Both the position numbers and the translations under genes were made by a program. 64,000 nt of DNA from the NCBI RefSeq assembly GCF_001458735.1, contig NZ_CZQA01000009.1:310001-374000 (forward strand), written 5' to 3'. Source of the stretch: Candidatus Nitrospira nitrosa (GTDB lineage Bacteria > Nitrospirota > Nitrospiria > Nitrospirales > Nitrospiraceae). Numbering within the stretch: the stretch's first letter is position 1; the number at the start of each line of letters is the position of its first letter. Shown piece by piece: positions 1 to 64,000 of the stretch. The notes below the pieces were generated by a model that was not told the DNA's origin, ran no database searches, and worked only from the letters and a program-made list of their open reading frames with translations.

Positions 1-214
1 CATCAACATAAAAATACACGAGCGTGTTCGGTCGCACATCACCCGTATCTTCAGACAAATGGAGCGCGAGTTGACCGCGACGAAGACATACATATTGCGG
101 CACTCCAGGAGCAAAGCGGTACTCACCTTCTATAATGAAGCCGAGTCGGGCATACCACCGTATCGCCTTGATTCCATTTCTCACATAGAAGATTGGAACA
201 AGTTCTTCAGCCAT
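1..214 (-). CDS. VOC (glyoxalase/bleomycin-resistance) superfamily protein, N-terminal part
   Basis: The first 71 codons of a minus-strand gene that runs off the left edge. Translation begins MAEELVPIFYVRNGIKAIRW and continues with YARLGFIIEGEYRF, a typical opening of the vicinal-oxygen-chelate fold (beta strand, helix with xxxRWYxxLGF, strand). It then reads LRRGQLALHLSE, a common bleomycin-resistance-like segment. The start is supported by a GGAG five to six bases upstream. Family members bind a metal and act in detoxification, drug binding or dioxygenase reactions; which applies here cannot be told from half a domain. Assignment to the superfamily is from recognised pattern; substrate is unknown. 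Confidence 0.8.
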   Translation of the reverse strand, partial: MAEELVPIFYVRNGIKAIRWYARLGFIIEGEYRFAPGVPQYVCLRRGQLALHLSEDTGDVRPNTLVYFYVD

Positions 215-382
215 TGTACACTCCAAGACACATCGCACTCGACAATACGCTCGCGTTACGCCTATAGCGCTTACATAGAACCACGACGAAATATGCTCAC
301 GGACTGGGATGTCGTGGTTATTCTTAACCAGTTGCCCCCGCACCACCGCACAGCCGAGGGCGAATCCGAGCGCATCGTCAAT

Positions 383-859
383 CTAGGGTTCACTCTCATC
401 GTTGAATTCCCCTGTTCGTAGTGCAAGAAGGAAAGCTGTGTAGTCTTTATATAATCCTCCGATACCACGCCAAATCACTTTTGGTTGCTGTCCTCCATTG
501 CCAAGAGTTGCCACAAGGAGATGAAAGCTGTGGACGTATCCACCGCTCTCATAGTGAACAACATGATGTACACCAGAGATAGCGCCCCAAATTAGCCGTT
601 TGCGTGGAAGCGTTTCATCTTTTATGCAGTCTGTGGCTTCCCACTTGGCCGCAGGCTCTGCTAACCCACCGGTCAAATCACCACACAGAGCAACAATTGC
701 CTCAGGCAACGCTGTCACAGTACGAACTATGGTAAAGTGAGATGAATCCTCCAGAACCTTCCTTTGCTCCACAGGAAGATTCATCAAGCCTGCGATGCAA
801 ATTCCTTGAAATATGCCCACAAGAATAGGCGTAAAGACTATGTGCTTTGCCCACTCCAT
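383..859 (-). CDS. hypothetical membrane-anchored protein
   Basis: A 158-residue protein I do not recognise. The N-terminus has a hydrophobic stretch (about residues 7-27, VFTPILVGIFQGICIAGLM), probably a membrane anchor or uncleaved signal. The rest is soluble and mixed, with a histidine pair in a short segment (GVHHVVHYESGG) near the middle. A GGGAG-like sequence lies about 11 bases before the ATG. It is separated from the partial VOC gene by about 170 bases on the same strand, so co-transcription is possible but not shown. No function is proposed. Confidence 0.55.
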   Translation of the reverse strand: MEWAKHIVFTPILVGIFQGICIAGLMNLPVEQRKVLEDSSHFTIVRTVTALPEAIVALCGDLTGGLAEPAAKWEATDCIKDETLPRKRLIWGAISGVHHVVHYESGGYVHSFHLLVATLGNGGQQPKVIWRGIGGLYKDYTAFLLALRTGEFNDESEP

Positions 860-1050
860 ACGTATTCAATAGCTCCCGATTTAACTTGCAGGCCAATCTG
901 GGTCGTACCGACGAGCAATTCTTGCGCCTGTTCAGCCGCTTGTCAACGCACTCTCAAATTCATCTCATCCCTCTGAAAGGATTCTCCCCCTCGCCCCATA
1001 CCCTCCTGTGATGGCCGCTGCAAGACCACGGCAATCCCAAGGAGGATTTC

Positions 1051-1944
1051 ATGGGTCAAGAGACCAGCTGGAACCAACCAAACAAACCGACCTTCTGCCG
1101 AGATCCACGCCTCTTTCAAATCGCTAGCCTATTGTCCTTGCTGTTTTATGGCCTATTTTTTCTCCACTTCGACATCCCCATCTGCCAGATCGTCATCACC
1201 CTCGGTACTGCCCAACTGACTCAATATGTCGGGACCCGCTATTTCTACCTGCCGTCGTTCGATCCAAAAAGCGCGCTGATTTCGTCCCTCTCGCTGTGCC
1301 TTCTCCTCCGCACCAATGATTTTGCTGTTGCAGCACTCGCCGCTATCATCGCGATCGGCAGCAAGTTCATCCTTCGCTGGAAGGACAAGCATGTGTTCAA
1401 TCCGACGAATCTCGCCCTCGCCGTCATGCTTTCATTCGGTCTCGGGTGGATCTCACCAGGGCAATGGGGGCAAGTCGCTTGGTTCGGATTTCTGATCGCT
1501 TGCCTTGGCTTGCTTGTTGTAACCCGCGCGGCACGGGCTGATGTCACACTCGCCTTCTTGACGTTCTACGTCGGACTCCTCTTCGCCCGTGCCCTCTGGC
1601 TTGGTGATCCACTCGCCATTCCCCTGCATCAAATCGAAAGCGGGGCGCTTCTCATCTTTTCGTTCTTTATGATCTCGGATCCAAAGACGACACCAGATTC
1701 GAGAACGGGCCGAATCATCTTCGCACTGTTTGTCGCACTCACAGCGCTCTACGTGCAGCTCCATTTCTTCAAGCCCAATGGCCCACTCTGGGGACTCATC
1801 GCATGTTCACCGCTCGTTCCGCTCTTGGATCGCATGTTTCCTGGCACGCACTACGACTGGGCCAAGCCTACAAGCGGTAAATCGCCGGTGATGAATCCCC
1901 TGTTTGGTTCCCCTATTCCCGTTTTAACCAAGGAGGTCATATGA
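1051..1944 (+). CDS. RnfD/NqrB-like integral membrane protein
   Basis: A 297-residue polytopic membrane protein with about eight to nine hydrophobic segments. The FNPTNLALAVML segment (about residues 113-124) and the SDPKTTP loop (about residue 208) resemble the RnfD/NqrB family. Those proteins form membrane subunits of ion-translocating electron-transport complexes that carry flavin. Here there are no rnfA, B, C, E or G genes nearby, so it belongs to the stand-alone RnfD-like branch rather than a full Rnf complex. The start has a strong AGGAGG Shine-Dalgarno. Its stop overlaps the next start by four bases (ATGA), which implies translational coupling with the DUF2330 gene. Family assignment is fairly sure; the reaction is unknown. 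Confidence 0.8.
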   Translation: MGQETSWNQPNKPTFCRDPRLFQIASLLSLLFYGLFFLHFDIPICQIVITLGTAQLTQYVGTRYFYLPSFDPKSALISSLSLCLLLRTNDFAVAALAAIIAIGSKFILRWKDKHVFNPTNLALAVMLSFGLGWISPGQWGQVAWFGFLIACLGLLVVTRAARADVTLAFLTFYVGLLFARALWLGDPLAIPLHQIESGALLIFSFFMISDPKTTPDSRTGRIIFALFVALTALYVQLHFFKPNGPLWGLIACSPLVPLLDRMFPGTHYDWAKPTSGKSPVMNPLFGSPIPVLTKEVI

Positions 1945-3317
1945 ATCGGTCTACTGAGGCTTCTATGAGACGCCTGATCATGCCCATCTTCACATTTCTG
2001 ATAAGCCTATTCCTCTGGAGTACCGACGCCTCGGCGTTTTGTGGCTTCTATGTCGGCAAGACTGACACGAAGCTGTTCAACAAGGCTTCCGAGGTTGTCA
2101 TTGCCCGTCATGACAACAAGACCGTCATCACTATGGCGAATGACTTCAAGGGCGACGCAAAAGAGTTTGCGATGGTCGTGCCGGTACCCGCCGTGTTAGA
2201 GAAGGACCAGATTCATGTCGGGGATCCGGCTGTCCTGAAACACTTGGCCGACTATTCGGCTCCACGCCTAGTGGAATACTTCGACGAGAATCCCTGTGTC
2301 CGGTACGAGCTGATGGAACGTCGTAGCCTCGATATGGCGAAGAGCCTCGCGCCGGCAAGCGCCTCAACCAGAGCACGCGATACGGCACTCGGCGTGACTG
2401 TCGAGGCGCAGTATACCGTCGGTGAATACGATATCCTGATTCTCTCAGCCAAGGAAAGCCACGGGCTTGAAACCTGGTTAGCTGAGAACGGATACAAGAT
2501 TCCGAATGGGACTTCCGCTGTGCTGCACAGTTATTTGAAGCAGCAGATGAAGTTCTTTGTGGCCAAGGTGAACCTGACTGAACAATCCAAGCTCGGCTTT
2601 ACGCACCTGAGACCGATCCAGATCGCCTTCGAATCCCTAAAGTTCATGCTACCGATTCGGCTCGGGACAGTGAATGCCGAGGGTGCACAAGAACTCTTCA
2701 TCTATACGCTGAGCAAACAAGGGCGCGTCGAAACGACGAACTACCAAACCATCCGGTTACCGGAAGCCCAAGAGATCCCGCTGTATGTGAAAGACAAGTT
2801 CGGTGACTTTTATCGCGACCTCTTCACACAACAAGTGACGCGCGAGAGCGAGCGAGGAGTATTCCTCGAATATGCCTGGGATATGAATTGGTGCGACCCC
2901 TGTGCCACAAACCCATTATCGGCTGAAGAGCTGCGAAGTCTGGGTGTCTTCTGGCAAAACGACCCTAGCTTCAAGCAACGTGGAGGCAGCATGCCACAGC
3001 CGAAGAACGTCTTTGTCACAAGACTGCACGTCCGCTATGATGCCGCCCACTTTCCTGAAGACTTGATGTTCCAAGAAACATCCGATCGCAACAATTTCCA
3101 AGCCCGCTACATTCTGCGCCACCCTTGGACCGGAACGGATGAATGCCCAGCCGCAACTGTCTACCGCCAGCAGTTACGCGAACGCTATGAGAGGGAAGCG
3201 CAGACACTGTCCAACCTCACTGGCTGGAACATCGGCGAGATCCGGAAAGCCATGAATCTGGTGTCACTGCCGGTTGGTGATGAGAAGAAGTGGTATCAGC
3301 GCTTATGGGCGAATTAA
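1941..3317 (+). CDS. DUF2330 domain exported protein
   Basis: A 458-residue protein with a signal peptide (residues about 9-32, ending TDASA). The mature part starts FCGFYVGKTDTKLFNKAS, the typical opening of DUF2330 proteins, and most of the length matches that family (FAMVVPVPAVL, later paired Cys motifs such as CDPCATNP). It is probably periplasmic or cell-surface; its biochemical role is not known. The ATG is preceded by AAGGAGG and overlaps the RnfD-like stop, so both proteins are likely made together. This suggests a two-component membrane plus exported module. It ends in a four-base convergent overlap with the next minus-strand gene. Confidence 0.8.
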   Translation: MNRSTEASMRRLIMPIFTFLISLFLWSTDASAFCGFYVGKTDTKLFNKASEVVIARHDNKTVITMANDFKGDAKEFAMVVPVPAVLEKDQIHVGDPAVLKHLADYSAPRLVEYFDENPCVRYELMERRSLDMAKSLAPASASTRARDTALGVTVEAQYTVGEYDILILSAKESHGLETWLAENGYKIPNGTSAVLHSYLKQQMKFFVAKVNLTEQSKLGFTHLRPIQIAFESLKFMLPIRLGTVNAEGAQELFIYTLSKQGRVETTNYQTIRLPEAQEIPLYVKDKFGDFYRDLFTQQVTRESERGVFLEYAWDMNWCDPCATNPLSAEELRSLGVFWQNDPSFKQRGGSMPQPKNVFVTRLHVRYDAAHFPEDLMFQETSDRNNFQARYILRHPWTGTDECPAATVYRQQLRERYEREAQTLSNLTGWNIGEIRKAMNLVSLPVGDEKKWYQRLWAN

Positions 3318-4228
3318 ACTTGAAGAGACAGTGAGAGGGATGTCTCCTTGACCGATTGATAGGCAACCAATAGGCTACGACTATCGGTCGACGGTTCATC
3401 TGCAGGTAGGACGTCCTTGCCTGAACGGCCGCGAGCTTCTGTCTCCAACGGGGGCTCCCGGCGTAACTCCCTGGCAATTTCTTCGCGTACCCGATCGAGG
3501 AAGGCCGGTAAATGGTGACGAACCTTCTCCAGATCAACGCTGAGTTCATTCAGAGCGTCGAGGACTTGTTGAATCAAAGAGGCGAATTGTGTGCTGTTTA
3601 CTAATGCCGCGAGACGCGTGGAGTCAGAAGAGTTAGGTGACAGGGTGGGCGCCGTGGTACCGTTGGACGGCTGCGGGATCGCCACCGCCGTCCCTGGCGC
3701 CCCACCCGGGGTTTCGCCTGAGGCCGACACAACCGTCACAGACCGGACGATCTCGACGCTGAGATCCAGACTGGAGAGATCTTCCAACTCATGAAACCCT
3801 TCTGCGAGTTGAAGGGTTTGAGCCTGGGCCTCATCATCTCGTCCCTGAACGAACCCACGAAAGATACTTGAAACCTTTTCAAACAATTTCTCCAAGTCCG
3901 TCACTTCGGCTTCATCAAGGTCTCCACTGACCGCGATGCCAACGTGGTGCGCACGTACACTCTGCGCAAACCCAGCGCTGACAGTCCCGTTTCCCTGAAG
4001 AGTCTGAACAACAGATTGGACGGCACCAGCGTCATACCGATCATCACGATCGGCCACCAGAGTAATCCGATCGCCATCAGCCGTGGTGACATTCAACCGT
4101 CCGGAAAATTCCTGGGCAATCGAGAGCCCGCTGATTCTCGTATCCAGTCGATGGGATCCTTCCTTAGGCCGTGACCCAAGATTGAACAACTGCTCTGGAT
4201 TAAAAGTTGTCAGGGGCTGAACCGACAT
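3314..4228 (-). CDS. hypothetical protein with Ser/Thr/Pro-rich linker
   Basis: A 304-residue protein that I cannot place in a family. The N-terminal third (about 40-110) alternates beta strands (RLNVTTADGDRITLVADRDD) and looks like a small domain. The middle (about 100-160) is acidic and helical. A Pro/Ser/Thr-rich linker follows (about 180-205), then a helical, charged C-terminal domain (about 210-270) that may be a coiled coil. There is no signal peptide, so it is probably cytoplasmic. The ATG at 4228 is preferred over a TTG two codons upstream because GAGGA lies six bases before it. The stop overlaps the DUF2330 gene tail-to-tail by four bases. Confidence 0.65.
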   Translation of the reverse strand: MSVQPLTTFNPEQLFNLGSRPKEGSHRLDTRISGLSIAQEFSGRLNVTTADGDRITLVADRDDRYDAGAVQSVVQTLQGNGTVSAGFAQSVRAHHVGIAVSGDLDEAEVTDLEKLFEKVSSIFRGFVQGRDDEAQAQTLQLAEGFHELEDLSSLDLSVEIVRSVTVVSASGETPGGAPGTAVAIPQPSNGTTAPTLSPNSSDSTRLAALVNSTQFASLIQQVLDALNELSVDLEKVRHHLPAFLDRVREEIARELRREPPLETEARGRSGKDVLPADEPSTDSRSLLVAYQSVKETSLSLSLQV

Positions 4229-4359
4229 GGCCAATCCTCGGTATTGTCACGATAGGGGAACACCGTCCCGTCGTATTCCTATCGGCGCACAACCGATCAC
4301 ACTTGAGGGGCTGTATGTTATAGTGAGGCCATCGTCCCATATAGATATGGAGGTCCACG

Positions 4360-4758
4360 ATGCGCACCCGTTTACAATGCGTCGCAGCACTGGGAGCAAG
4401 TCTGTTGCTTGGTCTAACCGGCTGCACAGTCAAAGGCACCATTAACCAAATCACCGACACCACGTCCAATGTCACCGGCACCACCTCCGGAGCGGCCTGG
4501 TGGAATGAAGACGGTCAGCTGAAGCCGGACTTCAAGGCCACCGCCTTTGTCTCTTTCAACTATGACAATCTGCAGCACGATCTCGCGGCGGGACAGGGAG
4601 AATACCTCGCATCAGTGAGCAAGCTCTTAGGGGTACCAACTGATCGAGAGCCGGCGTTTTTTTCCGAGGCTCAGGCAGGGTATGCCACGATGGGTAGCCA
4701 AGGCCCGACGGCGTTGCTGACCCTGCTCCGTGACCGAGCCCAGTTGTTCGTAAACTGA
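4360..4758 (+). CDS. small lipoprotein, DUF3015-like
   Basis: A 132-residue lipoprotein. The signal peptide ends in a lipobox (LLLGLTGC, Cys about residue 22), followed by a Thr/Ser/Asn-rich linker. The C-terminal half (FNYDNLQHDLAAGQGEYL, then a short LLG and a helix) resembles DUF3015 proteins, whose function is unknown. The start has GGAGG seven bases upstream. It sits alone on the plus strand and converges on another small lipoprotein with a shared hairpin between them. The family call rests on the NLxxDxAxGxGEYL pattern and is moderately confident. Confidence 0.65.
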   Translation: MRTRLQCVAALGASLLLGLTGCTVKGTINQITDTTSNVTGTTSGAAWWNEDGQLKPDFKATAFVSFNYDNLQHDLAAGQGEYLASVSKLLGVPTDREPAFFSEAQAGYATMGSQGPTALLTLLRDRAQLFVN

Positions 4759-4786
4759 CCAACGAGGATGAGGCAGACGGAAGCAC

Positions 4787-4814
4787 TGTTGCCGAACGGC
4801 TTCGTTCGGCAACA
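4787..4814. terminator. bidirectional hairpin between convergent lipoprotein genes
   Basis: A perfect 10-bp stem (TGTTGCCGAA / TTCGGCAACA) with an 8-base loop lies between the stops of two convergent genes. Stem quality and position argue for a shared terminator. There is no long T run on either side, so this is inferred from geometry. Confidence 0.6.
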
Positions 4815-4824
4815 GCTGTGCAAC

Positions 4825-5256
4825 TTATTTCATCAGCGATGCAAAGAAACTGCGCGCCGCCTCGCCGCCTGAATTCCCGACGAAATCGCTCATCGTCTTT
4901 GTGATCCTGGGCACCATTTTTGGTCCCAAGCCCACCTTAGCAAATGCTGACTCCAGCCCAGCTTGGTCGACGATCGGACCGGTTACAGCCTTCACGTCGG
5001 TTGCCTCCTTCAGGTAGGTATCCAAAGCGGGCAGGGCATTGTTCAGCGTCGAAAAATCTCCGACGGGCATTTTCTCCCTTGCGTGATTAAGGATGGAGCC
5101 GAGCGCGGCCTTCCCTTGGCTAGGACCAATGCTATGTTGTTGGGCTACCAGGTTTGCGAGCGCATCTTGTACGACCGAAGTTGGCAGGTTGGCACAACCT
5201 GACACTCCGGACGCGATCAGAAGTACGGTGCCTGAAACAAATGATAGATACTTCAC
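4825..5256 (-). CDS. DUF2780 (VcgC/VcgE-like) lipoprotein
   Basis: A 143-residue lipoprotein with a signal peptide and lipobox ending VSGC (Cys about 21). The mature part is a single helical domain: a helix LGSILNHAREKMPVGDFSTL, then LPALDTYLKEA, then GLGPKMVPRITKTMSDFV. That layout matches DUF2780 proteins (VcgC/VcgE), which have no established function. A good Shine-Dalgarno (AAGGAGG) lies upstream. The next upstream stretch, 5257-5547, contains no convincing gene. Confidence 0.7.
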   Translation of the reverse strand: MKYLSFVSGTVLLIASGVSGCANLPTSVVQDALANLVAQQHSIGPSQGKAALGSILNHAREKMPVGDFSTLNNALPALDTYLKEATDVKAVTGPIVDQAGLESAFAKVGLGPKMVPRITKTMSDFVGNSGGEAARSFFASLMK

Positions 5257-5547
5257 GATACAGCCTCCTTGAAGCTAAATGAGATACACACACCGCAGGG
5301 AGATCGCTACGCGACAACCTCCACGCAATGAACTTCCGGATGATGCAAACCAGTCGTGCACCATCTCGCTGTCTAAATTCCAAACACAATCCCTTAGGGT
5401 CTTTGTGGTGTTGAGCACCATACCACTCCCTTTGCCTGGTTTGCAAAATACCAACATCCAATTCGCTTTGGTGGATGGGTACAGACTGTCGGACTGTAGC
5501 CTAGCCACTCAACTCGGCAACAGAATATGCGCGCCTGAGGCGTACAT

Positions 5548-6081
5548 TCAGGAGATAAATTCAACCACCCCAGCTTCACCGCAATACATCTCACCCGCGA
5601 TCTTGATGTGCCCCTGATCCTCTAGCCTCTTGAGCACAGGACTTCCAGTATGGATGCCAGCCATGGTTAACTCCACATTTTTCCGCGCGACCGCGTTCAG
5701 AAAAGGAGAACTCTTTGCGGTACGCTCACCGTCGTACTGCGTGGCATCGATTACCGGCCGCATTTTACCCAGCAGGCCTGTCAGATTGCCGAATCGCACA
5801 TTGTCGATCACGTCTTTGATGGCACCGCAGGCGGTGTGCCTCATCACGAGCACCAGTTTACTGCTGACCGCCGCACACGCATACTCCATGCTGCAAAGAA
5901 TATCTTCGTTAGAGATGTTTCCTGCCACGCGAGGACTGAAGGTGTCCCCTACTATCTGCAGGAAATACTTAAAAAGAATGAGTCCTGAGCCTAGTGTCTT
6001 TCCTGCAGCCGAGTGGCCGGTCCCTACTTGTTGATTCGAGCTGCCGTCGCCTGCGCCGAGCCCATCCTTCTCCCTGGGCAA
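5548..6081 (-). pseudogene. beta-carbonic anhydrase remnant lacking the first zinc ligands
   Basis: From about residue 46 this 177-codon frame matches beta-carbonic anhydrases (DTFSPRVAGNISNEDIL, then HTACGAI with His82 and Cys85, then a normal C-terminus ending VVEFIS). The family also needs an upstream Cys-x-Asp-Ser-Arg segment giving the first zinc Cys and the catalytic Asp-Arg pair; it is absent. The first ~45 codons are Gly/Ser-rich and unrelated, and the only start is a TTG. The protein could not bind zinc in the normal way. It lies 28 bases past the Lhr stop. The 5' part was probably lost by deletion plus frameshift; a functional variant is unlikely. Confidence 0.75.
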
Positions 6082-6108
6082 GCTACTGACGTGGTTAAGT
6101 TCTATAGG

Positions 6109-9100
6109 CTATCGGGCCATTACCGGGCTGGTACGGTCGACAATGGGAATTGCCGTGTCACCCTGCCGCCCAATCACAGTACGAACAAGCATCCCATCTT
6201 TCCACACCAGAAAGTTCGTCGGGACGGCAGGCACACGAGGGCCAGGGAGGATCACTCCTACGAGGTTCAATGGATCTGTGGCTGAAAGTCTGAGCTCGTG
6301 GTTTGAGGATACACTCGCCTTCCTGATCGCGCGCAACGCTTCCACGGCTTCCGGCAATGCAAACTGCTCGCCGGTAAATCCGCACACGAATCGTCCACCA
6401 CGGACCTCCCCTGCCATTTCCATTCGTCTGTACTGAACGAGCAGATCCCTCCAAGAATGAGCCAGCGATTCACGCGCCAGGAGGTCTCGAAACACCACGC
6501 CGTAGCGGCGGAGAAGGTGTCGAGCCACTTTCTCAATGGCAAGTGCTGAGGACTCGCTTCGCTGTGTCGGCGAAGCGGACTGAGTCTCAAGTGCTGAGAG
6601 ATGAGACGAAAGAGGCTTCAACAAAGACCACCGTCCTGCTGAGTGCCGCGGACGACGAGTCCGTTCTCGCCCTTCAGCACGACGCCGATGCGGATCCATG
6701 AGAGCACGGAGGTTATCGAACCCATCAGCCGTCACCAACCCGGCGGCCACCAGCTCCCACAATCCCTGCTCGACTTCAGCGGGAAGATGGTTGGTCATCC
6801 GCACGAGATCGGCGAAGAAGCTGGCACCCTGTTGCTGCAACGCACACCGGAGATCTTGGGCCACCGAACCTAACTGTGCAAACGGATCGAGACCTACGCC
6901 AACCACGTTCTGATGGAATGCGGCAAGCAACCAATCACGCTCATCACGTGGAAAGACACTGATGAGCGCGAGGCTTGTCGGAGTGATACGCCGCCCCTCC
7001 GTCTCTCTACCTGCTGCCAGTTTCGGATGCGGCGAGAGGCGCCCCCAACTGACCGCGCCGCTTAGACAAAGCCTATCTAGGAGATCCGGCTCATACTTGG
7101 CCATCCTCGTGCGCAAGAGCTGCGGTTCCCATGCAGAGGCCGCCGTCTCGAATCCCGCCAGCTGTTTGATGACCTCCATAAGGCCCGCTTCACCATGCTG
7201 TCGCGAACCTGGCACGACATGTTGCCATTGCATCAGGAAGCGCATGAAGTCCGTTGCCGAAACCGCCTCGATCTCTTTGCGCAAAATTCCGATCGTCAGC
7301 CGATGGATCCGAGCCAGCAAGCGGCGGTGACACCACTCGGGTGCAGTGTTTAATACTGAGGACTGAGAACCGAAGACTGAGTTAGACCGGAAGCGCCCAC
7401 GAAGGACTTGGCCCTGCACCTCAAGCCGGACCATCGCCGCCTCAATCCCCTCAATCGGCAAAGAGAGACGGTCAGCCAATTCGTCTGTCATCGCCGGTCC
7501 GATGCTTTCCATCCATCCCAGTACCACGCCATCCAGAGTGGAATCAGAACCGACCGTGAATAGCTGCTCGACCTGCTCTCGATTCTCAGCCGCCACCCAT
7601 CCCTCAACTCCTTGACACCTGGCACGGGAGGCGTGAAACGCAAGACGGACAGCCCGACCGGATTCAACCAGCGAAGGGAAATATGGGATCCATTGCCTTG
7701 CATCAGACTCGGGTACCCATACTAGGGTCAGCAGCGCGTCGTGCAACTCATCGGCATCACGGACAATCGGCCACGATTCACGCATGACTTCAGTAATCGC
7801 CATCGGATCAAGCGCCCCGATCTCTTCGAGCAACTGTGCTGGCAGCGTGCGCCGCATCTCCACTGCCCGAGACCGCCGCTCCTCCAGCGGTGCATCGTCA
7901 AGAAACGCATAGGGGTTGGCATTGAGGATCTCGTGCGAAAAGACGGACGGCGCAGGCGTATCGATCGCCACGCAACGGATTGCCCCAGACTCTATTCGGT
8001 GCAGAACTTCCGTCAGCCCCGCCAGATCCATCGCTTCACTCAGACAATCCCGGAGGGTTTCTTGCACAAGCGGGTGATCGGGTATCGTCCGTGCAGCCCT
8101 CACCCCAGTCAAGTTTTCCTGACAGGCGATGGCATCGGGAAACACGGCGGCCAAGAGATCTTCGGCCTTCATCCGTTGAATCTGTGGCGGCACCTTCTTG
8201 CCGTTTGAAAAGCGCAGCAATGCCAGCGCGCGCGACGCATTCCAGCGCCACCTGGTGGTGAACATCGGCGCGAGCAACACCGCTTGAATCAAAACCTCTC
8301 GCACGGTCGTGGAATGGAGATAGTTGAACACGGACTCCAGCGGGAAGCTATGTTTTTCGCCTAGCGAAATCACGAGGCCATTGTCCGTCGCTGCGGCTTG
8401 CAACTCAAAATCAAACGTGACGCAGAATCGTTTGCGCAGCGCGAGTCCCCAGGCCTTGTTGACCCGTCCGCCAAACGGCGCATGGATGACCAGCTGCATC
8501 CCGCCGCTTTCGTCGAAGAACCGTTCGGCCACGATCATGTCCTGGGTCGGCACGACTCCCAATACGGCTTTGCCGGTCAATACATACTCGATCGCTTGCT
8601 GAGCGCCGCGTGGATCGAGGGCGCATTCCCTCTTGATCCAGCTGATGGCTGAGAGCTGATGGGTATCTGCTTCCAGTGCTGAGTGTTGAGGACTGAGGAC
8701 TGACTGTTCAGAGCCGACAGCTGATGAAGAGAGTCGATTTAAAATCTCCTGTCTCAGGCATGCGACCTCAGCGGAGAGTTCGGCAGTGCGCGAGGGAGCC
8801 TCTCCTCGCCAAAAGGGAATGCTGGGCGGCGCGCCCCGAGCATCTTCCACCCGCACTTTGCCCGCCTCCACCCCCTTGATGCGCCATGAAGTATTGCCGA
8901 GCAGCATGATGTCGCCCGCCAGACTCTCCACCGCGAAGTCTTCATCGACGGACCCGACCACCGTGCCGTCCGGTTCTGCCACCACCGCGTAGTTGGCGGT
9001 ATCGGGAATTGCGCCGCCTGAGGTGATGGCCGCCAGCCGAGCCCCGCGCCGTCCTTTTAGTCGGTGGTTGATCCGATCGTGATAGAGATAGGCTAAGCCC

Positions 9101-10536
9101 CTCCCCCGATTCGTCGCGATCCCGTCGGCGAGCATCCGGACAACCTGGTCGAAGGTTGCCCGCTCCAACTCGCGATAGGGATATGCTCGCCGGACCAACT
9201 GATACAATTCCTCTTCGGTCCAGGTCTGTGTTGCTGCCGCAGCCACGAGCTGCTGCGCCAGAATGTCGAGCGGCGCCGGCGGCACAGTGATGTGATCCAG
9301 CGTGCCACCCTTGATGGCCCGAATGAGCGCGGCACATTCCAACAACTCGTCCCGCGTTGTAGCAAAGAGACGGCCTTTGGGGATCGCCTTGATCCAGTGA
9401 CCAGCCCGACCGATCCGTTGCAGACCGGTGGCGATCGCACGTGGTGAGCCGATCTGACAGACGAGATCCACCGTGCCGACATCGATACCCAGTTCGAGCG
9501 AGGCCGTCGCCACAACCACACGCGTCTTCCCGCTCTTCAACCGTTCTTCCGCCGAGAGACGAATCTGCCGCGACAAACTGCCATGATGCGCGGCCACAAC
9601 ATCAGGACCAAGATCCTGGAGTCGATCTTCCAGATAATGCGACACCCGTTCAGCCAATCGACGGGTGTTCACAAATACTAAGGTCGTGCGATGTTCTCGC
9701 ACCAGCTCGGCAACACGGTCATAGATATCCGACCAGATCGCATTCGTCGCAACGGCACTCAGTTCATCGTTTGGCACTTCGACTGCGAGATCGATTTGCC
9801 GTTTATGGCCCACGTCGATAATCGTACACAGGGCTGAGGACTGAGGACCGGGGGCTGAGTAAAGATCCGGTGATAGAACAGGGTTGCCGACAAGAAATTT
9901 TGCCACGAGTTCAATAGGCCGTTGCGTCGCAGAAAGACCAATCCGCTGTGGCTTAGTGAAGGTGAGTGCTTCCAACCGTTCTAACGATAGCGCTAGATGC
10001 GCGCCACGTTTATTGGGCGCCAGTGCATGGATTTCATCGACGATGACGGTACGGACGGTCTGGAGCAAACGGCGACTTTTCTCGGCGGTGAGCAGAATAA
10101 AGAGCGACTCCGGCGTCGTGACAAGAATGTGCGGCGGCCGCTTGAGCATCTGTTGCCGGTCCGCCATTGGCGTGTCACCCGTGCGGACCAGCACACGCAA
10201 CTCCGGCATCATCAGCCCAGCCAGGAGCGCACGGTCCCCTATCTCGGTGAGCGGCTTCTGAAGATTCTTCTGGATGTCGTTACTCAACGACTTCAGCGGG
10301 GACACATACAGTACCTGGGTGTGATCATCAAGCTCACGGGCCAGGGCTTGTTTGAAGAGTTGATCGATACACGAAAGAAACGCCGCGAGGGTCTTCCCCG
10401 AACCAGTCGGCGCTGTAATCAGTGCATCCGCACCAGACTGAATTGCCGGCCAGGCTTGTTGTTGCACCTCAGTCGGCTGGCCAAGGCATGAAGCAAACCA
10501 TTCACAGAGAATCGGATGGAATCGTGTGAGCGGCAT
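6109..10536 (-). CDS. lhr: Lhr-family ATP-dependent helicase
   Basis: A 1475-residue superfamily 2 helicase of the long Lhr type. N-terminal RecA pair: Q-motif region FHPILCEWF, Walker A APTGSGKT (about 45), Walker B DEIHA (about 168), SATQ motif III, and motif VI QRIGRAGH (about 376). The long Lhr-core winged-helix and C-terminal domains follow. Lhr unwinds DNA and RNA:DNA hybrids and is linked to DNA repair. Length matches the family (about 1500). I chose the ATG at 10536 (MPLTRFHPIL), where homology begins; a longer frame to 10686 adds 50 unlikely residues. There is no clear Shine-Dalgarno. Four short in-frame repeat insertions (about residues 230, 617, 1057 and 1319) interrupt the protein at domain linkers. 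Confidence 0.93.
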   Translation of the reverse strand: MPLTRFHPILCEWFASCLGQPTEVQQQAWPAIQSGADALITAPTGSGKTLAAFLSCIDQLFKQALARELDDHTQVLYVSPLKSLSNDIQKNLQKPLTEIGDRALLAGLMMPELRVLVRTGDTPMADRQQMLKRPPHILVTTPESLFILLTAEKSRRLLQTVRTVIVDEIHALAPNKRGAHLALSLERLEALTFTKPQRIGLSATQRPIELVAKFLVGNPVLSPDLYSAPGPQSSALCTIIDVGHKRQIDLAVEVPNDELSAVATNAIWSDIYDRVAELVREHRTTLVFVNTRRLAERVSHYLEDRLQDLGPDVVAAHHGSLSRQIRLSAEERLKSGKTRVVVATASLELGIDVGTVDLVCQIGSPRAIATGLQRIGRAGHWIKAIPKGRLFATTRDELLECAALIRAIKGGTLDHITVPPAPLDILAQQLVAAAATQTWTEEELYQLVRRAYPYRELERATFDQVVRMLADGIATNRGRGLAYLYHDRINHRLKGRRGARLAAITSGGAIPDTANYAVVAEPDGTVVGSVDEDFAVESLAGDIMLLGNTSWRIKGVEAGKVRVEDARGAPPSIPFWRGEAPSRTAELSAEVACLRQEILNRLSSSAVGSEQSVLSPQHSALEADTHQLSAISWIKRECALDPRGAQQAIEYVLTGKAVLGVVPTQDMIVAERFFDESGGMQLVIHAPFGGRVNKAWGLALRKRFCVTFDFELQAAATDNGLVISLGEKHSFPLESVFNYLHSTTVREVLIQAVLLAPMFTTRWRWNASRALALLRFSNGKKVPPQIQRMKAEDLLAAVFPDAIACQENLTGVRAARTIPDHPLVQETLRDCLSEAMDLAGLTEVLHRIESGAIRCVAIDTPAPSVFSHEILNANPYAFLDDAPLEERRSRAVEMRRTLPAQLLEEIGALDPMAITEVMRESWPIVRDADELHDALLTLVWVPESDARQWIPYFPSLVESGRAVRLAFHASRARCQGVEGWVAAENREQVEQLFTVGSDSTLDGVVLGWMESIGPAMTDELADRLSLPIEGIEAAMVRLEVQGQVLRGRFRSNSVFGSQSSVLNTAPEWCHRRLLARIHRLTIGILRKEIEAVSATDFMRFLMQWQHVVPGSRQHGEAGLMEVIKQLAGFETAASAWEPQLLRTRMAKYEPDLLDRLCLSGAVSWGRLSPHPKLAAGRETEGRRITPTSLALISVFPRDERDWLLAAFHQNVVGVGLDPFAQLGSVAQDLRCALQQQGASFFADLVRMTNHLPAEVEQGLWELVAAGLVTADGFDNLRALMDPHRRRAEGRERTRRPRHSAGRWSLLKPLSSHLSALETQSASPTQRSESSALAIEKVARHLLRRYGVVFRDLLARESLAHSWRDLLVQYRRMEMAGEVRGGRFVCGFTGEQFALPEAVEALRAIRKASVSSNHELRLSATDPLNLVGVILPGPRVPAVPTNFLVWKDGMLVRTVIGRQGDTAIPIVDRTSPVMAR
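6541..6615. repeat. in-frame CTGAGGACT-type repeat inside lhr (copy 4)
   Basis: AGTGCTGAGGACT, GCGGACTGAGTCTC and AGTGCTGAGAGATGAGAC occur within 75 bases. They encode a Ser/Thr/Ala/Leu-rich stretch (SSHLSALETQSASPTQ) at about Lhr residue 1319 without breaking the frame. Confidence 0.6.
7350..7383. repeat. in-frame CTGAGGACT-type repeat inside lhr (copy 3)
   Basis: AATACTGAGGACTGAGAACC followed by GAAGACTGAGTT encodes NSVFGSQSSVLN at about Lhr residue 1057, between two folded segments, in frame. Confidence 0.6.
8641..8730. repeat. in-frame CTGAGGACT-type repeat inside lhr (copy 2, longest)
   Basis: GCTGATGGCTGAGAGCTGAT, then AGTGCTGAGTGTTGAGGACT, then GAGGACTGACTG and GCTGATGAAGAG form about 90 bases of imperfect 7-8 base units. 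They encode SSAVGSEQSVLSPQHSAL and following residues at about Lhr residue 617, in frame. Confidence 0.65.
9830..9862. repeat. in-frame CTGAGGACT-type repeat inside lhr (copy 1)
   Basis: GGGCTGAGGACTGAGGACC followed by GGGGGCTGAGT encodes YSAPGPQSSALC at about Lhr residue 230, between the two RecA lobes, in frame. Confidence 0.6.
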
Positions 10537-10782
10537 GGGGGAGAATCGTACCACACCGCTCGAAGCGACTCTATCTGTGAAAAGGCGACAACTGCTGACC
10601 CATGCTCCTCCCTCAAGGCCTTCATGGCCTTGTGCAGCATCACCTCCGAGAACGGCTCGGATCCATACTGCCGTGCATCCAACCATCTTGAGTCCACATC
10701 ACCATAGCATTCCTGTTGTCATCGCGCGCAGCCTGAGGACTATCCACAAAGTCAAGAATATCTCTCCCAATCACAAGAATGA

Positions 10783-10802
10783 TGATCAGATATACCTGAT
10801 CA
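10783..10802. promoter_or_regulatory. operator-like palindrome in the lhr / glycosyltransferase divergent region
   Basis: TGATCAG and CTGATCA flank a 6-base spacer. This is the only notable symmetric site in the 316-base gene-free stretch 10537-10852 between divergent genes, about 50 bases before the glycosyltransferase start. It may bind a dimeric regulator, but one short palindrome is weak evidence. Confidence 0.25.
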
Positions 10803-10852
10803 CGTTGCCACCCATTTCCCCTCAGCGTGCACTTGTGGCATGATGACCGTCC

Positions 10853-11578
10853 ATGCACCTATCCATTGTCATCCCTGCGTTCAATGAAGCCCGACTGATT
10901 GAGCGTACACTGCTCTCCATCACCGACTCGTTGGAGGTCAACCACCAACCAGATTTCACCTCGGAAGTCATCGTCGTCGACAATAACTCCACAGACAACA
11001 CGGCGGAATTGGCCAAGCAGGCTGGTGCGACTGTCGTCTTTGAGCCCATCAACCAAATAGGCCGGGCGCGCAATGCCGGTGCGGCCCATGCCACCGGCGA
11101 ATGGTTGCTCTTCCTCGATGCCGACAGCCTCCTGAGTCCTAAACTGCTGGCGGATATCTTGCGCATCATTGATACGGGCAAGTACGTCGGCTGTGGGAGC
11201 ACGTTACGGATGGAGGGGCTGCCTTGGTGGGCAAATCTGACGTTGCACCTCTGGACCAGTACCTCCGTACTCTGTCGGTGGGCCGCCGGCGCACTCGTTG
11301 TCTGCCGACGCGATGCGTTTCAGGAGGTCGGCGGATTCGATCAGGAACTCTATGCACTCGATGAGATCCGGCTCAGTAAGCAACTCAAACAATGGGGGCG
11401 GGGACGAAATCTGCGATTTACCATCTTAACCAAACACCCGCTTGAAACCTCCTCCCGCAAAATCTCCCTTTACTCGAGCCGCGAGATCGCATCCCAGATC
11501 TTCCGCATTTTTTTCCTACCAAAGAAGACGCTACAGGATAAAAAACACCTATCCGTCTGGTACGACGGACGACGCTAA
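10853..11578 (+). CDS. family 2 glycosyltransferase
   Basis: A 241-residue GT-A fold glycosyltransferase. It begins LSIVIPAFNEARLIERTL, has VVDNNSTDNT (about 41-50) for the nucleotide-sugar pocket and the metal-binding DxD as LDADS (Asp89, Asp91). It then reads CRRDAFQEVGGFDQELYALDE, a typical acceptor-side segment with the catalytic acid region. There are no membrane segments, so it is a cytoplasmic or peripheral enzyme moving a sugar from a nucleotide donor to an unknown acceptor. No Shine-Dalgarno is obvious before the ATG. Neighbours give no pathway. It is short for the family but complete. Confidence 0.85.
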   Translation: MHLSIVIPAFNEARLIERTLLSITDSLEVNHQPDFTSEVIVVDNNSTDNTAELAKQAGATVVFEPINQIGRARNAGAAHATGEWLLFLDADSLLSPKLLADILRIIDTGKYVGCGSTLRMEGLPWWANLTLHLWTSTSVLCRWAAGALVVCRRDAFQEVGGFDQELYALDEIRLSKQLKQWGRGRNLRFTILTKHPLETSSRKISLYSSREIASQIFRIFFLPKKTLQDKKHLSVWYDGRR

Positions 11579-11669
11579 CTCCCCACCAGTCTTTTTCCTT
11601 CGGACACCGGCTGTTATGTATACACATGCTATTCTTGTCATGAACAGCACCTTACCGAAAGGAGCAGCT

Positions 11670-11855
11670 ATGCGCTTCGTTAAAGTATTGGATGAAGAAC
11701 GTGCAGGAGAAGTAGCCATTAATCTAGACCTTGTCCGAGAAGCACACTTTGGGAAAGGACTGCTGCACCTGTACTTTGAGCATAGTTCATCGGCGCAGGA
11801 CGACATGACCTTTACCGGTGAGAACGCACTCAAGATCTGGGCTGCGATGGGCTAG
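11670..11855 (+). CDS. small hypothetical protein (61 residues)
   Basis: A 61-residue protein starting MRFVKVLDEERAGEVAINLD. A strong AAAGGAGCAG Shine-Dalgarno eight bases before the ATG at 11670 decides the start inside a longer frame. The sequence alternates strand-helix (VREAHFGKGLLHLYFEHS, then DDMTFTGENALKIWAAM) and reads like a compact cytoplasmic domain. I do not recognise the family. It is 91 bases past the glycosyltransferase stop and may be in the same transcript. Confidence 0.6.
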   Translation: MRFVKVLDEERAGEVAINLDLVREAHFGKGLLHLYFEHSSSAQDDMTFTGENALKIWAAMG

Positions 11856-11997
11856 GGAAGGATCATCGCGAAAAAACGATCCCTGCCGCCGGATCGCTCG
11901 TGGGGTTCATTCTTTACTTAGCAGTGCGTTGACAAACACTTTCACCAAGCTGAAAAGGCACAGCATTCAAAGTCTTCAACGGGAGCAGAGTGGCCCG

Positions 11998-12108
11998 CAG
12001 GCTGTTCAGCAAGGCCGCAGCGAACGAAGAGGCGAATCGTACTCTCTGTCGTTCGTTGAGCCTCTGAGTGATGCGAGATCGCCGCTGGCGGGCTTTGTCA
12101 GCAGCCTG
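11998..12108. repeat. intergenic repeat with inverted ends
   Basis: About 110 bases whose ends are complementary (CAGGCTG at 11998-12004, CAGCCTG at 12102-12108), with further internal pairing (GAGGC with GCCTC) around the centre. It abuts the stop codon of the molybdoenzyme remnant exactly. From memory it resembles an intergenic repeat common in Nitrospira genomes (the GGCCGCAGCGAACGAAGAGG segment), which I cannot verify here. It could act as a transcription terminator or REP-like element. Confidence 0.5.
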
Positions 12109-12660
12109 TTAGATGCCCGCGTACCATTCATATCCCTGATCCTCCCAATAGCCTCCTTTTCCACCACCGATGCCGGCCAGGGACTCAACCAGCTCGATCT
12201 TCATGACATACTTCGCTTGCTTGTATCCGAGCTGCCTCTCAAATCGAAGACGAAGCGGAGCGCCATGCGGCACATCCAAGGCCTCATCATTCAGTTCATA
12301 GGCGAGAATCGTCTGGGGATGGTAGCAATCAGCTACCGCGATGCTCTCGTAGTAGGCGATGCCCTCGTCATCTACATCCGCACAATGAAAGACGGCATAG
12401 CGAGCGCTTGATAAAGGCTCCACCAGATGCATCAAATCTCCAACCGGCACGCCCGTCCATTTTCCGATCGCGCTCCAGCCTTCCACACAATCATGTCGAG
12501 TAATCTGTGTGCGCGACGGCAACTCTTTCAGAGCCACCAGCTTCCAAATTCCAGAATACAAGGTCCCTACTGGCTTTGATGTCGTCAACAGCGTGTGCTG
12601 CAACAGTCCAGAGTGTTCCCTTCTTTCGTGTAATGCGCTCGCCGACGAAATCCAGACCAA
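12109..12660 (-). pseudogene. sulfite-oxidase-type molybdopterin enzyme, 5'-truncated
   Basis: From about residue 48 this frame is an excellent match to bacterial molybdopterin-dependent oxidoreductases of the sulfite-oxidase fold: LPSRTQITRHDCVEGWS holds the molybdenum-ligand Cys. It is followed by PHGAPLRLRFERQLGYKQAK and the ending GGKGGYWEDQGYEWYAGI. The expected Tat signal peptide and the N-terminal third are missing, and the upstream sequence to 12789 shows no trace of them. The only start is a TTG followed by an unrelated segment. Without export signal and N-terminal part it should be inactive. No partner cytochrome gene is nearby. Confidence 0.7.
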
Positions 12661-12788
12661 CGCACACTGCCTATTACCCGAAGTAGAAATAGCGAAGTCA
12701 CTTCTCTAAGCAGGACGTTTCAACAATGCAGAGCCTGGCCCCTACCGAATCTATGCGGCAGATACGGTTTAGAAATCTGAATGGAAAT

Positions 12789-13397
12789 CTATGTTGCTAT
12801 GCCCGGCGATCTTCGAACGAGCTTTGGGGTGAGCGAGCTATCAGGAAGGTGGAAGCGCTGTTTGATAGCAGTCACGACCAGTTTCGCTTCTGCTTCGTCC
12901 AGGCTTGCACCGAATCGAGCGGTTCTCCCTCCATAATCAAAGCTAATCACTCCGCCTCCAACTCCCCACAACTGAAAACTGGATGAGAGGTCCAACCGAC
13001 TAGGTCCGACCGATCCGATCCGAAGGTCCCGCACTTGCACGAGGTTGTACTCCCTATCAAACCCGAATCCTCCGATATCGCGTCGTATATTAAACGTCTG
13101 TCCACGCACCGTGAGAATTTCCTTCCCCATCAGCTGCCACAGCCATGCATAGATGGCCACAACTCCGCCCACAGTCCAAACCCCAAGCCAGGCTAACATG
13201 AACAATTCTCCCTCGGGCGGGCCATCGCCCATCATCAACTGGTTTGCAACCATCACTTCTGCCACCACCCAACCCCAGAGCCAGAACGTGAGGAAACAGA
13301 TGACGAACCAGCTTCGTCGACAAGGCATGACGATGCGCAGCCCCTCTGCAGTATCGGCAATTGTAATGCGAGAGTCAGATGGCTGGAGCTTAGCCAC
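12789..13397 (-). CDS. hypothetical two-helix membrane protein
   Basis: A 202-residue protein with two transmembrane segments (about residues 30-52 and 66-90) joined by a short acidic loop. They are followed by a soluble C-terminal half of alternating strands (ILTVRGQTFNIRRDIGGFGF, VQVRDLRIGSV, GVISFDYGGRTARFG) ending in a helix. The arrangement resembles PH-like (bPH-type) membrane proteins, but no named family is certain. Start is a GTG with GGAG about ten bases upstream. It is a single gene between the molybdoenzyme remnant and a lipoprotein gene. Confidence 0.6.
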   Translation of the reverse strand: MAKLQPSDSRITIADTAEGLRIVMPCRRSWFVICFLTFWLWGWVVAEVMVANQLMMGDGPPEGELFMLAWLGVWTVGGVVAIYAWLWQLMGKEILTVRGQTFNIRRDIGGFGFDREYNLVQVRDLRIGSVGPSRLDLSSSFQLWGVGGGVISFDYGGRTARFGASLDEAEAKLVVTAIKQRFHLPDSSLTPKLVRRSPGIAT

Positions 13398-13508
13398 GGG
13401 ATCAATTCTCCACGGTGGCCAACATTATTACATTCACGACTGGGAGAAACACAAACGAGAAAACAGGCAGGCGTGTTCTGCGTGATATGGCATGTGAGGA
13501 GACTATGC

Positions 13509-14249
13509 TCAGTGCGCGGGAATATTCGGGCCGATTTTTTCCAGGATGACTTGTTTTACCTGTTTCGCAAAGCGCTTGGAGACTTCAAGGTTTCGCTGGG
13601 CATGACCGGACTCCGACACGGTATAGGTTGCGGGTGGTGTCTGTGATGTAATCGTGGCTTCAAAGACGACCGCCAACATCCTCACGGGCTTTCCGGTTTT
13701 TCGATCGATTCCGTAGGCTTCCTTGAGTGATACCTTCGGCGACACCTCGACATCCACACCATCCGACAGATGAGGTTTCAATAACCCGGATCGTTCCTGA
13801 TCTCGCTCGATGAGTTTAATCATGGGGTCTGCGACGAACTCACTCCGAATCTGTTCTGCCACTGCTCCCTTGGTGCGCTCGGCCTTCTGCATCTGTTCGT
13901 CTAATTCAGCTGGTGCAAGGTCCACATAGATGGGGTCGTTTGGCTGTCGTTTTGATCCACTGTTTGCCTGGTCAGACTGCCCATTTTTCTTTAGACTGAG
14001 TTCCCCAGCTACTTCTTGCGAGGCCACCTGCCGCTTCGCCATTGGATCATCGGCATCATAGATGGTGGTCTTGCCCTGCAGGTCGGTCTCGTACACCAGC
14101 GTCTTCCCGCCTTGTTCGTCCACCCGATAGACCTTCTGTTCACTGTTCACATTGGCCGTATAGTAGTTACTGGAACATCCCCCGATCATGTGCACGACAA
14201 CGGCACACCATAGAAATCCAATCATCCGCAAACAGGGACGGATAACCAT
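13509..14249 (-). CDS. hypothetical lipoprotein
   Basis: A 246-residue lipoprotein. The ATG at 14249 (MVIRPCLRMIGF) is preferred to an upstream frame start because AAGGAG lies just before it and a normal signal peptide with lipobox (HMIGGC) follows. The mature part has a Lys/Gln-rich linker (about 75-105), a helical charged stretch and a C-terminal strand-rich domain (PVRMLAVVFEATITSQ) ending in a helix (FAKQVKQVILEKIG). The segment YRVDEQGGKTLVYETDLQGK suggests a short two-fold repeat. I do not recognise the family; it is probably anchored in the outer membrane. Confidence 0.6.
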   Translation of the reverse strand: MVIRPCLRMIGFLWCAVVVHMIGGCSSNYYTANVNSEQKVYRVDEQGGKTLVYETDLQGKTTIYDADDPMAKRQVASQEVAGELSLKKNGQSDQANSGSKRQPNDPIYVDLAPAELDEQMQKAERTKGAVAEQIRSEFVADPMIKLIERDQERSGLLKPHLSDGVDVEVSPKVSLKEAYGIDRKTGKPVRMLAVVFEATITSQTPPATYTVSESGHAQRNLEVSKRFAKQVKQVILEKIGPNIPAH

Positions 14250-14491
14250 AAGGAGGACTCCTTGTTTCTTGCCCAGAATAGAACGGGCGGCTTCAATCCA
14301 TCGAAGTAAGTGTAGCAGGATCACCCCTGAAGCCAAGACAGGGAGCCGTATCATCGATCGCGCTCAAGAAAGTACGAGTCCTGCCGATGAAGAGAGAGAA
14401 GACGCCTATGCCAGTCGTGGGACTTCGATTTCCCCGCTGTTTCGTCAGACAACCCAAGCAAGTCCCCTGATTCATCAAAGGATACGAACCG

Positions 14492-15841
14492 GTGGAAGAA
14501 TCTGCCCGTTTCTCTCGCTCCATGACGCGAAAACGTGTCGTCATTATCGGAGGGGGGTTTGGCGGCATGACAGCCGCGCGCTGCTTGCGTGATGCCGATG
14601 TCATCTTGATCGACCGCACGAATCACCATGTCTTCCAGCCGCTGCTGTACCAGGTGGCCACAGCAGCGTTATCACCGAGCGATATTGCCTGGCCGCTGCG
14701 GACCTTGTTCCGCTCACAGCCGAACGTACGGATCTTCATGGATGAGGTCCTATCGATCGATCGGACTGCGCGCGTGGTTCACCTGCGTCACAGTGCGCCC
14801 ATCGGGTTTGATGCTCTCATCGTCGCTCCAGGATCACGCCATGCCTATTTCGGACACGAGGAGTGGGAGACGAATGCCCCAGGGCTCAAGACGATGGCGG
14901 ATGCCGTTCACTTACGAGAGCGGATTCTGCTCGCGTTTGAAGAAGGCGAACGGCAGCGGGCCGACACCGGCACGCAAAATCGCCTCAGCTTCGTGATCGT
15001 GGGAGGTGGGTCCACAGGCGTTGAGCTCGCCGGCTCACTGCTCGAAATCGGCAGAAAAGCCATGGGGCCGGATTATCCTCACCTACGCCTGGAGGATCTC
15101 TCGATCATTCTCGTCGAAGCCGGCTCACGTATCCTGCCTGGATTCACTCCCACAGTCTCCGCCAAAGCGCTGAGCGTATTGGAACAGATGGGGGTTACCG
15201 TCAAACTGAACAAATCAGTGACTGAAGTTCGTGCCGAGGGAGTCATGCTCGGTGATGAATGGATCGCGTCATCCAATGTGATCTGGGCGGCCGGCAATAC
15301 GGCTTCACCTCTGCTGAAGACCCTCGGCGTCGATCTGGATCTCTATGGTCGGGTCAACGTTCAACCAGACCTGACGATCCCTGGCGACCCGTGGATCTTC
15401 GTCATTGGTGATGCGGCGCACTGTCTGGATCGTGACGGGACACCCCTACCGGGAATCGCTCCTGTTGCCATGAATGAAGGGCGGTATGTTGCCGAGTTGA
15501 TCGATCAGGAGATCTCTCCCGCGCGGCGTGCACCATTTCTGTATCGAGACCGCGGCATGTTGGCCACGATCGGTCGAGGCCAAGCCGTAGCACAATTCGG
15601 CCCGATACGTGCTTCAGGCTTCCTGGCCTGGGCACTCTGGTGTATCGTCCACGTGTTCTTCCTCATCGGTCTCAGAAACCGAGTCCGTGTCATGACCGAA
15701 TGGGCTTGGTACTACCTCACCTTCCAACCGGGGGCACGGCTACTCTGCGAACAACCCGCCCACCGTCGCCCTCCATCCATAAAACATCATGCTGCGAGAC
15801 GCGCCGCAGAGGATCGGACTCCCAGCAAGCGCGCGGCCTGA
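14492..15841 (+). CDS. ndh: type II NADH dehydrogenase (NDH-2 family FAD oxidoreductase)
   Basis: A 449-residue single-polypeptide flavoprotein. N-terminal FAD-binding GGGFGGMTAAR (about 17-27), VFQPLLYQVATA (quinone/FAD contact segment), second dinucleotide site VIVGGGSTGVELAG (about 168-181) for NAD(P)H, and GDAAHCLD for the FAD pyrophosphate near residue 310. The C-terminus has a hydrophobic helix (LAWALWCIVHVFFLIGL) for membrane attachment, as in NDH-2. It would pass electrons from NADH to quinone without pumping. Start is a GTG with AAAGGA upstream; an ATG ten codons later lacks a ribosome site. A decayed near-copy lies at 17074-17900. Confidence 0.88.
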   Translation: MEESARFSRSMTRKRVVIIGGGFGGMTAARCLRDADVILIDRTNHHVFQPLLYQVATAALSPSDIAWPLRTLFRSQPNVRIFMDEVLSIDRTARVVHLRHSAPIGFDALIVAPGSRHAYFGHEEWETNAPGLKTMADAVHLRERILLAFEEGERQRADTGTQNRLSFVIVGGGSTGVELAGSLLEIGRKAMGPDYPHLRLEDLSIILVEAGSRILPGFTPTVSAKALSVLEQMGVTVKLNKSVTEVRAEGVMLGDEWIASSNVIWAAGNTASPLLKTLGVDLDLYGRVNVQPDLTIPGDPWIFVIGDAAHCLDRDGTPLPGIAPVAMNEGRYVAELIDQEISPARRAPFLYRDRGMLATIGRGQAVAQFGPIRASGFLAWALWCIVHVFFLIGLRNRVRVMTEWAWYYLTFQPGARLLCEQPAHRRPPSIKHHAARRAAEDRTPSKRAA

Positions 15842-15948
15842 CCTACGATCTATACCATTGACTCTTCACTAACTGAATCGTAGCCTGTTCCACACCCACA
15901 TCTCATCATCCGGATTCTTTAAACGATCATGAGGCCAAGGAGTGTTCC

Positions 15949-17055
15949 ATGCCCGAAAACCAATGGACGGATATCGGATCGGTCGATGAACTCAGTCGGC
16001 GAGAGCTTCAAGAGGTACAATGTGGGAAAACTCGCATTGCTCTTTCCTGTAAAAATGGGACGTTCTCAGCAATCTCGGGTGTCTGTAATCACGTGGGTGG
16101 TCCGCTAGGGAAAGGCCGACTCGATGGCGACTATGTGGTCTGTCCCTGGCACTACTGGAAATTTCACCGCGAAACCGGTCAAGGAGAGCCTGGGTATGAA
16201 GCAGATCAAGTCCCGACCTATATAACCAAGATCGAGCAGGGTCGGCTGTACGTCGACCTCTCGTCCGTGACCAAGCGCAAGAAACAGCCGCACGCCCCCC
16301 ACCCACTCGCCCGCCGTATCGTTCGCCAGCCAGGGCCAATTCGAGTTGTGGGAATTGCAACGACCGCCATGACGGTCGAACATCCTCGGTACAGTACATC
16401 TGATGACCTGTTGGAAGTTTCGCTCAACCATGCAAAGACGCAGCTTGGCCTGGAGACACAATTGATCAAGTTGCGCGAGCTGAACTTTCGAGCCTGCGAA
16501 GGGTTCTATTCAAAAGCCGCCCAGGCCTGCACTTGGCCCTGTTCCATCACTCAGATGGATCCTACGGATCAACTTGATCGGGTGTATGAAGCGATCGTCC
16601 ATTGGGCCGACGTCATTCTCGTCTCGACTCCAATTCGGTGGGGAAACGCCAGCAGCCTCTACTTCAAGATGGTCGAACGGATGAACTGCATCCAGAATCA
16701 GGAGACCATCGCGAACAAACACCTGCTGAAGAACAAGGTGGCGGCCTTTATTATCATGGGTGGGCAGGACAACGTGCAGGGCGTGGCAGGCCAGCTCATG
16801 ACCTTTTGGGCTGAGATCGGCTGCCAGTTTCCACAGTTTCCCTTCATTGCCCACTCACGCGGTTGGAGTGCGGAAGATATGGAACGAAATATCCACGAAG
16901 TACAGAACAGCCGTGAACTACGTGAAGCGGCACAAGAACTCGTAGCCCGTGCCGCCGACATGGCACAATTGATGGTAGAAGGACAGATCCCGGACTACCA
17001 TCTGGTTTCTGGTGGGCGCAAAGCGCATAAGCTCGACAGCGAACCGACAGGCTAA
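15949..17055 (+). CDS. Rieske ferredoxin / NADPH-dependent FMN reductase fusion
   Basis: A 368-residue fusion. Residues about 5-108 form a Rieske [2Fe-2S] domain with the ligand pairs CNH (Cys46, His48) and CPWH (Cys65, His68). A Lys/Pro/His linker follows. Residues about 132-345 are a flavodoxin-like NAD(P)H-dependent FMN reductase domain (RVVGIATTAMT, later VILVSTPIRWGNASS and AAFIIMGGQDNVQG). It could move electrons between reduced flavin and the iron-sulfur cluster within one chain. Strong AAGGAG before the ATG. It sits between the intact and broken NDH-2 genes, suggesting one redox locus. No transmembrane segment, so it is cytoplasmic. Substrate unknown. Confidence 0.85.
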   Translation: MPENQWTDIGSVDELSRRELQEVQCGKTRIALSCKNGTFSAISGVCNHVGGPLGKGRLDGDYVVCPWHYWKFHRETGQGEPGYEADQVPTYITKIEQGRLYVDLSSVTKRKKQPHAPHPLARRIVRQPGPIRVVGIATTAMTVEHPRYSTSDDLLEVSLNHAKTQLGLETQLIKLRELNFRACEGFYSKAAQACTWPCSITQMDPTDQLDRVYEAIVHWADVILVSTPIRWGNASSLYFKMVERMNCIQNQETIANKHLLKNKVAAFIIMGGQDNVQGVAGQLMTFWAEIGCQFPQFPFIAHSRGWSAEDMERNIHEVQNSRELREAAQELVARAADMAQLMVEGQIPDYHLVSGGRKAHKLDSEPTG

Positions 17056-17073
17056 CTCCACACGGAGCAGAGC

Positions 17074-17900
17074 GTGATGGATCAGAAGCGGGTCGTCATT
17101 GTCGGCGGAGGATTCGGAGGCCTGACAGCTGCGCGCTCAATCCGCCACGCCGAGGAGGCCCCCTTGGGGTTAAACTCGCTGGTGCGCTGGCGGAGATCGG
17201 ACGGAAGGCGATGGGACCGGACGATCCTCATCTCCGCAGGGAAGATCTTTCGATCATTCTCGTGGACGCCGGTCCACGCATTCTCCCTGGATTTGACCGT
17301 ACACTGTCCGTCAAAGCTGCCGACGCACTTACTCACATGGGAGTGACGGTGAAACTGAACAGCCTGGTCACCGCAGTCACCCCCGATGGTGTCCAGATTG
17401 GCGCCGGATGGATTCCATCGACGCAGATTGCTTGGGCGGCAGGTAATCGAGCATCACCGTTGTTGGACACACTGTCGGCGCCGCAAGATTCCGCTGGTCG
17501 GGTCATAGTTCACCCGGATCTGACCATCCCTGATGACCCATGGATCTTCGTCATTGGCGATGCAGCCCATTGTCTCGGACGGAATGGGAGCCCGTTGCCC
17601 GGAGTAGCGCCTGTCGCCATACAGCAGGGACGCTACGTTGCCGATCTGATCAATCAAAAGCTGACTCCAGAACAACGACCCGCCTTTGCCTATGCAGATC
17701 GTGGCATGCTCGCGACCATCGGCCGGGCCAAGGCGGTCGCACAATTCGGTCCAATCCGCGCATCAGGGGTTCTGGCCTGGGTGTTCTGGTGCGTCGTCCA
17801 TATTTTCTTTCTGATCGGATTTAGAAATCGAGTGCGGGTCATGTCGGAATGGGTTTGGTACTACCTCACGTTCAAACCAGGCGCAAGGGTACTGTATTGA
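17074..17900 (+). pseudogene. second NDH-2 gene with internal deletion and frameshift
   Basis: The first ~26 codons (VVIVGGGFGGLTAARSIRHA) match the start of the NDH-2 at 14492. The sequence then jumps, in another frame, to the equivalent of residue ~176 (VKLAGALAEIGRKAMG) and follows it to the end (RNRVRVMSEWVWYYLTF). About 150 codons are missing and the two parts are out of frame. An open frame from an internal ATG (17211) gives 229 residues lacking the FAD site. The remaining C-terminal half is roughly three-quarters identical by eye to the intact gene, so this is a tandem duplicate that decayed. Confidence 0.85.
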
Positions 17901-17946
17901 AGCGCCATAGAACCCTACTAGATAAACGTTATACCGGGAGTCTGCC

Positions 17947-18504
17947 GTGAAGACTATCTCATTTCTCATCCTGAGCTGTTGGTCGTTGATCGTCACAGGT
18001 TGCGTTGCGCTCGAGTCGAAGCAGCCTCTTTCCACCGTCGCCTCAGTGGATCTGACCCGGTACGCCGGGACATGGTACGAGATCGCTCGACTCCCCATGT
18101 GGTTCCAACGACACTGCGTTGATTCAAAGGCGATCTATACCACTCGTCCGGACGGCAAGATTGGCGTACATAACGAATGCGTGACACAGAGTGGTCAAGT
18201 CGAACAGGCTGAGGGTGTGGCGACGGTCATAGACCGCACCACCAATGCGCGATTGGCCGTTACGTTCGATAACTTTTTTGCACGACTTGTAAGCCCCTCT
18301 CGAGAAGGGAACTATTGGATCTTCGACCTTGACCCGGATTACAGCACCGCCCTTGTCGGGACACCGGACCGTCGCTACCTCTGGATCTTATCTCGAACTC
18401 AGAAACTCGACGAAACAACCTATCAGCAGTTAGTCACGAAAGCTCAGCAGCTTGGCTTTCCTGTTTCAGACCTGATCAAGTCGAAGCCTATATCTGCGAG
18501 TTGA
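17947..18504 (+). CDS. blc: outer-membrane lipocalin (Blc-like)
   Basis: A 185-residue lipoprotein. Signal peptide with lipobox ending VTGC (Cys about 19), then the lipocalin signature YAGTWYEIARLPMWFQR (about 39-55). Later Blc-type motifs are present: a strand with YWIFDLDPDYSTALVGTPDR and YLWILSRT. Blc proteins are eight-stranded barrels on the inner leaflet of the outer membrane that bind lysophospholipids or fatty acids and are often stress-induced. Start is a GTG with GGGAG six bases upstream. Length fits the family. Confidence 0.88.
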   Translation: MKTISFLILSCWSLIVTGCVALESKQPLSTVASVDLTRYAGTWYEIARLPMWFQRHCVDSKAIYTTRPDGKIGVHNECVTQSGQVEQAEGVATVIDRTTNARLAVTFDNFFARLVSPSREGNYWIFDLDPDYSTALVGTPDRRYLWILSRTQKLDETTYQQLVTKAQQLGFPVSDLIKSKPISAS

Positions 18505-18579
18505 CACTCGCCTCGCCGCCACGTAGGTTCTCCCTATTTTTCAACCTCAGGGCCAACTGAACCGAACACCTACTGACCT

Positions 18580-19125
18580 ATGGACTGGCTGTTACTGATC
18601 GGCCTTCTGATCTTCATTATCGGAGCTGGAGTAGGGATCTTCTACTGGCGTGAATTTGTGACTCGGCTCTGGGACGACTTCCGCGCTGAGCAACCTACTC
18701 TCAGCATCACCAACCTCTCGGTCCTCAACGCGGGACGGATCGTGACACTCACCCCTGAGTTGGAGAACGTCGGACCTGGAATAGCCTACGATTGTCTTCT
18801 CCAGCTCAGTGGGTGGGAAGGCAATTTTTCTGTCAGAACGATGCACCCGCCAGGGTCCCGGCATCAAATCCATTCGATCCCTATCGTGCTGGGACCGGAT
18901 GCCCCGATCCGCATGAAACCCGTGAGTCGATGTTACGTGAGGTTGGTCTGTCGGGATCGATGGGAACAACGCTATGAATGGTGGTATCCCGTGACCCAAG
19001 TGGAGAATCTGAGTACAGGCCTCTATGATGTACAGATCAACCTCTCGCAGCCGGAACGAACCGAGCCACATCCATCCAACTGGAAAGTCTGGCAGTTGCT
19101 TCGCAAAACCTCTCCCGATGAGTAA
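18580..19125 (+). CDS. hypothetical membrane-anchored beta protein
   Basis: A 181-residue protein with one N-terminal transmembrane helix (about residues 3-24) and a soluble strand-rich domain (SITNLSVLNAGRIVTLTPEL, then repeated short strands to about 150). The pattern of hydrophobic alternation and the phrase ENVGPGIAYDCLLQLS resemble an immunoglobulin-like or CARDB-type fold, but no family is certain. The topology predicts the domain outside the cytoplasm or facing the periplasm. No clear Shine-Dalgarno. It lies 75 bases past the lipocalin and may be co-transcribed. Confidence 0.6.
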   Translation: MDWLLLIGLLIFIIGAGVGIFYWREFVTRLWDDFRAEQPTLSITNLSVLNAGRIVTLTPELENVGPGIAYDCLLQLSGWEGNFSVRTMHPPGSRHQIHSIPIVLGPDAPIRMKPVSRCYVRLVCRDRWEQRYEWWYPVTQVENLSTGLYDVQINLSQPERTEPHPSNWKVWQLLRKTSPDE

Positions 19126-19334
19126 CCGATACTCATCTCCTGTGAGGCGTTGATACCTCCTTGAGGAGACAACCGTTTCCTGGTTGATCGCCGCCTCTTG
19201 CATTCTGGATTCCCGATCCGTACCATTTTATGATCCCGTCACAGGGACGGGCGTGCCTTTGTGAAAACGCTGTAAGACTTCAGTTCCCTGTTCGACTGAG
19301 AAGCAGTAATTCCAGCCCAGGAAGGAGATACCCT

Positions 19335-19754
19335 ATGCCACCGACTCTTCACATCGATCCCATTGTCAAAATCACAAAGACGGACGAGGAATGGAAACAG
19401 CAGCTTTCCACTACAGCCTATCGTGTCTTACGGCACGAAGATACGGAACGAGCGTTCGTCAATCCACTGCATGAGAATCACCAGGCCGGCACCTACTACT
19501 GCGCAGGGTGCGACCTCCCACTGTTTTCGTCTGTGCATAAGTTTGATAGCGGGACCGGCTGGCCGAGCTTTTGGCAGCCGATCGATCCTCGGGTCATAGA
19601 AACGCGGACGGATTTCGCACTCTTTATCCCTCGGACAGAGATCCACTGTGCCCGTTGCGAAGGCCACCAAGGGCATGTGTTTAAGGATGGTCCGAAACCC
19701 ACGGGCCTCCGGTACTGCATCAACGGAGCGGCACTAAAATTCTTGGCCGACTGA
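19335..19754 (+). CDS. msrB: peptide-methionine (R)-S-oxide reductase
   Basis: A 139-residue complete MsrB that reduces methionine-R-sulfoxide in proteins. Structural zinc ligands are the pairs CAGC (Cys56, Cys59) and CARC (Cys105, Cys108). The catalytic Cys is in RYCINGAALKF (Cys128). FDSGTGWPSFWQPI is the usual substrate-loop motif. The ATG at 19335 has AAGGAGAT upstream; a longer frame from 19230 lacks homology. No MsrA or signal peptide, so it acts in the cytoplasm. No second resolving Cys is obvious near the N-terminus. Confidence 0.93.
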   Translation: MPPTLHIDPIVKITKTDEEWKQQLSTTAYRVLRHEDTERAFVNPLHENHQAGTYYCAGCDLPLFSSVHKFDSGTGWPSFWQPIDPRVIETRTDFALFIPRTEIHCARCEGHQGHVFKDGPKPTGLRYCINGAALKFLAD

Positions 19755-19905
19755 GTGCCAACGGCTTTCACCCGTTCCGTTCACATGAAGAGGCGCTACG
19801 TAGGTCGCACAGGGAGAGGCGTCCCGTACCGCTGTCCACCCCCTGGCGCTTGGGATCCGGTTCAAGGTACAATTCCCCACCAACGATGATCGAGTTCATA
19901 GTGTA

Positions 19906-21186
19906 ATGCTCCGCCCCAGACGATCCTACACGTGGCTTCTCGTTCCCCTCGTTCTACTTTCATGTGGAAAGGTTGGGAGTCTATTTGGCTCGAAAACCGA
20001 TCCCTGCTCATTAGTCACCGTTGCAGAGGCGCAACAGGCACTCGGGGAGCCGGTAGAGGAAGGGGCACCGTCAGAACCAAAGACTTGCCTCTTCAAGGCC
20101 CATCGGAATGAAGGCAATACCGTCACGGTTCAACTTCATGACAGCGCCGGTCAGGACCGTAAGGCCTGGTTTAATAAAGAGCGCCTTCGGCGCGACAGTC
20201 AGCTCATTCCTGGCCTTGGCGAGGGAGCAGTCAGAATCAATTCTGCCTCTCTATCCCGCCTGACGTTTCTGCACGAGGATGAGCTGATCACCGTGATCGT
20301 CGCCTCGACCAAACAGAAGCATCTCGCTGACGCCGTCACACGGCTGAGTCGGACTGTTGCCGAGCGGTACGGCGCCACCTTGACCGCAACCATCCCCTCC
20401 ACGCTCACCAGCTCCGTAGCTGATCTGAGTTCATCACGGGACGCTGGCTCTCGCACAGCACCCGTGACACTCACGCAAACACGCCCGGCTCACGAGACTC
20501 TTCAGGACGGGCCGAAGAAATCCACGCCTATTGATCCGACGAGTCTCATCGGGACCTGGCATACACGCATCTCACGTGGCACGACCCAGCATGACCTTCT
20601 GCTGGTCATCAAACCGAACTTGGAATGGTCCCTTTCTTCGATGATGGAATTTGATGGCATCTTGAATGCCGAATCCGGCTTGTGGTCCCTGGAACGAGCG
20701 AACACATTCAAGGGGCTCGGATGGAAGGGGACGTATCGAATCACTACGCCGAATTCATTCGCCACAACTGGAAGTGTTCAGGCCAATTGGAAACGGGTCG
20801 TGACTGATCAGCCCCCTTCACGTGTTCCAGCTGAGCTCTGGAACCTACGCCGAGAGGCAACCAGTGTGCCTGTTTTCCAACTAAAGACCGTTGACCCTGA
20901 CTTAATCGGGCAATGGGAAGGTTCCGGGACCTATGCCGGCGGTCCCGCCACCTTTGTGTGGGCTATCCAACCATCGGCTGCAACAGACTTATTGATCGTG
21001 GACAGTCTCAAAGGAACAGTTCGATCGAAGGATGGTCTTCCTCAACTGCACCCAGCACAAAAAAAACAACCCCGTGTGAGCGTGATCGCCTTCAACGATC
21101 ATGGGTTTACCACGACGGATGGGAAAACCAATCTCAAATGGAACAAACTGCAACAATCAGAATCCACAGAAACCCGTCAGCTCTAA
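19906..21186 (+). CDS. hypothetical lipoprotein with repeated C-terminal domain
   Basis: A 426-residue lipoprotein with signal peptide and lipobox (LVLLSC, Cys about 20). The first mature domain (about 30-165) opens DPCSLVTVAEAQQALGEPVE, a phrase like DUF3558-type secreted lipoproteins, with a second Cys that could form a disulfide. A Thr/Ser/Pro linker follows (about 165-205). The C-terminal half holds two similar beta blocks beginning LIGTWHTRI and LIGQWEGSG, a probable internal duplication of a lipocalin-like or small beta-barrel unit. Function unknown. The Shine-Dalgarno is weak. It ends 36 bases before the dehydrogenase gene. Confidence 0.65.
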   Translation: MLRPRRSYTWLLVPLVLLSCGKVGSLFGSKTDPCSLVTVAEAQQALGEPVEEGAPSEPKTCLFKAHRNEGNTVTVQLHDSAGQDRKAWFNKERLRRDSQLIPGLGEGAVRINSASLSRLTFLHEDELITVIVASTKQKHLADAVTRLSRTVAERYGATLTATIPSTLTSSVADLSSSRDAGSRTAPVTLTQTRPAHETLQDGPKKSTPIDPTSLIGTWHTRISRGTTQHDLLLVIKPNLEWSLSSMMEFDGILNAESGLWSLERANTFKGLGWKGTYRITTPNSFATTGSVQANWKRVVTDQPPSRVPAELWNLRREATSVPVFQLKTVDPDLIGQWEGSGTYAGGPATFVWAIQPSAATDLLIVDSLKGTVRSKDGLPQLHPAQKKQPRVSVIAFNDHGFTTTDGKTNLKWNKLQQSESTETRQL

Positions 21187-21222
21187 AAATTCGGACTATT
21201 CGTCGAACCAGGATCACCTCAT

Positions 21223-22137
21223 ATGACTGAACCAGCCGAGAGTATTGGCTTCGTCGGAATCGGTCGGATGGGCGCCAACATGGCCCGTTGCCTCCATGAA
21301 CGAGGACTCCATCTGACATCGGTCTACGATCTTGACCCCACAGCCGCTGTCGACTTGGCTACTGAACTCGATGTCCATCAGGCACTAACACCAGCCGACG
21401 TTGCCGACCACTCGTCCATTATCATCACCGTGGTGTCCGATGACACAGCGATGCGTTCTATCTTCTCTGCAACCGACAAGACTAGTCTTCTAGGCAGTGC
21501 TCAAGGCCGACTCTTTATCAATTGCGCCACCCTCTCTCCCAAAACCCATCAAGACATCGCTGGCTTGGTTGCCGACCAAGGAGGACTATGCCTTGAAGCC
21601 TGCATGGCGGGGAGCATCACCCAGGCCAGGCAAGGCACCCTATACCTCATGTGCGGTGGCAGCGCCGAAGCCTATATCCGCGCAAAGATCATACTCGACG
21701 TCCTTGGAACGACCGTGCGCTACATCGGTCAACCCGGCGAAGCCGCGAAGGTCAAAGCCCTGGTGAATATGGTGATGAACAGTAATACCGCTGCCTTGGC
21801 CGAGGGGTTAGGACTCGGAGCAGCGCTGGGAATCGATCTGGCGCTGTTGCGTGACGTATTCAGCCAAACAGGTGCCGCCTCTCGCGTGCTGGAGACAGAC
21901 GGAGACGACATGCAGCAACGTGCGCACGACTGCTATTTTTCAGCAGCCCATGCAGCAAAAGATTCTGCCATCGCACTCGATTTGGCCGAACAGGCAGGGC
22001 TCTCGCTTCCTGTCGCCCAGGCGACCCTTGCGCAATACCAGCGGTTGATGGCACTAGGGAAAGGTGATCTCGATAAATCTGCAATTGCAGAGTTAACGTT
22101 CGTTGATCGTCTTGGATCCTCATCAGCGCGTGGCTGA
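21223..22137 (+). CDS. NAD(P)-dependent beta-hydroxyacid dehydrogenase (GLYR/HIBADH family)
   Basis: A 304-residue two-domain reductase. Rossmann start IGFVGIGRMGANMA (about 8-21), then the 3-hydroxyisobutyrate dehydrogenase substrate segment (LEACMAGSITQARQGTL, about 124-140). The catalytic lysine region GEAAKVKALVNMVMNS places the catalytic Lys at about 176 by comparison with glyoxylate/succinic-semialdehyde reductases. These enzymes reduce glyoxylate, succinic semialdehyde or beta-hydroxyacids using NADPH; the exact substrate is not decided. The substrate loop has Met-Ala-Gly-Ser rather than Val-Ser-Gly-Gly, closer to the GLYR branch. ATG with AGGA upstream. Confidence 0.85.
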   Translation: MTEPAESIGFVGIGRMGANMARCLHERGLHLTSVYDLDPTAAVDLATELDVHQALTPADVADHSSIIITVVSDDTAMRSIFSATDKTSLLGSAQGRLFINCATLSPKTHQDIAGLVADQGGLCLEACMAGSITQARQGTLYLMCGGSAEAYIRAKIILDVLGTTVRYIGQPGEAAKVKALVNMVMNSNTAALAEGLGLGAALGIDLALLRDVFSQTGAASRVLETDGDDMQQRAHDCYFSAAHAAKDSAIALDLAEQAGLSLPVAQATLAQYQRLMALGKGDLDKSAIAELTFVDRLGSSSARG

Positions 22138-22207
22138 TCCCGAGAGCAAACGCGGAGAGCAACTTGAACGGATCACACAAACCAGGGAGAGATAGAAGGA
22201 ATAGCCG

Positions 22208-22232
22208 ACACTGACCATACCGAGGTCAGTGT
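22208..22232. terminator. hairpin between convergent genes
   Basis: A perfect 9-bp stem (ACACTGACC / GGTCAGTGT) with a 7-base loop lies between the stop at 22137 and the opposing stop at 22237. No T run; called on position and stem quality. Confidence 0.5.
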
Positions 22233-22236
22233 ATCC

Positions 22237-22821
22237 CTAGACTTGAAAGAACTGCCTCACGTGTTCGATCGGCACACAGCCGACGAGCAAATCGCCCTCT
22301 GGGGAGACCAGAAGGGGAACCCCATTTTGACCAGTCGCGTGCCACGCCGTTTCCCATTTCTGAGCAAGAACATGATTGTGTCCGTCACCGTCATCAACAA
22401 CATGTCCCTCTGCCAACTCCTTCAAGACCTTCGGATCAGAAATGTCTTGCCCGTCGCACCAGAACGCGCGGTATGTCCGCCGAACAAAATCCATCCCCAC
22501 CTTTGCTTCCTTTTGTAGAAGCGCAATTGCTTGTTCAATCGCCGGAAGCGTATTCGGTTTCCCTGGTGGCAACGCGATCGGCAACCCCGGTGCCAACCGC
22601 TGCACCATCGTCACTTCATGTCGCAACTCCGCACCTAATGAGCCGCTCCATGGCTTCATGGGACGTGGCAACTGCGGTGCGTGCTGGACTCCGCGCCACT
22701 CACAACGGTCGATCACACCCACATCATGCAGCCTTTCATGCAGGGCATAACAGAACGGACAATTAAAGTCGCCATAGAGGATGACACGCTCAGCTGTAGA
22801 TTGAGGCTCCATAGACGCCAC
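22237..22821 (-). CDS. DsbA-family thioredoxin-fold protein (HCCA isomerase-like)
   Basis: A 194-residue thioredoxin-fold protein. CPFC (Cys21-Cys24) follows VILYGDFN, as in the DsbA/FrnE branch. The inserted helical domain and the strand with cis-Pro (NGVPLLVSPEG, about 166-176) match the DsbA-like superfamily that includes 2-hydroxychromene-2-carboxylate isomerases. There is no signal peptide, so it acts in the cytoplasm, as FrnE-type oxidoreductases do. Both Cys are kept, favouring a disulfide role over isomerase. Start may be the GTG at 22821 or an ATG three codons later. Confidence 0.75.
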   Translation of the reverse strand: MASMEPQSTAERVILYGDFNCPFCYALHERLHDVGVIDRCEWRGVQHAPQLPRPMKPWSGSLGAELRHEVTMVQRLAPGLPIALPPGKPNTLPAIEQAIALLQKEAKVGMDFVRRTYRAFWCDGQDISDPKVLKELAEGHVVDDGDGHNHVLAQKWETAWHATGQNGVPLLVSPEGDLLVGCVPIEHVRQFFQV

Positions 22822-22888
22822 TCTACCGAACTGGCGAGCTAGAATCTACCTCATTTTGCTTGTCGCCGAACCAGACAGTTGGAGCGGT

Positions 22889-24820
22889 TTATGGGGAGGA
22901 GTGTCGTAACAGCTCCTGAAGACCTGCCCTTAGGGCGGGTAATGTCAACGGCTTCGTCACCACCTTGTCCATACCAGCCTGGCGACACTTTTGCGCATCT
23001 TCGTCAGACGCATGACCGGTGAGCGCCATGATCGGAAGATGATTGAGTGCCCCTTCCTCACGACGACGAATTTCGCGTGTCGCTTCATACCCATCCATTT
23101 CAGGCATCTCACAATCCATCAACACAATATCGTACGTCGTTCGGGTAATCGCCTCTACCGCTTCCCGTCCTGTGCGCGCCACTTCAACCTGACAGCCCAA
23201 CTTTTGCAAGAACTTGCAGGCTACGACTTGATTGATTTCGTTGTCATCCGCGACCAACACTCTCTTCGGAAGCTTCCGCTCCCTGAAAACAGATTGCTCT
23301 GTTCCTACGGAAAGGGCCCTGGCCTCTCGAAGAATCGCTGGAAGTAGATTGGTGGTGTAGCTGAAGGTACTGCCCTCGCCGAACTGACTGGAGACCAAGA
23401 TGGTTCCTCCCATCAATTCGACAAGCTGGCGACAAATCAGCAGACCAAGTCCGGTCCCGCCGAATCGCCTTGCAGTGGACGCCTCGGCCTGGGCATAGGC
23501 TTTAAACAGCTGATCCTGTTGTTCCGAAGTTAACCCGATACCTGTATCACGAACACTCCAGTGCAACACCACCGTGTCTGTGTTCTCCGACAACGTGGAC
23601 TTCACAGCGACGGCGATCGTGACGCCTCCCTGTTGTGTAAACTTGATCGCATTCCCGACAAGATTGAACAGAATCTGCCTCAACCTGATTGGATCACCCC
23701 GAAACTCTTCTGGCACACCGGACGCAATCTCCACTGAGAGAGTCAGACCTTTATGAGCGGCCAACCCCTCCGTTAAGGTGGTGACATCGTGAATGAGTCC
23801 TCGCAGGTTGACGTTAGCCACCTCCAAGGTCATCTTCCCGGCCTCAATTTTTGAAAAGTCCAGAATGTCGTTGACTAAGGTCAGTAACGCTTCTGCGGAG
23901 CGATGCATCGTCTCGATAAGCTCCCGTTGTTGGTCGGTTAGGGAGGTGTCTTGAAGCAGTTGCGTGCAGCCCAACACCCCATTCATGGGAGTCCGCAACT
24001 CATGACTCATCGTTGCAAGAAAAATCCCCTTCGCCCGTGCTGACTCCTCTGCGGCTTCCTTTGCACGACGCAACGCAACATCCGAGGTAATATCGAGCCC
24101 ATACGCACGGATCAGTTCAAGATCTCTGAGGGGAAAAAACGACCAGGCAATGACCCGATTCCCCACAACATGTTCAACTTGAGATAATGAGACATCCGTC
24201 GTGAGACACTCACGAAGCATCGCCGAAAGATCTGCAGGGAACATCACTTCAATCCCAGCCTCAAGTAGCCCACACCGTTCCATCAAGTTCAACATACCCG
24301 TATTGGCATAGAGCACGGCATCCGTTGCATCAAACTCCACAATAGGATTGGGCGCATCCTCGGCCAATCGTGCCGCACGTTGCACATCCCGCTGAACTTC
24401 CATCGCATCGGTCAAGTCCCGAACGATCACGACGGCCCCAACACATACCCCCTGCTGTAATCGAGGCCAGAATGAGAGTGACAACTCAAATTGAGTCCCA
24501 TCCTCTCGAGTCCAGATATGAGAAGGAATCACGACGAGTTCGCCGGCACTTCTCATTCGATTGAACGGGCATTCTAACGTGGTGCTCTCCCCTACCGTCA
24601 CACAACCCATTAGGTCGTGAAACCTTATCCCAGTCGCCGTGCGGGTTTGACCAACCAATTGCTGTGCGACTGCATTCAGCAGCACGATGCAATTGTCATG
24701 GTCCAAGAAGAAGATGGCCTCAGGGACTGCTTCCAACAAGAAGCCGGCATCATCACCTGTCAGGAGGCTGAGTGGTCTATTTCCGAAGTCCGGGTGAGCA
24801 CTATTCATGGACGACGTCAT
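22889..24820 (-). CDS. hybrid sensor histidine kinase / response regulator
   Basis: A 643-residue cytoplasmic hybrid kinase with no transmembrane segment. Order: PAS domain (about 25-140, AIFFLDHDNCIVLLNAVAQQ), second PAS (about 145-255), HisKA dimer/phosphorylation helix with MSHELRTPMNG (His about 273), and HATPase (N box LVGNAIKFT, G boxes DTGIGL and GTGLGL). It ends with a receiver domain (RVLVADDNEINQ, phospho-Asp about 569 in VLMDCEMPEMDGYEA). It likely senses an internal ligand through PAS and relays phosphate to a separate Hpt protein; none is nearby. It lies 67 bases from the DsbA-like gene on the same strand. Confidence 0.92.
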   Translation of the reverse strand: MTSSMNSAHPDFGNRPLSLLTGDDAGFLLEAVPEAIFFLDHDNCIVLLNAVAQQLVGQTRTATGIRFHDLMGCVTVGESTTLECPFNRMRSAGELVVIPSHIWTREDGTQFELSLSFWPRLQQGVCVGAVVIVRDLTDAMEVQRDVQRAARLAEDAPNPIVEFDATDAVLYANTGMLNLMERCGLLEAGIEVMFPADLSAMLRECLTTDVSLSQVEHVVGNRVIAWSFFPLRDLELIRAYGLDITSDVALRRAKEAAEESARAKGIFLATMSHELRTPMNGVLGCTQLLQDTSLTDQQRELIETMHRSAEALLTLVNDILDFSKIEAGKMTLEVANVNLRGLIHDVTTLTEGLAAHKGLTLSVEIASGVPEEFRGDPIRLRQILFNLVGNAIKFTQQGGVTIAVAVKSTLSENTDTVVLHWSVRDTGIGLTSEQQDQLFKAYAQAEASTARRFGGTGLGLLICRQLVELMGGTILVSSQFGEGSTFSYTTNLLPAILREARALSVGTEQSVFRERKLPKRVLVADDNEINQVVACKFLQKLGCQVEVARTGREAVEAITRTTYDIVLMDCEMPEMDGYEATREIRRREEGALNHLPIMALTGHASDEDAQKCRQAGMDKVVTKPLTLPALRAGLQELLRHSSP

Positions 24821-25031
24821 ACGGTATGAGTGAGAGACCTCAGAACCTCCACTCTATCGGCAGAACCAGAGATCGTCTAAAGTTTCAATCGCTGTCGTCT
24901 CTAGGTCATGGTGTTCGTTTCTGCTGATTGATATCGATTGCTGGGCCGCTTTCTCGTTTTAGTAAAGTTCTCCTTCTACCTTCCGATAAGGCACACGACG
25001 GGGCCTACTAGAATCTCCAAGGGAGGTGTCT

Positions 25032-25385
25032 ATGATATCCGCCATACACACCGCACTCTCGGGCTTGGCTGCCTTCGGGAAACAGATCGAAGTCGTGGCG
25101 CACAATGTCGCCAACCTCAATACCGATGGATTCAAGAAATCAAGAACAGAGTTCGTCGAAGTCCAGACCGGAGGCGTCCTTCCCGTTGTTGGGAAAGACA
25201 CAGCATCAGGTCCAACGGTTCTACGAGATACAGGCGGCACTCAATTCCAGGTTGAACTGTCGAATGTGGACATCGGTGAAGAGACCGTCCAACAGATGCT
25301 GGCCCAACGTAGCTTTGAAGCCAATCTTCAGACTCTCAAAACTGGCAATTCCTTACTCGGCAGCATCCTGGACATCAAGAAGTAG
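25032..25385 (+). CDS. minimal flagellar basal-body rod-family protein
   Basis: A 117-residue protein with both ends of the flagellar rod/hook family and almost nothing between. N-terminal ALSGLAAFGKQIEVVAHNVA and NLNTDGFKKSRTEF is the family signature. C-terminal SNVDIGEETVQQMLAQRSFE and ANLQTLKTGNSLLGSILDIK is the basal-body C-terminal domain. It is most like FlgC in size but shorter. The ATG is chosen because GGGAGG lies six bases before it. No other flagellar gene is in the window, so this is an orphan copy; a rod subunit role is possible but not shown. Confidence 0.8.
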   Translation: MISAIHTALSGLAAFGKQIEVVAHNVANLNTDGFKKSRTEFVEVQTGGVLPVVGKDTASGPTVLRDTGGTQFQVELSNVDIGEETVQQMLAQRSFEANLQTLKTGNSLLGSILDIKK

Positions 25386-25516
25386 CGCACAGCACTCTTT
25401 TCTAGCGAGTGATGCAGCCGTATGGCGTAGTGCTCAGGCATCTCAGACCTCTTCCTCTCATGGCCATCTTCCTTCTGACGTAGCATTTTTCTTCGTTACT
25501 GTGCTATGTCGGGCTC

Positions 25517-27691
25517 ATGACACCCCAACGTGTGCTGTTGGTCATCCCTCCCTTAACTCAGCTGAATACCCCCTATCCATCCATCACCTACCTGACCGGA
25601 TTTCTGCAGTCCCAGGGGATCCAGGCAGAACAGGCTGACCTTGGTATTGAAATGGTGCTCCGTCTTTTCAGTGCTGACGGGCTACGATCCGTGTTCAAAC
25701 AACTGCATCACAACAGGAACGCCTTACCAAAAGAAGCCCTCCGCATGATGCAGGCCGAGCATCGGTACGTGGAACTGATCGAACCGGTTATTAGGTTTTT
25801 GCAAGGCCAGAGTTCCGACCTCGCCGGTCGCTTGATGCAGCCTGGGGTTCTACCTCAAGGGCCACGGTTTCGTGGTCGGCGAACATTCCCTCGGTCGGTG
25901 TCAGTCACCGACCGAGCTAAACAGTGGGCCACGTTCTTTCTTGAAGATCTCGCCGATCTCGTGCAAGCCACCATCACTCCGCACTTCGGTTTGAGTCGGT
26001 ATGCCGAGCATATTGGGCGCAGCGCCTCATCGTTCGATCAAATCGCCGCGTCGCTGGCGGAGCCGCAGAGCCTGATAGATGAGTGGGTACTGGATCTCTT
26101 CTGGAATCACTTCCAACGGACTCAGCCGACGCTCCTCGGCCTATCTATCCCTTTTCCAGGCAATCTGTATGGCGCATTCCTCATCGCGCAATCGATCAAA
26201 AGGCAGTGTCCGGACCTTCCTATCATCATTGGTGGTGGCTACGTGAACACTGAGCTTCGTCGAGTGACTGATCCCCGAGTGTTCGACTATGTGGACTTCA
26301 TCACGCTGGACAATGGAGAACGGCCGATCTTGTCTTTGATTGAACATCTCTCAGGACTGCGTCAGCGCGGAGCGTTGTGCCGAACGCTGTATCGCGAACA
26401 CAATCGTGTCATGTATGCAGATGATCCCTCTCTCACTGATTTCTCCATGGATGACATCGGGTGTCCGACCTACCGGGGATTGCCACTAGATCGCTATCTG
26501 ACCATTCTCGATAGTACGAACCCCATGCATCGCCTGTGGTCGGAGGGTCATTGGAACAAACTCACCGTGGCACATGGGTGTTATTGGAAACAATGCACAT
26601 TTTGCGACGTGGGGTTGAACTACATCAGTCGCTACGAAATGACGCCGACTGAACGGCTCATTCGGCAGATCGAGCAGCTCATGGCCGAAACAGGGTGCCG
26701 CGGCTTTCACTTCGTGGATGAGGCAGCCCCACCCGCGGCATTGAAATCATTAGCGTTGGGACTCTTGGAACGACGAATCACAATCCGCTGGTGGGGCAAT
26801 ATCCGGTTTGAACCAGCCTTCTCGCCCGACCTCTGCCGACTCCTGGCCGCATCCGGTTGTATCGCCGTGACGGCCGGACTCGAAGCCGCTTCGGACCGCC
26901 TGCTGGACGAAATGAAGAAAGGGATTACCGTCGATCAGACTGCACTGGTTGCCGCAGGATTTAGAAAAGCCGATATCCTGATCCACGCCTATCTGATGTA
27001 TGGCTGTCCATCAGAAACCATGCAGGAAACCATCGACTCTCTTGAGCGTATCCGGCAACTCATCGCAGCCGACCTGATTCAATCGGCCTTTTGGCACCGC
27101 TTCACGGTGACCGCGCACAGCCCGGTCGGTCTGGATCCCGCCGCACATGGTCTCCGGATTCTTGGACCCAAGTTCCAGGGTTTTGCAGAAAACGATCTTG
27201 AGCACAATGATCGTACTGGAAATACCCCGAACTGGATCGGGGAAGGACTTCGACGCTCGCTCCTCAACTACCTCGAACGGCGTGGACTCGATCTCGATGT
27301 CCGTTTTTGGTTCGATGAAAAGGTTCCGCGTCCTACGGTCTCTTCCAGATGGCTCACAGGCCTGCTCAAGAAACAACGTATCGATGAGGGAACCGCAAGA
27401 GAAAGGCGGCTGGTTTGGTTGGGAGGGACCGTGACCAGTGAGCCCGTCGGGAAGCGTTCACGACTCATCCTCCGAGGGCCTCAGCATGATCAGATCCTCA
27501 TGCTCCCGACTTCCCAAGCCCAATGGCTGACACAATTAATCTCGAATGCGACCCCACAACAGCCAGCTCAGACTTATCCACACATCCACGACATAGGTAA
27601 GGGGTTTCCTGGAACAGCATCAAGCTACAACCGATTTGTCACTTCTCTGACCTGGAAACAGATCAGAGCTACCGGATTGGTGTTCGTCTAG
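25517..27691 (+). CDS. B12-binding radical SAM protein
   Basis: A 724-residue protein. N-terminal RVLLVIPPLTQLNTPYP opens a cobalamin-binding (Rossmann) domain, continued by LLGLSIPFPGNLYGAFLIAQ and PIIIGGGYVNTELRR up to about residue 300. The radical SAM core follows, with the [4Fe-4S] ligands in CYWKQCTFC (about residues 355-363, CxxxxCxxC spacing). It ends with the TIM-barrel segment (GCIAVTAGLEAASDRLLDEM) and a C-terminal extension of about 200 residues. Such enzymes methylate or rearrange unreactive carbons using methylcobalamin and SAM; the substrate is unknown. The first spacing is CX4C rather than CX3C, worth noting. It is a single gene with a weak ribosome site. Confidence 0.85.
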   Translation: MTPQRVLLVIPPLTQLNTPYPSITYLTGFLQSQGIQAEQADLGIEMVLRLFSADGLRSVFKQLHHNRNALPKEALRMMQAEHRYVELIEPVIRFLQGQSSDLAGRLMQPGVLPQGPRFRGRRTFPRSVSVTDRAKQWATFFLEDLADLVQATITPHFGLSRYAEHIGRSASSFDQIAASLAEPQSLIDEWVLDLFWNHFQRTQPTLLGLSIPFPGNLYGAFLIAQSIKRQCPDLPIIIGGGYVNTELRRVTDPRVFDYVDFITLDNGERPILSLIEHLSGLRQRGALCRTLYREHNRVMYADDPSLTDFSMDDIGCPTYRGLPLDRYLTILDSTNPMHRLWSEGHWNKLTVAHGCYWKQCTFCDVGLNYISRYEMTPTERLIRQIEQLMAETGCRGFHFVDEAAPPAALKSLALGLLERRITIRWWGNIRFEPAFSPDLCRLLAASGCIAVTAGLEAASDRLLDEMKKGITVDQTALVAAGFRKADILIHAYLMYGCPSETMQETIDSLERIRQLIAADLIQSAFWHRFTVTAHSPVGLDPAAHGLRILGPKFQGFAENDLEHNDRTGNTPNWIGEGLRRSLLNYLERRGLDLDVRFWFDEKVPRPTVSSRWLTGLLKKQRIDEGTARERRLVWLGGTVTSEPVGKRSRLILRGPQHDQILMLPTSQAQWLTQLISNATPQQPAQTYPHIHDIGKGFPGTASSYNRFVTSLTWKQIRATGLVFV

Positions 27692-27740
27692 CAGCTTTGC
27701 AAGAAATACACGGCAGGCTCGATCATGAGGGAGAAAAAGC

Positions 27741-27775
27741 AAGGGCTGGAACCCATCATTTGGATTCCAGCCCTT
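27741..27775 (-). terminator. intrinsic terminator after the porin gene
   Basis: An 11-bp perfect stem (AAGGGCTGGAA / TTCCAGCCCTT) with a 13-base loop. On the minus strand it is followed by GCTTTTTCTCCC, a T run, so it mainly ends porin transcription; it also sits past the radical-SAM stop. Confidence 0.75.
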
Positions 27776-27811
27776 CCCTCACACTAACGGTTCTAAGTTA
27801 CGCTACAGTGA

Positions 27812-29128
27812 CTAGTACTGCAGCTGCAATGCGACGTGGAACGAATCCACCTTATCTCCAGTCGTGCTCGGCGCGTACCCACCGGCGAAGCCCTTTGTAT
27901 TGATATCGCCATACCGGTAAAACGCTGAAATCCTCGCATTATGACCGGAGATAATATAGTTCACACCGGTTTCCCACTCCTGCCGCATGGCACTGTACCG
28001 AGGATCGATGCTGGTGAATCGGACATAGGGCTGGAATCGTCCAATCCCCACTTCCTGGGGGATTAAGTACAAGCCGTACACCGTCCAGGAGTGGCCATTA
28101 AATGTACAGAAGCAGCTATTAAATCCACCAACGTTAGCAAACGCACCCGTTCCATAGTTGGCCCAGTGGCGCTTAAATTCTCCGTTGAACGTGAACACGC
28201 CCATGTTATTCGGAAGCACCTTTTCAAGCAATACATCGATAGAAGCACCAGTGAAATCAGACACATTCCCGGTAGCGGTGTTTCCAGCCCCATCTTTTTG
28301 GTGCTGCACGCTGGCACCAATCGCCGCTACATCTCCAGCCGTGCCATAATAGGTACCGGATGTGTAATAGCCAGGATTTGGCTCATCGTTCAGGAAATTC
28401 CACTGCAACCGTCCCGTGTACATCAGACTGCTGCCGGTATTAGGCCCCCCGCGCAATCCCTGCGAGACACTGACCACATACAAGAGATGCGTACCACCTG
28501 GATGAACTTTGCCCCAGAAGGTCGCCGCATTATCACGACCATAGAGACCGGCTCCACCACCCAGCGCACTCACCCCGTTGAAATTGGCGCTTGCGTCGGC
28601 TGGGAAAAACGGCGTTCTAAATCCGTCGAACGTTGCATGGTAGAACGGGCCGTTCAATTCACCACGTTCACTCGGCAGCAACATCCGCCCGACCCAGAGG
28701 TTGACCATCTCATTGAACTCAAACTTCCCGATGGCATCAAGCAGCCCGATCGAGGAGTTGCCTGAAAAATTCTGAGACGTACTGGTCAGAGCTGCATTGC
28801 CAAAGGCCCCGGCCCCTCCGCCAACCTGGCAGTTGAAGCAGTCGGTATTGAACTCAAACTTGATGTACTTGTGGATTTGCCCATTAACGTAAATACGAGC
28901 GTTGTTGATCGTAAAATCGTTCGTATAATGCCCGGCCGGCGATGCCCCTTCGATGGAATTGAAACTAGTCCTGATACCCATCCCGATCGAGATCCACTTG
29001 TCCTCATCAGCCTTGATCATGCCACCAGCAAAGGCACTGGGCAATGTGGATCCCATTCCAGCCACCAGTGCCGCCATGGCTCCAGCAACTACAAATTGTT
29101 TCCACCGCCTCACATTATGTCCCTTCAT
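27812..29128 (-). CDS. outer-membrane porin
   Basis: A 438-residue outer-membrane beta-barrel. The signal peptide (about 1-33, ending SAFA) starts at the ATG at 29128, chosen because GGGAGGG precedes it; an upstream frame start adds 40 unlikely residues. The mature protein is rich in Gly, Asn and aromatic residues with alternating strands (KFEFNTDCFNCQVGGG, NLWVGRMLLPSERGE, QPYVRFTSIDPRYS). It ends in ALQLQY, the aromatic terminal signal for BamA assembly. The paired Cys near residue 110 is unusual for porins. It probably forms a passive or selective channel; the family resembles putative porins of Nitrospira. Substrate unknown. Confidence 0.82.
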   Translation of the reverse strand: MKGHNVRRWKQFVVAGAMAALVAGMGSTLPSAFAGGMIKADEDKWISIGMGIRTSFNSIEGASPAGHYTNDFTINNARIYVNGQIHKYIKFEFNTDCFNCQVGGGAGAFGNAALTSTSQNFSGNSSIGLLDAIGKFEFNEMVNLWVGRMLLPSERGELNGPFYHATFDGFRTPFFPADASANFNGVSALGGGAGLYGRDNAATFWGKVHPGGTHLLYVVSVSQGLRGGPNTGSSLMYTGRLQWNFLNDEPNPGYYTSGTYYGTAGDVAAIGASVQHQKDGAGNTATGNVSDFTGASIDVLLEKVLPNNMGVFTFNGEFKRHWANYGTGAFANVGGFNSCFCTFNGHSWTVYGLYLIPQEVGIGRFQPYVRFTSIDPRYSAMRQEWETGVNYIISGHNARISAFYRYGDINTKGFAGGYAPSTTGDKVDSFHVALQLQY

Positions 29129-29453
29129 ACTGATGCCCTCCCTTGTGAGTAATAAGAAACCACTGCTGCCCACCTGATACTCTTGAGTAGAACCTCTTGT
29201 CCCTAGGAAATTGGCGCCGACTATGCCTAAGTCCTCGAAATAAAGCAAGAAACTTTTCGTATGTAGCTCAGCTGTGTCGACTATACATCAGTATTTTTGC
29301 TTGTCCAAACACATAACGAAAATGAGCAGGTACGATACCGAATCTGGTATTCTCCGCACATCTCACCATGCTCCACAATACGTAAGAGGTTTCAGCTCGT
29401 TTCACCCAATGGCTGTTGCGTTCTAGAATTCGGCCTCCTGTAAAAGCAATCCT

Positions 29454-29474
29454 TGTACCCCGGCACGGGGTACA
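29454..29474. promoter_or_regulatory. GC-rich palindrome upstream of the porin gene
   Basis: Arms TGTACCCCG and CGGGGTACA with a 3-base centre form a perfect 9-bp inverted repeat. It lies in the 444-base gene-free stretch 29129-29572, about 325 bases before the porin start. It could be an operator for a dimeric regulator or a hairpin. I see nothing else gene-like in that stretch. Confidence 0.4.
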
Positions 29475-29572
29475 TAAGAGAATCTACAGCTCGAGGCAAA
29501 TGGCAACCTGATACGAGTATGATTTTCGTCTTCATCAGGGAGAAATTCTAGGAGGTAACTTATTGATAAATA

Positions 29573-29614
29573 AAATCCAGGTAGATGGATGTCCTCATCC
29601 ATCTACCTGGATTT
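29573..29614 (-). terminator. strong intrinsic terminator after the peroxiredoxin gene
   Basis: A perfect 19-bp stem (AAATCCAGGTAGATGGATG pairing with its complement) and a 4-base loop, 22 bases past the peroxiredoxin stop. On the minus strand it runs into TTTTATTTATC. It is the strongest terminator in the window. Confidence 0.9.
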
Positions 29615-29636
29615 CTATGCGGAGATCAGCAACCGG

Positions 29637-30272
29637 CTAACGGTTCGGTTGGGGAGTATAGCGGAGGTATGGCTTGACCGTCGTGAAGCCTTTAGGAAAC
29701 AACTGTTGCGCTTCTGCATCACCCACTGCGGGAGTAATGATGCAATCCTCGCCATCCCTCCAGTTTGCTGGAGTGGCGACTTTATATTTGGACGTGAGTT
29801 GCAATGAATCGATGACGCGCATTAGCTCATCGAAGTTCCGGCCACAGGAGGCCGGGTAGGTCAATGTCAGCTTCACCTTCTTATCCGGGCCAATGATGAA
29901 GACCGACCGCACCGTCATGTTATCGATCGCATTCGGGTGAATCATGTCATAGAGCGTCGCGACCTTCTTATCCGGGTCAGCGATGATAGGATAGTTCATC
30001 GTCGTCTTTTGCGTCTCGTTAATATCATTGATCCACCCCTTATGAGAATCCATTGGATCCACACTCACGGCGATCACCTTGACTCCTCGTTTTTTGAATT
30101 CCGGAGAGATCTTGGCGACCGTACCTAACTCCGTCGTACAGACTGGGGTGTAGTCCTTAGGATGAGAAAACAGAATGCCCCAGCCGTTCCCCAACCATTC
30201 ATGGAAATTAATCGTCCCCTCTGTCGTCTCCGCCGTAAAATTCGGCGCGTCATCGCCCAATCGAATCGCCAT
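29637..30272 (-). CDS. 1-Cys peroxiredoxin (Prx6 type)
   Basis: A 211-residue thiol peroxidase. The peroxidatic Cys45 lies in HPKDYTPVCTTELG (37-50), the Prx6-class motif. The conserved Arg is in the TVRSVFIIGPDKKVKL segment (about residues 122-137), and a C-terminal extension typical of Prx6 (about 160-211) is present. Such enzymes reduce hydrogen peroxide and lipid hydroperoxides with an external thiol donor. The ATG at 30272 is preceded by AAGGAGGTGTC; a longer frame to 30476 lacks homology. It is a single gene with a strong terminator, so it is probably well expressed. No OxyR-type site was identified. Confidence 0.93.
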   Translation of the reverse strand: MAIRLGDDAPNFTAETTEGTINFHEWLGNGWGILFSHPKDYTPVCTTELGTVAKISPEFKKRGVKVIAVSVDPMDSHKGWINDINETQKTTMNYPIIADPDKKVATLYDMIHPNAIDNMTVRSVFIIGPDKKVKLTLTYPASCGRNFDELMRVIDSLQLTSKYKVATPANWRDGEDCIITPAVGDAEAQQLFPKGFTTVKPYLRYTPQPNR

Positions 30273-30494
30273 ATGACACCTCCTTAAAATCGTATCGTCA
30301 TGAAATAGAACCTCACTCGACCGTAGCTTGTTACCATACTGTGTCGTAATAGACGAGTTCAAGGGGCTGCGAGAAGGAAGCAACACCCCTTCCTGCCACG
30401 ACTCCCTTGCTTGCGGCATCAGATCGGGCCCCACACTCAAGTTTCTTGAATCCCAACCGATAGGACTCCTGTGCACCCTTGATGAAGGAGGAAC

Positions 30495-30857
30495 ATGGAC
30501 TCGGATTCCTCGCGCACCAAGCTCCGGATTTCCAAAGACCCGATGTACTTGCTGCTCCGGGAAGGGTGCATCAAGGAATTCAATGTTAAGAAGGCTGCGG
30601 GAGACAAATGCGATCTCCGAGGATGCGACCTACGAGGGCTTGATCTTCGTGGACTGGATGCCGATGGGCTGGACTTCAGCGATTGCTATTTCCGACAATC
30701 CGACCTGCGCGGCGTGGACTTAAGTAAGGCCAATTTGGACGGCGCCAGCATCAACGCGTGCAAGATTTCAGGCGTCCTCTTTCCAGCAGAACTCAGCGCT
30801 CCAGAGATTGAGCTTTCTCTCCTCCATGGAACCCGCATGCGACTCAGATCGAAGTAG
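30495..30857 (+). CDS. pentapeptide-repeat protein
   Basis: A 120-residue protein. Residues about 36-92 contain tandem pentapeptide repeats of the A(D/N)Lxx type (CDLRGCDLRGLDLRGLDADG, then SDLRGVDLSKANLDGASINA), which fold as a right-handed quadrilateral helix of about three coils. Flanking regions are not repetitive; the N-terminus is charged and the C-terminus is helical. AAGGAGGAAC before the ATG. Roles in this family include gyrase protection and scaffolding; none can be assigned. It is divergent from the peroxiredoxin gene (223 bases apart). Confidence 0.75.
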   Translation: MDSDSSRTKLRISKDPMYLLLREGCIKEFNVKKAAGDKCDLRGCDLRGLDLRGLDADGLDFSDCYFRQSDLRGVDLSKANLDGASINACKISGVLFPAELSAPEIELSLLHGTRMRLRSK

Positions 30858-30906
30858 TTGCGGATACCCGAATATCGACCACGCGTGTTCAATCTGAAAC
30901 ATGGTT

Positions 30907-33858
30907 TTAGGAGCCGGCGGCGAGTGCCAATTGCGTGCGCACCTTCTCATGCCCGGACTCTGCCGCTCCCGGATCCAGTAGGACGACTCGTTCCTCAGTC
31001 AACCGTCCACTTTCCAGCAACACATTCCGAACGACCTCCGCGCGTTGTCGAGCTAATGCCTCTAACTCAGCATCAGAAATCACGATAGCTGCGGCCACTC
31101 GTTGTTTCATCTCCTCGGTGGTTGGTTGGGCAGACACCGTCGAGGTGGTGGCCGGATCAGGCGGAGGAAGCTTTGCATACAGTTTTTCCAGCAGTCGTTG
31201 CTCATCTTTGGGGGAAAGCGTGTCGCCCTCAGAACCTGTCATCCTTCTGGGCTTCCCGCTCATTTCAAAGAGTTGATCCTGGAGTTTCATCGCCTGAAGG
31301 GCCGCCCGGTCCACTGTCGTATCGAACGTTCCTTTGACATCCAATCGGAGTCCGGCTCGCTCCTCGAGCGCCGTCTCCAAAGCCTCAAGCTTCTTCATAT
31401 CGTCGTCAGTCAACGAGGTGCTGCCTGGGTGGAACTCAATGAACTGCAGACCGTCCTCGTTCTCCCCTCCCCCAGGCACCAACTTGCCCATTAAGGAAAA
31501 CGGCGACGCAACCACTTTGGTCAGGAGATTGAGCAATGTTGAAATCACGACCTTGCCGTACTTGAAATCCGGGTCGTTGAGGTTACCCCGAATCGGCATG
31601 TCGATCTCAATCTGGCCCTTGCGATCCTTCAGCAGTCCCACGACCAGCGGGACAGGCAGCGAGGTGGCATCCGGACTATTGGTCTTCTCCCCAAACGTGA
31701 GTTGATCGACATGAACCAGGTTTTCGGCTTCTAATATCTTTTCAGACACCTTGTACTTCAGGTCGAGCGACAACTTCCCTTTAGATAATCCGTATCCCAC
31801 GTACTTGCCGCTGTATGGACCGCCCGGTCTCAGATCCATACCGGCCAGCGTGATGACCAAGTCCGTGAAGGCATCCTCGCTCAACGGGTTGATCTTTCCG
31901 ATGATCTTAAACGGCGCGGTTCGTCCCACTTTCCCAGCCAGATTGACGTCGGCTTTCTTGATCTGCTTGGAGGATAATCCCTTGATGGTCCCGCCAAAAT
32001 CCGTGAGACCGAACTTGACCTTAGGCTCAATCGACTGATCCTCAAACGTCGCGGCCAACCTCACCAGCTTGATCTGATCAATCCTGACAGGCACGGGCTC
32101 CGCCGGTTTGCCTTGCGACTTTTCCCCTCCGGGCTCTTTCTGAGGCGGCGCCTGCTCAGTCGGCGGAGATGAGGCGGCGAACCGCGAGAGATTCAGTTTC
32201 CCATCGCTACCGATGACAATCTGTGCATTTGGTTCTTGCCAGACGATTTCTTCGATTTTCACGGCCGTTGGCTCGACGTCCAGTGCAACCCGATTCAAGT
32301 TCAGCGCTTTCCACGTCACGGCATCAGTGAGAATGTTTCGCTCCCCGATCGCCAGCTGACTTACCCCTAGGTTCCCCTGAAACTGCAGCATGGGCCCGTT
32401 GTCATGTGCCTTGGAAAAATGCACCGCTCCATCAAGATCAACCGCACCGTCCCGCACTTCTGCATTGAGGAACTGATCGAGATAGGGTTGAAAAGGATGG
32501 ATCTCGATGTGCTCCAACTTAAGATTTGCGTCAGCTTTCAACGGTTCGACCGTCACCGTTCCCTTCACCCCAATCGCACCCGTCTCATTCAGTTTCAGGG
32601 ACAGATCGACCGGTAGCGGCTTCTTGAATGGAATCTGCACATCCTTCACGGTCAGATTCATCCTGTCGACATCCACATGGGCAGGCTTGGGGAGCGTCCG
32701 ATCCTCATACGACGCACTGTAGTTCTTCAGACCGATTTCGTCGACCGTGATCGCCCAAGGTTTGGCTGGCTTCTCCGACGTGGCCTTCACAGGCGACGGT
32801 GGCTCCGTCTTTCCCTCTCCACCCACAGGCGAAAATAGTGTTTGATAATTAAGCACACCGTTTGGTGCCATCCAGGCATCAAACCGGGCATCGGCTGAAT
32901 GGACCTTGGCGACCTCGACGGTCTGTTGCTGGAGATCCAGTTGAATCCCCTCCACATGAAACACCGGCACGGTTACAACGGGATCAATGCCACCCCGCTC
33001 CACGAGAGCTAAATCGTCAATCGAAACCTTTCCATTCTTCACCGTGGCCTGAGGAGCCTGGCCGCGAAGATCGAAATGATAAGAGGCTGAGAGGCCGAGG
33101 ACACCCTCATTCACATCGAACTGAAACTGCTCCTGCACGGCTTGATATAACACCTTCAGCCTGATCCCTGATATATTCAGCTGGCCGTCGGATTCCACCG
33201 GCTCCAGAAATATATTCCCCCCCCAAGAAATCTTTCCATTTTTCCCGATCTCCGCCGTAAAGGCATGGGCATTCTCACTTCCCTCGACCTGAACCGTGCT
33301 GAAGTTTCGTAGCACGATCCCGAACGGCACGATATCGATCACCACCGGCCTCGGCTTCGAATCATCTCGGTACTCAATAATTCCTTTCCCGATATCCAAC
33401 AGATCAATCTGCACCGGCATCAGTTTCTTGGGTTCACCGGCCGGTTGAGGAGATGGTTGGGCCTTTTCATCCACGGGTGGAACCAGCGACCTCAGATTCA
33501 GCTTGCCCTCCGAATTGACCCTGGCTGCCACGTACGGCATCGTGAGATGAATCTCATCGAACGCCACCTTTTGTAAGAACAGCGAGGCTGCACTCAGATT
33601 CACGAACAATTCCTCGAATCCGAGCATCGGCGTCCCGCTCGGCTCCTGTACTTCCAACCCACTGAGACGAAGTGACAGCACAAAAGGATTGAAACCAGCC
33701 TCCCGAAGCACAATAGGATGCTTGATTTGCTCCGAGACGGTGGGGACGACGTATGACTTAATGAGATAGGGAAGCAGCACGAATCCAACGAGGGTATAAC
33801 ACGCAATGAGACCAACTAACGTGCCGATAACCACACGTGGACGGAGCAACCGACGCAT
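30907..33858 (-). CDS. DUF748 (AsmA-like) envelope protein
   Basis: A 983-residue protein with one N-terminal transmembrane segment (about 10-32, VVIGTLVGLIACYTLVGFVL). A long periplasmic region of repeated beta blocks follows (FNPFVLSLRLSGLEVQ, VAFDEIHLTMPYVAARVN, VEPTAVKIEEIVWQEPNAQI), with Pro-rich linkers near 135, 350 and 590. The end (IEFHPGSTSLTDDDMKKLEA and the following helix) is typical of DUF748. AsmA/YhdP-like proteins are proposed to bridge the envelope and move phospholipids. ATG with GGAA upstream. It is a single gene; length fits the family. Confidence 0.85.
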   Translation of the reverse strand: MRRLLRPRVVIGTLVGLIACYTLVGFVLLPYLIKSYVVPTVSEQIKHPIVLREAGFNPFVLSLRLSGLEVQEPSGTPMLGFEELFVNLSAASLFLQKVAFDEIHLTMPYVAARVNSEGKLNLRSLVPPVDEKAQPSPQPAGEPKKLMPVQIDLLDIGKGIIEYRDDSKPRPVVIDIVPFGIVLRNFSTVQVEGSENAHAFTAEIGKNGKISWGGNIFLEPVESDGQLNISGIRLKVLYQAVQEQFQFDVNEGVLGLSASYHFDLRGQAPQATVKNGKVSIDDLALVERGGIDPVVTVPVFHVEGIQLDLQQQTVEVAKVHSADARFDAWMAPNGVLNYQTLFSPVGGEGKTEPPSPVKATSEKPAKPWAITVDEIGLKNYSASYEDRTLPKPAHVDVDRMNLTVKDVQIPFKKPLPVDLSLKLNETGAIGVKGTVTVEPLKADANLKLEHIEIHPFQPYLDQFLNAEVRDGAVDLDGAVHFSKAHDNGPMLQFQGNLGVSQLAIGERNILTDAVTWKALNLNRVALDVEPTAVKIEEIVWQEPNAQIVIGSDGKLNLSRFAASSPPTEQAPPQKEPGGEKSQGKPAEPVPVRIDQIKLVRLAATFEDQSIEPKVKFGLTDFGGTIKGLSSKQIKKADVNLAGKVGRTAPFKIIGKINPLSEDAFTDLVITLAGMDLRPGGPYSGKYVGYGLSKGKLSLDLKYKVSEKILEAENLVHVDQLTFGEKTNSPDATSLPVPLVVGLLKDRKGQIEIDMPIRGNLNDPDFKYGKVVISTLLNLLTKVVASPFSLMGKLVPGGGENEDGLQFIEFHPGSTSLTDDDMKKLEALETALEERAGLRLDVKGTFDTTVDRAALQAMKLQDQLFEMSGKPRRMTGSEGDTLSPKDEQRLLEKLYAKLPPPDPATTSTVSAQPTTEEMKQRVAAAIVISDAELEALARQRAEVVRNVLLESGRLTEERVVLLDPGAAESGHEKVRTQLALAAGS

Positions 33859-34059
33859 ATCTGACCGATTCCTTGGTAATTGGAACTGAGAGTAAAACTA
33901 TAGGGGACTAGCCCTTCGAATGTCTACTGGGGAAAGACCATCTTTCGTCTGGTATCTCTGTAGGGGGATCAACTCGTTGGCGATGTCCCAGATGAAGCGG
34001 ACATCGTGCATCCAATCGGCAAACGGTTGGTCGAGGGCTCCAATTGGGGGTTGCTGCTT

Positions 34060-35598
34060 TTATGGTGCCTGTTGTGTTGCACCCGTTCTCACCAACCCCG
34101 CCAGAAATTTTGTGAATGGCTTGATGTCGCCCTCGACGCTGGCGCGTTCGAGCGCAGTTAGGTAGTCGGCGCGGCGCTCCAGCGGAATGACGGTCCAGGG
34201 ATAGCCGCCGGAGGCCAGCATGAGATTCATCAGGAACCGGCCTATGCGCCCGTTCCCATCCATGTAGGGATGGATATAGACGAACATGAAATGTCCGAGG
34301 ACCACACGAACGGAAGGCTCGTTCTCCTGTTGCAACAATTCAAAGAATGCGGGCATGAGTTGGCGCACGGCTTCGACGTTCGGCGGCGTATGCATGGAGC
34401 GCCGGATATAGACCGGCCCGTTGCGGTATCCGGCCAGATCGGCGGGGCGCAGAATGCCCGCCCTCACGCTGGGGCCGAACAATTCGCGGTACCACTTGAC
34501 GTGGTCGTGGTCGGCGATGCGCCCGGCGTTTTCGCCGCGCAGGACCTGTTCGATACTCCGCTTGACCGCCTGGAACGTCTGCCAGTAGCCGCGTGCGGCC
34601 AGCGCATTGCGCTGATCCTGGTCTCCCTGGTCACTGTCAGGGTTCCAGTGACCGGTGCGGACTTTCTCGATAAGCGCCGCGCTGACTTTGTAGCCTTCGA
34701 TGGACAGTGAATTGTAGGCATCGTTCACATAGATTTCCTCTACCCGTTTCAAGTACGCAGCGACATTCGCGGGACGCCCCGGCGCGTCCGGGAACAGGCG
34801 GCGCACGTCATCACGCATACGTGCCCAGTCCATGCGCATCCGGTTGACGTAGGGAGAACTCTCCCGCGTGCCGAATACAACGGGTGAGGGGGTCTCGAAC
34901 GGATCGCTCTCGCTCACCGTATATCCGGCGGCCTGCATCGCACCCAGAATCTCATCGGCGATCCTGTCACGTCCGATATTGCGAAACGCCCCCGCCAGCC
35001 GCCCGGCGATAATACTGTGCCCGCCTTCCAGCAAGCGGCTGAGCAGGCCGGACGCATCCTCTACCATGGCCAGCGCCGCACGCATCTCGGTGGGGTGTGC
35101 GGCAAAGTGTGCTTGCGAGCAGCCCAGCAATGCGGCATGCAATTGATAGAGCCGCACCCCGTCTTTCACGGTCCGGTCGGCGGCAGGCGGCAATTCAAGG
35201 CGAACGTCAAACACCGACGTGTCGTGAAGCAGTTCGGTCGGCTTGTTGTTCCCACGCGGGGAACGCACCAGCAACTGGCGCGGCACCGTCCAGTTGCCCG
35301 TGTGCAGACTGATAGATTGCTCGGGGCTGACACACCAGTTTTTTGCAAACCGGGATTCCAAATAGGAGGTGCAAAACGCCCAGAACGAGGCGTACCAGGA
35401 GGTACTTTCTCCTGGTGGCTCGTCCGGTCGGCACGGGATGTACCAGCCCTTCATCACTTCCCGGATAAACCCGGCTTTGAGCAACCGCTCCCGGTACGTG
35501 CGAGTCATGTCGCGGGCCCGAAGCGCAACCCGGCCCTCATCCTGAAGCTTCTTCAGCACGGCTAGCGAAGCGGCGAGTTTGTCGGCGGGCGTGGCCAT
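34060..35598 (-). CDS. Fic-domain AMP-transferase with AbiEi-like N-terminal domain
   Basis: A 512-residue fusion. Residues about 1-190 resemble AbiEi-type antitoxins/regulators: a winged helix (RERLLKAGFIREVMKGWYIP) then VSPEQSISLHTGNWTVPRQL. The Fic core (about 285-500) has the catalytic loop HPYMDGNGRIGRF (His about 445) and an N-terminal inhibitory helix with NSLSIEGY, an S-x-x-x-E-G match (about residue 300). Fic enzymes usually add AMP to Ser/Thr/Tyr hydroxyls; with the inhibitory motif present it is probably self-restrained. It lies beside a recombination hotspot, consistent with a defence or toxin-antitoxin role. ATG with AGGAA upstream. Confidence 0.88.
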   Translation of the reverse strand: MATPADKLAASLAVLKKLQDEGRVALRARDMTRTYRERLLKAGFIREVMKGWYIPCRPDEPPGESTSWYASFWAFCTSYLESRFAKNWCVSPEQSISLHTGNWTVPRQLLVRSPRGNNKPTELLHDTSVFDVRLELPPAADRTVKDGVRLYQLHAALLGCSQAHFAAHPTEMRAALAMVEDASGLLSRLLEGGHSIIAGRLAGAFRNIGRDRIADEILGAMQAAGYTVSESDPFETPSPVVFGTRESSPYVNRMRMDWARMRDDVRRLFPDAPGRPANVAAYLKRVEEIYVNDAYNSLSIEGYKVSAALIEKVRTGHWNPDSDQGDQDQRNALAARGYWQTFQAVKRSIEQVLRGENAGRIADHDHVKWYRELFGPSVRAGILRPADLAGYRNGPVYIRRSMHTPPNVEAVRQLMPAFFELLQQENEPSVRVVLGHFMFVYIHPYMDGNGRIGRFLMNLMLASGGYPWTVIPLERRADYLTALERASVEGDIKPFTKFLAGLVRTGATQQAP

Positions 35599-35923
35599 CG
35601 ATAGATTCCTGATACTCGGTTTTTGTGCCGTACAACTTCTAGGCCATTAAGCCTTACAACATTTAGGTTTTTGCGTCAATTTATTTCTAGGCTATTCGGT
35701 CACGCTGGGCTCCTGCGCATCCAATCAGTGGAGGGTTGGTCACGGATGGGGTTCCAGAGGGGCGCTGGGCCCCTTGGTCGATGGAGGTGCAGGAGGAGCG
35801 CGAAGGCTCCTCTTGCGAGTAATAAAACGACGATACGTTTGACCGGTGCGACGGTGGGCTCAATGCCCCAGGAGCAACATAGCCTCGGGGGAATGCAACG
35901 GGGACGCGGCCAGCGGGTCCCCT

Positions 35924-36401
<478 letters not shown>

Positions 36402-36416
36402 ACTCAAATATTTCAA

Positions 36417-37538
36417 CTACTTGGAGGAATGACCCTCAACGGCCATGTCGCTTGGTGTTATTAGGGTGTTAACGTCAAGGTACTTTTGCACCTTCACAGC
36501 AGCATCCGTCAAGTCTTTCTCTTCGATTGAGTTGTATCGCTTCCACATCTTCTCAGACTTGTGCCCCACGATCTTCATCGCGGTTGCTGTATCAACACCG
36601 GCGCGTCGTAGGTTTGTCGATGCACAATGACGGAGATCATGGAATCTAAAGTCAGTGATTCCGGCGTCTCTCAACGCGGTCCTGAAGGACCGGCTAATAC
36701 GTTGAAGCGGTCGGCCCTTGTAGGTGAACACGTGGTTGTTCGTCAGACGGCGAATTTTGGCCAAGCGTTGGAGGGTTGATCGAACGTCTGCGGTCATGGG
36801 AACACGCCGTCCGGTTTTGGTCTTGGTGTCTTGACTTCGAAGGGTGATGAATCCCCGACGGAGATCAACACGGTCCCAGGTGAGAGACACAATCTCCCCG
36901 AACCGTTGGCCGAGTTGATAGGCCGTCAAAAGCACCGGGCGGAGGTGTGGCTTCGCGGCCTGATGTAATCGGCCCCATTCTTCTTCCGTGAGCACCCGAT
37001 CCCGTTCGTTCTGGGGGTTGGGTATGGTTACCCGTGAAGCAGGGTTAGCCTGGAGCAGTCCTCGCTTGATCGCTACGTTCAAGCAATGCTTCAGGGCGAT
37101 GTGATCATGGTTGATGGTCTGAGTGCTGGCCCTTTTTCCGTTTGGCTTCTTTCTTTGGCTGCGGAAGGCTTCTATGTCTTCCGGTCGGATCTCAGAGAGG
37201 ATCCGATGACCGAAGAAGGGTATGAGATGGGTGTTGATGCTATGGGATCGGCCCGCGAACGAACGGAGGCCCTTAACGGTTTCCAGCTCCAGGTACGCCT
37301 TCGCCCATTCTTTAAAGAGGATCGGCTTGGCTTGTTCGGTCTTCTCGTGGCCGAGGAGGAGTCGTGTCCTGATGGTGGCTTCCATCTCCTTGGCAACAGT
37401 CTTATTGAGACACCCCACCTTCCAGCGTTTCCAACGGGCACCGGGTACACCACTCGCGAGAGCCAATGATTTTCCGTCCGCACTTTCGATCACCGGAAAT
37501 TCCACATAGTAACTATCGTGCCGCTTAGTGAGTCCCAT
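36417..37538 (-). CDS. int: tyrosine site-specific integrase
   Basis: A 373-residue phage-type integrase. N-terminal arm domain (about 1-60), core-binding SAM-like domain (about 65-165, including INTHLIPFFGHRILSEIRPE), catalytic domain from about 185. Catalytic residues visible: Arg in LGQRFGEIVSLTW (about 211), Lys in the beta hairpin region (TKTKTGRRVPM), His-x-x-Arg in FHDLRHCAST (about 302), His in VGHKSEK and the nucleophile Tyr in MWKRYNSI (about 335). All are intact, so it is probably active. It cuts and rejoins DNA at att sites. The start (GGAGAGAC upstream) lies inside the end of the excisionase-like gene. Confidence 0.92.
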   Translation of the reverse strand: MGLTKRHDSYYVEFPVIESADGKSLALASGVPGARWKRWKVGCLNKTVAKEMEATIRTRLLLGHEKTEQAKPILFKEWAKAYLELETVKGLRSFAGRSHSINTHLIPFFGHRILSEIRPEDIEAFRSQRKKPNGKRASTQTINHDHIALKHCLNVAIKRGLLQANPASRVTIPNPQNERDRVLTEEEWGRLHQAAKPHLRPVLLTAYQLGQRFGEIVSLTWDRVDLRRGFITLRSQDTKTKTGRRVPMTADVRSTLQRLAKIRRLTNNHVFTYKGRPLQRISRSFRTALRDAGITDFRFHDLRHCASTNLRRAGVDTATAMKIVGHKSEKMWKRYNSIEEKDLTDAAVKVQKYLDVNTLITPSDMAVEGHSSK

Positions 37539-37722
37539 GGCTGTCTCTCCGTGGTGTGATCGTGTGTTGATCGATCCAGGCGTCCAGCTGAGCCTGCTTG
37601 AACTTTACCAGCCGCCCGATTTTGACATACCCAAGTTTTCTGGCGGAGACCCATCCGTACAGAGTCAATTTGGATATGCCTAAATACTTCGCGGCCTCAT
37701 CCATTGTCAAAAGGTTATTCAT
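37525..37722 (-). CDS. xis: excisionase/MerR-like DNA-binding protein
   Basis: A 65-residue protein with one winged helix-turn-helix of the excisionase type: LTMDEAAKYLGISKLTLYGW, then VKIGRLVKFKQAQLDAWI. Such proteins bind att DNA and steer the integrase toward excision. Its last 14 bases overlap the integrase start, so the pair is one operon. No clear Shine-Dalgarno. It is small but complete for the family; xis is used as a functional guess. Confidence 0.8.
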   Translation of the reverse strand: MNNLLTMDEAAKYLGISKLTLYGWVSARKLGYVKIGRLVKFKQAQLDAWIDQHTITPRRDSHGTH

Positions 37723-38042
37723 AGCGCTTTTGGGTAAGCCTTTCCTTCATGGACTACCAATGAGGTCGAGTGCGCTGAGCGACCCTCTGCACACCTCTCG
37801 CGAGTGGCACTTATGAGAGGGTTCAGAATTATTCACCATACCGAAAAGGTAGGGGGCCGCAGAAAGGAAAGGACTTCTCCAAAGTGACCGTCACGGTCCA
37901 TACTCATTGACTACTGACTACCCCTGAGCACGAAACATCTGCAGAATCTATAGAAGAAGTCACCGTAGCAGTACACTCCGATGACAAGCACGTGATGCAA
38001 GATTGTCAGTTACCGAGAAGGGAAACTTATGAGGACGAGATG

Positions 38043-38396
38043 ATAACAAGAACACTGCCCGACGAGCTCATGGATGAAATTCGCACGTAAGAGGGAGCGT
38101 ACCCGGTGACGGTTGGCGTCCATGACGTTCCGTTCACGAAATGTGACTGGACCACTGCGAGAGTGCTCGTGGTCCTGTCCTTCTCACTCTCAGAAACGGG
38201 CCGGGAGATCGTATCGAATGTTGGCTCAGATGTCTGGATCAAGATAAAGTCTGTGATAGAACATCTTCACCAGTCGGCAGGCTCTTACGACAGGCTGGAT
38301 GTACAATTTACTCTACAAGTGAGCACTACGGCCTCGGTCAGCGTCGATGTGAACATACATAAAGTTTTTGCAACTCTGCCAACGCAAGTGTCATAA
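38043..38396 (+). pseudogene. interrupted hypothetical coding sequence
   Basis: A plus-strand frame reads ITRTLPDELMDEIRT, a TAA stop at 38088, then continues in the same frame EGAYPVTVGVHDVPF to 38396. The second part, with SETGREIVSNVGSDVWIKIK and a following strand repeat, looks like a small folded protein. It may be a gene broken by a premature stop, or a short gene starting at the GTG at 38106. I do not recognise it. Confidence 0.3.
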
Positions 38397-38426
38397 CAGC
38401 TCACCTACCTCACAGAGGAAATCTTA

Positions 38427-38632
38427 TCAGGCCGCCTGCAAGGTTCTTCGGTAACCCTTCTGCTTTGAAAGAATGGCATTGAGAAAGAAAGCTTTTCTGC
38501 GCCCTTCACGGTTCTGCCGTCCCCATGCCACTTGAAATGTCCGAAGAACCCGCGGAGACGTGATCGTCGCCTCTTTCCATTTCAGCTTGTCCTGAGGACA
38601 TAAACTGGATTTCTCAGACCTAAAACTAGGGA
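38427..38632 (-). other. possible coding remnant
   Basis: A minus-strand open stretch of about 68 codons without a start, reading DKLKWKEATITSPRVLRTFQ and then NREGRRKAFFLNAILSKQKG before a stop. Composition and the charged/aromatic pattern look protein-like, as a C-terminal remnant of an unknown gene. Evidence is only pattern. Confidence 0.25.
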
Positions 38633-38727
38633 TCCATTACAAGACAAAGACTTACAATAGCCGACCAGGTATTGCACAGCACCAAAATGTGAAACGAGAA
38701 AACCAGCGTTTGACCAAGCATACGAAA

Positions 38728-39498
38728 TCAACGGTACTCAGTTAGAGCAAGTTCCGAGGGTTCTTCTGCGTGACACTCCCAGAAGCTCCAAGAATAGTCC
38801 ATGGAGATCACTTGATACTCGGTTCGTTTGATGAACCCCGCGTATTCCTCGAGCATCAATTCCTCTACTGGGCACGAATAGGCAATAAGGACACGATGTC
38901 CGCTGGCCGCTTGGAAGCGACGCAGATTCTCAGCGACGTGCTTGAATACTGGCCCCAGAAATGGCCGGTACATGTAAATGAGAAGGTTCGTGTTCGGAAA
39001 CACGAAATCCGCCGCATTGACACAACATACCCGAATATTTCTGCAGAGCAGCTGCTGCATTCCATCGGACAAATACCGCTCCACGTTGGTTTCCGCCACA
39101 TCACAATGCAATGGAGACAGCTCCACCCCGATCACTTCTTTAAAAGGGAGTTGAGCCGCCACAATCAGGGTGCGACCTTTCCCACAGCCCAGGTCTACAA
39201 ACGAATAGGCATTGAGATCGAGCCCCTTCGTCGTGTTGTTCAAAATATGCCGAATGACAACCTCTCTCGTTGGGACATAGCCTACCGCCAGGCTCCGGGC
39301 CGTCTCATCTGCGATACCGGCATCGGACGACTCCGTGACACCGGACGTCACGACCCCATATTTTTTATCGAAGTCATCGTGAGGTTTTTGGCTCAAGAGA
39401 TACAGAATAATCTCCTTGAGCGTCTCCCAGAATCCGAAGACTCGATACGTATTCATCACGATCTTGAACTTGCCCCCGGTGTCAGGGTTGTACTGCAT
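38728..39498 (-). CDS. class I SAM-dependent methyltransferase (DOT1-like type)
   Basis: A 256-residue enzyme. SAM-binding motif I is FVDLGCGKGRTLIVAA (about 101-116), followed by GVELSPLHC (about 125-133). The N-terminal FDKKYGVVTSG and PTREVVIRHIL segments match a bacterial family related in fold to DOT1-like methyltransferases. The ATG at 39498 has AGGAGGAGTC upstream and overlaps the NRPS-C stop by 17 bases, so it is coupled to the synthetase. It is the last gene of the operon and probably methylates the peptide or a precursor. Which atom is methylated cannot be told. Confidence 0.8.
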   Translation of the reverse strand: MQYNPDTGGKFKIVMNTYRVFGFWETLKEIILYLLSQKPHDDFDKKYGVVTSGVTESSDAGIADETARSLAVGYVPTREVVIRHILNNTTKGLDLNAYSFVDLGCGKGRTLIVAAQLPFKEVIGVELSPLHCDVAETNVERYLSDGMQQLLCRNIRVCCVNAADFVFPNTNLLIYMYRPFLGPVFKHVAENLRRFQAASGHRVLIAYSCPVEELMLEEYAGFIKRTEYQVISMDYSWSFWECHAEEPSELALTEYR

Positions 39499-42400
39499 AT
39501 GACTCCTCCTGTGCGCGACCGCCTCGTAGCATAGACAGAATTTCACTGATGCGCTGATGAACCTGAATGCTCCGCACCACATCCGCATGCTCGCCGTGAA
39601 CCGTTTCACTCACCGCGATTCCCCTTGTACACACACTCCAATCAACCGGAGCTTTCCCGTGCTTCCGAAGAGTCGCACTGGTCCACCAGGCATGAATCGG
39701 CGCCTGAAGGGGATTCTGTACGGCCGCGCGTAGCATTCCGGCCGACTCGCGATCCAGAGCATAGGCGACTTTTAGAGCGGCGATGGACGCCTCCGATTCC
39801 TCGCGGGACAGCAGCTTTCGGTCCTGAGCCCATCGAATCCCATATTCCACCCGATCCTCATCGCCCAACCGTTTCAGAGCATCGCTGAGAGCCTGCCGCT
39901 CGACCTCTGGCACAGCCAGGAAGGCCTCTCTACGGTCTCCCTGGATATAGTGGAGCAGTTCTTCCTCGACCGAATCCGTAGAATCCGACATGGTTTGAAA
40001 TTGCGTGTCCAGAATGCCGAGGAAATTGACCGATTGTCCTTGTCGTTCCAGCTGTTGCGCAACAGCCAAAGCGATGGCTCCCCCATTAGACCATCCGAGC
40101 AAGAGATACGGCCCGTCTTTCTGCCTATCTCGAATGATCACGGCATAGCGTGCGGCAATCAGATCCATCGACAGACGATTCCAGGGTTCTGAGAAGATCC
40201 AGCCCAACGGTAATCCATACACCGGCTGCTCCTGGCCCAGCGAATAGGCAACCGATTGATACGCCGCGACGTGCGTCCCGGTCGGATCGAAACAAAAAAG
40301 CGGCGCGCCCTCTCGTCCGGCCTGAAGCACCACGAATGGAGAAGATGCCGCCTCGGCTTGGCCGGAGATCCGTTCCACCAAACCCGCCACCGTCGGGGCC
40401 TGAAAGAGGTCAAGCAGCGCGATCGGATTTCCGATTATCCTCTGGATGCGCGATACGAGCTGCACCGCCGTCAACGAATGACCTCCGAGATCGAAGAAGT
40501 TGTCGTGAATTCCTACTTGCGGCAGGCCAAGCACCTCCGCCCACTCGCGCGCCAACCTCGTTTCCATGTCCGTGCGGGGTGCAACGAACGTCTGTAGCGA
40601 ACCCCGGAGGTCGGGTTCGGGTAATGATCGCCTGTCGACTTTACCGTTGGCATTGCGAGGCAACGACTCCAGCACGACGATAGTGGACGGCACCATATAA
40701 TCGGGCACTCGCTCGCGCAGAAATTCGTGCAGCGTTTCATGAGAGGCGCCTCCCGCCACATACGCGACGAGCCGTTTATCCCCTCCGACATCTTCTTTGA
40801 CCACGACGACAGCCTCGTGCACCTCCGGATGCTCGAGCAGCTGTGCCTCAACCTCTCCTAGCTCAATCCTGAAACCGCGAACCTTGACCTGATGATCCAT
40901 GCGACCGAGAAACTGAATGTCTCCGTTCGGTAAGTACTTGGCCGTATCACCTGTTCGATACAGGCGCGCGCCTGGTTCGCAGGCGAACGGATGGGGAATG
41001 AAGGCCTCTGCCGTCTTGGCCGAATCGCACAAATACCCTCGCCCGACACCGACTCCGGCCACGCACAATTCCCCCACGACTCCGATCGGCAGAGGCTTCA
41101 ATGACGGAGAGAGCACGTAGAGCTCGATGTTGGGTACCGGCCTGCCTACTGGCATGAAAGTTACATGTTCCTCCGGAATCTGCGTCACAGGATACAACGC
41201 GACATCATCCGCACATTCCGCCGGCCCATAGGCGTTGATCAGCGGAACTACTGGGTACCGGGCAAGCCAACGCCGGCAAAGCGATGCAGGTAGCGCCTCT
41301 CCGGTCGGTAATACCATCCGCAGCCGTACGAGCGCCGGTTCGCTCTCGCCGCTATTGGCTGCCATATCGAGCATGCCCTGCAGCATCGCCGGCACGGCCT
41401 CGAGGATTGTGACACCTGCCGCCTCCACATGATGAAGCAGCCGTCCCGGGTCATGCGCGATGTCGTCCGGAACGATGCAAACCCGTCCACCGCACAACAG
41501 CGGAGCCAGAAACTGCCAGATGGAAATATCGAAACACTGGGATGCGGTCTGGGCGATCACGTCGTCCGCGGTCAACTCAAGCGTCTGCAATTTCCCCCAG
41601 AGATGATTGAGCATCCCACGATGCTCGACGATCGCGCCCTTGGGAGTCCCGGTGGAGCCGGAGGTATAGATCACATAGGCGGCGCCCCGTGGATGAACAG
41701 AGGTGAAAGGATTCATCTCGTCGTTCACCGATGACTGGGTCTCTTCCATCGTGAGAAGAGTCGACGGCTCATGCTCCGACAGACCTTCCTGCAGCGGCAT
41801 CACGCGTTGCCGAGAGGTCTCCGTGGTCAACAACACACGCGGTCGGCTTTCAGCGAGCATATGCCTCAGTCGGTGATCCGGATGCCCTGTATCGAGTGGC
41901 AGATACATACCGCCTGTCTTGACGATCCCCAGCAGCATCGCCAAGAAGTCGAGATTTCTGTCACCTAAGACCGCCACGACCATTTCCGGCTCCACGCCCT
42001 TGAGCCGCAACGCATGGGCGACTCGGTTCGCACGACGATTCAACTCCTGATAGGTCACCCGACGATCCATGCAGACAGCGGCCACGCGATCCGGCGTCGC
42101 CGATGCCTGCGCTTCGAACAGCTGCGCAAAAGACCGATCCGGCAATGATAGTCGTGGTCCCACGTTCCAGTCGGTCAGCAAACGTTGCTTCTCGTCGGTC
42201 AACAGCCGCAAATCCTCAATCGTGGTATCGGGCTGCACGGCCATGCCTTGAAGGATCAATTCATAGTGCCGGAGCATGCGCATGACACTGTCGGCGGAAA
42301 ACAGATCGCTGTTGTATTCCATCGACGCCGTCAGCCCGGCTTCGTTTTCGCACAGAGACAACGTCAGATCGAACTTGGCCGTCAGCGGCTCCACATCCAC

Positions 42401-45400
42401 CGTGGCAATCTGGAGTCCCGGAACGGCCAACTCGGAGGTGGGCGCATTTTGTAGTTCAAACATGACTTGAAAAATCGGCGAGTAACTGACGTCACGCACA
42501 GGCTGCAGCACCTCGACCAGTTTTTCAAACGGTACGTCCTGATGCGTGTATGCGCCCAGACAGACCTGTCGGACCAGCGCCAGGAGCTCGCGGATCGTCT
42601 GACTCCCCGACAAGTCGGCCCGCAGCGCCAGCGTATTCACGAAGAAACCGATCAGCCCTTCGATCTCGCTACGAGTGCGGTTGGCAATCGGAGATCCGAC
42701 GACGAGGTCAGGCCGGCCGGTATATTTGAACAATAAGGCATAGAACCCGGCCAGCAAGGTCATGAACAACGTGACGCCCTCGCGTCGGCTGAGCTCGGTC
42801 ATCGCTGAGGACAGTTCGGGCGACAACGACACAGTGAGCGAAGCCCCATGGGAGGTTTGGACCGGAGGTCGCGGATGATCCATCAAAAGGTTCAGCGGCT
42901 CGAGCGCATCTGCCAATCGCTTCTTCCAATAGTCGAGTTGGCGATCTAAGCGCGTACCCGACAGCCATTGTCGCTGCCAGATGGCGAAATCCGCGTATTG
43001 AACCGGGAGTTCCGGAAGTGCCGCCGGTCTGCTTTGGACCTGAGCGACATAGAGCTCGGTCATCTCCCGCACGAGAATATGTGAAGACCAGGCATCGGAC
43101 ACGATGTGGTGCATCGTCAACAATAGGACGTGTTCCTCCACGTCGAGTCTGAGCAGCGTGACGCGCAGCATGGGACCATAAGCCAACTCGAACGGACGCT
43201 GCGCTTCAGCCGTCGCAAGCCGTAAGACGGCCGCCTCCCGTTCGGATTTATCCACATGATGATCGAGCGTGACAACGGGAAGCGGCAGCGCCGTTGCCGG
43301 CGCCACGATTTGTATTGGTTGTCCGTCCGACAACGCCACCGTGGTGCGCAATACTTCGTGCCGCCGAACGAGCTCGTTGACGCTCCATTCAAGAGCCTTG
43401 ACATCGAGTGTCCCCGACAATCGGAGCGCGATCGGAAGATTGTAGGAAGCACCATCCGGTTCCAGTTGCGTCAAGACCCACAGACGCTGCTGGGAAAAGG
43501 ACAGCGGGACCGGCCCGTCATGCTGTACTCGCGAAACCGGCGGCATGTCCATGTCTCCGTCCTGCAAGCGGGCCGACTGTATGGCTTCCGCCAGTTGGGC
43601 CACCGTCGTCGCCTCGAAGAGAGTCCGCAGCGGTAGTTCCACACGAAAGACCGAGCGCACCCGTGCCATGACCTGCGTCGCCAACAATGAATGTCCGCCG
43701 AGATCAAAAAAATCGTCATGAATCCCGATCCGATCCCGCTTGAGGATGGTCGCCCAGATGCCTGTCAGCATCTCTTCCGAGGGATTACGAGGCGCCACAT
43801 AACGGCGATTCGACGCCAGATATGCCTCCGGCTCCGGCAGGAGCGCCCGATCGACTTTCCCGTTCTGATTCAATGGGAGCGCCGGCAGACAGAGCAGGGC
43901 GGTAGGAATCATGTAGTCCGGCAGACATTCCTTTAAAAACTCACGCCATCCTGCCGGTTCACCGGCAGAGTCGCGGGCTACGATATACGCAGCCAGATAT
44001 TTCTCGCCCGCTTGGCTTGCTCGCGCTGTCACGACCGCTTGTTGAATGCCGGGATGTTCGGTAAGACGCGCCTCGATTTCGCCCAATTCAATGCGGTACC
44101 CCCGGAGCTTGATCTGAAAATCGGTTCTGCCGAGGAATTCCACTGTACCGTCCGGCAGAATACGCGCCAGATCACCGGTCTTGTAGAGACGGCTTCCCGG
44201 TTGGGATGCAAAAGGATGAGGCACAAACCGTTGGGCCGTGAGATCGGGCCGTCCAAGATACCCACGCGCCAGTCCCGCCCCGCCGAGATAGAGTTCTCCG
44301 GGTATACCGACGGGTAACTGATCGAGCCGCTCGTCCAAAATATAGGCTTCTGCATTGTCGATCGGACGACCGATCGGCACGGTCGTAGAGAGTCGTACGT
44401 CTTCATGCTGCGCCTCGACCGGAAAAGTCAGGCACCCGATCGTCGTCTCCGTCGGCCCGTAATGATTCAGCAAACGACAGCGCCCGGACGCCGTTATGTG
44501 GTCGGCGAGCGCATGAGATAACACATCCCCTCCAAGGACGAGCTGCCCCCGTGGCAGCACCTCGTGGTCCTCCGCCGTCGCAAGCAACGATTGGAAATGG
44601 GCCGGCACTATCTTCAGCACGTCGATCGGATGATTGGCACAATACTCTCCGAACTTCCGTCCATCCGTGGCCGTGTCGTACCCAATCACATGCAGGCACC
44701 CGCCGGATACGAGCGACGCAAAGATCACGGTATTTCCGAGATCGGCGCTGAGGGTTGAGACGGTGGCATAACTCAGGCCGGCCTCGGCATGTACCGCTCG
44801 GCAGATGTAGCCCGTGTAGTTCACCACACCGAGATGAGTAACGGCGACGCCTTTCGGAACACCGGTCGATCCCGAGGTATAGATCACATAGGCCAGTTCC
44901 ATCGGGTGAACCATCCGATCAGGATTGCCGGACGGCTCCTCCGCAAACGCCCAGTCCTGGAAATCCAGCCCGAGCGCCGTCGTCCCGGTGGCGGGTAGGC
45001 GCTGCCGCCATTTCGCCTGCGTCAGCACGACGGCGATCCCAGCCTGCGCAATCTCAAACGTCAGGCGCACCATAGAGTTCTCCGGATCGAGCGGCACATA
45101 GGCGGCGCCGGATTTAAGTACTCCCAACAATCCGGCCACCATTTCGACCGAGCGCTCGACACACAATCCCACGAGATCGCCTTGTCCCACTCCCCTCCTG
45201 TTCAGTCCATGCGCAACCTGGTTGGCTCTGGCATTCAATTCAGCGTAGGTGAGGCGGCAGTCGCCGCAGACGACGGCGGTCGCATCAGGCCGCGCTTCGG
45301 CTTGATGTTCGAACAGAGTCACGAGAGATTGTGCAGTCTGGAGTGGATGTGCGGTGCCGTGGCCTGTGTGCAGCAATCGGCTCCGCTTGGATTCGCTCAG

Positions 45401-46696
45401 CAAGGGCAGCAGCCCGACGCAGGTCTCCGGCTGCGCCGCCGCACCGGTGAGCACAGCAGTCATGGCTTCTCTCAGGATCGAAAGCGCCGCCGTATGAACC
45501 AGTTTCGAATCGGCCTGCAGTCGCAACTGGATCGACCGGCTTCGTCTCGTACAGGTCAAGGTCAGCTTGAGTGGCTCGAATCGGACAGCCGACGGCTCGA
45601 ACGAGAAGACGATATCTCCGGTCTGCGCGAACGATCCCAGTGTTTGAAACTCAAATCCCACTAGTTCCGTCGTTGTAAAGTCGATTCCTTCGGCCCTGCC
45701 GTCCCACAGGAAGTACTCCTGCCACTCTCGTACCTGCTGCTGGTCGGACCAGACTGCAGCCGCCAGCTCCCGAAATGGTGTGTCCAGGTCGATCCGGCAC
45801 CGCAGAGGCACCCACTTGGCGAAGAGTCCCATCCCCGACTCCAGCTCGTCGTATTTTCTCCCGTCGCTGAGCAGAGCCATGAGATATTCCGGACGGTCAC
45901 CGACCCGGCCCAGCACGACCTGCCAGGCGGCCAACAGCAACGCTTCTACCGGCGTCTCATACCGTTCGGACAGAGCCAGCAACGATGCAACAACTTCTCC
46001 ACTCAAGTTCCAGACAAGCGTCTCTGTCGGCCAGCCGCCGGTCTCTTGTCGTGTACACTCGAACGGTAACGTCATCGAAGCTTGGTCTACCAGCATGTCT
46101 CCCCAGAACCGCCGGCCATTGGCAGCATCCTGGTCCGCGAGCAACTCGTTCTGCCATTCGGCAAACTGGGTGTACTGCACCGGTTCCTCATGACCCTTAT
46201 GCCCGGCGGCGCCGTAACCGGCGGCGATCTCACCGGCCAAGTTATGAAGCGTCCTGGCATCGGCGCACATGGCCGGTAGGCTGATCAGAAGCCAATGCTC
46301 GTGATCCGACAGTCGGCACAGAGTGCAGCGGACCGGCGGCCCCTGTTCCCAATCAATCGTCTGACGACGATGCTCCTCCAACAGCTCATCACGTGTTGTT
46401 GCGCGCATCGCCGCGTCGGTTGACTGAATATCGACGGTCTCCCAGACGGGCCTGCAGTCCTCAGCGATGACTTGTAAAGGTACCTTTACCCCTGGTTCCC
46501 TGCAGAATAGCGTTCGAAACGCTTCGTGTTTGTCCACCGCCGCATGCACAGCCCGTTCGAGGCGGACGCGGTCCAGTATGCCCTGGATGCTCAGTGTTCC
46601 CTGAGTCCAGACGGCTCCGAACGTTTGTTGAAGCACCCACAGACGCTTTTGTTGAGGAGAAAGCCGGAACCCTTGTACAGCTATAGTCGGTTGCAT
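39482..46696 (-). CDS. NRPS-C: Cx-A(Asp)-PCP-C-A(X)-PCP-TE
   Basis: A 2404-residue terminal NRPS. Residues about 10-440: condensation-like domain in which the HHxxxDG motif is replaced by SLPAMCADA (about 142), so it is probably not catalytic. About 455-960: adenylation (YTSGSTGVPKG about 609); code read by hand D-L-T-K-V-G-H-I-G-K, the known Asp code. PCP about 1000 (LGGHS). C2 with HHIVSDAW (about 1199). A2 (about 1679) with code D-I-W-E-L-T-A-D-D-K, unassigned. PCP2 about 2072. Thioesterase about 2130-2390 with GWSNG (Ser about 2201), which releases or cyclises the product. ATG seven bases past NRPS-B. Confidence 0.95.
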   Translation of the reverse strand: MQPTIAVQGFRLSPQQKRLWVLQQTFGAVWTQGTLSIQGILDRVRLERAVHAAVDKHEAFRTLFCREPGVKVPLQVIAEDCRPVWETVDIQSTDAAMRATTRDELLEEHRRQTIDWEQGPPVRCTLCRLSDHEHWLLISLPAMCADARTLHNLAGEIAAGYGAAGHKGHEEPVQYTQFAEWQNELLADQDAANGRRFWGDMLVDQASMTLPFECTRQETGGWPTETLVWNLSGEVVASLLALSERYETPVEALLLAAWQVVLGRVGDRPEYLMALLSDGRKYDELESGMGLFAKWVPLRCRIDLDTPFRELAAAVWSDQQQVREWQEYFLWDGRAEGIDFTTTELVGFEFQTLGSFAQTGDIVFSFEPSAVRFEPLKLTLTCTRRSRSIQLRLQADSKLVHTAALSILREAMTAVLTGAAAQPETCVGLLPLLSESKRSRLLHTGHGTAHPLQTAQSLVTLFEHQAEARPDATAVVCGDCRLTYAELNARANQVAHGLNRRGVGQGDLVGLCVERSVEMVAGLLGVLKSGAAYVPLDPENSMVRLTFEIAQAGIAVVLTQAKWRQRLPATGTTALGLDFQDWAFAEEPSGNPDRMVHPMELAYVIYTSGSTGVPKGVAVTHLGVVNYTGYICRAVHAEAGLSYATVSTLSADLGNTVIFASLVSGGCLHVIGYDTATDGRKFGEYCANHPIDVLKIVPAHFQSLLATAEDHEVLPRGQLVLGGDVLSHALADHITASGRCRLLNHYGPTETTIGCLTFPVEAQHEDVRLSTTVPIGRPIDNAEAYILDERLDQLPVGIPGELYLGGAGLARGYLGRPDLTAQRFVPHPFASQPGSRLYKTGDLARILPDGTVEFLGRTDFQIKLRGYRIELGEIEARLTEHPGIQQAVVTARASQAGEKYLAAYIVARDSAGEPAGWREFLKECLPDYMIPTALLCLPALPLNQNGKVDRALLPEPEAYLASNRRYVAPRNPSEEMLTGIWATILKRDRIGIHDDFFDLGGHSLLATQVMARVRSVFRVELPLRTLFEATTVAQLAEAIQSARLQDGDMDMPPVSRVQHDGPVPLSFSQQRLWVLTQLEPDGASYNLPIALRLSGTLDVKALEWSVNELVRRHEVLRTTVALSDGQPIQIVAPATALPLPVVTLDHHVDKSEREAAVLRLATAEAQRPFELAYGPMLRVTLLRLDVEEHVLLLTMHHIVSDAWSSHILVREMTELYVAQVQSRPAALPELPVQYADFAIWQRQWLSGTRLDRQLDYWKKRLADALEPLNLLMDHPRPPVQTSHGASLTVSLSPELSSAMTELSRREGVTLFMTLLAGFYALLFKYTGRPDLVVGSPIANRTRSEIEGLIGFFVNTLALRADLSGSQTIRELLALVRQVCLGAYTHQDVPFEKLVEVLQPVRDVSYSPIFQVMFELQNAPTSELAVPGLQIATVDVEPLTAKFDLTLSLCENEAGLTASMEYNSDLFSADSVMRMLRHYELILQGMAVQPDTTIEDLRLLTDEKQRLLTDWNVGPRLSLPDRSFAQLFEAQASATPDRVAAVCMDRRVTYQELNRRANRVAHALRLKGVEPEMVVAVLGDRNLDFLAMLLGIVKTGGMYLPLDTGHPDHRLRHMLAESRPRVLLTTETSRQRVMPLQEGLSEHEPSTLLTMEETQSSVNDEMNPFTSVHPRGAAYVIYTSGSTGTPKGAIVEHRGMLNHLWGKLQTLELTADDVIAQTASQCFDISIWQFLAPLLCGGRVCIVPDDIAHDPGRLLHHVEAAGVTILEAVPAMLQGMLDMAANSGESEPALVRLRMVLPTGEALPASLCRRWLARYPVVPLINAYGPAECADDVALYPVTQIPEEHVTFMPVGRPVPNIELYVLSPSLKPLPIGVVGELCVAGVGVGRGYLCDSAKTAEAFIPHPFACEPGARLYRTGDTAKYLPNGDIQFLGRMDHQVKVRGFRIELGEVEAQLLEHPEVHEAVVVVKEDVGGDKRLVAYVAGGASHETLHEFLRERVPDYMVPSTIVVLESLPRNANGKVDRRSLPEPDLRGSLQTFVAPRTDMETRLAREWAEVLGLPQVGIHDNFFDLGGHSLTAVQLVSRIQRIIGNPIALLDLFQAPTVAGLVERISGQAEAASSPFVVLQAGREGAPLFCFDPTGTHVAAYQSVAYSLGQEQPVYGLPLGWIFSEPWNRLSMDLIAARYAVIIRDRQKDGPYLLLGWSNGGAIALAVAQQLERQGQSVNFLGILDTQFQTMSDSTDSVEEELLHYIQGDRREAFLAVPEVERQALSDALKRLGDEDRVEYGIRWAQDRKLLSREESEASIAALKVAYALDRESAGMLRAAVQNPLQAPIHAWWTSATLRKHGKAPVDWSVCTRGIAVSETVHGEHADVVRSIQVHQRISEILSMLRGGRAQEESYAVQP

Positions 46697-46703
46697 GACG
46701 CCT

Positions 46704-49700
46704 CTATACAGTCACTGCGAGAACATCTCGTTGATTGATCATCTCTCCCATCGCCACGACGATCTTCCGCGGTCCGACGAACGGCAATCGGGCGTGGGCT
46801 ACCAGCATGTTGTCGAGCATAAGCAGGTCTCCGTTTTGCCAGGGAAACCGGACCGACGTCCGTTCATAGAGTTCACCGATTTCCGCCGCCACGTCATCCT
46901 CGATCGGAGAGCCGTCGCCGAAGTACACATTGCGCGGTACTCGCTCGATGCCCAGCACATCGACCAGAGAACTTCGGACCGCCGGCTCAAGGTACGAGAT
47001 GTGATGCAGTTGAATCTGGTTGAAGAACACCCAGTCGCCGGTTCTTGGGTGCTTGATGATGGCCGGACAGATCTGTCTGGTGCGCAGCCCTCCGTCGGAC
47101 GTCCAATCCCATTCGACACCGTGCTGTCGACAGATCTGTTCGACGACGGCCTTGTCATCGGCATGAAAGAAATCCTGCCAGCTGACGTCGAAACCGGGAG
47201 TGAAATTTCTCACATACATCAGCGCCAGTTCCTGAAATTTCTCACGCAACTCCGGTCGCAGGCGTTCACACATTTTTCGGCAATCCACGATGGGCGTCTC
47301 CCCACCCTGCTGCGCCGCTTGCACGCAGAAGAACGACTGTTTCAACGGCCATCGATGCAAATGTGAGCTTTCGTTGTGAAAGAGAATGGTCCGGTCGGCC
47401 GGATAGGGCGTGGATCCGTACAGATGCCGCCCGGCTTTCTCCCGCGGCAGATCCCCGTATTCGCCGAACAGCGTGGGGCATAGCGCCTGAGCGACCTGCT
47501 CGAAATCCTCAGCTCCCTTGAGCGAAAATCCTCGAAACAGGATGGCTCCGTGCGCGAGTAACTCCTGCTCAACCTTCTCCCGATTGTCTTGTCCCCACGC
47601 GGCCAGATCTACGTCCTCGACCGCCGGTTGTATGACCAGAGGCAGAGTCTGATCCGCCTCGAGATATCCACGCTCGACCAGCGTCCGCTGAGCGAGCGGC
47701 ACCGCCTTCGGCTGAATGTTCTTGAACCGTTTGAACCTGCTTTCCTCACGTTGTTTGGCTTCGATCATGGCAGACTCCTTTTCCGTATGAGACAAGATCT
47801 CGATCGCGGACAGCCTGGCCTCCGGATGGGCGACGATGCTCCCGAGCAGTGTCACGAACCGATCCGACAAGACGGCGATCGTAGAGGCATCCAATAGGTC
47901 CGTGTTATATTGCCAGAGGCCTGTCAAACCATCCTCAGCGTCTTCCATAAACAAGGCGAGATCGAACCGTGCCACCTCGCTTTCGAACTCGAGCGCCCCG
48001 ACTTCCAGTCCCGGCAGTTCCATGGAAGGCGGCGGCACGTTTTGCAGGACAAGGAGCGCCTGAACCAGTGGATTGCCTCCCAAATCGCGCTTGAGCTTCA
48101 GGGCTTCCACAATTTTTTCAAACGGCAGGTCCTGATGCGCATAGGCCTCCAACGCTGTCCGTCGTACCTGCCCCAGCAACTCCAGGAAGGTAGGATTACT
48201 GCCGAGGTCGGTACGGAGCGGCAGGAGGTTCACGAAAAAACCGATCAATCCTTCCGTCTCTTCACGGTTGCGGTTGGCCACGTCGGTGCCGACCAGAATA
48301 TCTTCCTGTCCCGTCGTACGGAAAAGCAGAGTGTTGAATGCCGCCAGAAACGTCATGAACAGGGTCACGCCCTGCTTGCGGCTCAACGCGCGCAGCCGGT
48401 CGGCGTGCTCTGCGGGGATCGTGAAGAGGTGACGGGCGCCACGAAAAGTCTGCACGGCGGGACGCGGCCGGTCCGTCGGCAATTTCAAGACCGGCGGGTT
48501 GACGCCCAACCGTTGCTTCCAATAGGCGAGATGCCCGTCCAGCACCGATCCTTGCAGCCGCTGTCGCTGCCAGCGGGCGAAATCCGCGTACTGAATAGGC
48601 AATGTCGGCAGCACCTCGCCCAAGTTGCCCGCTTGCCCGACCAGAGCCTGATAGAAGACCGCCACCTCGTTGGCCAACAGCGTCATCGACCAAGCATCCG
48701 CAGCAATATGATGGAGTGTGACGAGCAAGACGTAGTGCCGCTCGGCCAAACGGAGCAGCCTGGCGCGAATGGGCCGGTCCTGATCCAACCGGAACGACCG
48801 CCGGACCTCCACTGAGGCGGCTTCGCGTACGGCCTCATCCCGCCGGTCGTCAGGCAGTCCGCTCAGATCATCAAGTGGCAGGACGAACTCATCCGCCGTG
48901 CCGATGAGCTGTACCGGTTCGCCGTTGACCTCGCGGAACGTCGTTCTCAGTGTTTCGTGTCTGGCGATCACTTGCTCGAAACTCTTCGACAAGGCATCGG
49001 CATCGAGCGTGCCAGTGAGTCGTAAAGCAAACGGGAGATTGTACGACCACCCGTCCGGCTCCAACTGTGACAGGAACCACAAGCGTTGCTGGGCAAAGGA
49101 CAATGGGAGCGGCCCAAGTCGATCGAGAGATACAAGCGGTGCGGATGTGACCTTATCTTCACCAGAACATGCTTGCTCAATAACAGCACTCAGCGCCTCA
49201 ACCGTCGGCGCCTCGAAAAGGTTTCGAAGCGGCAAGTCGATCTGGAACGAGGTCCGGATGCGAGAAACGACCTGCGTGGCGAGCAGCGAATGGCCGCCCA
49301 GTTCGAAGAAATTGTCGTGAATGCCGACATGCTTCACGCCGAGGATTTCGGCCCAGATCCCAGCCACAATTTCCTCAACCGCAGTGCGGGGAGCATCACC
49401 GCAGGGTGACAGGTCCGAATCCTCCGGCATGGGAAGAGCCTTTCGATCAATCTTGCCGTTAGGCGTCAACGGCAGGGAATCCAGGAACATCACCACGGCA
49501 GGGACCATGTAGTCCGGCAACGTTTCGGCCGTGAACGATCGAATCATCGAGGCATCGCGCGCGGTGCTTTCGCTCACAACATACGCCACCAGCCGCTTGT
49601 CTCCCGGCCGGTCTTCCCGGGCCATCACGACCGTCTCACGCACGGCAGGATGCTGACGCAGGCGCGATTCGATCTCCCCGAGTTCGATACGATGGCCACG

Positions 49701-52700
49701 AATTTTCACCTGATGATCGACACGGCCCAGAAACTCCAGTGTTCCGTCAAGCCTATACCGAGCCTGATCACCGGTTCGATAGAGCCGCTGTCCCGGTTTC
49801 GTCCCAAATGGATCGGGAGTGAATCGCTCAGCAGTCAAATCTGGCCGTTGCCAGTACCCTCTCGCTACCCCATCGCCGCCGATATATAGTTCTCCCGACA
49901 CTCCTATCGGGACAAGATTGGCTTCTGCATCGAGCAGATAAATCTGCGTGCTCGCGATCGCTCGTCCCAACGGAACGGCCTCATCACACTCGCTCACACG
50001 AGCCATCATCGACCATACGGTCGTCTCGGTCGGTCCATAGAGATTCCATATCTCAAGGCCTTGAGCGAGAAACTTGTTCGCTAACTCACGTGACAAGGCT
50101 TCACCACCACACAGCACACGTACCGGAGGGACAGCCCCGGCATCGAGCAACAGGCGCCATCCTGAAGGCGTTGCCTGCATGACGGTGACGCCTCTCTGGA
50201 CCAGTGCCTGTGCCAATCGAGGCCCATCGACAACGATGTCGCGGCTAAGCACGACCACTTTGGCCCCCACCACCAGTGGCAGGAACCATTCCAAGAGCGC
50301 GATGTCGAACGAGATGGAGGTCGTCGCCGCCAGCACATCCTGACTGGACAGCTGTAACGTATCCTGCATGGCTAAGAGAAAATTCACGGCACTGCCCTGT
50401 CGGACCATCACCCCCTTAGGTCGACCAGTTGATCCCGATGTGTAGATGACATAGGCCAGCTGATCGAGGCTGCGGGGAACAGGTGGTTTTTCCCTCGACT
50501 CACGGCCAATCAGTTCCCAGTCGTACAGATCGATCACCGCCCGTTGTTTGATCTCAAGGTTGACCGGTAGCGATCCCTGCGCCACCACTACCGAGACCTG
50601 GGCATCATGCAGCATGTAGCTTAGCCGTTCAGTCGGATATGTCGGATCTAGCGGAACGTAGGCGCCGCCAGCCTTGAGAACTCCCAGCATCGCGACCAAC
50701 AGATTTCTCGATCGCTCCAGACAGATTCCCACTTTCACATCCGGCCCCACACCTCGCTTGCGCAAGTAGTGCGCCAACTGATTCGCTTTAGCATCGAGCT
50801 CCCGATAGGTCACGTCCACACCGTTGTCCGATAGGGCGATACGTTCAGGCGTCCGAGCCACTTGCGTTTCGAATAAATCAGGCAAACACTGGTCGCCCAT
50901 GTTGAATCGTCGCTGGTCGCACCAGTCCTTCAAGAGCTGTTGGCGTTCTTGATCGGAGAGAATGGACAATTCGGACAACCGAGCGTCCGGCTTCCTGATC
51001 ATCTCATCCAAGATGCCGGTCCAATGGCGGACGACCTGCCCAATCATCTCGTCACTCAGGCGACGACGATCGTAGGAAAAGATGGCTGTGAGTCGTTCTT
51101 CCGGCACCACGGTGATCGTGAGTGGATAGTTCGTCCACCCTTCGACATCGACGGACTCGATACCGAACGTACTGCCGTATTCCTGAACCGTCTTGTCGAG
51201 AAGATAGTTTTGAAACACGAGTACGCTGTCGAACAGGGATGTTCCCCGTTGGATATCACTCCATCCTTGAATCTGCACCAGCGGAGTCGCCTCATACTGG
51301 CGCAGCTCGACGTTGACCGCTTGCAGGGTTCGAAGCCAGTCTCCGAGCTGCTCGACCGGCACCATCCGCACCCGTAGCGGCATGGTATTGATGAACACAC
51401 CAAGAACGGAATCGCTGCCCATCAACTCCTGAGGTCTGCCCGAAACCGTCACGCCGAACATGACATCGCCGGTATCGCAGTACCGACGGAGCAACAAGGC
51501 CCAGGCCCCTTGAATGACCGTGTTCAGCGTCACATGCTGAAATCGAGCCAACTGCTCCAGGCCTCGCAAGACTGAAGGGGGTAACTCCACACGCTGTTCA
51601 CCGTAAGGCGCGGACTCGGCAGCAGAATCCGCTACCTGCTCTGGTAATCGAGTCGGCTGTTCGAAACCACGCAGATACTCCCGCCAAAACTGCTCGGCCG
51701 CTGAGAGGTCCTGCTGCAACGACCACCGGATGTATTCCCGATAAGAAGGCGCAGGGGTCACCGCCACGGCCTCGCCACGTCGAAGGCGTTCGTAAGTAGT
51801 CATGACCTCCTGCACCAACAACGCCTGGCACGATCCATCCAAAATCGCATGATGCAAACTCCAGACGATCCACCACGAGCGCTCCGTCCGTCGGATCAAC
51901 GTCAGACGCATCAGCGGCGGTCGATCAAATGTGAATCCGCGAAGACGGTCGGCCGAGAGATAGTCCCGCAACACGTCTTGCCTGGCAGCCTCATGGGCGA
52001 GATGCCGCCAATCGAGATGTTCCACGGACAACTGAGCACGACGGACCACGGCCTGCAGCAGTTCGGGCGCAACGTCCCACACGAATCCCGTCCTGAGAAT
52101 TGTGTGCCGATCCACTGCATGCTGCCAGGCATCCTCAAATACCTCCGGGTCCAGTCCTTGGGTGAACGCATAAACGACCTGATTGTGATAGGCCCCCGCG
52201 TCTTCACCATGGAGACTATGAAACAACATCCCCTGCTGGATCGGTGACGCGGGATAGAGATCCTCGAGTTCTGCTCCATGAAGAGCCAGGAGCGTGCGGA
52301 CCTGTTCCTCATGACCCCCTGCGAATGCAAACGGTTTCGAGGTAACCGTCTCCGCACGCCCGATAGGCTCATCCACCACAGAACCGGCGGCTTCAAGAGC
52401 GGCTGCGATAGCCGCCACTGTATTATGTTGAAAGACTAGTTTCGGGCTCACCTTGAGAGCCGCCCGATGGGCCCTTGCCACCACCTGGAGACAGAGGATC
52501 GAATCGCCTCCGATTGTAAAGAAATTGTCATGGATGCCTACGCGATCCAGATGAAGGACCTCCCCCCAGATCTGCGCGAGCGTCGTTTCGACCTCGTTTC
52601 GGGGAGAGACATAGGAGTCATTCGGCTGCGCCCGCCCCTGTTCCGGATCCGGAAGCGCCGCTCGGTCGATCTTGCCGTTAGCGGTAAGAGGAAGTGCTTC

Positions 52701-55565
52701 CAGCACAGTGATGGTCGAAGGAATCATATAGTCCGGCAAAAGAACCGCCAGACAAGACCGAACCGCGTCCGGATCGAGATCGGCCGGCGCCGCCACATAG
52801 GCGGCAAGCTGCTTGGTCCCGTCGGCCGCTTCGCGCACGACTACAACGGCATCCTTGACTCGACTATCGCTCCGCAACTGCGCTTCGATCTCTCCCAACT
52901 CGACCCGGAACCCTCGGACCTTTACTTGATTGTCCACGCGGCCTTGGAATTCGACGGAACCGTCTGGTCGATATCGCGCCCGATCTCCGGTACGGTACAG
53001 ACGAGCACCGGCCAGCCCGCCGAACGGATTCGGCACGAATCGCTCCGCGGTCAGGTCAGGCCGATCGAGATACCCCCTCGCCAACCCCCCACCTCCGATA
53101 CACAACTCGCCGGAGACTCCCACCGGTGCGGGTTCACCATCCTGGTTCAAAATGAACACTTGGCTGTTGACCAAAGGCCGTCCGATAGGAATGCTGCCGT
53201 GCACGTCCCCTTCTAGGTCAATGTGATGGGTGAGTACTCCGATCGTCGTTTCCGTGGGGCCGTAGTGATTGATCATTCGGCAATCGGGTGCAAGGGTTCG
53301 GATCCGTTCGACCAGGCTGCGATGAACGGCTTCGCCGCCGAGGATCAAGCAACGCCGTGGAAGCACATGTTCAGGCCGTCCTGCTTCCAGTAGGCCTGCC
53401 AGATGGCTCGGTACGATTTTTAGGACGTCGATCCGGTGACCGGTCATGTAGTCCGCGACGGCGTCGGGATCGAATCCCCGATCTACCGACAGGACATGAA
53501 GAGTACGACCCGAACAGAGTGAACCGAAGATAGAGGTATTGCCGAGATCCGCCGCGACCGTGGATACGGTCGCGAAACTGGCCATCTCGTCGAGCGAGAG
53601 ACGCTCCATGAGTCCTGACACGTAGTTGACAACCTGTCGATGCTCTACGGCGACGCCCTTCGGTCGTCCGGTGGACCCGGACGTATAGATGACGTAAGCC
53701 AAATTCTCCGGTCGTACGTCTCGCCTCAACGGTTGATCAGCTCCAGCCAAGATGGCCGGCCAGTCGCGGTCCAGATAAATTTGTCGCACAGTCGTGTCAT
53801 GGGAGAGGTCCCCGGTTGCGACCTGCATGAGGACCACCCGTGCGTCGCTGTCCGACAGCATAAAAGCCAACCGTTCTTTCGGAAGCTTCGGGTCAAGCGC
53901 CACATAGGCACCACCCGATTTGAGCACGCCGAGCAATCCGACGATCAAGTCCAGCGATCGTTCCACACAGAGTCCCACCCGCACGTCAGGACCGACTCCG
54001 AGATTTTGCAAATACCGGGCAAGCTGATCCGCTTTGGCATTCAACTCTCCATAGGTCAAAGACCGTCCCTCATAGACGACGGCGGTGGTATCCGGCTGTT
54101 CCTGTGCCCGCTGCTCAATCCGTTCATGGATACATTCTTCGTCCACCGGAACCGTGGTGCGGTTCCAGTCCATCAAAAGGCGGATTCGCTCTCCATCGCC
54201 GAGCGGAGACAGTTCCGCCAACCGAGCCTCCGGCCGCTCCGCCATCGTCATCAACAAGGTGCGGTAGTACCCGATGAGCCGCTTGATGTCCTCGTGCGCA
54301 AACCGCTCACGCGCATAGGACAGAATCAACCGCACCTCTGCCGCCGGTTCGACCATCAGCGAGAGTGGATAGTTATTACGACCAGCCGTCAAAACATACT
54401 CGGCATCCTGTCGGGGTGGAGCCATGGGCGTGATTCTCAAGCCGAGCTGATCCTGGTCGCTCTCATCCTCCGGGTAACTTTCAAAAACCAGGATGCTCTC
54501 GAACAACGACCGCCCTCCCGACACGTCGCTCCAGCGCTGAATTCTCGACAGGGGTGTCCACTCATACTGCCGCAGCAGGCTGTTCTGTTCTTGGAGCGAG
54601 GCAAGCCAATCCCCCAGCTTGGCATCTGGAGAGATGGTGACTCGAACCGGCAACGTGTTGATGAACAGTCCAACCATGACGTCTGAGCCGGGGAGTTCCG
54701 CCGGCCGCCCCGAGACCGTCGCGCCGAACAGGACTTCGCGTTCTCCGGTGCAGCGGTGCAACAGGATCGACCACGCTCCTTGCGCTAATGTGTTGAAGGT
54801 GAGCCGCCGCCGTTTGGCGGAAGTGGTCAACGTTTCGACTTCTGCCTTCGACAGGCGCAGTTCCTGTTCCGCATATGGCAGAGATTTCAGTTCTTCCGAG
54901 GTCACTTGTTGCGGCGTCTGCAGCGGCAACGCCGTTGGTGTCTCAAATCCCGCCAGATTGGTCCGCCAAAACGTCTCGGCAGCCTGCAAGTCGCGGCTCC
55001 GCAACCAGTTGAGGTACTCGGCATAGGGTCTCACGGGCGGCAGCAACGGCTGCCGCCTCTGCACGAGCGCGTCGTAACAGATCAGCACCTCACGCAACAA
55101 CAACGCGACACTCCAACCATCCAGTAAAATATGGTGGTGGCTGTTGATGAAATACCAGCGACTGTCCTCGATTCTGATCAGTGTGAGCCGCATCATGGGC
55201 GGCAGAAGCAGATCAAACGGCTTTCGACGATCCTCGCGCAGAAGGACCGCCAGCGATTCGTCCCAGGATTCACTGTGGTGGGCACGCCAATCGAGGATTT
55301 GAAGTGGAACCCGCACATCGCGCCGCGCGACCTGCATAGGCTGCTTGACGCCCTCCCAGACGAAACTGGTGCGCAGGATGGGATGACGCTCCATCACCGT
55401 GCGCCAGGCCTCCTCAAATGATTTGAGGTCCAGCTCTCCGTCAATGACGAAGCCGGTCTGCGTGAAATAAGGATCCGCGGCCGCGTCGGACACGGCATGG
55501 AAGAGCAATCCTTCCTGAAGAGGAGAAAGATAGTGAATTGATTCGATGTCTTTTTTCTTACTCAT
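46704..55565 (-). CDS. NRPS-B: C-A(Asp)-PCP-C-A(Gly)-PCP-C-TauD hydroxylase
   Basis: A 2953-residue NRPS. C1 HHHILLDGWS (about 145). A1 (about 630) code D-L-T-K-I-G-H-I-G-K, Asp. PCP1 IGGDS (about 1018). C2 HHAILDG (about 1239). A2 (about 1713) code D-I-L-Q-L-G-L-V-W-K, Gly. PCP2 LGGHS (about 2090). C3 with HHIAADAW (about 2288). Then, in place of A-PCP, a TauD/SyrP-like Fe(II)/2-oxoglutarate dioxygenase (about 2600-2953): HNESSH (iron His and Glu, about 2733), GGETPIVDCRK, and distal His in LVAHARLPF with GPRKIVVAM (about 2923). It should beta-hydroxylate a carrier-bound residue, most likely Asp on the next protein. Starts 16 bases after NRPS-A. Confidence 0.95.
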   Translation of the reverse strand: MSKKKDIESIHYLSPLQEGLLFHAVSDAAADPYFTQTGFVIDGELDLKSFEEAWRTVMERHPILRTSFVWEGVKQPMQVARRDVRVPLQILDWRAHHSESWDESLAVLLREDRRKPFDLLLPPMMRLTLIRIEDSRWYFINSHHHILLDGWSVALLLREVLICYDALVQRRQPLLPPVRPYAEYLNWLRSRDLQAAETFWRTNLAGFETPTALPLQTPQQVTSEELKSLPYAEQELRLSKAEVETLTTSAKRRRLTFNTLAQGAWSILLHRCTGEREVLFGATVSGRPAELPGSDVMVGLFINTLPVRVTISPDAKLGDWLASLQEQNSLLRQYEWTPLSRIQRWSDVSGGRSLFESILVFESYPEDESDQDQLGLRITPMAPPRQDAEYVLTAGRNNYPLSLMVEPAAEVRLILSYARERFAHEDIKRLIGYYRTLLMTMAERPEARLAELSPLGDGERIRLLMDWNRTTVPVDEECIHERIEQRAQEQPDTTAVVYEGRSLTYGELNAKADQLARYLQNLGVGPDVRVGLCVERSLDLIVGLLGVLKSGGAYVALDPKLPKERLAFMLSDSDARVVLMQVATGDLSHDTTVRQIYLDRDWPAILAGADQPLRRDVRPENLAYVIYTSGSTGRPKGVAVEHRQVVNYVSGLMERLSLDEMASFATVSTVAADLGNTSIFGSLCSGRTLHVLSVDRGFDPDAVADYMTGHRIDVLKIVPSHLAGLLEAGRPEHVLPRRCLILGGEAVHRSLVERIRTLAPDCRMINHYGPTETTIGVLTHHIDLEGDVHGSIPIGRPLVNSQVFILNQDGEPAPVGVSGELCIGGGGLARGYLDRPDLTAERFVPNPFGGLAGARLYRTGDRARYRPDGSVEFQGRVDNQVKVRGFRVELGEIEAQLRSDSRVKDAVVVVREAADGTKQLAAYVAAPADLDPDAVRSCLAVLLPDYMIPSTITVLEALPLTANGKIDRAALPDPEQGRAQPNDSYVSPRNEVETTLAQIWGEVLHLDRVGIHDNFFTIGGDSILCLQVVARAHRAALKVSPKLVFQHNTVAAIAAALEAAGSVVDEPIGRAETVTSKPFAFAGGHEEQVRTLLALHGAELEDLYPASPIQQGMLFHSLHGEDAGAYHNQVVYAFTQGLDPEVFEDAWQHAVDRHTILRTGFVWDVAPELLQAVVRRAQLSVEHLDWRHLAHEAARQDVLRDYLSADRLRGFTFDRPPLMRLTLIRRTERSWWIVWSLHHAILDGSCQALLVQEVMTTYERLRRGEAVAVTPAPSYREYIRWSLQQDLSAAEQFWREYLRGFEQPTRLPEQVADSAAESAPYGEQRVELPPSVLRGLEQLARFQHVTLNTVIQGAWALLLRRYCDTGDVMFGVTVSGRPQELMGSDSVLGVFINTMPLRVRMVPVEQLGDWLRTLQAVNVELRQYEATPLVQIQGWSDIQRGTSLFDSVLVFQNYLLDKTVQEYGSTFGIESVDVEGWTNYPLTITVVPEERLTAIFSYDRRRLSDEMIGQVVRHWTGILDEMIRKPDARLSELSILSDQERQQLLKDWCDQRRFNMGDQCLPDLFETQVARTPERIALSDNGVDVTYRELDAKANQLAHYLRKRGVGPDVKVGICLERSRNLLVAMLGVLKAGGAYVPLDPTYPTERLSYMLHDAQVSVVVAQGSLPVNLEIKQRAVIDLYDWELIGRESREKPPVPRSLDQLAYVIYTSGSTGRPKGVMVRQGSAVNFLLAMQDTLQLSSQDVLAATTSISFDIALLEWFLPLVVGAKVVVLSRDIVVDGPRLAQALVQRGVTVMQATPSGWRLLLDAGAVPPVRVLCGGEALSRELANKFLAQGLEIWNLYGPTETTVWSMMARVSECDEAVPLGRAIASTQIYLLDAEANLVPIGVSGELYIGGDGVARGYWQRPDLTAERFTPDPFGTKPGQRLYRTGDQARYRLDGTLEFLGRVDHQVKIRGHRIELGEIESRLRQHPAVRETVVMAREDRPGDKRLVAYVVSESTARDASMIRSFTAETLPDYMVPAVVMFLDSLPLTPNGKIDRKALPMPEDSDLSPCGDAPRTAVEEIVAGIWAEILGVKHVGIHDNFFELGGHSLLATQVVSRIRTSFQIDLPLRNLFEAPTVEALSAVIEQACSGEDKVTSAPLVSLDRLGPLPLSFAQQRLWFLSQLEPDGWSYNLPFALRLTGTLDADALSKSFEQVIARHETLRTTFREVNGEPVQLIGTADEFVLPLDDLSGLPDDRRDEAVREAASVEVRRSFRLDQDRPIRARLLRLAERHYVLLVTLHHIAADAWSMTLLANEVAVFYQALVGQAGNLGEVLPTLPIQYADFARWQRQRLQGSVLDGHLAYWKQRLGVNPPVLKLPTDRPRPAVQTFRGARHLFTIPAEHADRLRALSRKQGVTLFMTFLAAFNTLLFRTTGQEDILVGTDVANRNREETEGLIGFFVNLLPLRTDLGSNPTFLELLGQVRRTALEAYAHQDLPFEKIVEALKLKRDLGGNPLVQALLVLQNVPPPSMELPGLEVGALEFESEVARFDLALFMEDAEDGLTGLWQYNTDLLDASTIAVLSDRFVTLLGSIVAHPEARLSAIEILSHTEKESAMIEAKQREESRFKRFKNIQPKAVPLAQRTLVERGYLEADQTLPLVIQPAVEDVDLAAWGQDNREKVEQELLAHGAILFRGFSLKGAEDFEQVAQALCPTLFGEYGDLPREKAGRHLYGSTPYPADRTILFHNESSHLHRWPLKQSFFCVQAAQQGGETPIVDCRKMCERLRPELREKFQELALMYVRNFTPGFDVSWQDFFHADDKAVVEQICRQHGVEWDWTSDGGLRTRQICPAIIKHPRTGDWVFFNQIQLHHISYLEPAVRSSLVDVLGIERVPRNVYFGDGSPIEDDVAAEIGELYERTSVRFPWQNGDLLMLDNMLVAHARLPFVGPRKIVVAMGEMINQRDVLAVTV

Positions 55566-55581
55566 GTCAGTCCCAAGTACA

Positions 55582-58500
55582 TTAGTTCATTTGTTCCAAG
55601 ATCGCGTCCAGCGCGTCTTGCTCCAGTTCCACATTCGGAAAATCCGACGGTGTGTACCCGCCGGCGTCGGCAGACAAACAATGGGCGATCAACGTCTGCA
55701 GGGCTTTGAGGTACGCCGCCGCGAGAGACCTGATCGTGCCGGGACGGTAGCGCTCGCGACTGTATGTCCACATGACTTCCAGGCATCCGTTCACGACCGA
55801 CGCATTGATATCGAGTTCGTATTCCATGGGATTGTCCGGATCATGCTCCTTGCCGACCGATTCGGAGGACAGAACGAAGGGCGACTCGTCCGTGGCGACG
55901 GCGTCGAACTGTCCGAGGTAGTTGAAACTCACCGGAACCCCTGCCTCGGTATGATCCTTGGCGGCCCCGAGACCATCCTTCGTCAAATACCGAGCGATGC
56001 CGTAGCCGATACCGCGGCTCGGAATCCGCCGCAGTTGTTCCTTCACAGTCTTGAGTGATTCTCCGGGAGATAGGGAAGGCGTCGCATCTAACGTGACGGG
56101 AAATACACAGGTGAACCATCCGACCGTGCGTGAGACATCCAGATCAGGGAACAGATCCTCTCGCCCATGCCCTTCCAGATCGATCGTCACCCGATCAAGA
56201 CCGGTCCACTTGCCGAGGGTCTGCGCCAATGCCGTCAACAGCACATCATTGATCTGAGTTGCGTATGCGGCAGATACTCGATGTAACAACGCTTCCGTGT
56301 TCTCTTCGTCCAATGACAGGGTCAGTGTCTCTGCCGCCGCCTCTCGATCGCTGCCGGTTGGATTATCGACAGGCAACGCGATTGATTCTCGCTCTTGCAC
56401 CGTCAGCCAAACGGCGGAAGACGAATCCTTCATCACTTCCGCTTCGGCATATCGCTGTAACCGTTCGGCCCACTGGCGGAACGAAGTCGTTTTAGGTGGT
56501 AGTTGTACCAGCCGGTTTTCAACCGCCTGCCGGTATACAGTTTGCAAATCCTCTAAGAGGATTCTCCAGGAAACCCCGTCCACCGCCAGATGATGCAGCA
56601 CAATCAGCAGTCGATCAGGCAAACCTTTCCCCATTTCGAACCAGACTACCTGCAAGAGCGGCCCTTCCGAGATGTTCAAACTCCCTTGCCACCGCGTGGC
56701 CTGCGCTTCGAACGATGCCTGGCGTTCCGGATCGGATAGCGCCGCCAAATTCACCCGATGAACGAATGGGCCCGACGGAATCGGCGCATGCAATTGACGC
56801 CACCCCTCGTCCGTCTGTACGAATCGAAGCCGCAGCGCGTCATGATTGGCGATGAGCGCCGCCACAGCGGTCTCCAAAGCGGACTCCACGATCGGCTCTT
56901 TCGCTTCCAGCAGAACCGATTGATTCCAGTGATGTGGATTGACCAGCGGCAACTCGAAAAACGCGCATTGAATGGGTGTCAACGCCGCTTCACCAGTGAT
57001 CGCTCCCTGCTCCGCCTCCAACGCGACCACCGCTTCTCGTCCGGCCACCGCCGCAAGCTCGGCCACCGTCTGGTGTTGGAAGATCTGACGGGGGCTCAGC
57101 ATCAGCCCGATCTGTTTCGCTCGTGCAATCACTTGCAAACTCACGATAGAGTCGCCGCCAAGTTCAAAGAAGTTCTCCTGCGTGCCGACCTGCGGCAATC
57201 CCAACACTTCTTCCCAGATTTTCGCGAGTGCCGCCTCTGCCGGCGTGGCAGGAGGCCGGTAGGAATGTTCCGTCTGTCCCCCCATGTCAGGCGCGGGTAG
57301 TGCGCGACGGTCAATTTTTCCGTTCGAGCTCCGTGGTAATGCATTCAGAACAACGATGGAACTCGGAACCATATAGTCCGGCAACGCGTCTTGCAGCCGA
57401 CACCGCACTTCCTGAACATCAAACGTTTCCGGAGCATCGGGCGTCACGTAGGCCACCAACCGTCGCTGCCCAGGCTGGTCTTCACGGGCCATCACCACGG
57501 CTTCCAGAATCCCTGGTTGCTCCAGCAGTCTGGCCTCGATTTCGCCCGGCTCGATGCGATAACCATGGATCTTTATCTGGTGATCCGTGCGCCCAACAAA
57601 CTCGATGGTGCCGTCCGTCCGATAGCGAGCAAGGTCACCTGTGCGATACAGTCGTGCTCCGGCGTCCGGCCCAAAGGGATCCGGCACGAAGGCCGCCGCA
57701 GTCCGCTCGGGATCACGGAGATAGCCGCGGCCCACTCCTGTTCCTCCGATACAGAGTTCACCGGCTGTGCCGATGGGCACGGGAGTCAAATGGCGATTCA
57801 AAATGTAGAGGCGCAGACCCGGGATAGGTCGGCCGATCGGCACCGAACGATCCGGATCATCCGGAGAGCGACGCATCACATGGGTGGCCACGTCATCCGA
57901 ACATTCGGCAGGACCATACGCATTCATAAGTGGAATAGCCGGGTAACGCGCAAACCATCGACGACAGAGGGACGACGGCAAGGCCTCGCCCGTCGGCAAT
58001 ACCCACCGCAGCTTGGACAGAGCGGGTACGCGGCTCTCGACGGCCAGAAGCCCCTGCAGCACCGCTGGAACCGGCTCAACGATAGTGATGCCGGCCTCGT
58101 CCAAATGGTGCAACAGTGCCGTTGGATCATGGGCCACATCGTCCGGAACGATGTGCACCGTCGCCCCGCACAACAGGGCCGCGAGAAACTGCCAGACGGA
58201 AATATCGAAACATTGTGAGGCGGTCTGCGCGACGACATCGCCGGTTGTCATGTTCAGACTATCGAGCTTGGACAGGATATTGTTCAGCATGCCGTTCTGC
58301 TCGACCATTACACCTTTTGGTGCGCCGGTCGAACCGGATGTATAGATCAGATAGGCCAAACGTCCTGGCGGATGGATCGGTTGGGGTCCGACGGGATCGA
58401 TGTGCTGCTCCGTCACCTGTTCGATGATCAATACCCGCGGCTGCTTGTCAGGGGGAAGTATGCGCAATACGTCTGCAGCTCGAGCTTCCCATTCCCGCGT

Positions 58501-61500
58501 CACCAACAAAACGCAGGGGCGACTCAGCGCCATAATCTGCGCCATACGCTGTTGAGGATGCCGAGGATCCAACGGCAGATAGGCTCCGCCCGCTTCCAAG
58601 ACGCCGAGCATCATCGCCAGCAGTTCGGGGCTCCGTTCTCCAAGCACAGCGACGACCGAGTCCGGACCGACTCCAGCTTCCGCTAACGCATCCGCCGTCT
58701 TGCTCGTCCGTCGATGAAGCTCCCGATAGGTCCAACTCCGCGCCCGACACACGACCGCCGGTGATTCGGGCGTGCGTTCCACCTGCTCCGTGAACCGTGT
58801 GACATAGTCAGGCGTCAAATGGGGACCAGGAACATTGTTCCACTCGACAAGTTGCCGATGACGCTCGCTTTCCGGCATGGAAAAGGTATCGTGTAGTCGT
58901 CTTTCCGGCTTGGCGACCATGGAGGCCAGAATGTTCAGAAAGCCGTCCGCGAACCGCCGAACCGTGCTCTCGTCGAAAAGGTCCCGGTTGTACTCGAATG
59001 ACCCAGACAGCCTGTCGGTCTCAACCACCATGTCCAGCGACAAGTCGAACAGCGCCGTGCCCGGATCGATCTCGATGTTTTCCACCTGCAGTCCCGGTGT
59101 CTCCATTGATTGTTCCGCCGGCGTCTGCAAGGTGAACATGACTTGAAAGAGCGGAGAATGGCTCAAGTTTCGTTCCGGTTGAAGGGCCTCCACCAGATGC
59201 TCGAAGGGGAGATCTTGATGCGTCTGGGCGCCCAGGACTTCATGTCTCACCCGATCCAACAGATCAATCCAGCGCGGGTTGTCCGGAATATCCGTTCGCA
59301 ACACCAGCGTATTGACGAACAATCCGATGATCTCTTCCACTTCGACCCGGAGCCGGTTTGCGACAGGGCTGCCGACCAGAATGCTGGTCCGGCCGCTGTA
59401 ATGGTGGAGCAACGCCGTGAAGGCTGTGAGCAGCGTCATGTACAACGTGAGACTGTGCCGACGGCTGAAGGCCGTCGTTTCCATCAGTAACTCCTTGGGC
59501 ACGATAAACTCGCAGCATGCGCCACGATAGGTCTGCACGGTCGGACGAGGCCGATCGGTCGGCAACTCCAATGAAGCCGGCGCATCTCCCAAACGGTCCT
59601 TCCAATAGGCAAGCTGATTCTCCAGAACAGCCCCCTGCATCCAGTCGCGCTGCCAGACTGCATAGTCGGCGTACTGTATGGGCAACGGAGGCAACGCGGC
59701 CGGTTGCCCTGAAAGACCGGCCTGGTAGTACGTCACCAATTCCCTAATCAAGACGTCCATCGCCCAACCGTCGGAGACGATGTGATGCAGGGTTATCAGC
59801 AGCACATACTCTTCTTCCTCCACGCGCCAGGCTCGCGCGCGTACCAGCGGGTCACGGGTCAGGTCGAAAATCCGCTGTACCTCGAATTCGCTCTGCTTGA
59901 TCAACTCTGCCTGCTGCTTTTCCGCGGGGATCCCGCGAAGATCGACCAAGGGAATGTCGATCATCACAGACGGCAGCACGACCTGCGTCGGTTGCCCGTC
60001 GATTTCCTGGAATAGAGTCCGCAATGCTTCGTGCCTTTCGATCACCTGATTGAGACCGGTCGTCAAGAGATTCAGATCCAACTTGCCCCGCAGGCGGAAC
60101 CCTGCGGGTAAATTGTAGAAGGGGCTGTCCGGCTCCAACTGCGCAAGAAACCAGAGACGCTGTTGGGCGAAGGACGCGGGCAGCGGACCGGTGCGGGCCA
60201 CCGGTACCAACTGTGGCGCCTGAACTACCGCGCCGTTTTCCCTGGCGCGATCCACAGCTGCGGCCAGAGCCGAGATGGTGGTGGATTCGAACACGGTCCG
60301 CAGCGAAAGCTCGACGTGGAATGTGCCGCGGAGCCTTGACATGATCTGCGTCGCCAGCAACGAATGCCCTCCCAACTCGAAGAAATCATCGTGAACACCG
60401 ACCCGCTCGACCCCCAACACGTCGGACCAGATGCCTGCCAGAATTTCCTCTGTCGCCGTGCGCGGCGCCGCATAGGACCTGGCGAACTGATCGCCTAGAT
60501 CCCATGCCGCCAGAGCGAGGCGATCGATCTTACCGTTCGGCGTGCGCGGCAGCACGGGCAAGGGCACAAACGCCGTCGGCACCATGTACTCAGGAAGTTG
60601 CGTCTGCAACAGCTCACGCACTGCCGGCACGTCCAGGCCTCTCTCCTCGTGTCCGACGAGAAAGGCTGCCAATCGTTTTTCGCCCCGCGCGTCCGTATGC
60701 AGCAGCACGGCGGCTTCGCGGATGAGCGGACTCGACAATAGATGTGTTTCGATCTCGCCCAATTCGATCCGAAACCCGCGCAGCTTGATCTGTTGATCGA
60801 TACGTCCGACGAATTCGATGGCACCGTCCCGCCGATAGCGGGCCAGATCACCGGTCTGATACATCCGCGCGCCCGGTTTGGACCCAAACCAGTCCGGCAA
60901 AAACACTTCGGCGGTGCGAGCCGGATCTTGCAAATAGCCACGGCCCACGCCGACTCCCGCTACATATAGTTCCCCGGCAACCCCTGGCGGTACCGGCTCC
61001 AGCCAAGCGTTCAGAACATGCAGCCGAATTCCTTCGATCGGACGGCCGATCGGCATGTTCGTCTGGTCGGTAGCAGGTGGCTCATGAATAGGATGAACGG
61101 CCACGTCGTCCGCACATTCCGCCGGTCCATAGGCATTCAACAGCGGGATTGCTGGATAGCGGGCCAGCCATTGTCGACATACCGGTGGCGGCAGGGCTTC
61201 TCCGGTCGGCAAGACCCATCTGAGCTTTTGCAGCCGTGGCACGGCACCGGATTCCGTTTCCGATGCGACATCCAACAGTCCTTGAAGAAGAGCCGGTACG
61301 GTTTCGAGAATGGTGATCTCCATTCGTTCAAGATGCGAGAGTAGAAGAAAAGGGTCGCGCGACATCTCATCGGGAACAATGCTGGTTCTGGCACCACACG
61401 TCATCGCCGTGAGGAACTGCCAGACAGAGATGTCAAAACATTGTGAAGCGGTCTGCGCAATCACGTCGGATGGTGCCAGCGCTAACCCCGATACCTTGCT

Positions 61501-63453
61501 CCGAATATTGTTGAGCATGCCGCGTCTCGTGACCATCGCCCCCTTCGGCACACCCGTGGAACCCGACGTATAGATGACGTAAGCCAGATGATCGGGGAGT
61601 CCACGATCGCCGGGATTATCTTCGCGGCCGGCTTCATCGAGAATCCGTTCGATCGGCATGATCCGCGGGCGTACAGCCTCGTCGATCGGCTCAACCGCTT
61701 CCCGCAGTCGTGCGAGATAATTCCGCGACGTGACAACGACCGGGGAGCGGCTCAGCGTGAGAATCTGCGTCAGTCGCAACACGGGATGATGGGGATCAAG
61801 CGGCAGATAGGCTCCACCTGCCTTGAATACTCCGATCATCATCGTCAACAGGTCGATGCTGCGATCATCCAGCAGCGCCACGACAGTGTCCGGTTGCACA
61901 CCCACTTCAAGCAGTGCATGTGCGACACGATTGGCCCGCCGATTTAACTCGCCATAGGTAGCCCTCCTGTCCAGACATTCGACCGCCACTGCGTCCGGAT
62001 TGTGCTGGACCTGCCGCTCAAACAGCCGCAGCAGGCTCTCCAACTCCTCCACACCGGCGGAATTCATGTGAGGATTCCATTTCGTCAGCAGTTGCCGCCG
62101 CTCGTCCTGCTTGAGTGGCGATAAGTCGGCGAGCCGTGCAGTCGGCCGTTCAGCCATCGCTTCGAGCAACACTTTGAGATGCCGGATCATACGTTCCGTC
62201 GTGTCGGCATCGAATAGCCGTTTGTCGTAAGAGATCTTGAGTCCCAATTCTTTGCCCGGCCATCCCATGACGGTCAGTGGATAGTTCGTGTGGACTCGAT
62301 ACTGTTCCTCTTCGCCCTTGAAAATGATCCGCCCCTCATAGAGCTCTCGATCCACCGGGGCGTTCTCAAACACGAACAGACTGTGGAACAATGCCTCTCC
62401 GCGCGGGATCTCACTACACCGCTGCATCTGGACGAGCGGAGCATAGTCGTACTGCCGCACTCGGACGTTCTCGGCCAGCAAATCTTTGAGCCAGTCCATC
62501 AGGAGACGGTCCGGTTGTATGGAAATTCGAAGCGGCAGGGTGTTGATGAATAGGCCCAGGATAGACTCGACTCCGGACAACTCGGTGGGTCGACCGGCAA
62601 CCGTCACGCCGAACAGGACCTCCCGTTCACTGCTATAGTAACTGAGCAAGAGCGCCCAAGCGCCCTGAAAGAACGTATTCACCGTTAAACGATGCCGCTG
62701 TGCCAGATCCGTCAACATGGCCGATGTCTCGGCGCTCAGGTATAAACAGTGATCGGCTGCGTCTTCATTCTGGTCGGCAAGGCCTTCGGGCAATCGGTCG
62801 TACGGCAACGGTGTGGGCGTGGGAAATTCTTTGAGGTACCCACGCCAGAACGATTCCGCCGCCTTGATATCTTGTCTCTGCAACCAGGCGATGTAGTCGC
62901 GATAGGGGCGAGGTTTCTCCCACGTAAGCTGTTCGCCGCGCACGAGCGCCCCGTAATGACCGAGGAAATCCATCAAGAGGAGGGAAATACACCACTCATC
63001 GAGCAGGATATGATGGAAACTGTGTACGAACTGGTACCGGTCTTGCGCCAACCGGATCAGCCACAACCGCATGAGGGGTGCCTTGGCAAAATCAAATCCC
63101 TCGCGGAGTTCGGTGTCCAGTTCGGCGTCCAGCCGCATGATCTGTTCTCCACGTGTCTGCCCTCTCCAATCCAGCGACACGAGCGGAACGTCCACCTGCT
63201 TGTGCACCGCCTGTAAGGGACGTTTCTGACTTTTCCAGACGAAAGAGGTTCGCAGCACCGGATGCCGGTCGAATACCAGATCCCACGCGCGTACGAATGC
63301 CTCATAGTTCAAGTCACCCTCCAGCAAGTACCGGTTCTGCATCAGATAAATCCCAGTGCCGGGATTCATCAGTGTATGGAACAGCATTCCCTCCTGCATC
63401 GGCGAGAGCGGATAAATGGATTCGATATGATCAGGAATCTCGGGCTTTGCCAC
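55582..63453 (-). CDS. NRPS-A: C-A(X)-PCP-C-A(X)-PCP-E
   Basis: A 2623-residue NRPS. C1 opens YPLSPMQEGMLFH and has HHILLDEW (about 150), with Glu where Gly is usual. A1 (YTSGSTGVPKG about 628) has code D-I-W-E-L-T-A-D-D-K. PCP1 LGGHS (about 1026). C2 (SFAQQRLWFLAQLEP) with HHIVSDGW (about 1226). A2 (about 1706) has the same code D-I-W-E-L-T-A-D-D-K. PCP2 LGGDS (about 2098). Epimerisation domain (about 2150-2600) with HHLAVDGVSW (about 2289), GWFTCVFPV and NYLGQFD (about 2511), so the second residue is delivered in D form. Start is a GTG with GGAGACG upstream, eight bases after the previous gene. Confidence 0.95.
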   Translation of the reverse strand: MAKPEIPDHIESIYPLSPMQEGMLFHTLMNPGTGIYLMQNRYLLEGDLNYEAFVRAWDLVFDRHPVLRTSFVWKSQKRPLQAVHKQVDVPLVSLDWRGQTRGEQIMRLDAELDTELREGFDFAKAPLMRLWLIRLAQDRYQFVHSFHHILLDEWCISLLLMDFLGHYGALVRGEQLTWEKPRPYRDYIAWLQRQDIKAAESFWRGYLKEFPTPTPLPYDRLPEGLADQNEDAADHCLYLSAETSAMLTDLAQRHRLTVNTFFQGAWALLLSYYSSEREVLFGVTVAGRPTELSGVESILGLFINTLPLRISIQPDRLLMDWLKDLLAENVRVRQYDYAPLVQMQRCSEIPRGEALFHSLFVFENAPVDRELYEGRIIFKGEEEQYRVHTNYPLTVMGWPGKELGLKISYDKRLFDADTTERMIRHLKVLLEAMAERPTARLADLSPLKQDERRQLLTKWNPHMNSAGVEELESLLRLFERQVQHNPDAVAVECLDRRATYGELNRRANRVAHALLEVGVQPDTVVALLDDRSIDLLTMMIGVFKAGGAYLPLDPHHPVLRLTQILTLSRSPVVVTSRNYLARLREAVEPIDEAVRPRIMPIERILDEAGREDNPGDRGLPDHLAYVIYTSGSTGVPKGAMVTRRGMLNNIRSKVSGLALAPSDVIAQTASQCFDISVWQFLTAMTCGARTSIVPDEMSRDPFLLLSHLERMEITILETVPALLQGLLDVASETESGAVPRLQKLRWVLPTGEALPPPVCRQWLARYPAIPLLNAYGPAECADDVAVHPIHEPPATDQTNMPIGRPIEGIRLHVLNAWLEPVPPGVAGELYVAGVGVGRGYLQDPARTAEVFLPDWFGSKPGARMYQTGDLARYRRDGAIEFVGRIDQQIKLRGFRIELGEIETHLLSSPLIREAAVLLHTDARGEKRLAAFLVGHEERGLDVPAVRELLQTQLPEYMVPTAFVPLPVLPRTPNGKIDRLALAAWDLGDQFARSYAAPRTATEEILAGIWSDVLGVERVGVHDDFFELGGHSLLATQIMSRLRGTFHVELSLRTVFESTTISALAAAVDRARENGAVVQAPQLVPVARTGPLPASFAQQRLWFLAQLEPDSPFYNLPAGFRLRGKLDLNLLTTGLNQVIERHEALRTLFQEIDGQPTQVVLPSVMIDIPLVDLRGIPAEKQQAELIKQSEFEVQRIFDLTRDPLVRARAWRVEEEEYVLLITLHHIVSDGWAMDVLIRELVTYYQAGLSGQPAALPPLPIQYADYAVWQRDWMQGAVLENQLAYWKDRLGDAPASLELPTDRPRPTVQTYRGACCEFIVPKELLMETTAFSRRHSLTLYMTLLTAFTALLHHYSGRTSILVGSPVANRLRVEVEEIIGLFVNTLVLRTDIPDNPRWIDLLDRVRHEVLGAQTHQDLPFEHLVEALQPERNLSHSPLFQVMFTLQTPAEQSMETPGLQVENIEIDPGTALFDLSLDMVVETDRLSGSFEYNRDLFDESTVRRFADGFLNILASMVAKPERRLHDTFSMPESERHRQLVEWNNVPGPHLTPDYVTRFTEQVERTPESPAVVCRARSWTYRELHRRTSKTADALAEAGVGPDSVVAVLGERSPELLAMMLGVLEAGGAYLPLDPRHPQQRMAQIMALSRPCVLLVTREWEARAADVLRILPPDKQPRVLIIEQVTEQHIDPVGPQPIHPPGRLAYLIYTSGSTGAPKGVMVEQNGMLNNILSKLDSLNMTTGDVVAQTASQCFDISVWQFLAALLCGATVHIVPDDVAHDPTALLHHLDEAGITIVEPVPAVLQGLLAVESRVPALSKLRWVLPTGEALPSSLCRRWFARYPAIPLMNAYGPAECSDDVATHVMRRSPDDPDRSVPIGRPIPGLRLYILNRHLTPVPIGTAGELCIGGTGVGRGYLRDPERTAAAFVPDPFGPDAGARLYRTGDLARYRTDGTIEFVGRTDHQIKIHGYRIEPGEIEARLLEQPGILEAVVMAREDQPGQRRLVAYVTPDAPETFDVQEVRCRLQDALPDYMVPSSIVVLNALPRSSNGKIDRRALPAPDMGGQTEHSYRPPATPAEAALAKIWEEVLGLPQVGTQENFFELGGDSIVSLQVIARAKQIGLMLSPRQIFQHQTVAELAAVAGREAVVALEAEQGAITGEAALTPIQCAFFELPLVNPHHWNQSVLLEAKEPIVESALETAVAALIANHDALRLRFVQTDEGWRQLHAPIPSGPFVHRVNLAALSDPERQASFEAQATRWQGSLNISEGPLLQVVWFEMGKGLPDRLLIVLHHLAVDGVSWRILLEDLQTVYRQAVENRLVQLPPKTTSFRQWAERLQRYAEAEVMKDSSSAVWLTVQERESIALPVDNPTGSDREAAAETLTLSLDEENTEALLHRVSAAYATQINDVLLTALAQTLGKWTGLDRVTIDLEGHGREDLFPDLDVSRTVGWFTCVFPVTLDATPSLSPGESLKTVKEQLRRIPSRGIGYGIARYLTKDGLGAAKDHTEAGVPVSFNYLGQFDAVATDESPFVLSSESVGKEHDPDNPMEYELDINASVVNGCLEVMWTYSRERYRPGTIRSLAAAYLKALQTLIAHCLSADAGGYTPSDFPNVELEQDALDAILEQMN

Positions 63454-63461
63454 TCCGTCTC

Positions 63462-64000
63462 CTATTTCAATTCTTCCAGCAAATTGCTCATGTCCTCGTC
63501 GGACAACTCGATGTCCACGCGCGTTCCTACTTCCGTTTCCTCCGTTTGCGATGTTTCTTCGGCGACCACCTCGATCGGTACCGCAACCGCAGCAGCGGCC
63601 GCGACCGTGGGATGCTCGAATAATTGTTTTGGCGTCAATTTCACGCCCCGCTGATGGGCACGGGCCAATACTTGAAGGGTATTAATGGAATCACCGCCGA
63701 GTTCGAAGAAATTGTCGAGTCGACCCACTCGGGGCTGGCCGAGCACCTCGGCCCAGATGGCAGCCAGGATGTGCTCCGACTCCGTCACCGGCTCTTCATA
63801 GGACTGCGTCCGACTAGTCTCCGTATCCGGCAACGGCAGCGCCTTGCGATCGACTTTGCCGTGGGGCGTCAGCGGCAGAGCTTCCAGCGTTACCACAAGG
63901 TCGGGGACGAAGGCTTCCGGCAGCCGTACCGCCACCCATTGCCGGATCATCTCACCTGTAACGTCATGACCCATTCGGGGAACCACGTAGCCGACCAAAC
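63462..64000 (-). CDS. C-terminal end of an upstream NRPS (A-PCP)
   Basis: The last ~178 codons of an NRPS that continues past the right edge. It begins within the C-terminal subdomain of an adenylation domain (LVGYVVPRMG, then LPLTPHGKVDRKALP with the catalytic Lys of motif A10). A PCP with FFELGGDSINTLQVL follows (carrier Ser), then an acidic tail ending LSDEDMSNLLEELK that looks like a docking helix. No epimerase or thioesterase follows the PCP, so the chain passes to NRPS-A. The specificity code lies outside the window. Confidence 0.93.
   Translation of the reverse strand, partial: LVGYVVPRMGHDVTGEMIRQWVAVRLPEAFVPDLVVTLEALPLTPHGKVDRKALPLPDTETSRTQSYEEPVTESEHILAAIWAEVLGQPRVGRLDNFFELGGDSINTLQVLARAHQRGVKLTPKQLFEHPTVAAAAAVAVPIEVVAEETSQTEETEVGTRVDIELSDEDMSNLLEELK

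Follow-up and report, generated by a model that had tools for sequence, protein, structure and literature searches.

The window analysed here is a stretch of 64,000 nt from Candidatus Nitrospira nitrosa (positions 310,001-374,000 of contig NZ_CZQA01000009.1, assembly GCF_001458735.1). The synthetases NRPS-A, NRPS-B and NRPS-C and the features discussed below are listed in Table 1.

Table 1. Synthetases, domains and motifs, with positions counted from the first letter of the window (I, interface-type domain).
Feature	Domains or motif	Positions	Strand	Basis
NRPS-A, upstream synthetase of the same cluster	C-A-T-C-A-T-E	55582..63453	-	
NRPS-B	C1-A1(Asp)-T(GGDSI)-C2-A2(DILQLGLVW)-T-C3-hydroxylase	46704..55565	-	domain and signature reading
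NRPS-B module 1, second Asp module, without I domain	C1 (HHHILLDG) and A1 (DLTKIGHIG, Asp)	52587..55538 (boundaries approximate)	-	
Carrier motif of NRPS-B module 1, no E domain after it	GGDSI	52497..52511	-	
C3 of NRPS-B, condensation domain	HHIAADA at aa 2285 (HHxxxD kept)	47775..49109	-	
Asp beta-hydroxylase domain, NRPS-B C-terminus	TauD family (Fe(II)/2-oxoglutarate type)	46704..47639	-	
Gap from NRPS-B stop to NRPS-C start, where the module is cut	7 nt	46697..46703	-	
NRPS-C	I-A1(Asp)-T-C-A2(DIWELTADD)-T-TE	39482..46696	-	
I domain of NRPS-C	condensation family, catalytic histidines lost	45368..46678	-	
Degenerate HHxxxDG of NRPS-C	SLPAMCADA, aa 139-147	46256..46282	-	
A1 of NRPS-C	signature DLTKVGHIG (Asp)	43781..45313 (boundaries approximate)	-	
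T1 of NRPS-C, predicted site of the hydroxylated Asp	GGHSL (ordinary carrier)	43580..43768	-	

The initial annotation had read NRPS-B as ending in a condensation domain and a hydroxylase, and NRPS-C as opening with a condensation-like domain of degraded motif directly before an Asp-specific A domain. Both readings are borne out. In NRPS-B, Pfam places Condensation at aa 2153-2597 and then TauD at aa 2648-2938 (protein-level E 4e-46), and in the first domain of NRPS-C the HHxxxDG motif reads PAMCADA, with both histidines gone and the Asp retained. The A domain that follows gives its Asp code across nine signature columns. C3 is predicted to catalyse condensation for the split module that comes next, and the code of the A2 domain before it is one that we take to be of Gly type. 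For the code DLTKVGHVGK, the available text of PMC10391617 gives Asp and that of PMC12283262 gives Asp/Asn.

The hydroxylase residues H2730, E2732, H2924 and R2933 fall in columns that are invariant in alignments of 11 and of 84 sequences. A tree placement of the hydroxylase, proposed earlier as a check, came out in favour of Asp hydroxylation: in a tree of 42 rows the window's enzyme lies in a clade of 21 fused enzymes (support 100/100) together with that of cyanochelin B, whose beta-OH-Asp product is known. Fused enzymes of Janthinobacterium, Eleftheria, Azospirillum and Variovorax share both this hydroxylase clade and the I clade of the window, and proteobacterial and cyanobacterial fused enzymes form one clade in this tree and in the larger tree of 97 rows, of which the 42 rows are a subset. 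The rows absent from the smaller tree include L016, L135, L102, L019, L138 and L139. In the larger tree L016 and L135, which are free enzymes on long branches and lack an I domain, fall inside the fused clade; L102, free and paired with an I domain, falls at it; and the I-less L019, L138 and L139 fall outside the I-less clade.

Loss of the catalytic motif extends well beyond the window. HHxxxD is kept in 351 of the 359 domains with a resolved motif that are best matched by the ordinary C model, and in none of the 137 best matched by the I model, all of which keep the D (near-copies are kept in both counts). The I model was trained on domains chosen for their lost motif, so the independent check is a tree without the motif columns. 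In the tree of C and E domains, the I domains take up one side of one branch (40 of 40 rows, support 100); this tree was built without domains covering fewer than 330 model positions and without most minus-strand rows, and L009, an I row, was a manual addition. When the motif columns are left out, the I domains still stay together (18 of 18 rows, 100/100). The window's domain is a member of this interface-domain group and separate from the remaining C and E domains; it has neither the HHxxxDG motif nor the place in the tree of a catalytic condensation domain. We also considered a chance loss of the motif in this one domain, which is ruled out by the 137 motif-less domains and by the clade found without the motif columns.

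Hydroxylase and I domain are closely paired. Among 104 distinct hydroxylases of the fused class, 103 follow a C domain at the C-terminal end of an NRPS (in the exception, L123, no more than 354 nt of contig precede the domain), and an I domain lies downstream of 100. The distance between the two is at most 300 nt in 87 of these 100 and never exceeds 3.3 kb. The I domain always stands in a separate frame (100/100); a natural fusion of the two in one frame was sought among these pairs and not found. L071 and L116 (2/104) have no I domain despite 4.9 and 2.6 kb of downstream sequence, and in L125 no hydroxylase immediately precedes the second I domain. When the match lists for 395 genomes of the phylum were matched up by hand, all 26 I matches of at least 413 bits had a hydroxylase within 463 nt. 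Because the rows share descent, these pair counts and the motif counts are not independent trials. A DLTK-type Asp code follows the I domain in 106 of 117 modules and another C domain in 20 of 185. Loci with a free hydroxylase also retain the I domain; therefore its presence tracks the hydroxylase and not the fusion. This is the case in two genomes of the same genus, where the corresponding module combines an I domain with a His-type A domain and the hydroxylase is a separate protein.

The initial annotation was right about the identity of the module, a beta-hydroxyaspartate layout with a C-like domain outside the catalytic C clades, but the novelty and the taxonomic range that it suggested were not borne out. 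The split over two proteins, thought to be new, occurs in every case in which an I domain follows the hydroxylase; it is the usual layout, and our finding is of a known kind. Nor is the arrangement mainly proteobacterial as far as the loci examined here go: its best-characterised match is the cyanobacterial cyanochelin B, and 60 of the best 80 named loci, ranked by likeness to the window, are cyanobacterial by title. The rest of these 80 are Nitrospira-type, Sorangium and Acidobacteria-type loci and one 'marine bacterium' record that appears twice.

Cyanochelin B is a characterised siderophore, and the available text of PMC12628792 assigns L-threo-beta-OH-Asp to the module after its fused hydroxylase. 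Beyond what the window holds, its pathway as described there has a thiazoline-forming and a PKS part. We assigned the gene names CcsFGH and CcsI (Leptolyngbya sp. NIES-3755, AP017310.1) by gene order, anchored on two accessions in that text. As in the window, a fused hydroxylase (62% identical to ours) ends one NRPS, the next opens with a degenerate C-like domain (TLPALCADT) followed by an Asp A domain (DLTKIGHVG), and the module is split over two proteins. The I domains of the two systems are about 30% identical, and in cyanochelin B the second, stand-alone hydroxylase also precedes an I domain, which is not so in the window's cluster.

A similar class, IbetaH_Asp, was reportedly described by Reitz et al. 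in PNAS in 2019 as a C-terminal fused Asp beta-hydroxylase with a non-canonical domain of the C superfamily before an Asp A domain. The window shares the TauD-family hydroxylase fused behind a C domain at the NRPS C-terminus, the C-superfamily domain without HHxxxDG directly before an A domain, and the Asp code of the latter; the match is at the level of layout, and the class could be IbetaH_Asp or the CyanoBH_Asp1/2 of eLife. Another parallel is the X domain of glycopeptide synthetases, which has a condensation fold and recruits a tailoring oxygenase to the carrier-bound chain, as the titles of PDB entries 4tx2, 4tx3 and 6m7l, which name complexes with OxyA/OxyB, illustrate. The X domain recruits cytochrome P450s, however, and sits elsewhere in the assembly line; its structural match to the I domain of a relative (Z 25.0-25.5) is a resemblance of fold alone. 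A PDB sequence search gave 37 matched sequences, among which no chain is named an interface domain.

From the observed domains, residues, codes, clades and close pairing, we consider it very probable that the window encodes a split beta-hydroxyaspartate module (C3-hydroxylase on NRPS-B, I-A(Asp)-T on NRPS-C) of a lipopeptide siderophore assembly line, in which the I domain would serve as landing site for the hydroxylase. A1 of NRPS-C would load Asp onto T1. The I domain, its catalytic histidines lost, would form no bond; instead it would position the terminal hydroxylase of NRPS-B on the T1-bound Asp, and this Fe(II), 2-oxoglutarate enzyme would add the beta-OH group, presumably giving the L-threo (2S,3S) product. 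C3 would then couple the hydroxylated Asp to the growing chain, so that hydroxylation probably comes before condensation.

Is the I domain involved in recruitment at all? We hold it extremely improbable that it is an ordinary condensation domain or retains catalysis, either of which would make C3 redundant: the domain belongs to the Condensation family by sequence, and a relative's I domain matches solved C domains at Z 25-29, but the complete absence of HHxxxD from the resolved I domains, their separate clade and the intact motif of C3 speak against it. Scarcely more credible is a decaying remnant without function. The catalytic motif is indeed lost, and, its nearest kin aside, most I domains are only 24-35% identical to that of the window; yet they form one clade found across five phyla and share conserved residues seldom seen in C domains (G9, Q15, P141, C144, N152, E180, Y282, W325, Y328, F329, K377 and C382 in NRPS-C). 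The main task of the I domain could also be docking, to hold NRPS-B and NRPS-C together, with recruitment secondary or both served by one contact. We regard this as rather doubtful. The cut between hydroxylase and I domain in all followed cases favours it, as do the about 15 residues after the last conserved hydroxylase motif and the about 8 before the I fold in the window, which leave little space for a separate docking domain. A relative's hydroxylase-I pair modelled by AlphaFold as a read-through chain reached a pTM of 0.59 with a poor hydroxylase half in a first run and 0.70 with individually good domains in a second, both being scores without inter-domain error. However, loci whose hydroxylase is encoded separately still retain the I domain. 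A related idea, which we put forward tentatively, is that the hydroxylase-I contact doubles as the joint holding both synthetases, because all followed cases have their cut at precisely this point and docking space is scant. Such a joint might be exchangeable while the I domain stays put, since the Nitrospira relatives combine a constant I domain with either an Asp module and fused hydroxylase or a His-type module and free hydroxylase.

The fused hydroxylase might instead act elsewhere, for example on free Asp or on that of NRPS-B module 1, which has an Asp code too; we find this quite improbable, as the pairing of I domain and hydroxylase is located at module 1 of NRPS-C and the cluster encodes another hydroxylase as a stand-alone protein. 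This enzyme lies outside the window, does not precede an I domain, and falls in a clade separate from the fused enzyme, together with a Tistrella enzyme that we take to be MobD, a TbetaH_Asp (Tistrella mobilis; available text of PMC10391617). Less firmly, we propose that it serves NRPS-B module 1, whose GGDSI carrier without an E domain fits that class. The fused enzyme does not: it is no stand-alone gene, belongs to the other clade, is paired with an I domain, and its carrier is of GGHSL type. Every one of the 20 Asp modules that follow an ordinary C domain carries GGDSI; of the 94 E-less Asp modules that follow an I domain, 91 carry GGHSL. As a mark of the stand-alone enzyme's target, GGDSI is nevertheless unspecific, for among E-less modules that follow an ordinary C domain but are not for Asp, 6 of 115 have it as well, and its presence on both carriers of NRPS-0 weakens it as proof and slightly raises the chance that the fused enzyme acts elsewhere. 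Finally, with the module chemistry unchanged, the product could be a cationic antimicrobial lipopeptide instead of a siderophore. Four A domains with the code DIWELTADD, presumably for Dab, and a Dab transaminase match above its cut-off point that way, as in turnercyclamycin, which the available text of PMC12971057 names as a non-metallophore. We think this unlikely, given the genes for a TonB receptor, FecR/ECF sigma factor, a PepSY protein and a cyclic-peptide exporter at the cluster, which argue that its product probably functions as a siderophore.

For Nitrospira, the available text of PMC9693385 states that siderophores are produced but gives no structure, and the 2026 eLife survey lists 16 metallophore regions in 15 of 307 Nitrospirota genomes, with the chelator class not given in its available text. 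Our literature search found no paper that joins the interface domain with hydroxyaspartate. The split module provides a concrete prediction of a chelating module for this key group of nitrifiers. One cluster seemingly has both Asp-hydroxylation systems side by side, which makes it a clean internal test of the role of the I domain, and the close pairing, together with Asp and His variants at one position, offers natural parts for making hydroxylated residues.

At the joint of NRPS-B and NRPS-C, two peptide synthetases of the window, one module is divided between two proteins. NRPS-B reads C1-A1-T-C2-A2-T-C3-TauD and NRPS-C reads C-like-A1-T-C-A2-T-TE, with 7 nt between the stop of the former and the start of the latter. 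C3 keeps an intact HHIAADA at aa 2285. The initial annotation had seen a condensation-like domain with a degenerate HHxxxDG at the start of NRPS-C, and it is indeed there: in SLPAMCADA (aa 139-147) both His of HHxxxD are absent and the Asp is retained. We call this an interface-type (I) domain. The hydroxylase fused to the end of NRPS-B retains H2730-x-E2732, H2924 and R2933, all at columns that do not vary across 84 aligned sequences; we take their roles from the TauD family.

Our trees also agree with the earlier proposal that this domain stands outside the ordinary condensation domains, since I rows separate from C rows with and without the motif columns. The larger tree holds 107 domains from 38 chosen loci, namely 40 I, 13 E-type or divergent and 54 C rows (the own cluster's nine and 45 picked at random from the rest). 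All 40 I rows lie on one side of one branch (100*), and C3 falls among C domains with HHIVSDG-like motifs; LCL and DCL labels were given by motif and position. In a full search on 50 rows with the motif columns removed, the 18 I rows stand apart again (100/100). Some residues are conserved specifically in I domains (128 I compared with 287 well-scoring C domains). Structural comparison of a modelled I domain (L117, Fischerella) gives Z of 25 to 29 to solved C domains, and glycopeptide X domains are among the matches (Z 25.0 to 25.5).

Hydroxylase and I domain are closely paired. Three HMMs made from the window and its first relatives served to locate the C, I and hydroxylase domains. We defined the fused class as hydroxylases above 480 bits, a cut chosen from the scores, which gave 104 distinct sequences. 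An I domain follows downstream in another frame in 100 of them, within 300 nt in 87 of these 100; the farthest lies 3.3 kb away with other sequence in between. A same-frame C domain precedes 103 of the 104, with a resolved HHxxxD in 102; the exception (L123) has its I domain, and its contig gives 354 nt ahead. In two of the four loci without an I domain (L053, L128) the sequence ends within 325 nt of the hydroxylase, and in the other two (L071, L116) the MAG contig runs on for 4.9 and 2.6 kb past it with no I domain found.

Across 395 genomes of the phylum, a hydroxylase search at E 1e-40 matches 26 genomes. At least 26 I matches of 413 bits or more occur in 24 genomes, the next match scoring 285; further I domains could be missed, because the four best candidates per genome were scored. 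All 26 have a hydroxylase match 28 to 463 nt away (compared by hand), 22 within long NRPS frames and 4 free. Two genomes (G139, G206) carry a hydroxylase and no I match of at least 413 bits among the four candidates scored; their enzymes belong to a clade of hydroxylases without I-domain partner (I-less). The pairing is not a perfect rule, since the second of two I domains in L125 (11031-14950; LPAMSADA, A code DAWQFGLID) has no hydroxylase directly ahead. Two genomes from another family of the order (G240, G204) each have two pairs, of which one is fused and the other free. In the own 4.4-Mb genome, TauD matches (E up to 0.001) are limited to two, the fused domain and a stand-alone gene, and there are nine I-domain matches (E up to 1e-10), all within the cluster (self 992 bits, the rest at most 81).

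Nine signature columns were placed by eye on A1 of NRPS-C, at what we take to be the GrsA positions. The codes are DIWELTADD and DVWHISLID in NRPS-0 (the synthetase beyond the window end), DIWELTADD twice in NRPS-A, DLTKIGHIG and DILQLGLVW in NRPS-B, and DLTKVGHIG and DIWELTADD in NRPS-C. With DIWELTADD presumably Dab, DVWHISLID Ser and DILQLGLVW Gly, the predicted order is Dab, Ser, Dab, Dab, Asp, Gly, Asp, Dab. The four DIWELTADD codes and a Dab transaminase above cut-off (window 39482-63453 and L003, the cluster beyond the window) predict a Dab-rich, cationic lipopeptide. Passages of PMC10391617 and PMC12283262 back Asp for DLTK-type codes. Such codes occur in 106 of 117 A domains behind I versus 20 of 185 behind other C domains (near-copies included; counted without short loci L001, L002, L020-L027, L029, L031-L041). 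The other 11 read DSALIAEVW (three; two own-genus genomes, one Nostoc), SSRDVAMGI (two), DATKVGEVG, DATKIGEVG, DMTKVGHVG and DAWQFGLID, plus two reads that are partial or empty. DSALIAEVW is described in part of PMC12283262 as a His code accepting beta-OH, and DATKIGEVGK, in a passage on Tistrella, as loading Asn/Asp (PMC10391617). Both SSRDVAMGI domains follow an I domain with a free hydroxylase (L113 2135-3451, L118 2210-3526).

Table. Cluster features and counterpart modules
Feature	Location	Strand	Remark
NRPS-A, NRPS-B, NRPS-C	window 63453 to 39482	-	peptide synthetases
NRPS-0, two modules	L003 3462-10139	-	beyond window
Stand-alone TauD gene (Asp-hydroxylase-like)	L003 10019-11146 = G000:C9:380019-381146, ~6 kb past window end	-	I-less (TbetaH-like) clade
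PPTase	beyond window		same cluster
Type II TE	beyond window		same cluster
Penicillin-amidase type acylase	beyond window		same cluster
Diaminobutyrate transaminase	beyond window		same cluster; above NCBIfam cut-off
Cyclic-peptide exporter	beyond window		same cluster; above cut-off
PKS	beyond window		same cluster
Acyl-ligase-like protein (read as FAAL) with C-A-T	beyond window		same cluster
TonB receptor, FecR, ECF sigma, PepSY protein	beyond window		after FAAL-like C-A-T protein
His-type counterpart module	L131 8766-11095 (G288); L132 10277-12606 (G199)		free hydroxylase, I, DSALIAEVW

The fused hydroxylase of cyanochelin B, a siderophore of Leptolyngbya sp. NIES-3755, heads the plasmid matches listed (62% identity), and the protein after it begins with a TLPALCADT domain, the kind that opens NRPS-C (gene names follow the order in the paper, anchored on BAU16015 and BAU16061). 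The same cut is seen on plasmids of L. boryana, Nostoc, Gloeothece, Janthinobacterium, Eleftheria, Azospirillum and Variovorax. In cyanochelin B, the two beta-OH-Asp positions both fall at I-bearing modules; according to passages of PMC12628792 both are threo by experiment, and L-threo is assigned to the residue that follows the fused enzyme. In G288 and G199, a C domain (MHHIISDA) ends one protein and is followed by a free hydroxylase, I (LPGYCVDG) and the A domain. These hydroxylases group in a different clade (100/99), alongside free enzymes of cyanobacteria that are likewise paired with I. Because both genomes keep I with a free hydroxylase, the I domain accompanies the hydroxylase rather than the fusion. 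The Asp and His versions share one position within the genus Nitrospira.

The cluster may hold two hydroxylation systems. Among modules with a carrier motif found, GGDSI occurs in all 20 Asp modules behind an ordinary C domain (no E found after 19), in 6 of 115 E-less non-Asp modules behind ordinary C, and GGHSL in 91 of 94 E-less Asp modules behind I. Part of the Tistrella paper pairs the stand-alone TbetaHAsp MobD with a GGDSI carrier, giving L-erythro beta-OH-Asp (PMC10391617). The own stand-alone gene, with no I domain after it, groups with the Tistrella enzyme (presumed to be MobD, judging by its record and position) in a nine-member I-less clade (100/99, smaller tree); in the larger hydroxylase tree this clade has 12 rows and seven I-less rows lie elsewhere. 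From carriers and clade together, we assign module 1 of NRPS-C to the fused hydroxylase, and module 1 of NRPS-B may be served by the stand-alone one. The latter assignment is the weaker, because both carriers of NRPS-0 are GGDSI with no E domain after them, which also makes GGDSI a less reliable sign of hydroxylation; the motif may rather be linked to the kind of C domain coming next. A rule quoted in part of PMC12628792 gives 3S for the fused type, and a passage of PMC7100376 calls for care in such stereochemical predictions across wider origins.

For the I domain, loss of the catalytic motif, a separate clade, close pairing with a hydroxylase and the A code are established. It is inferred to act as a landing site. 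An AlphaFold model of the Fischerella chain across its stop has mean pLDDT 88.1, pTM 0.70 and a disordered linker (pTM 0.59 in an earlier run on fewer rows); neither run has an inter-domain error value, so the model is no proof of hydroxylase-I contact.

A beta-hydroxyaspartate arrangement of this kind was reportedly described in Reitz 2019. With that work, the cyanochelins and the eLife survey, the combination of hydroxylase and I domain is of an already known kind. In the parts consulted, the survey names IBH_Asp, TBH_Asp and CyanoBH_Asp1/2 and counts 16 Nitrospirota regions, PMC9765116 reports Nitrospira NRPS clusters, and PMC9693385 asserts siderophore production by Nitrospira, giving no structure there. 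Among the matches listed in literature searches on Nitrospira siderophores, no paper treats this cluster.

A phage-type integrase and a Fic protein (window 34060-37538, minus strand) adjoin the 3' end of the cluster, and GC is 58.8% in the cluster part versus 54.8% in window 1-36400; this region and the GC step are possibly an island edge. A methyltransferase-like ORF (38728-39609, minus strand, start codon uncertain) overlaps the 3' end of NRPS-C and is a possible tailoring gene.
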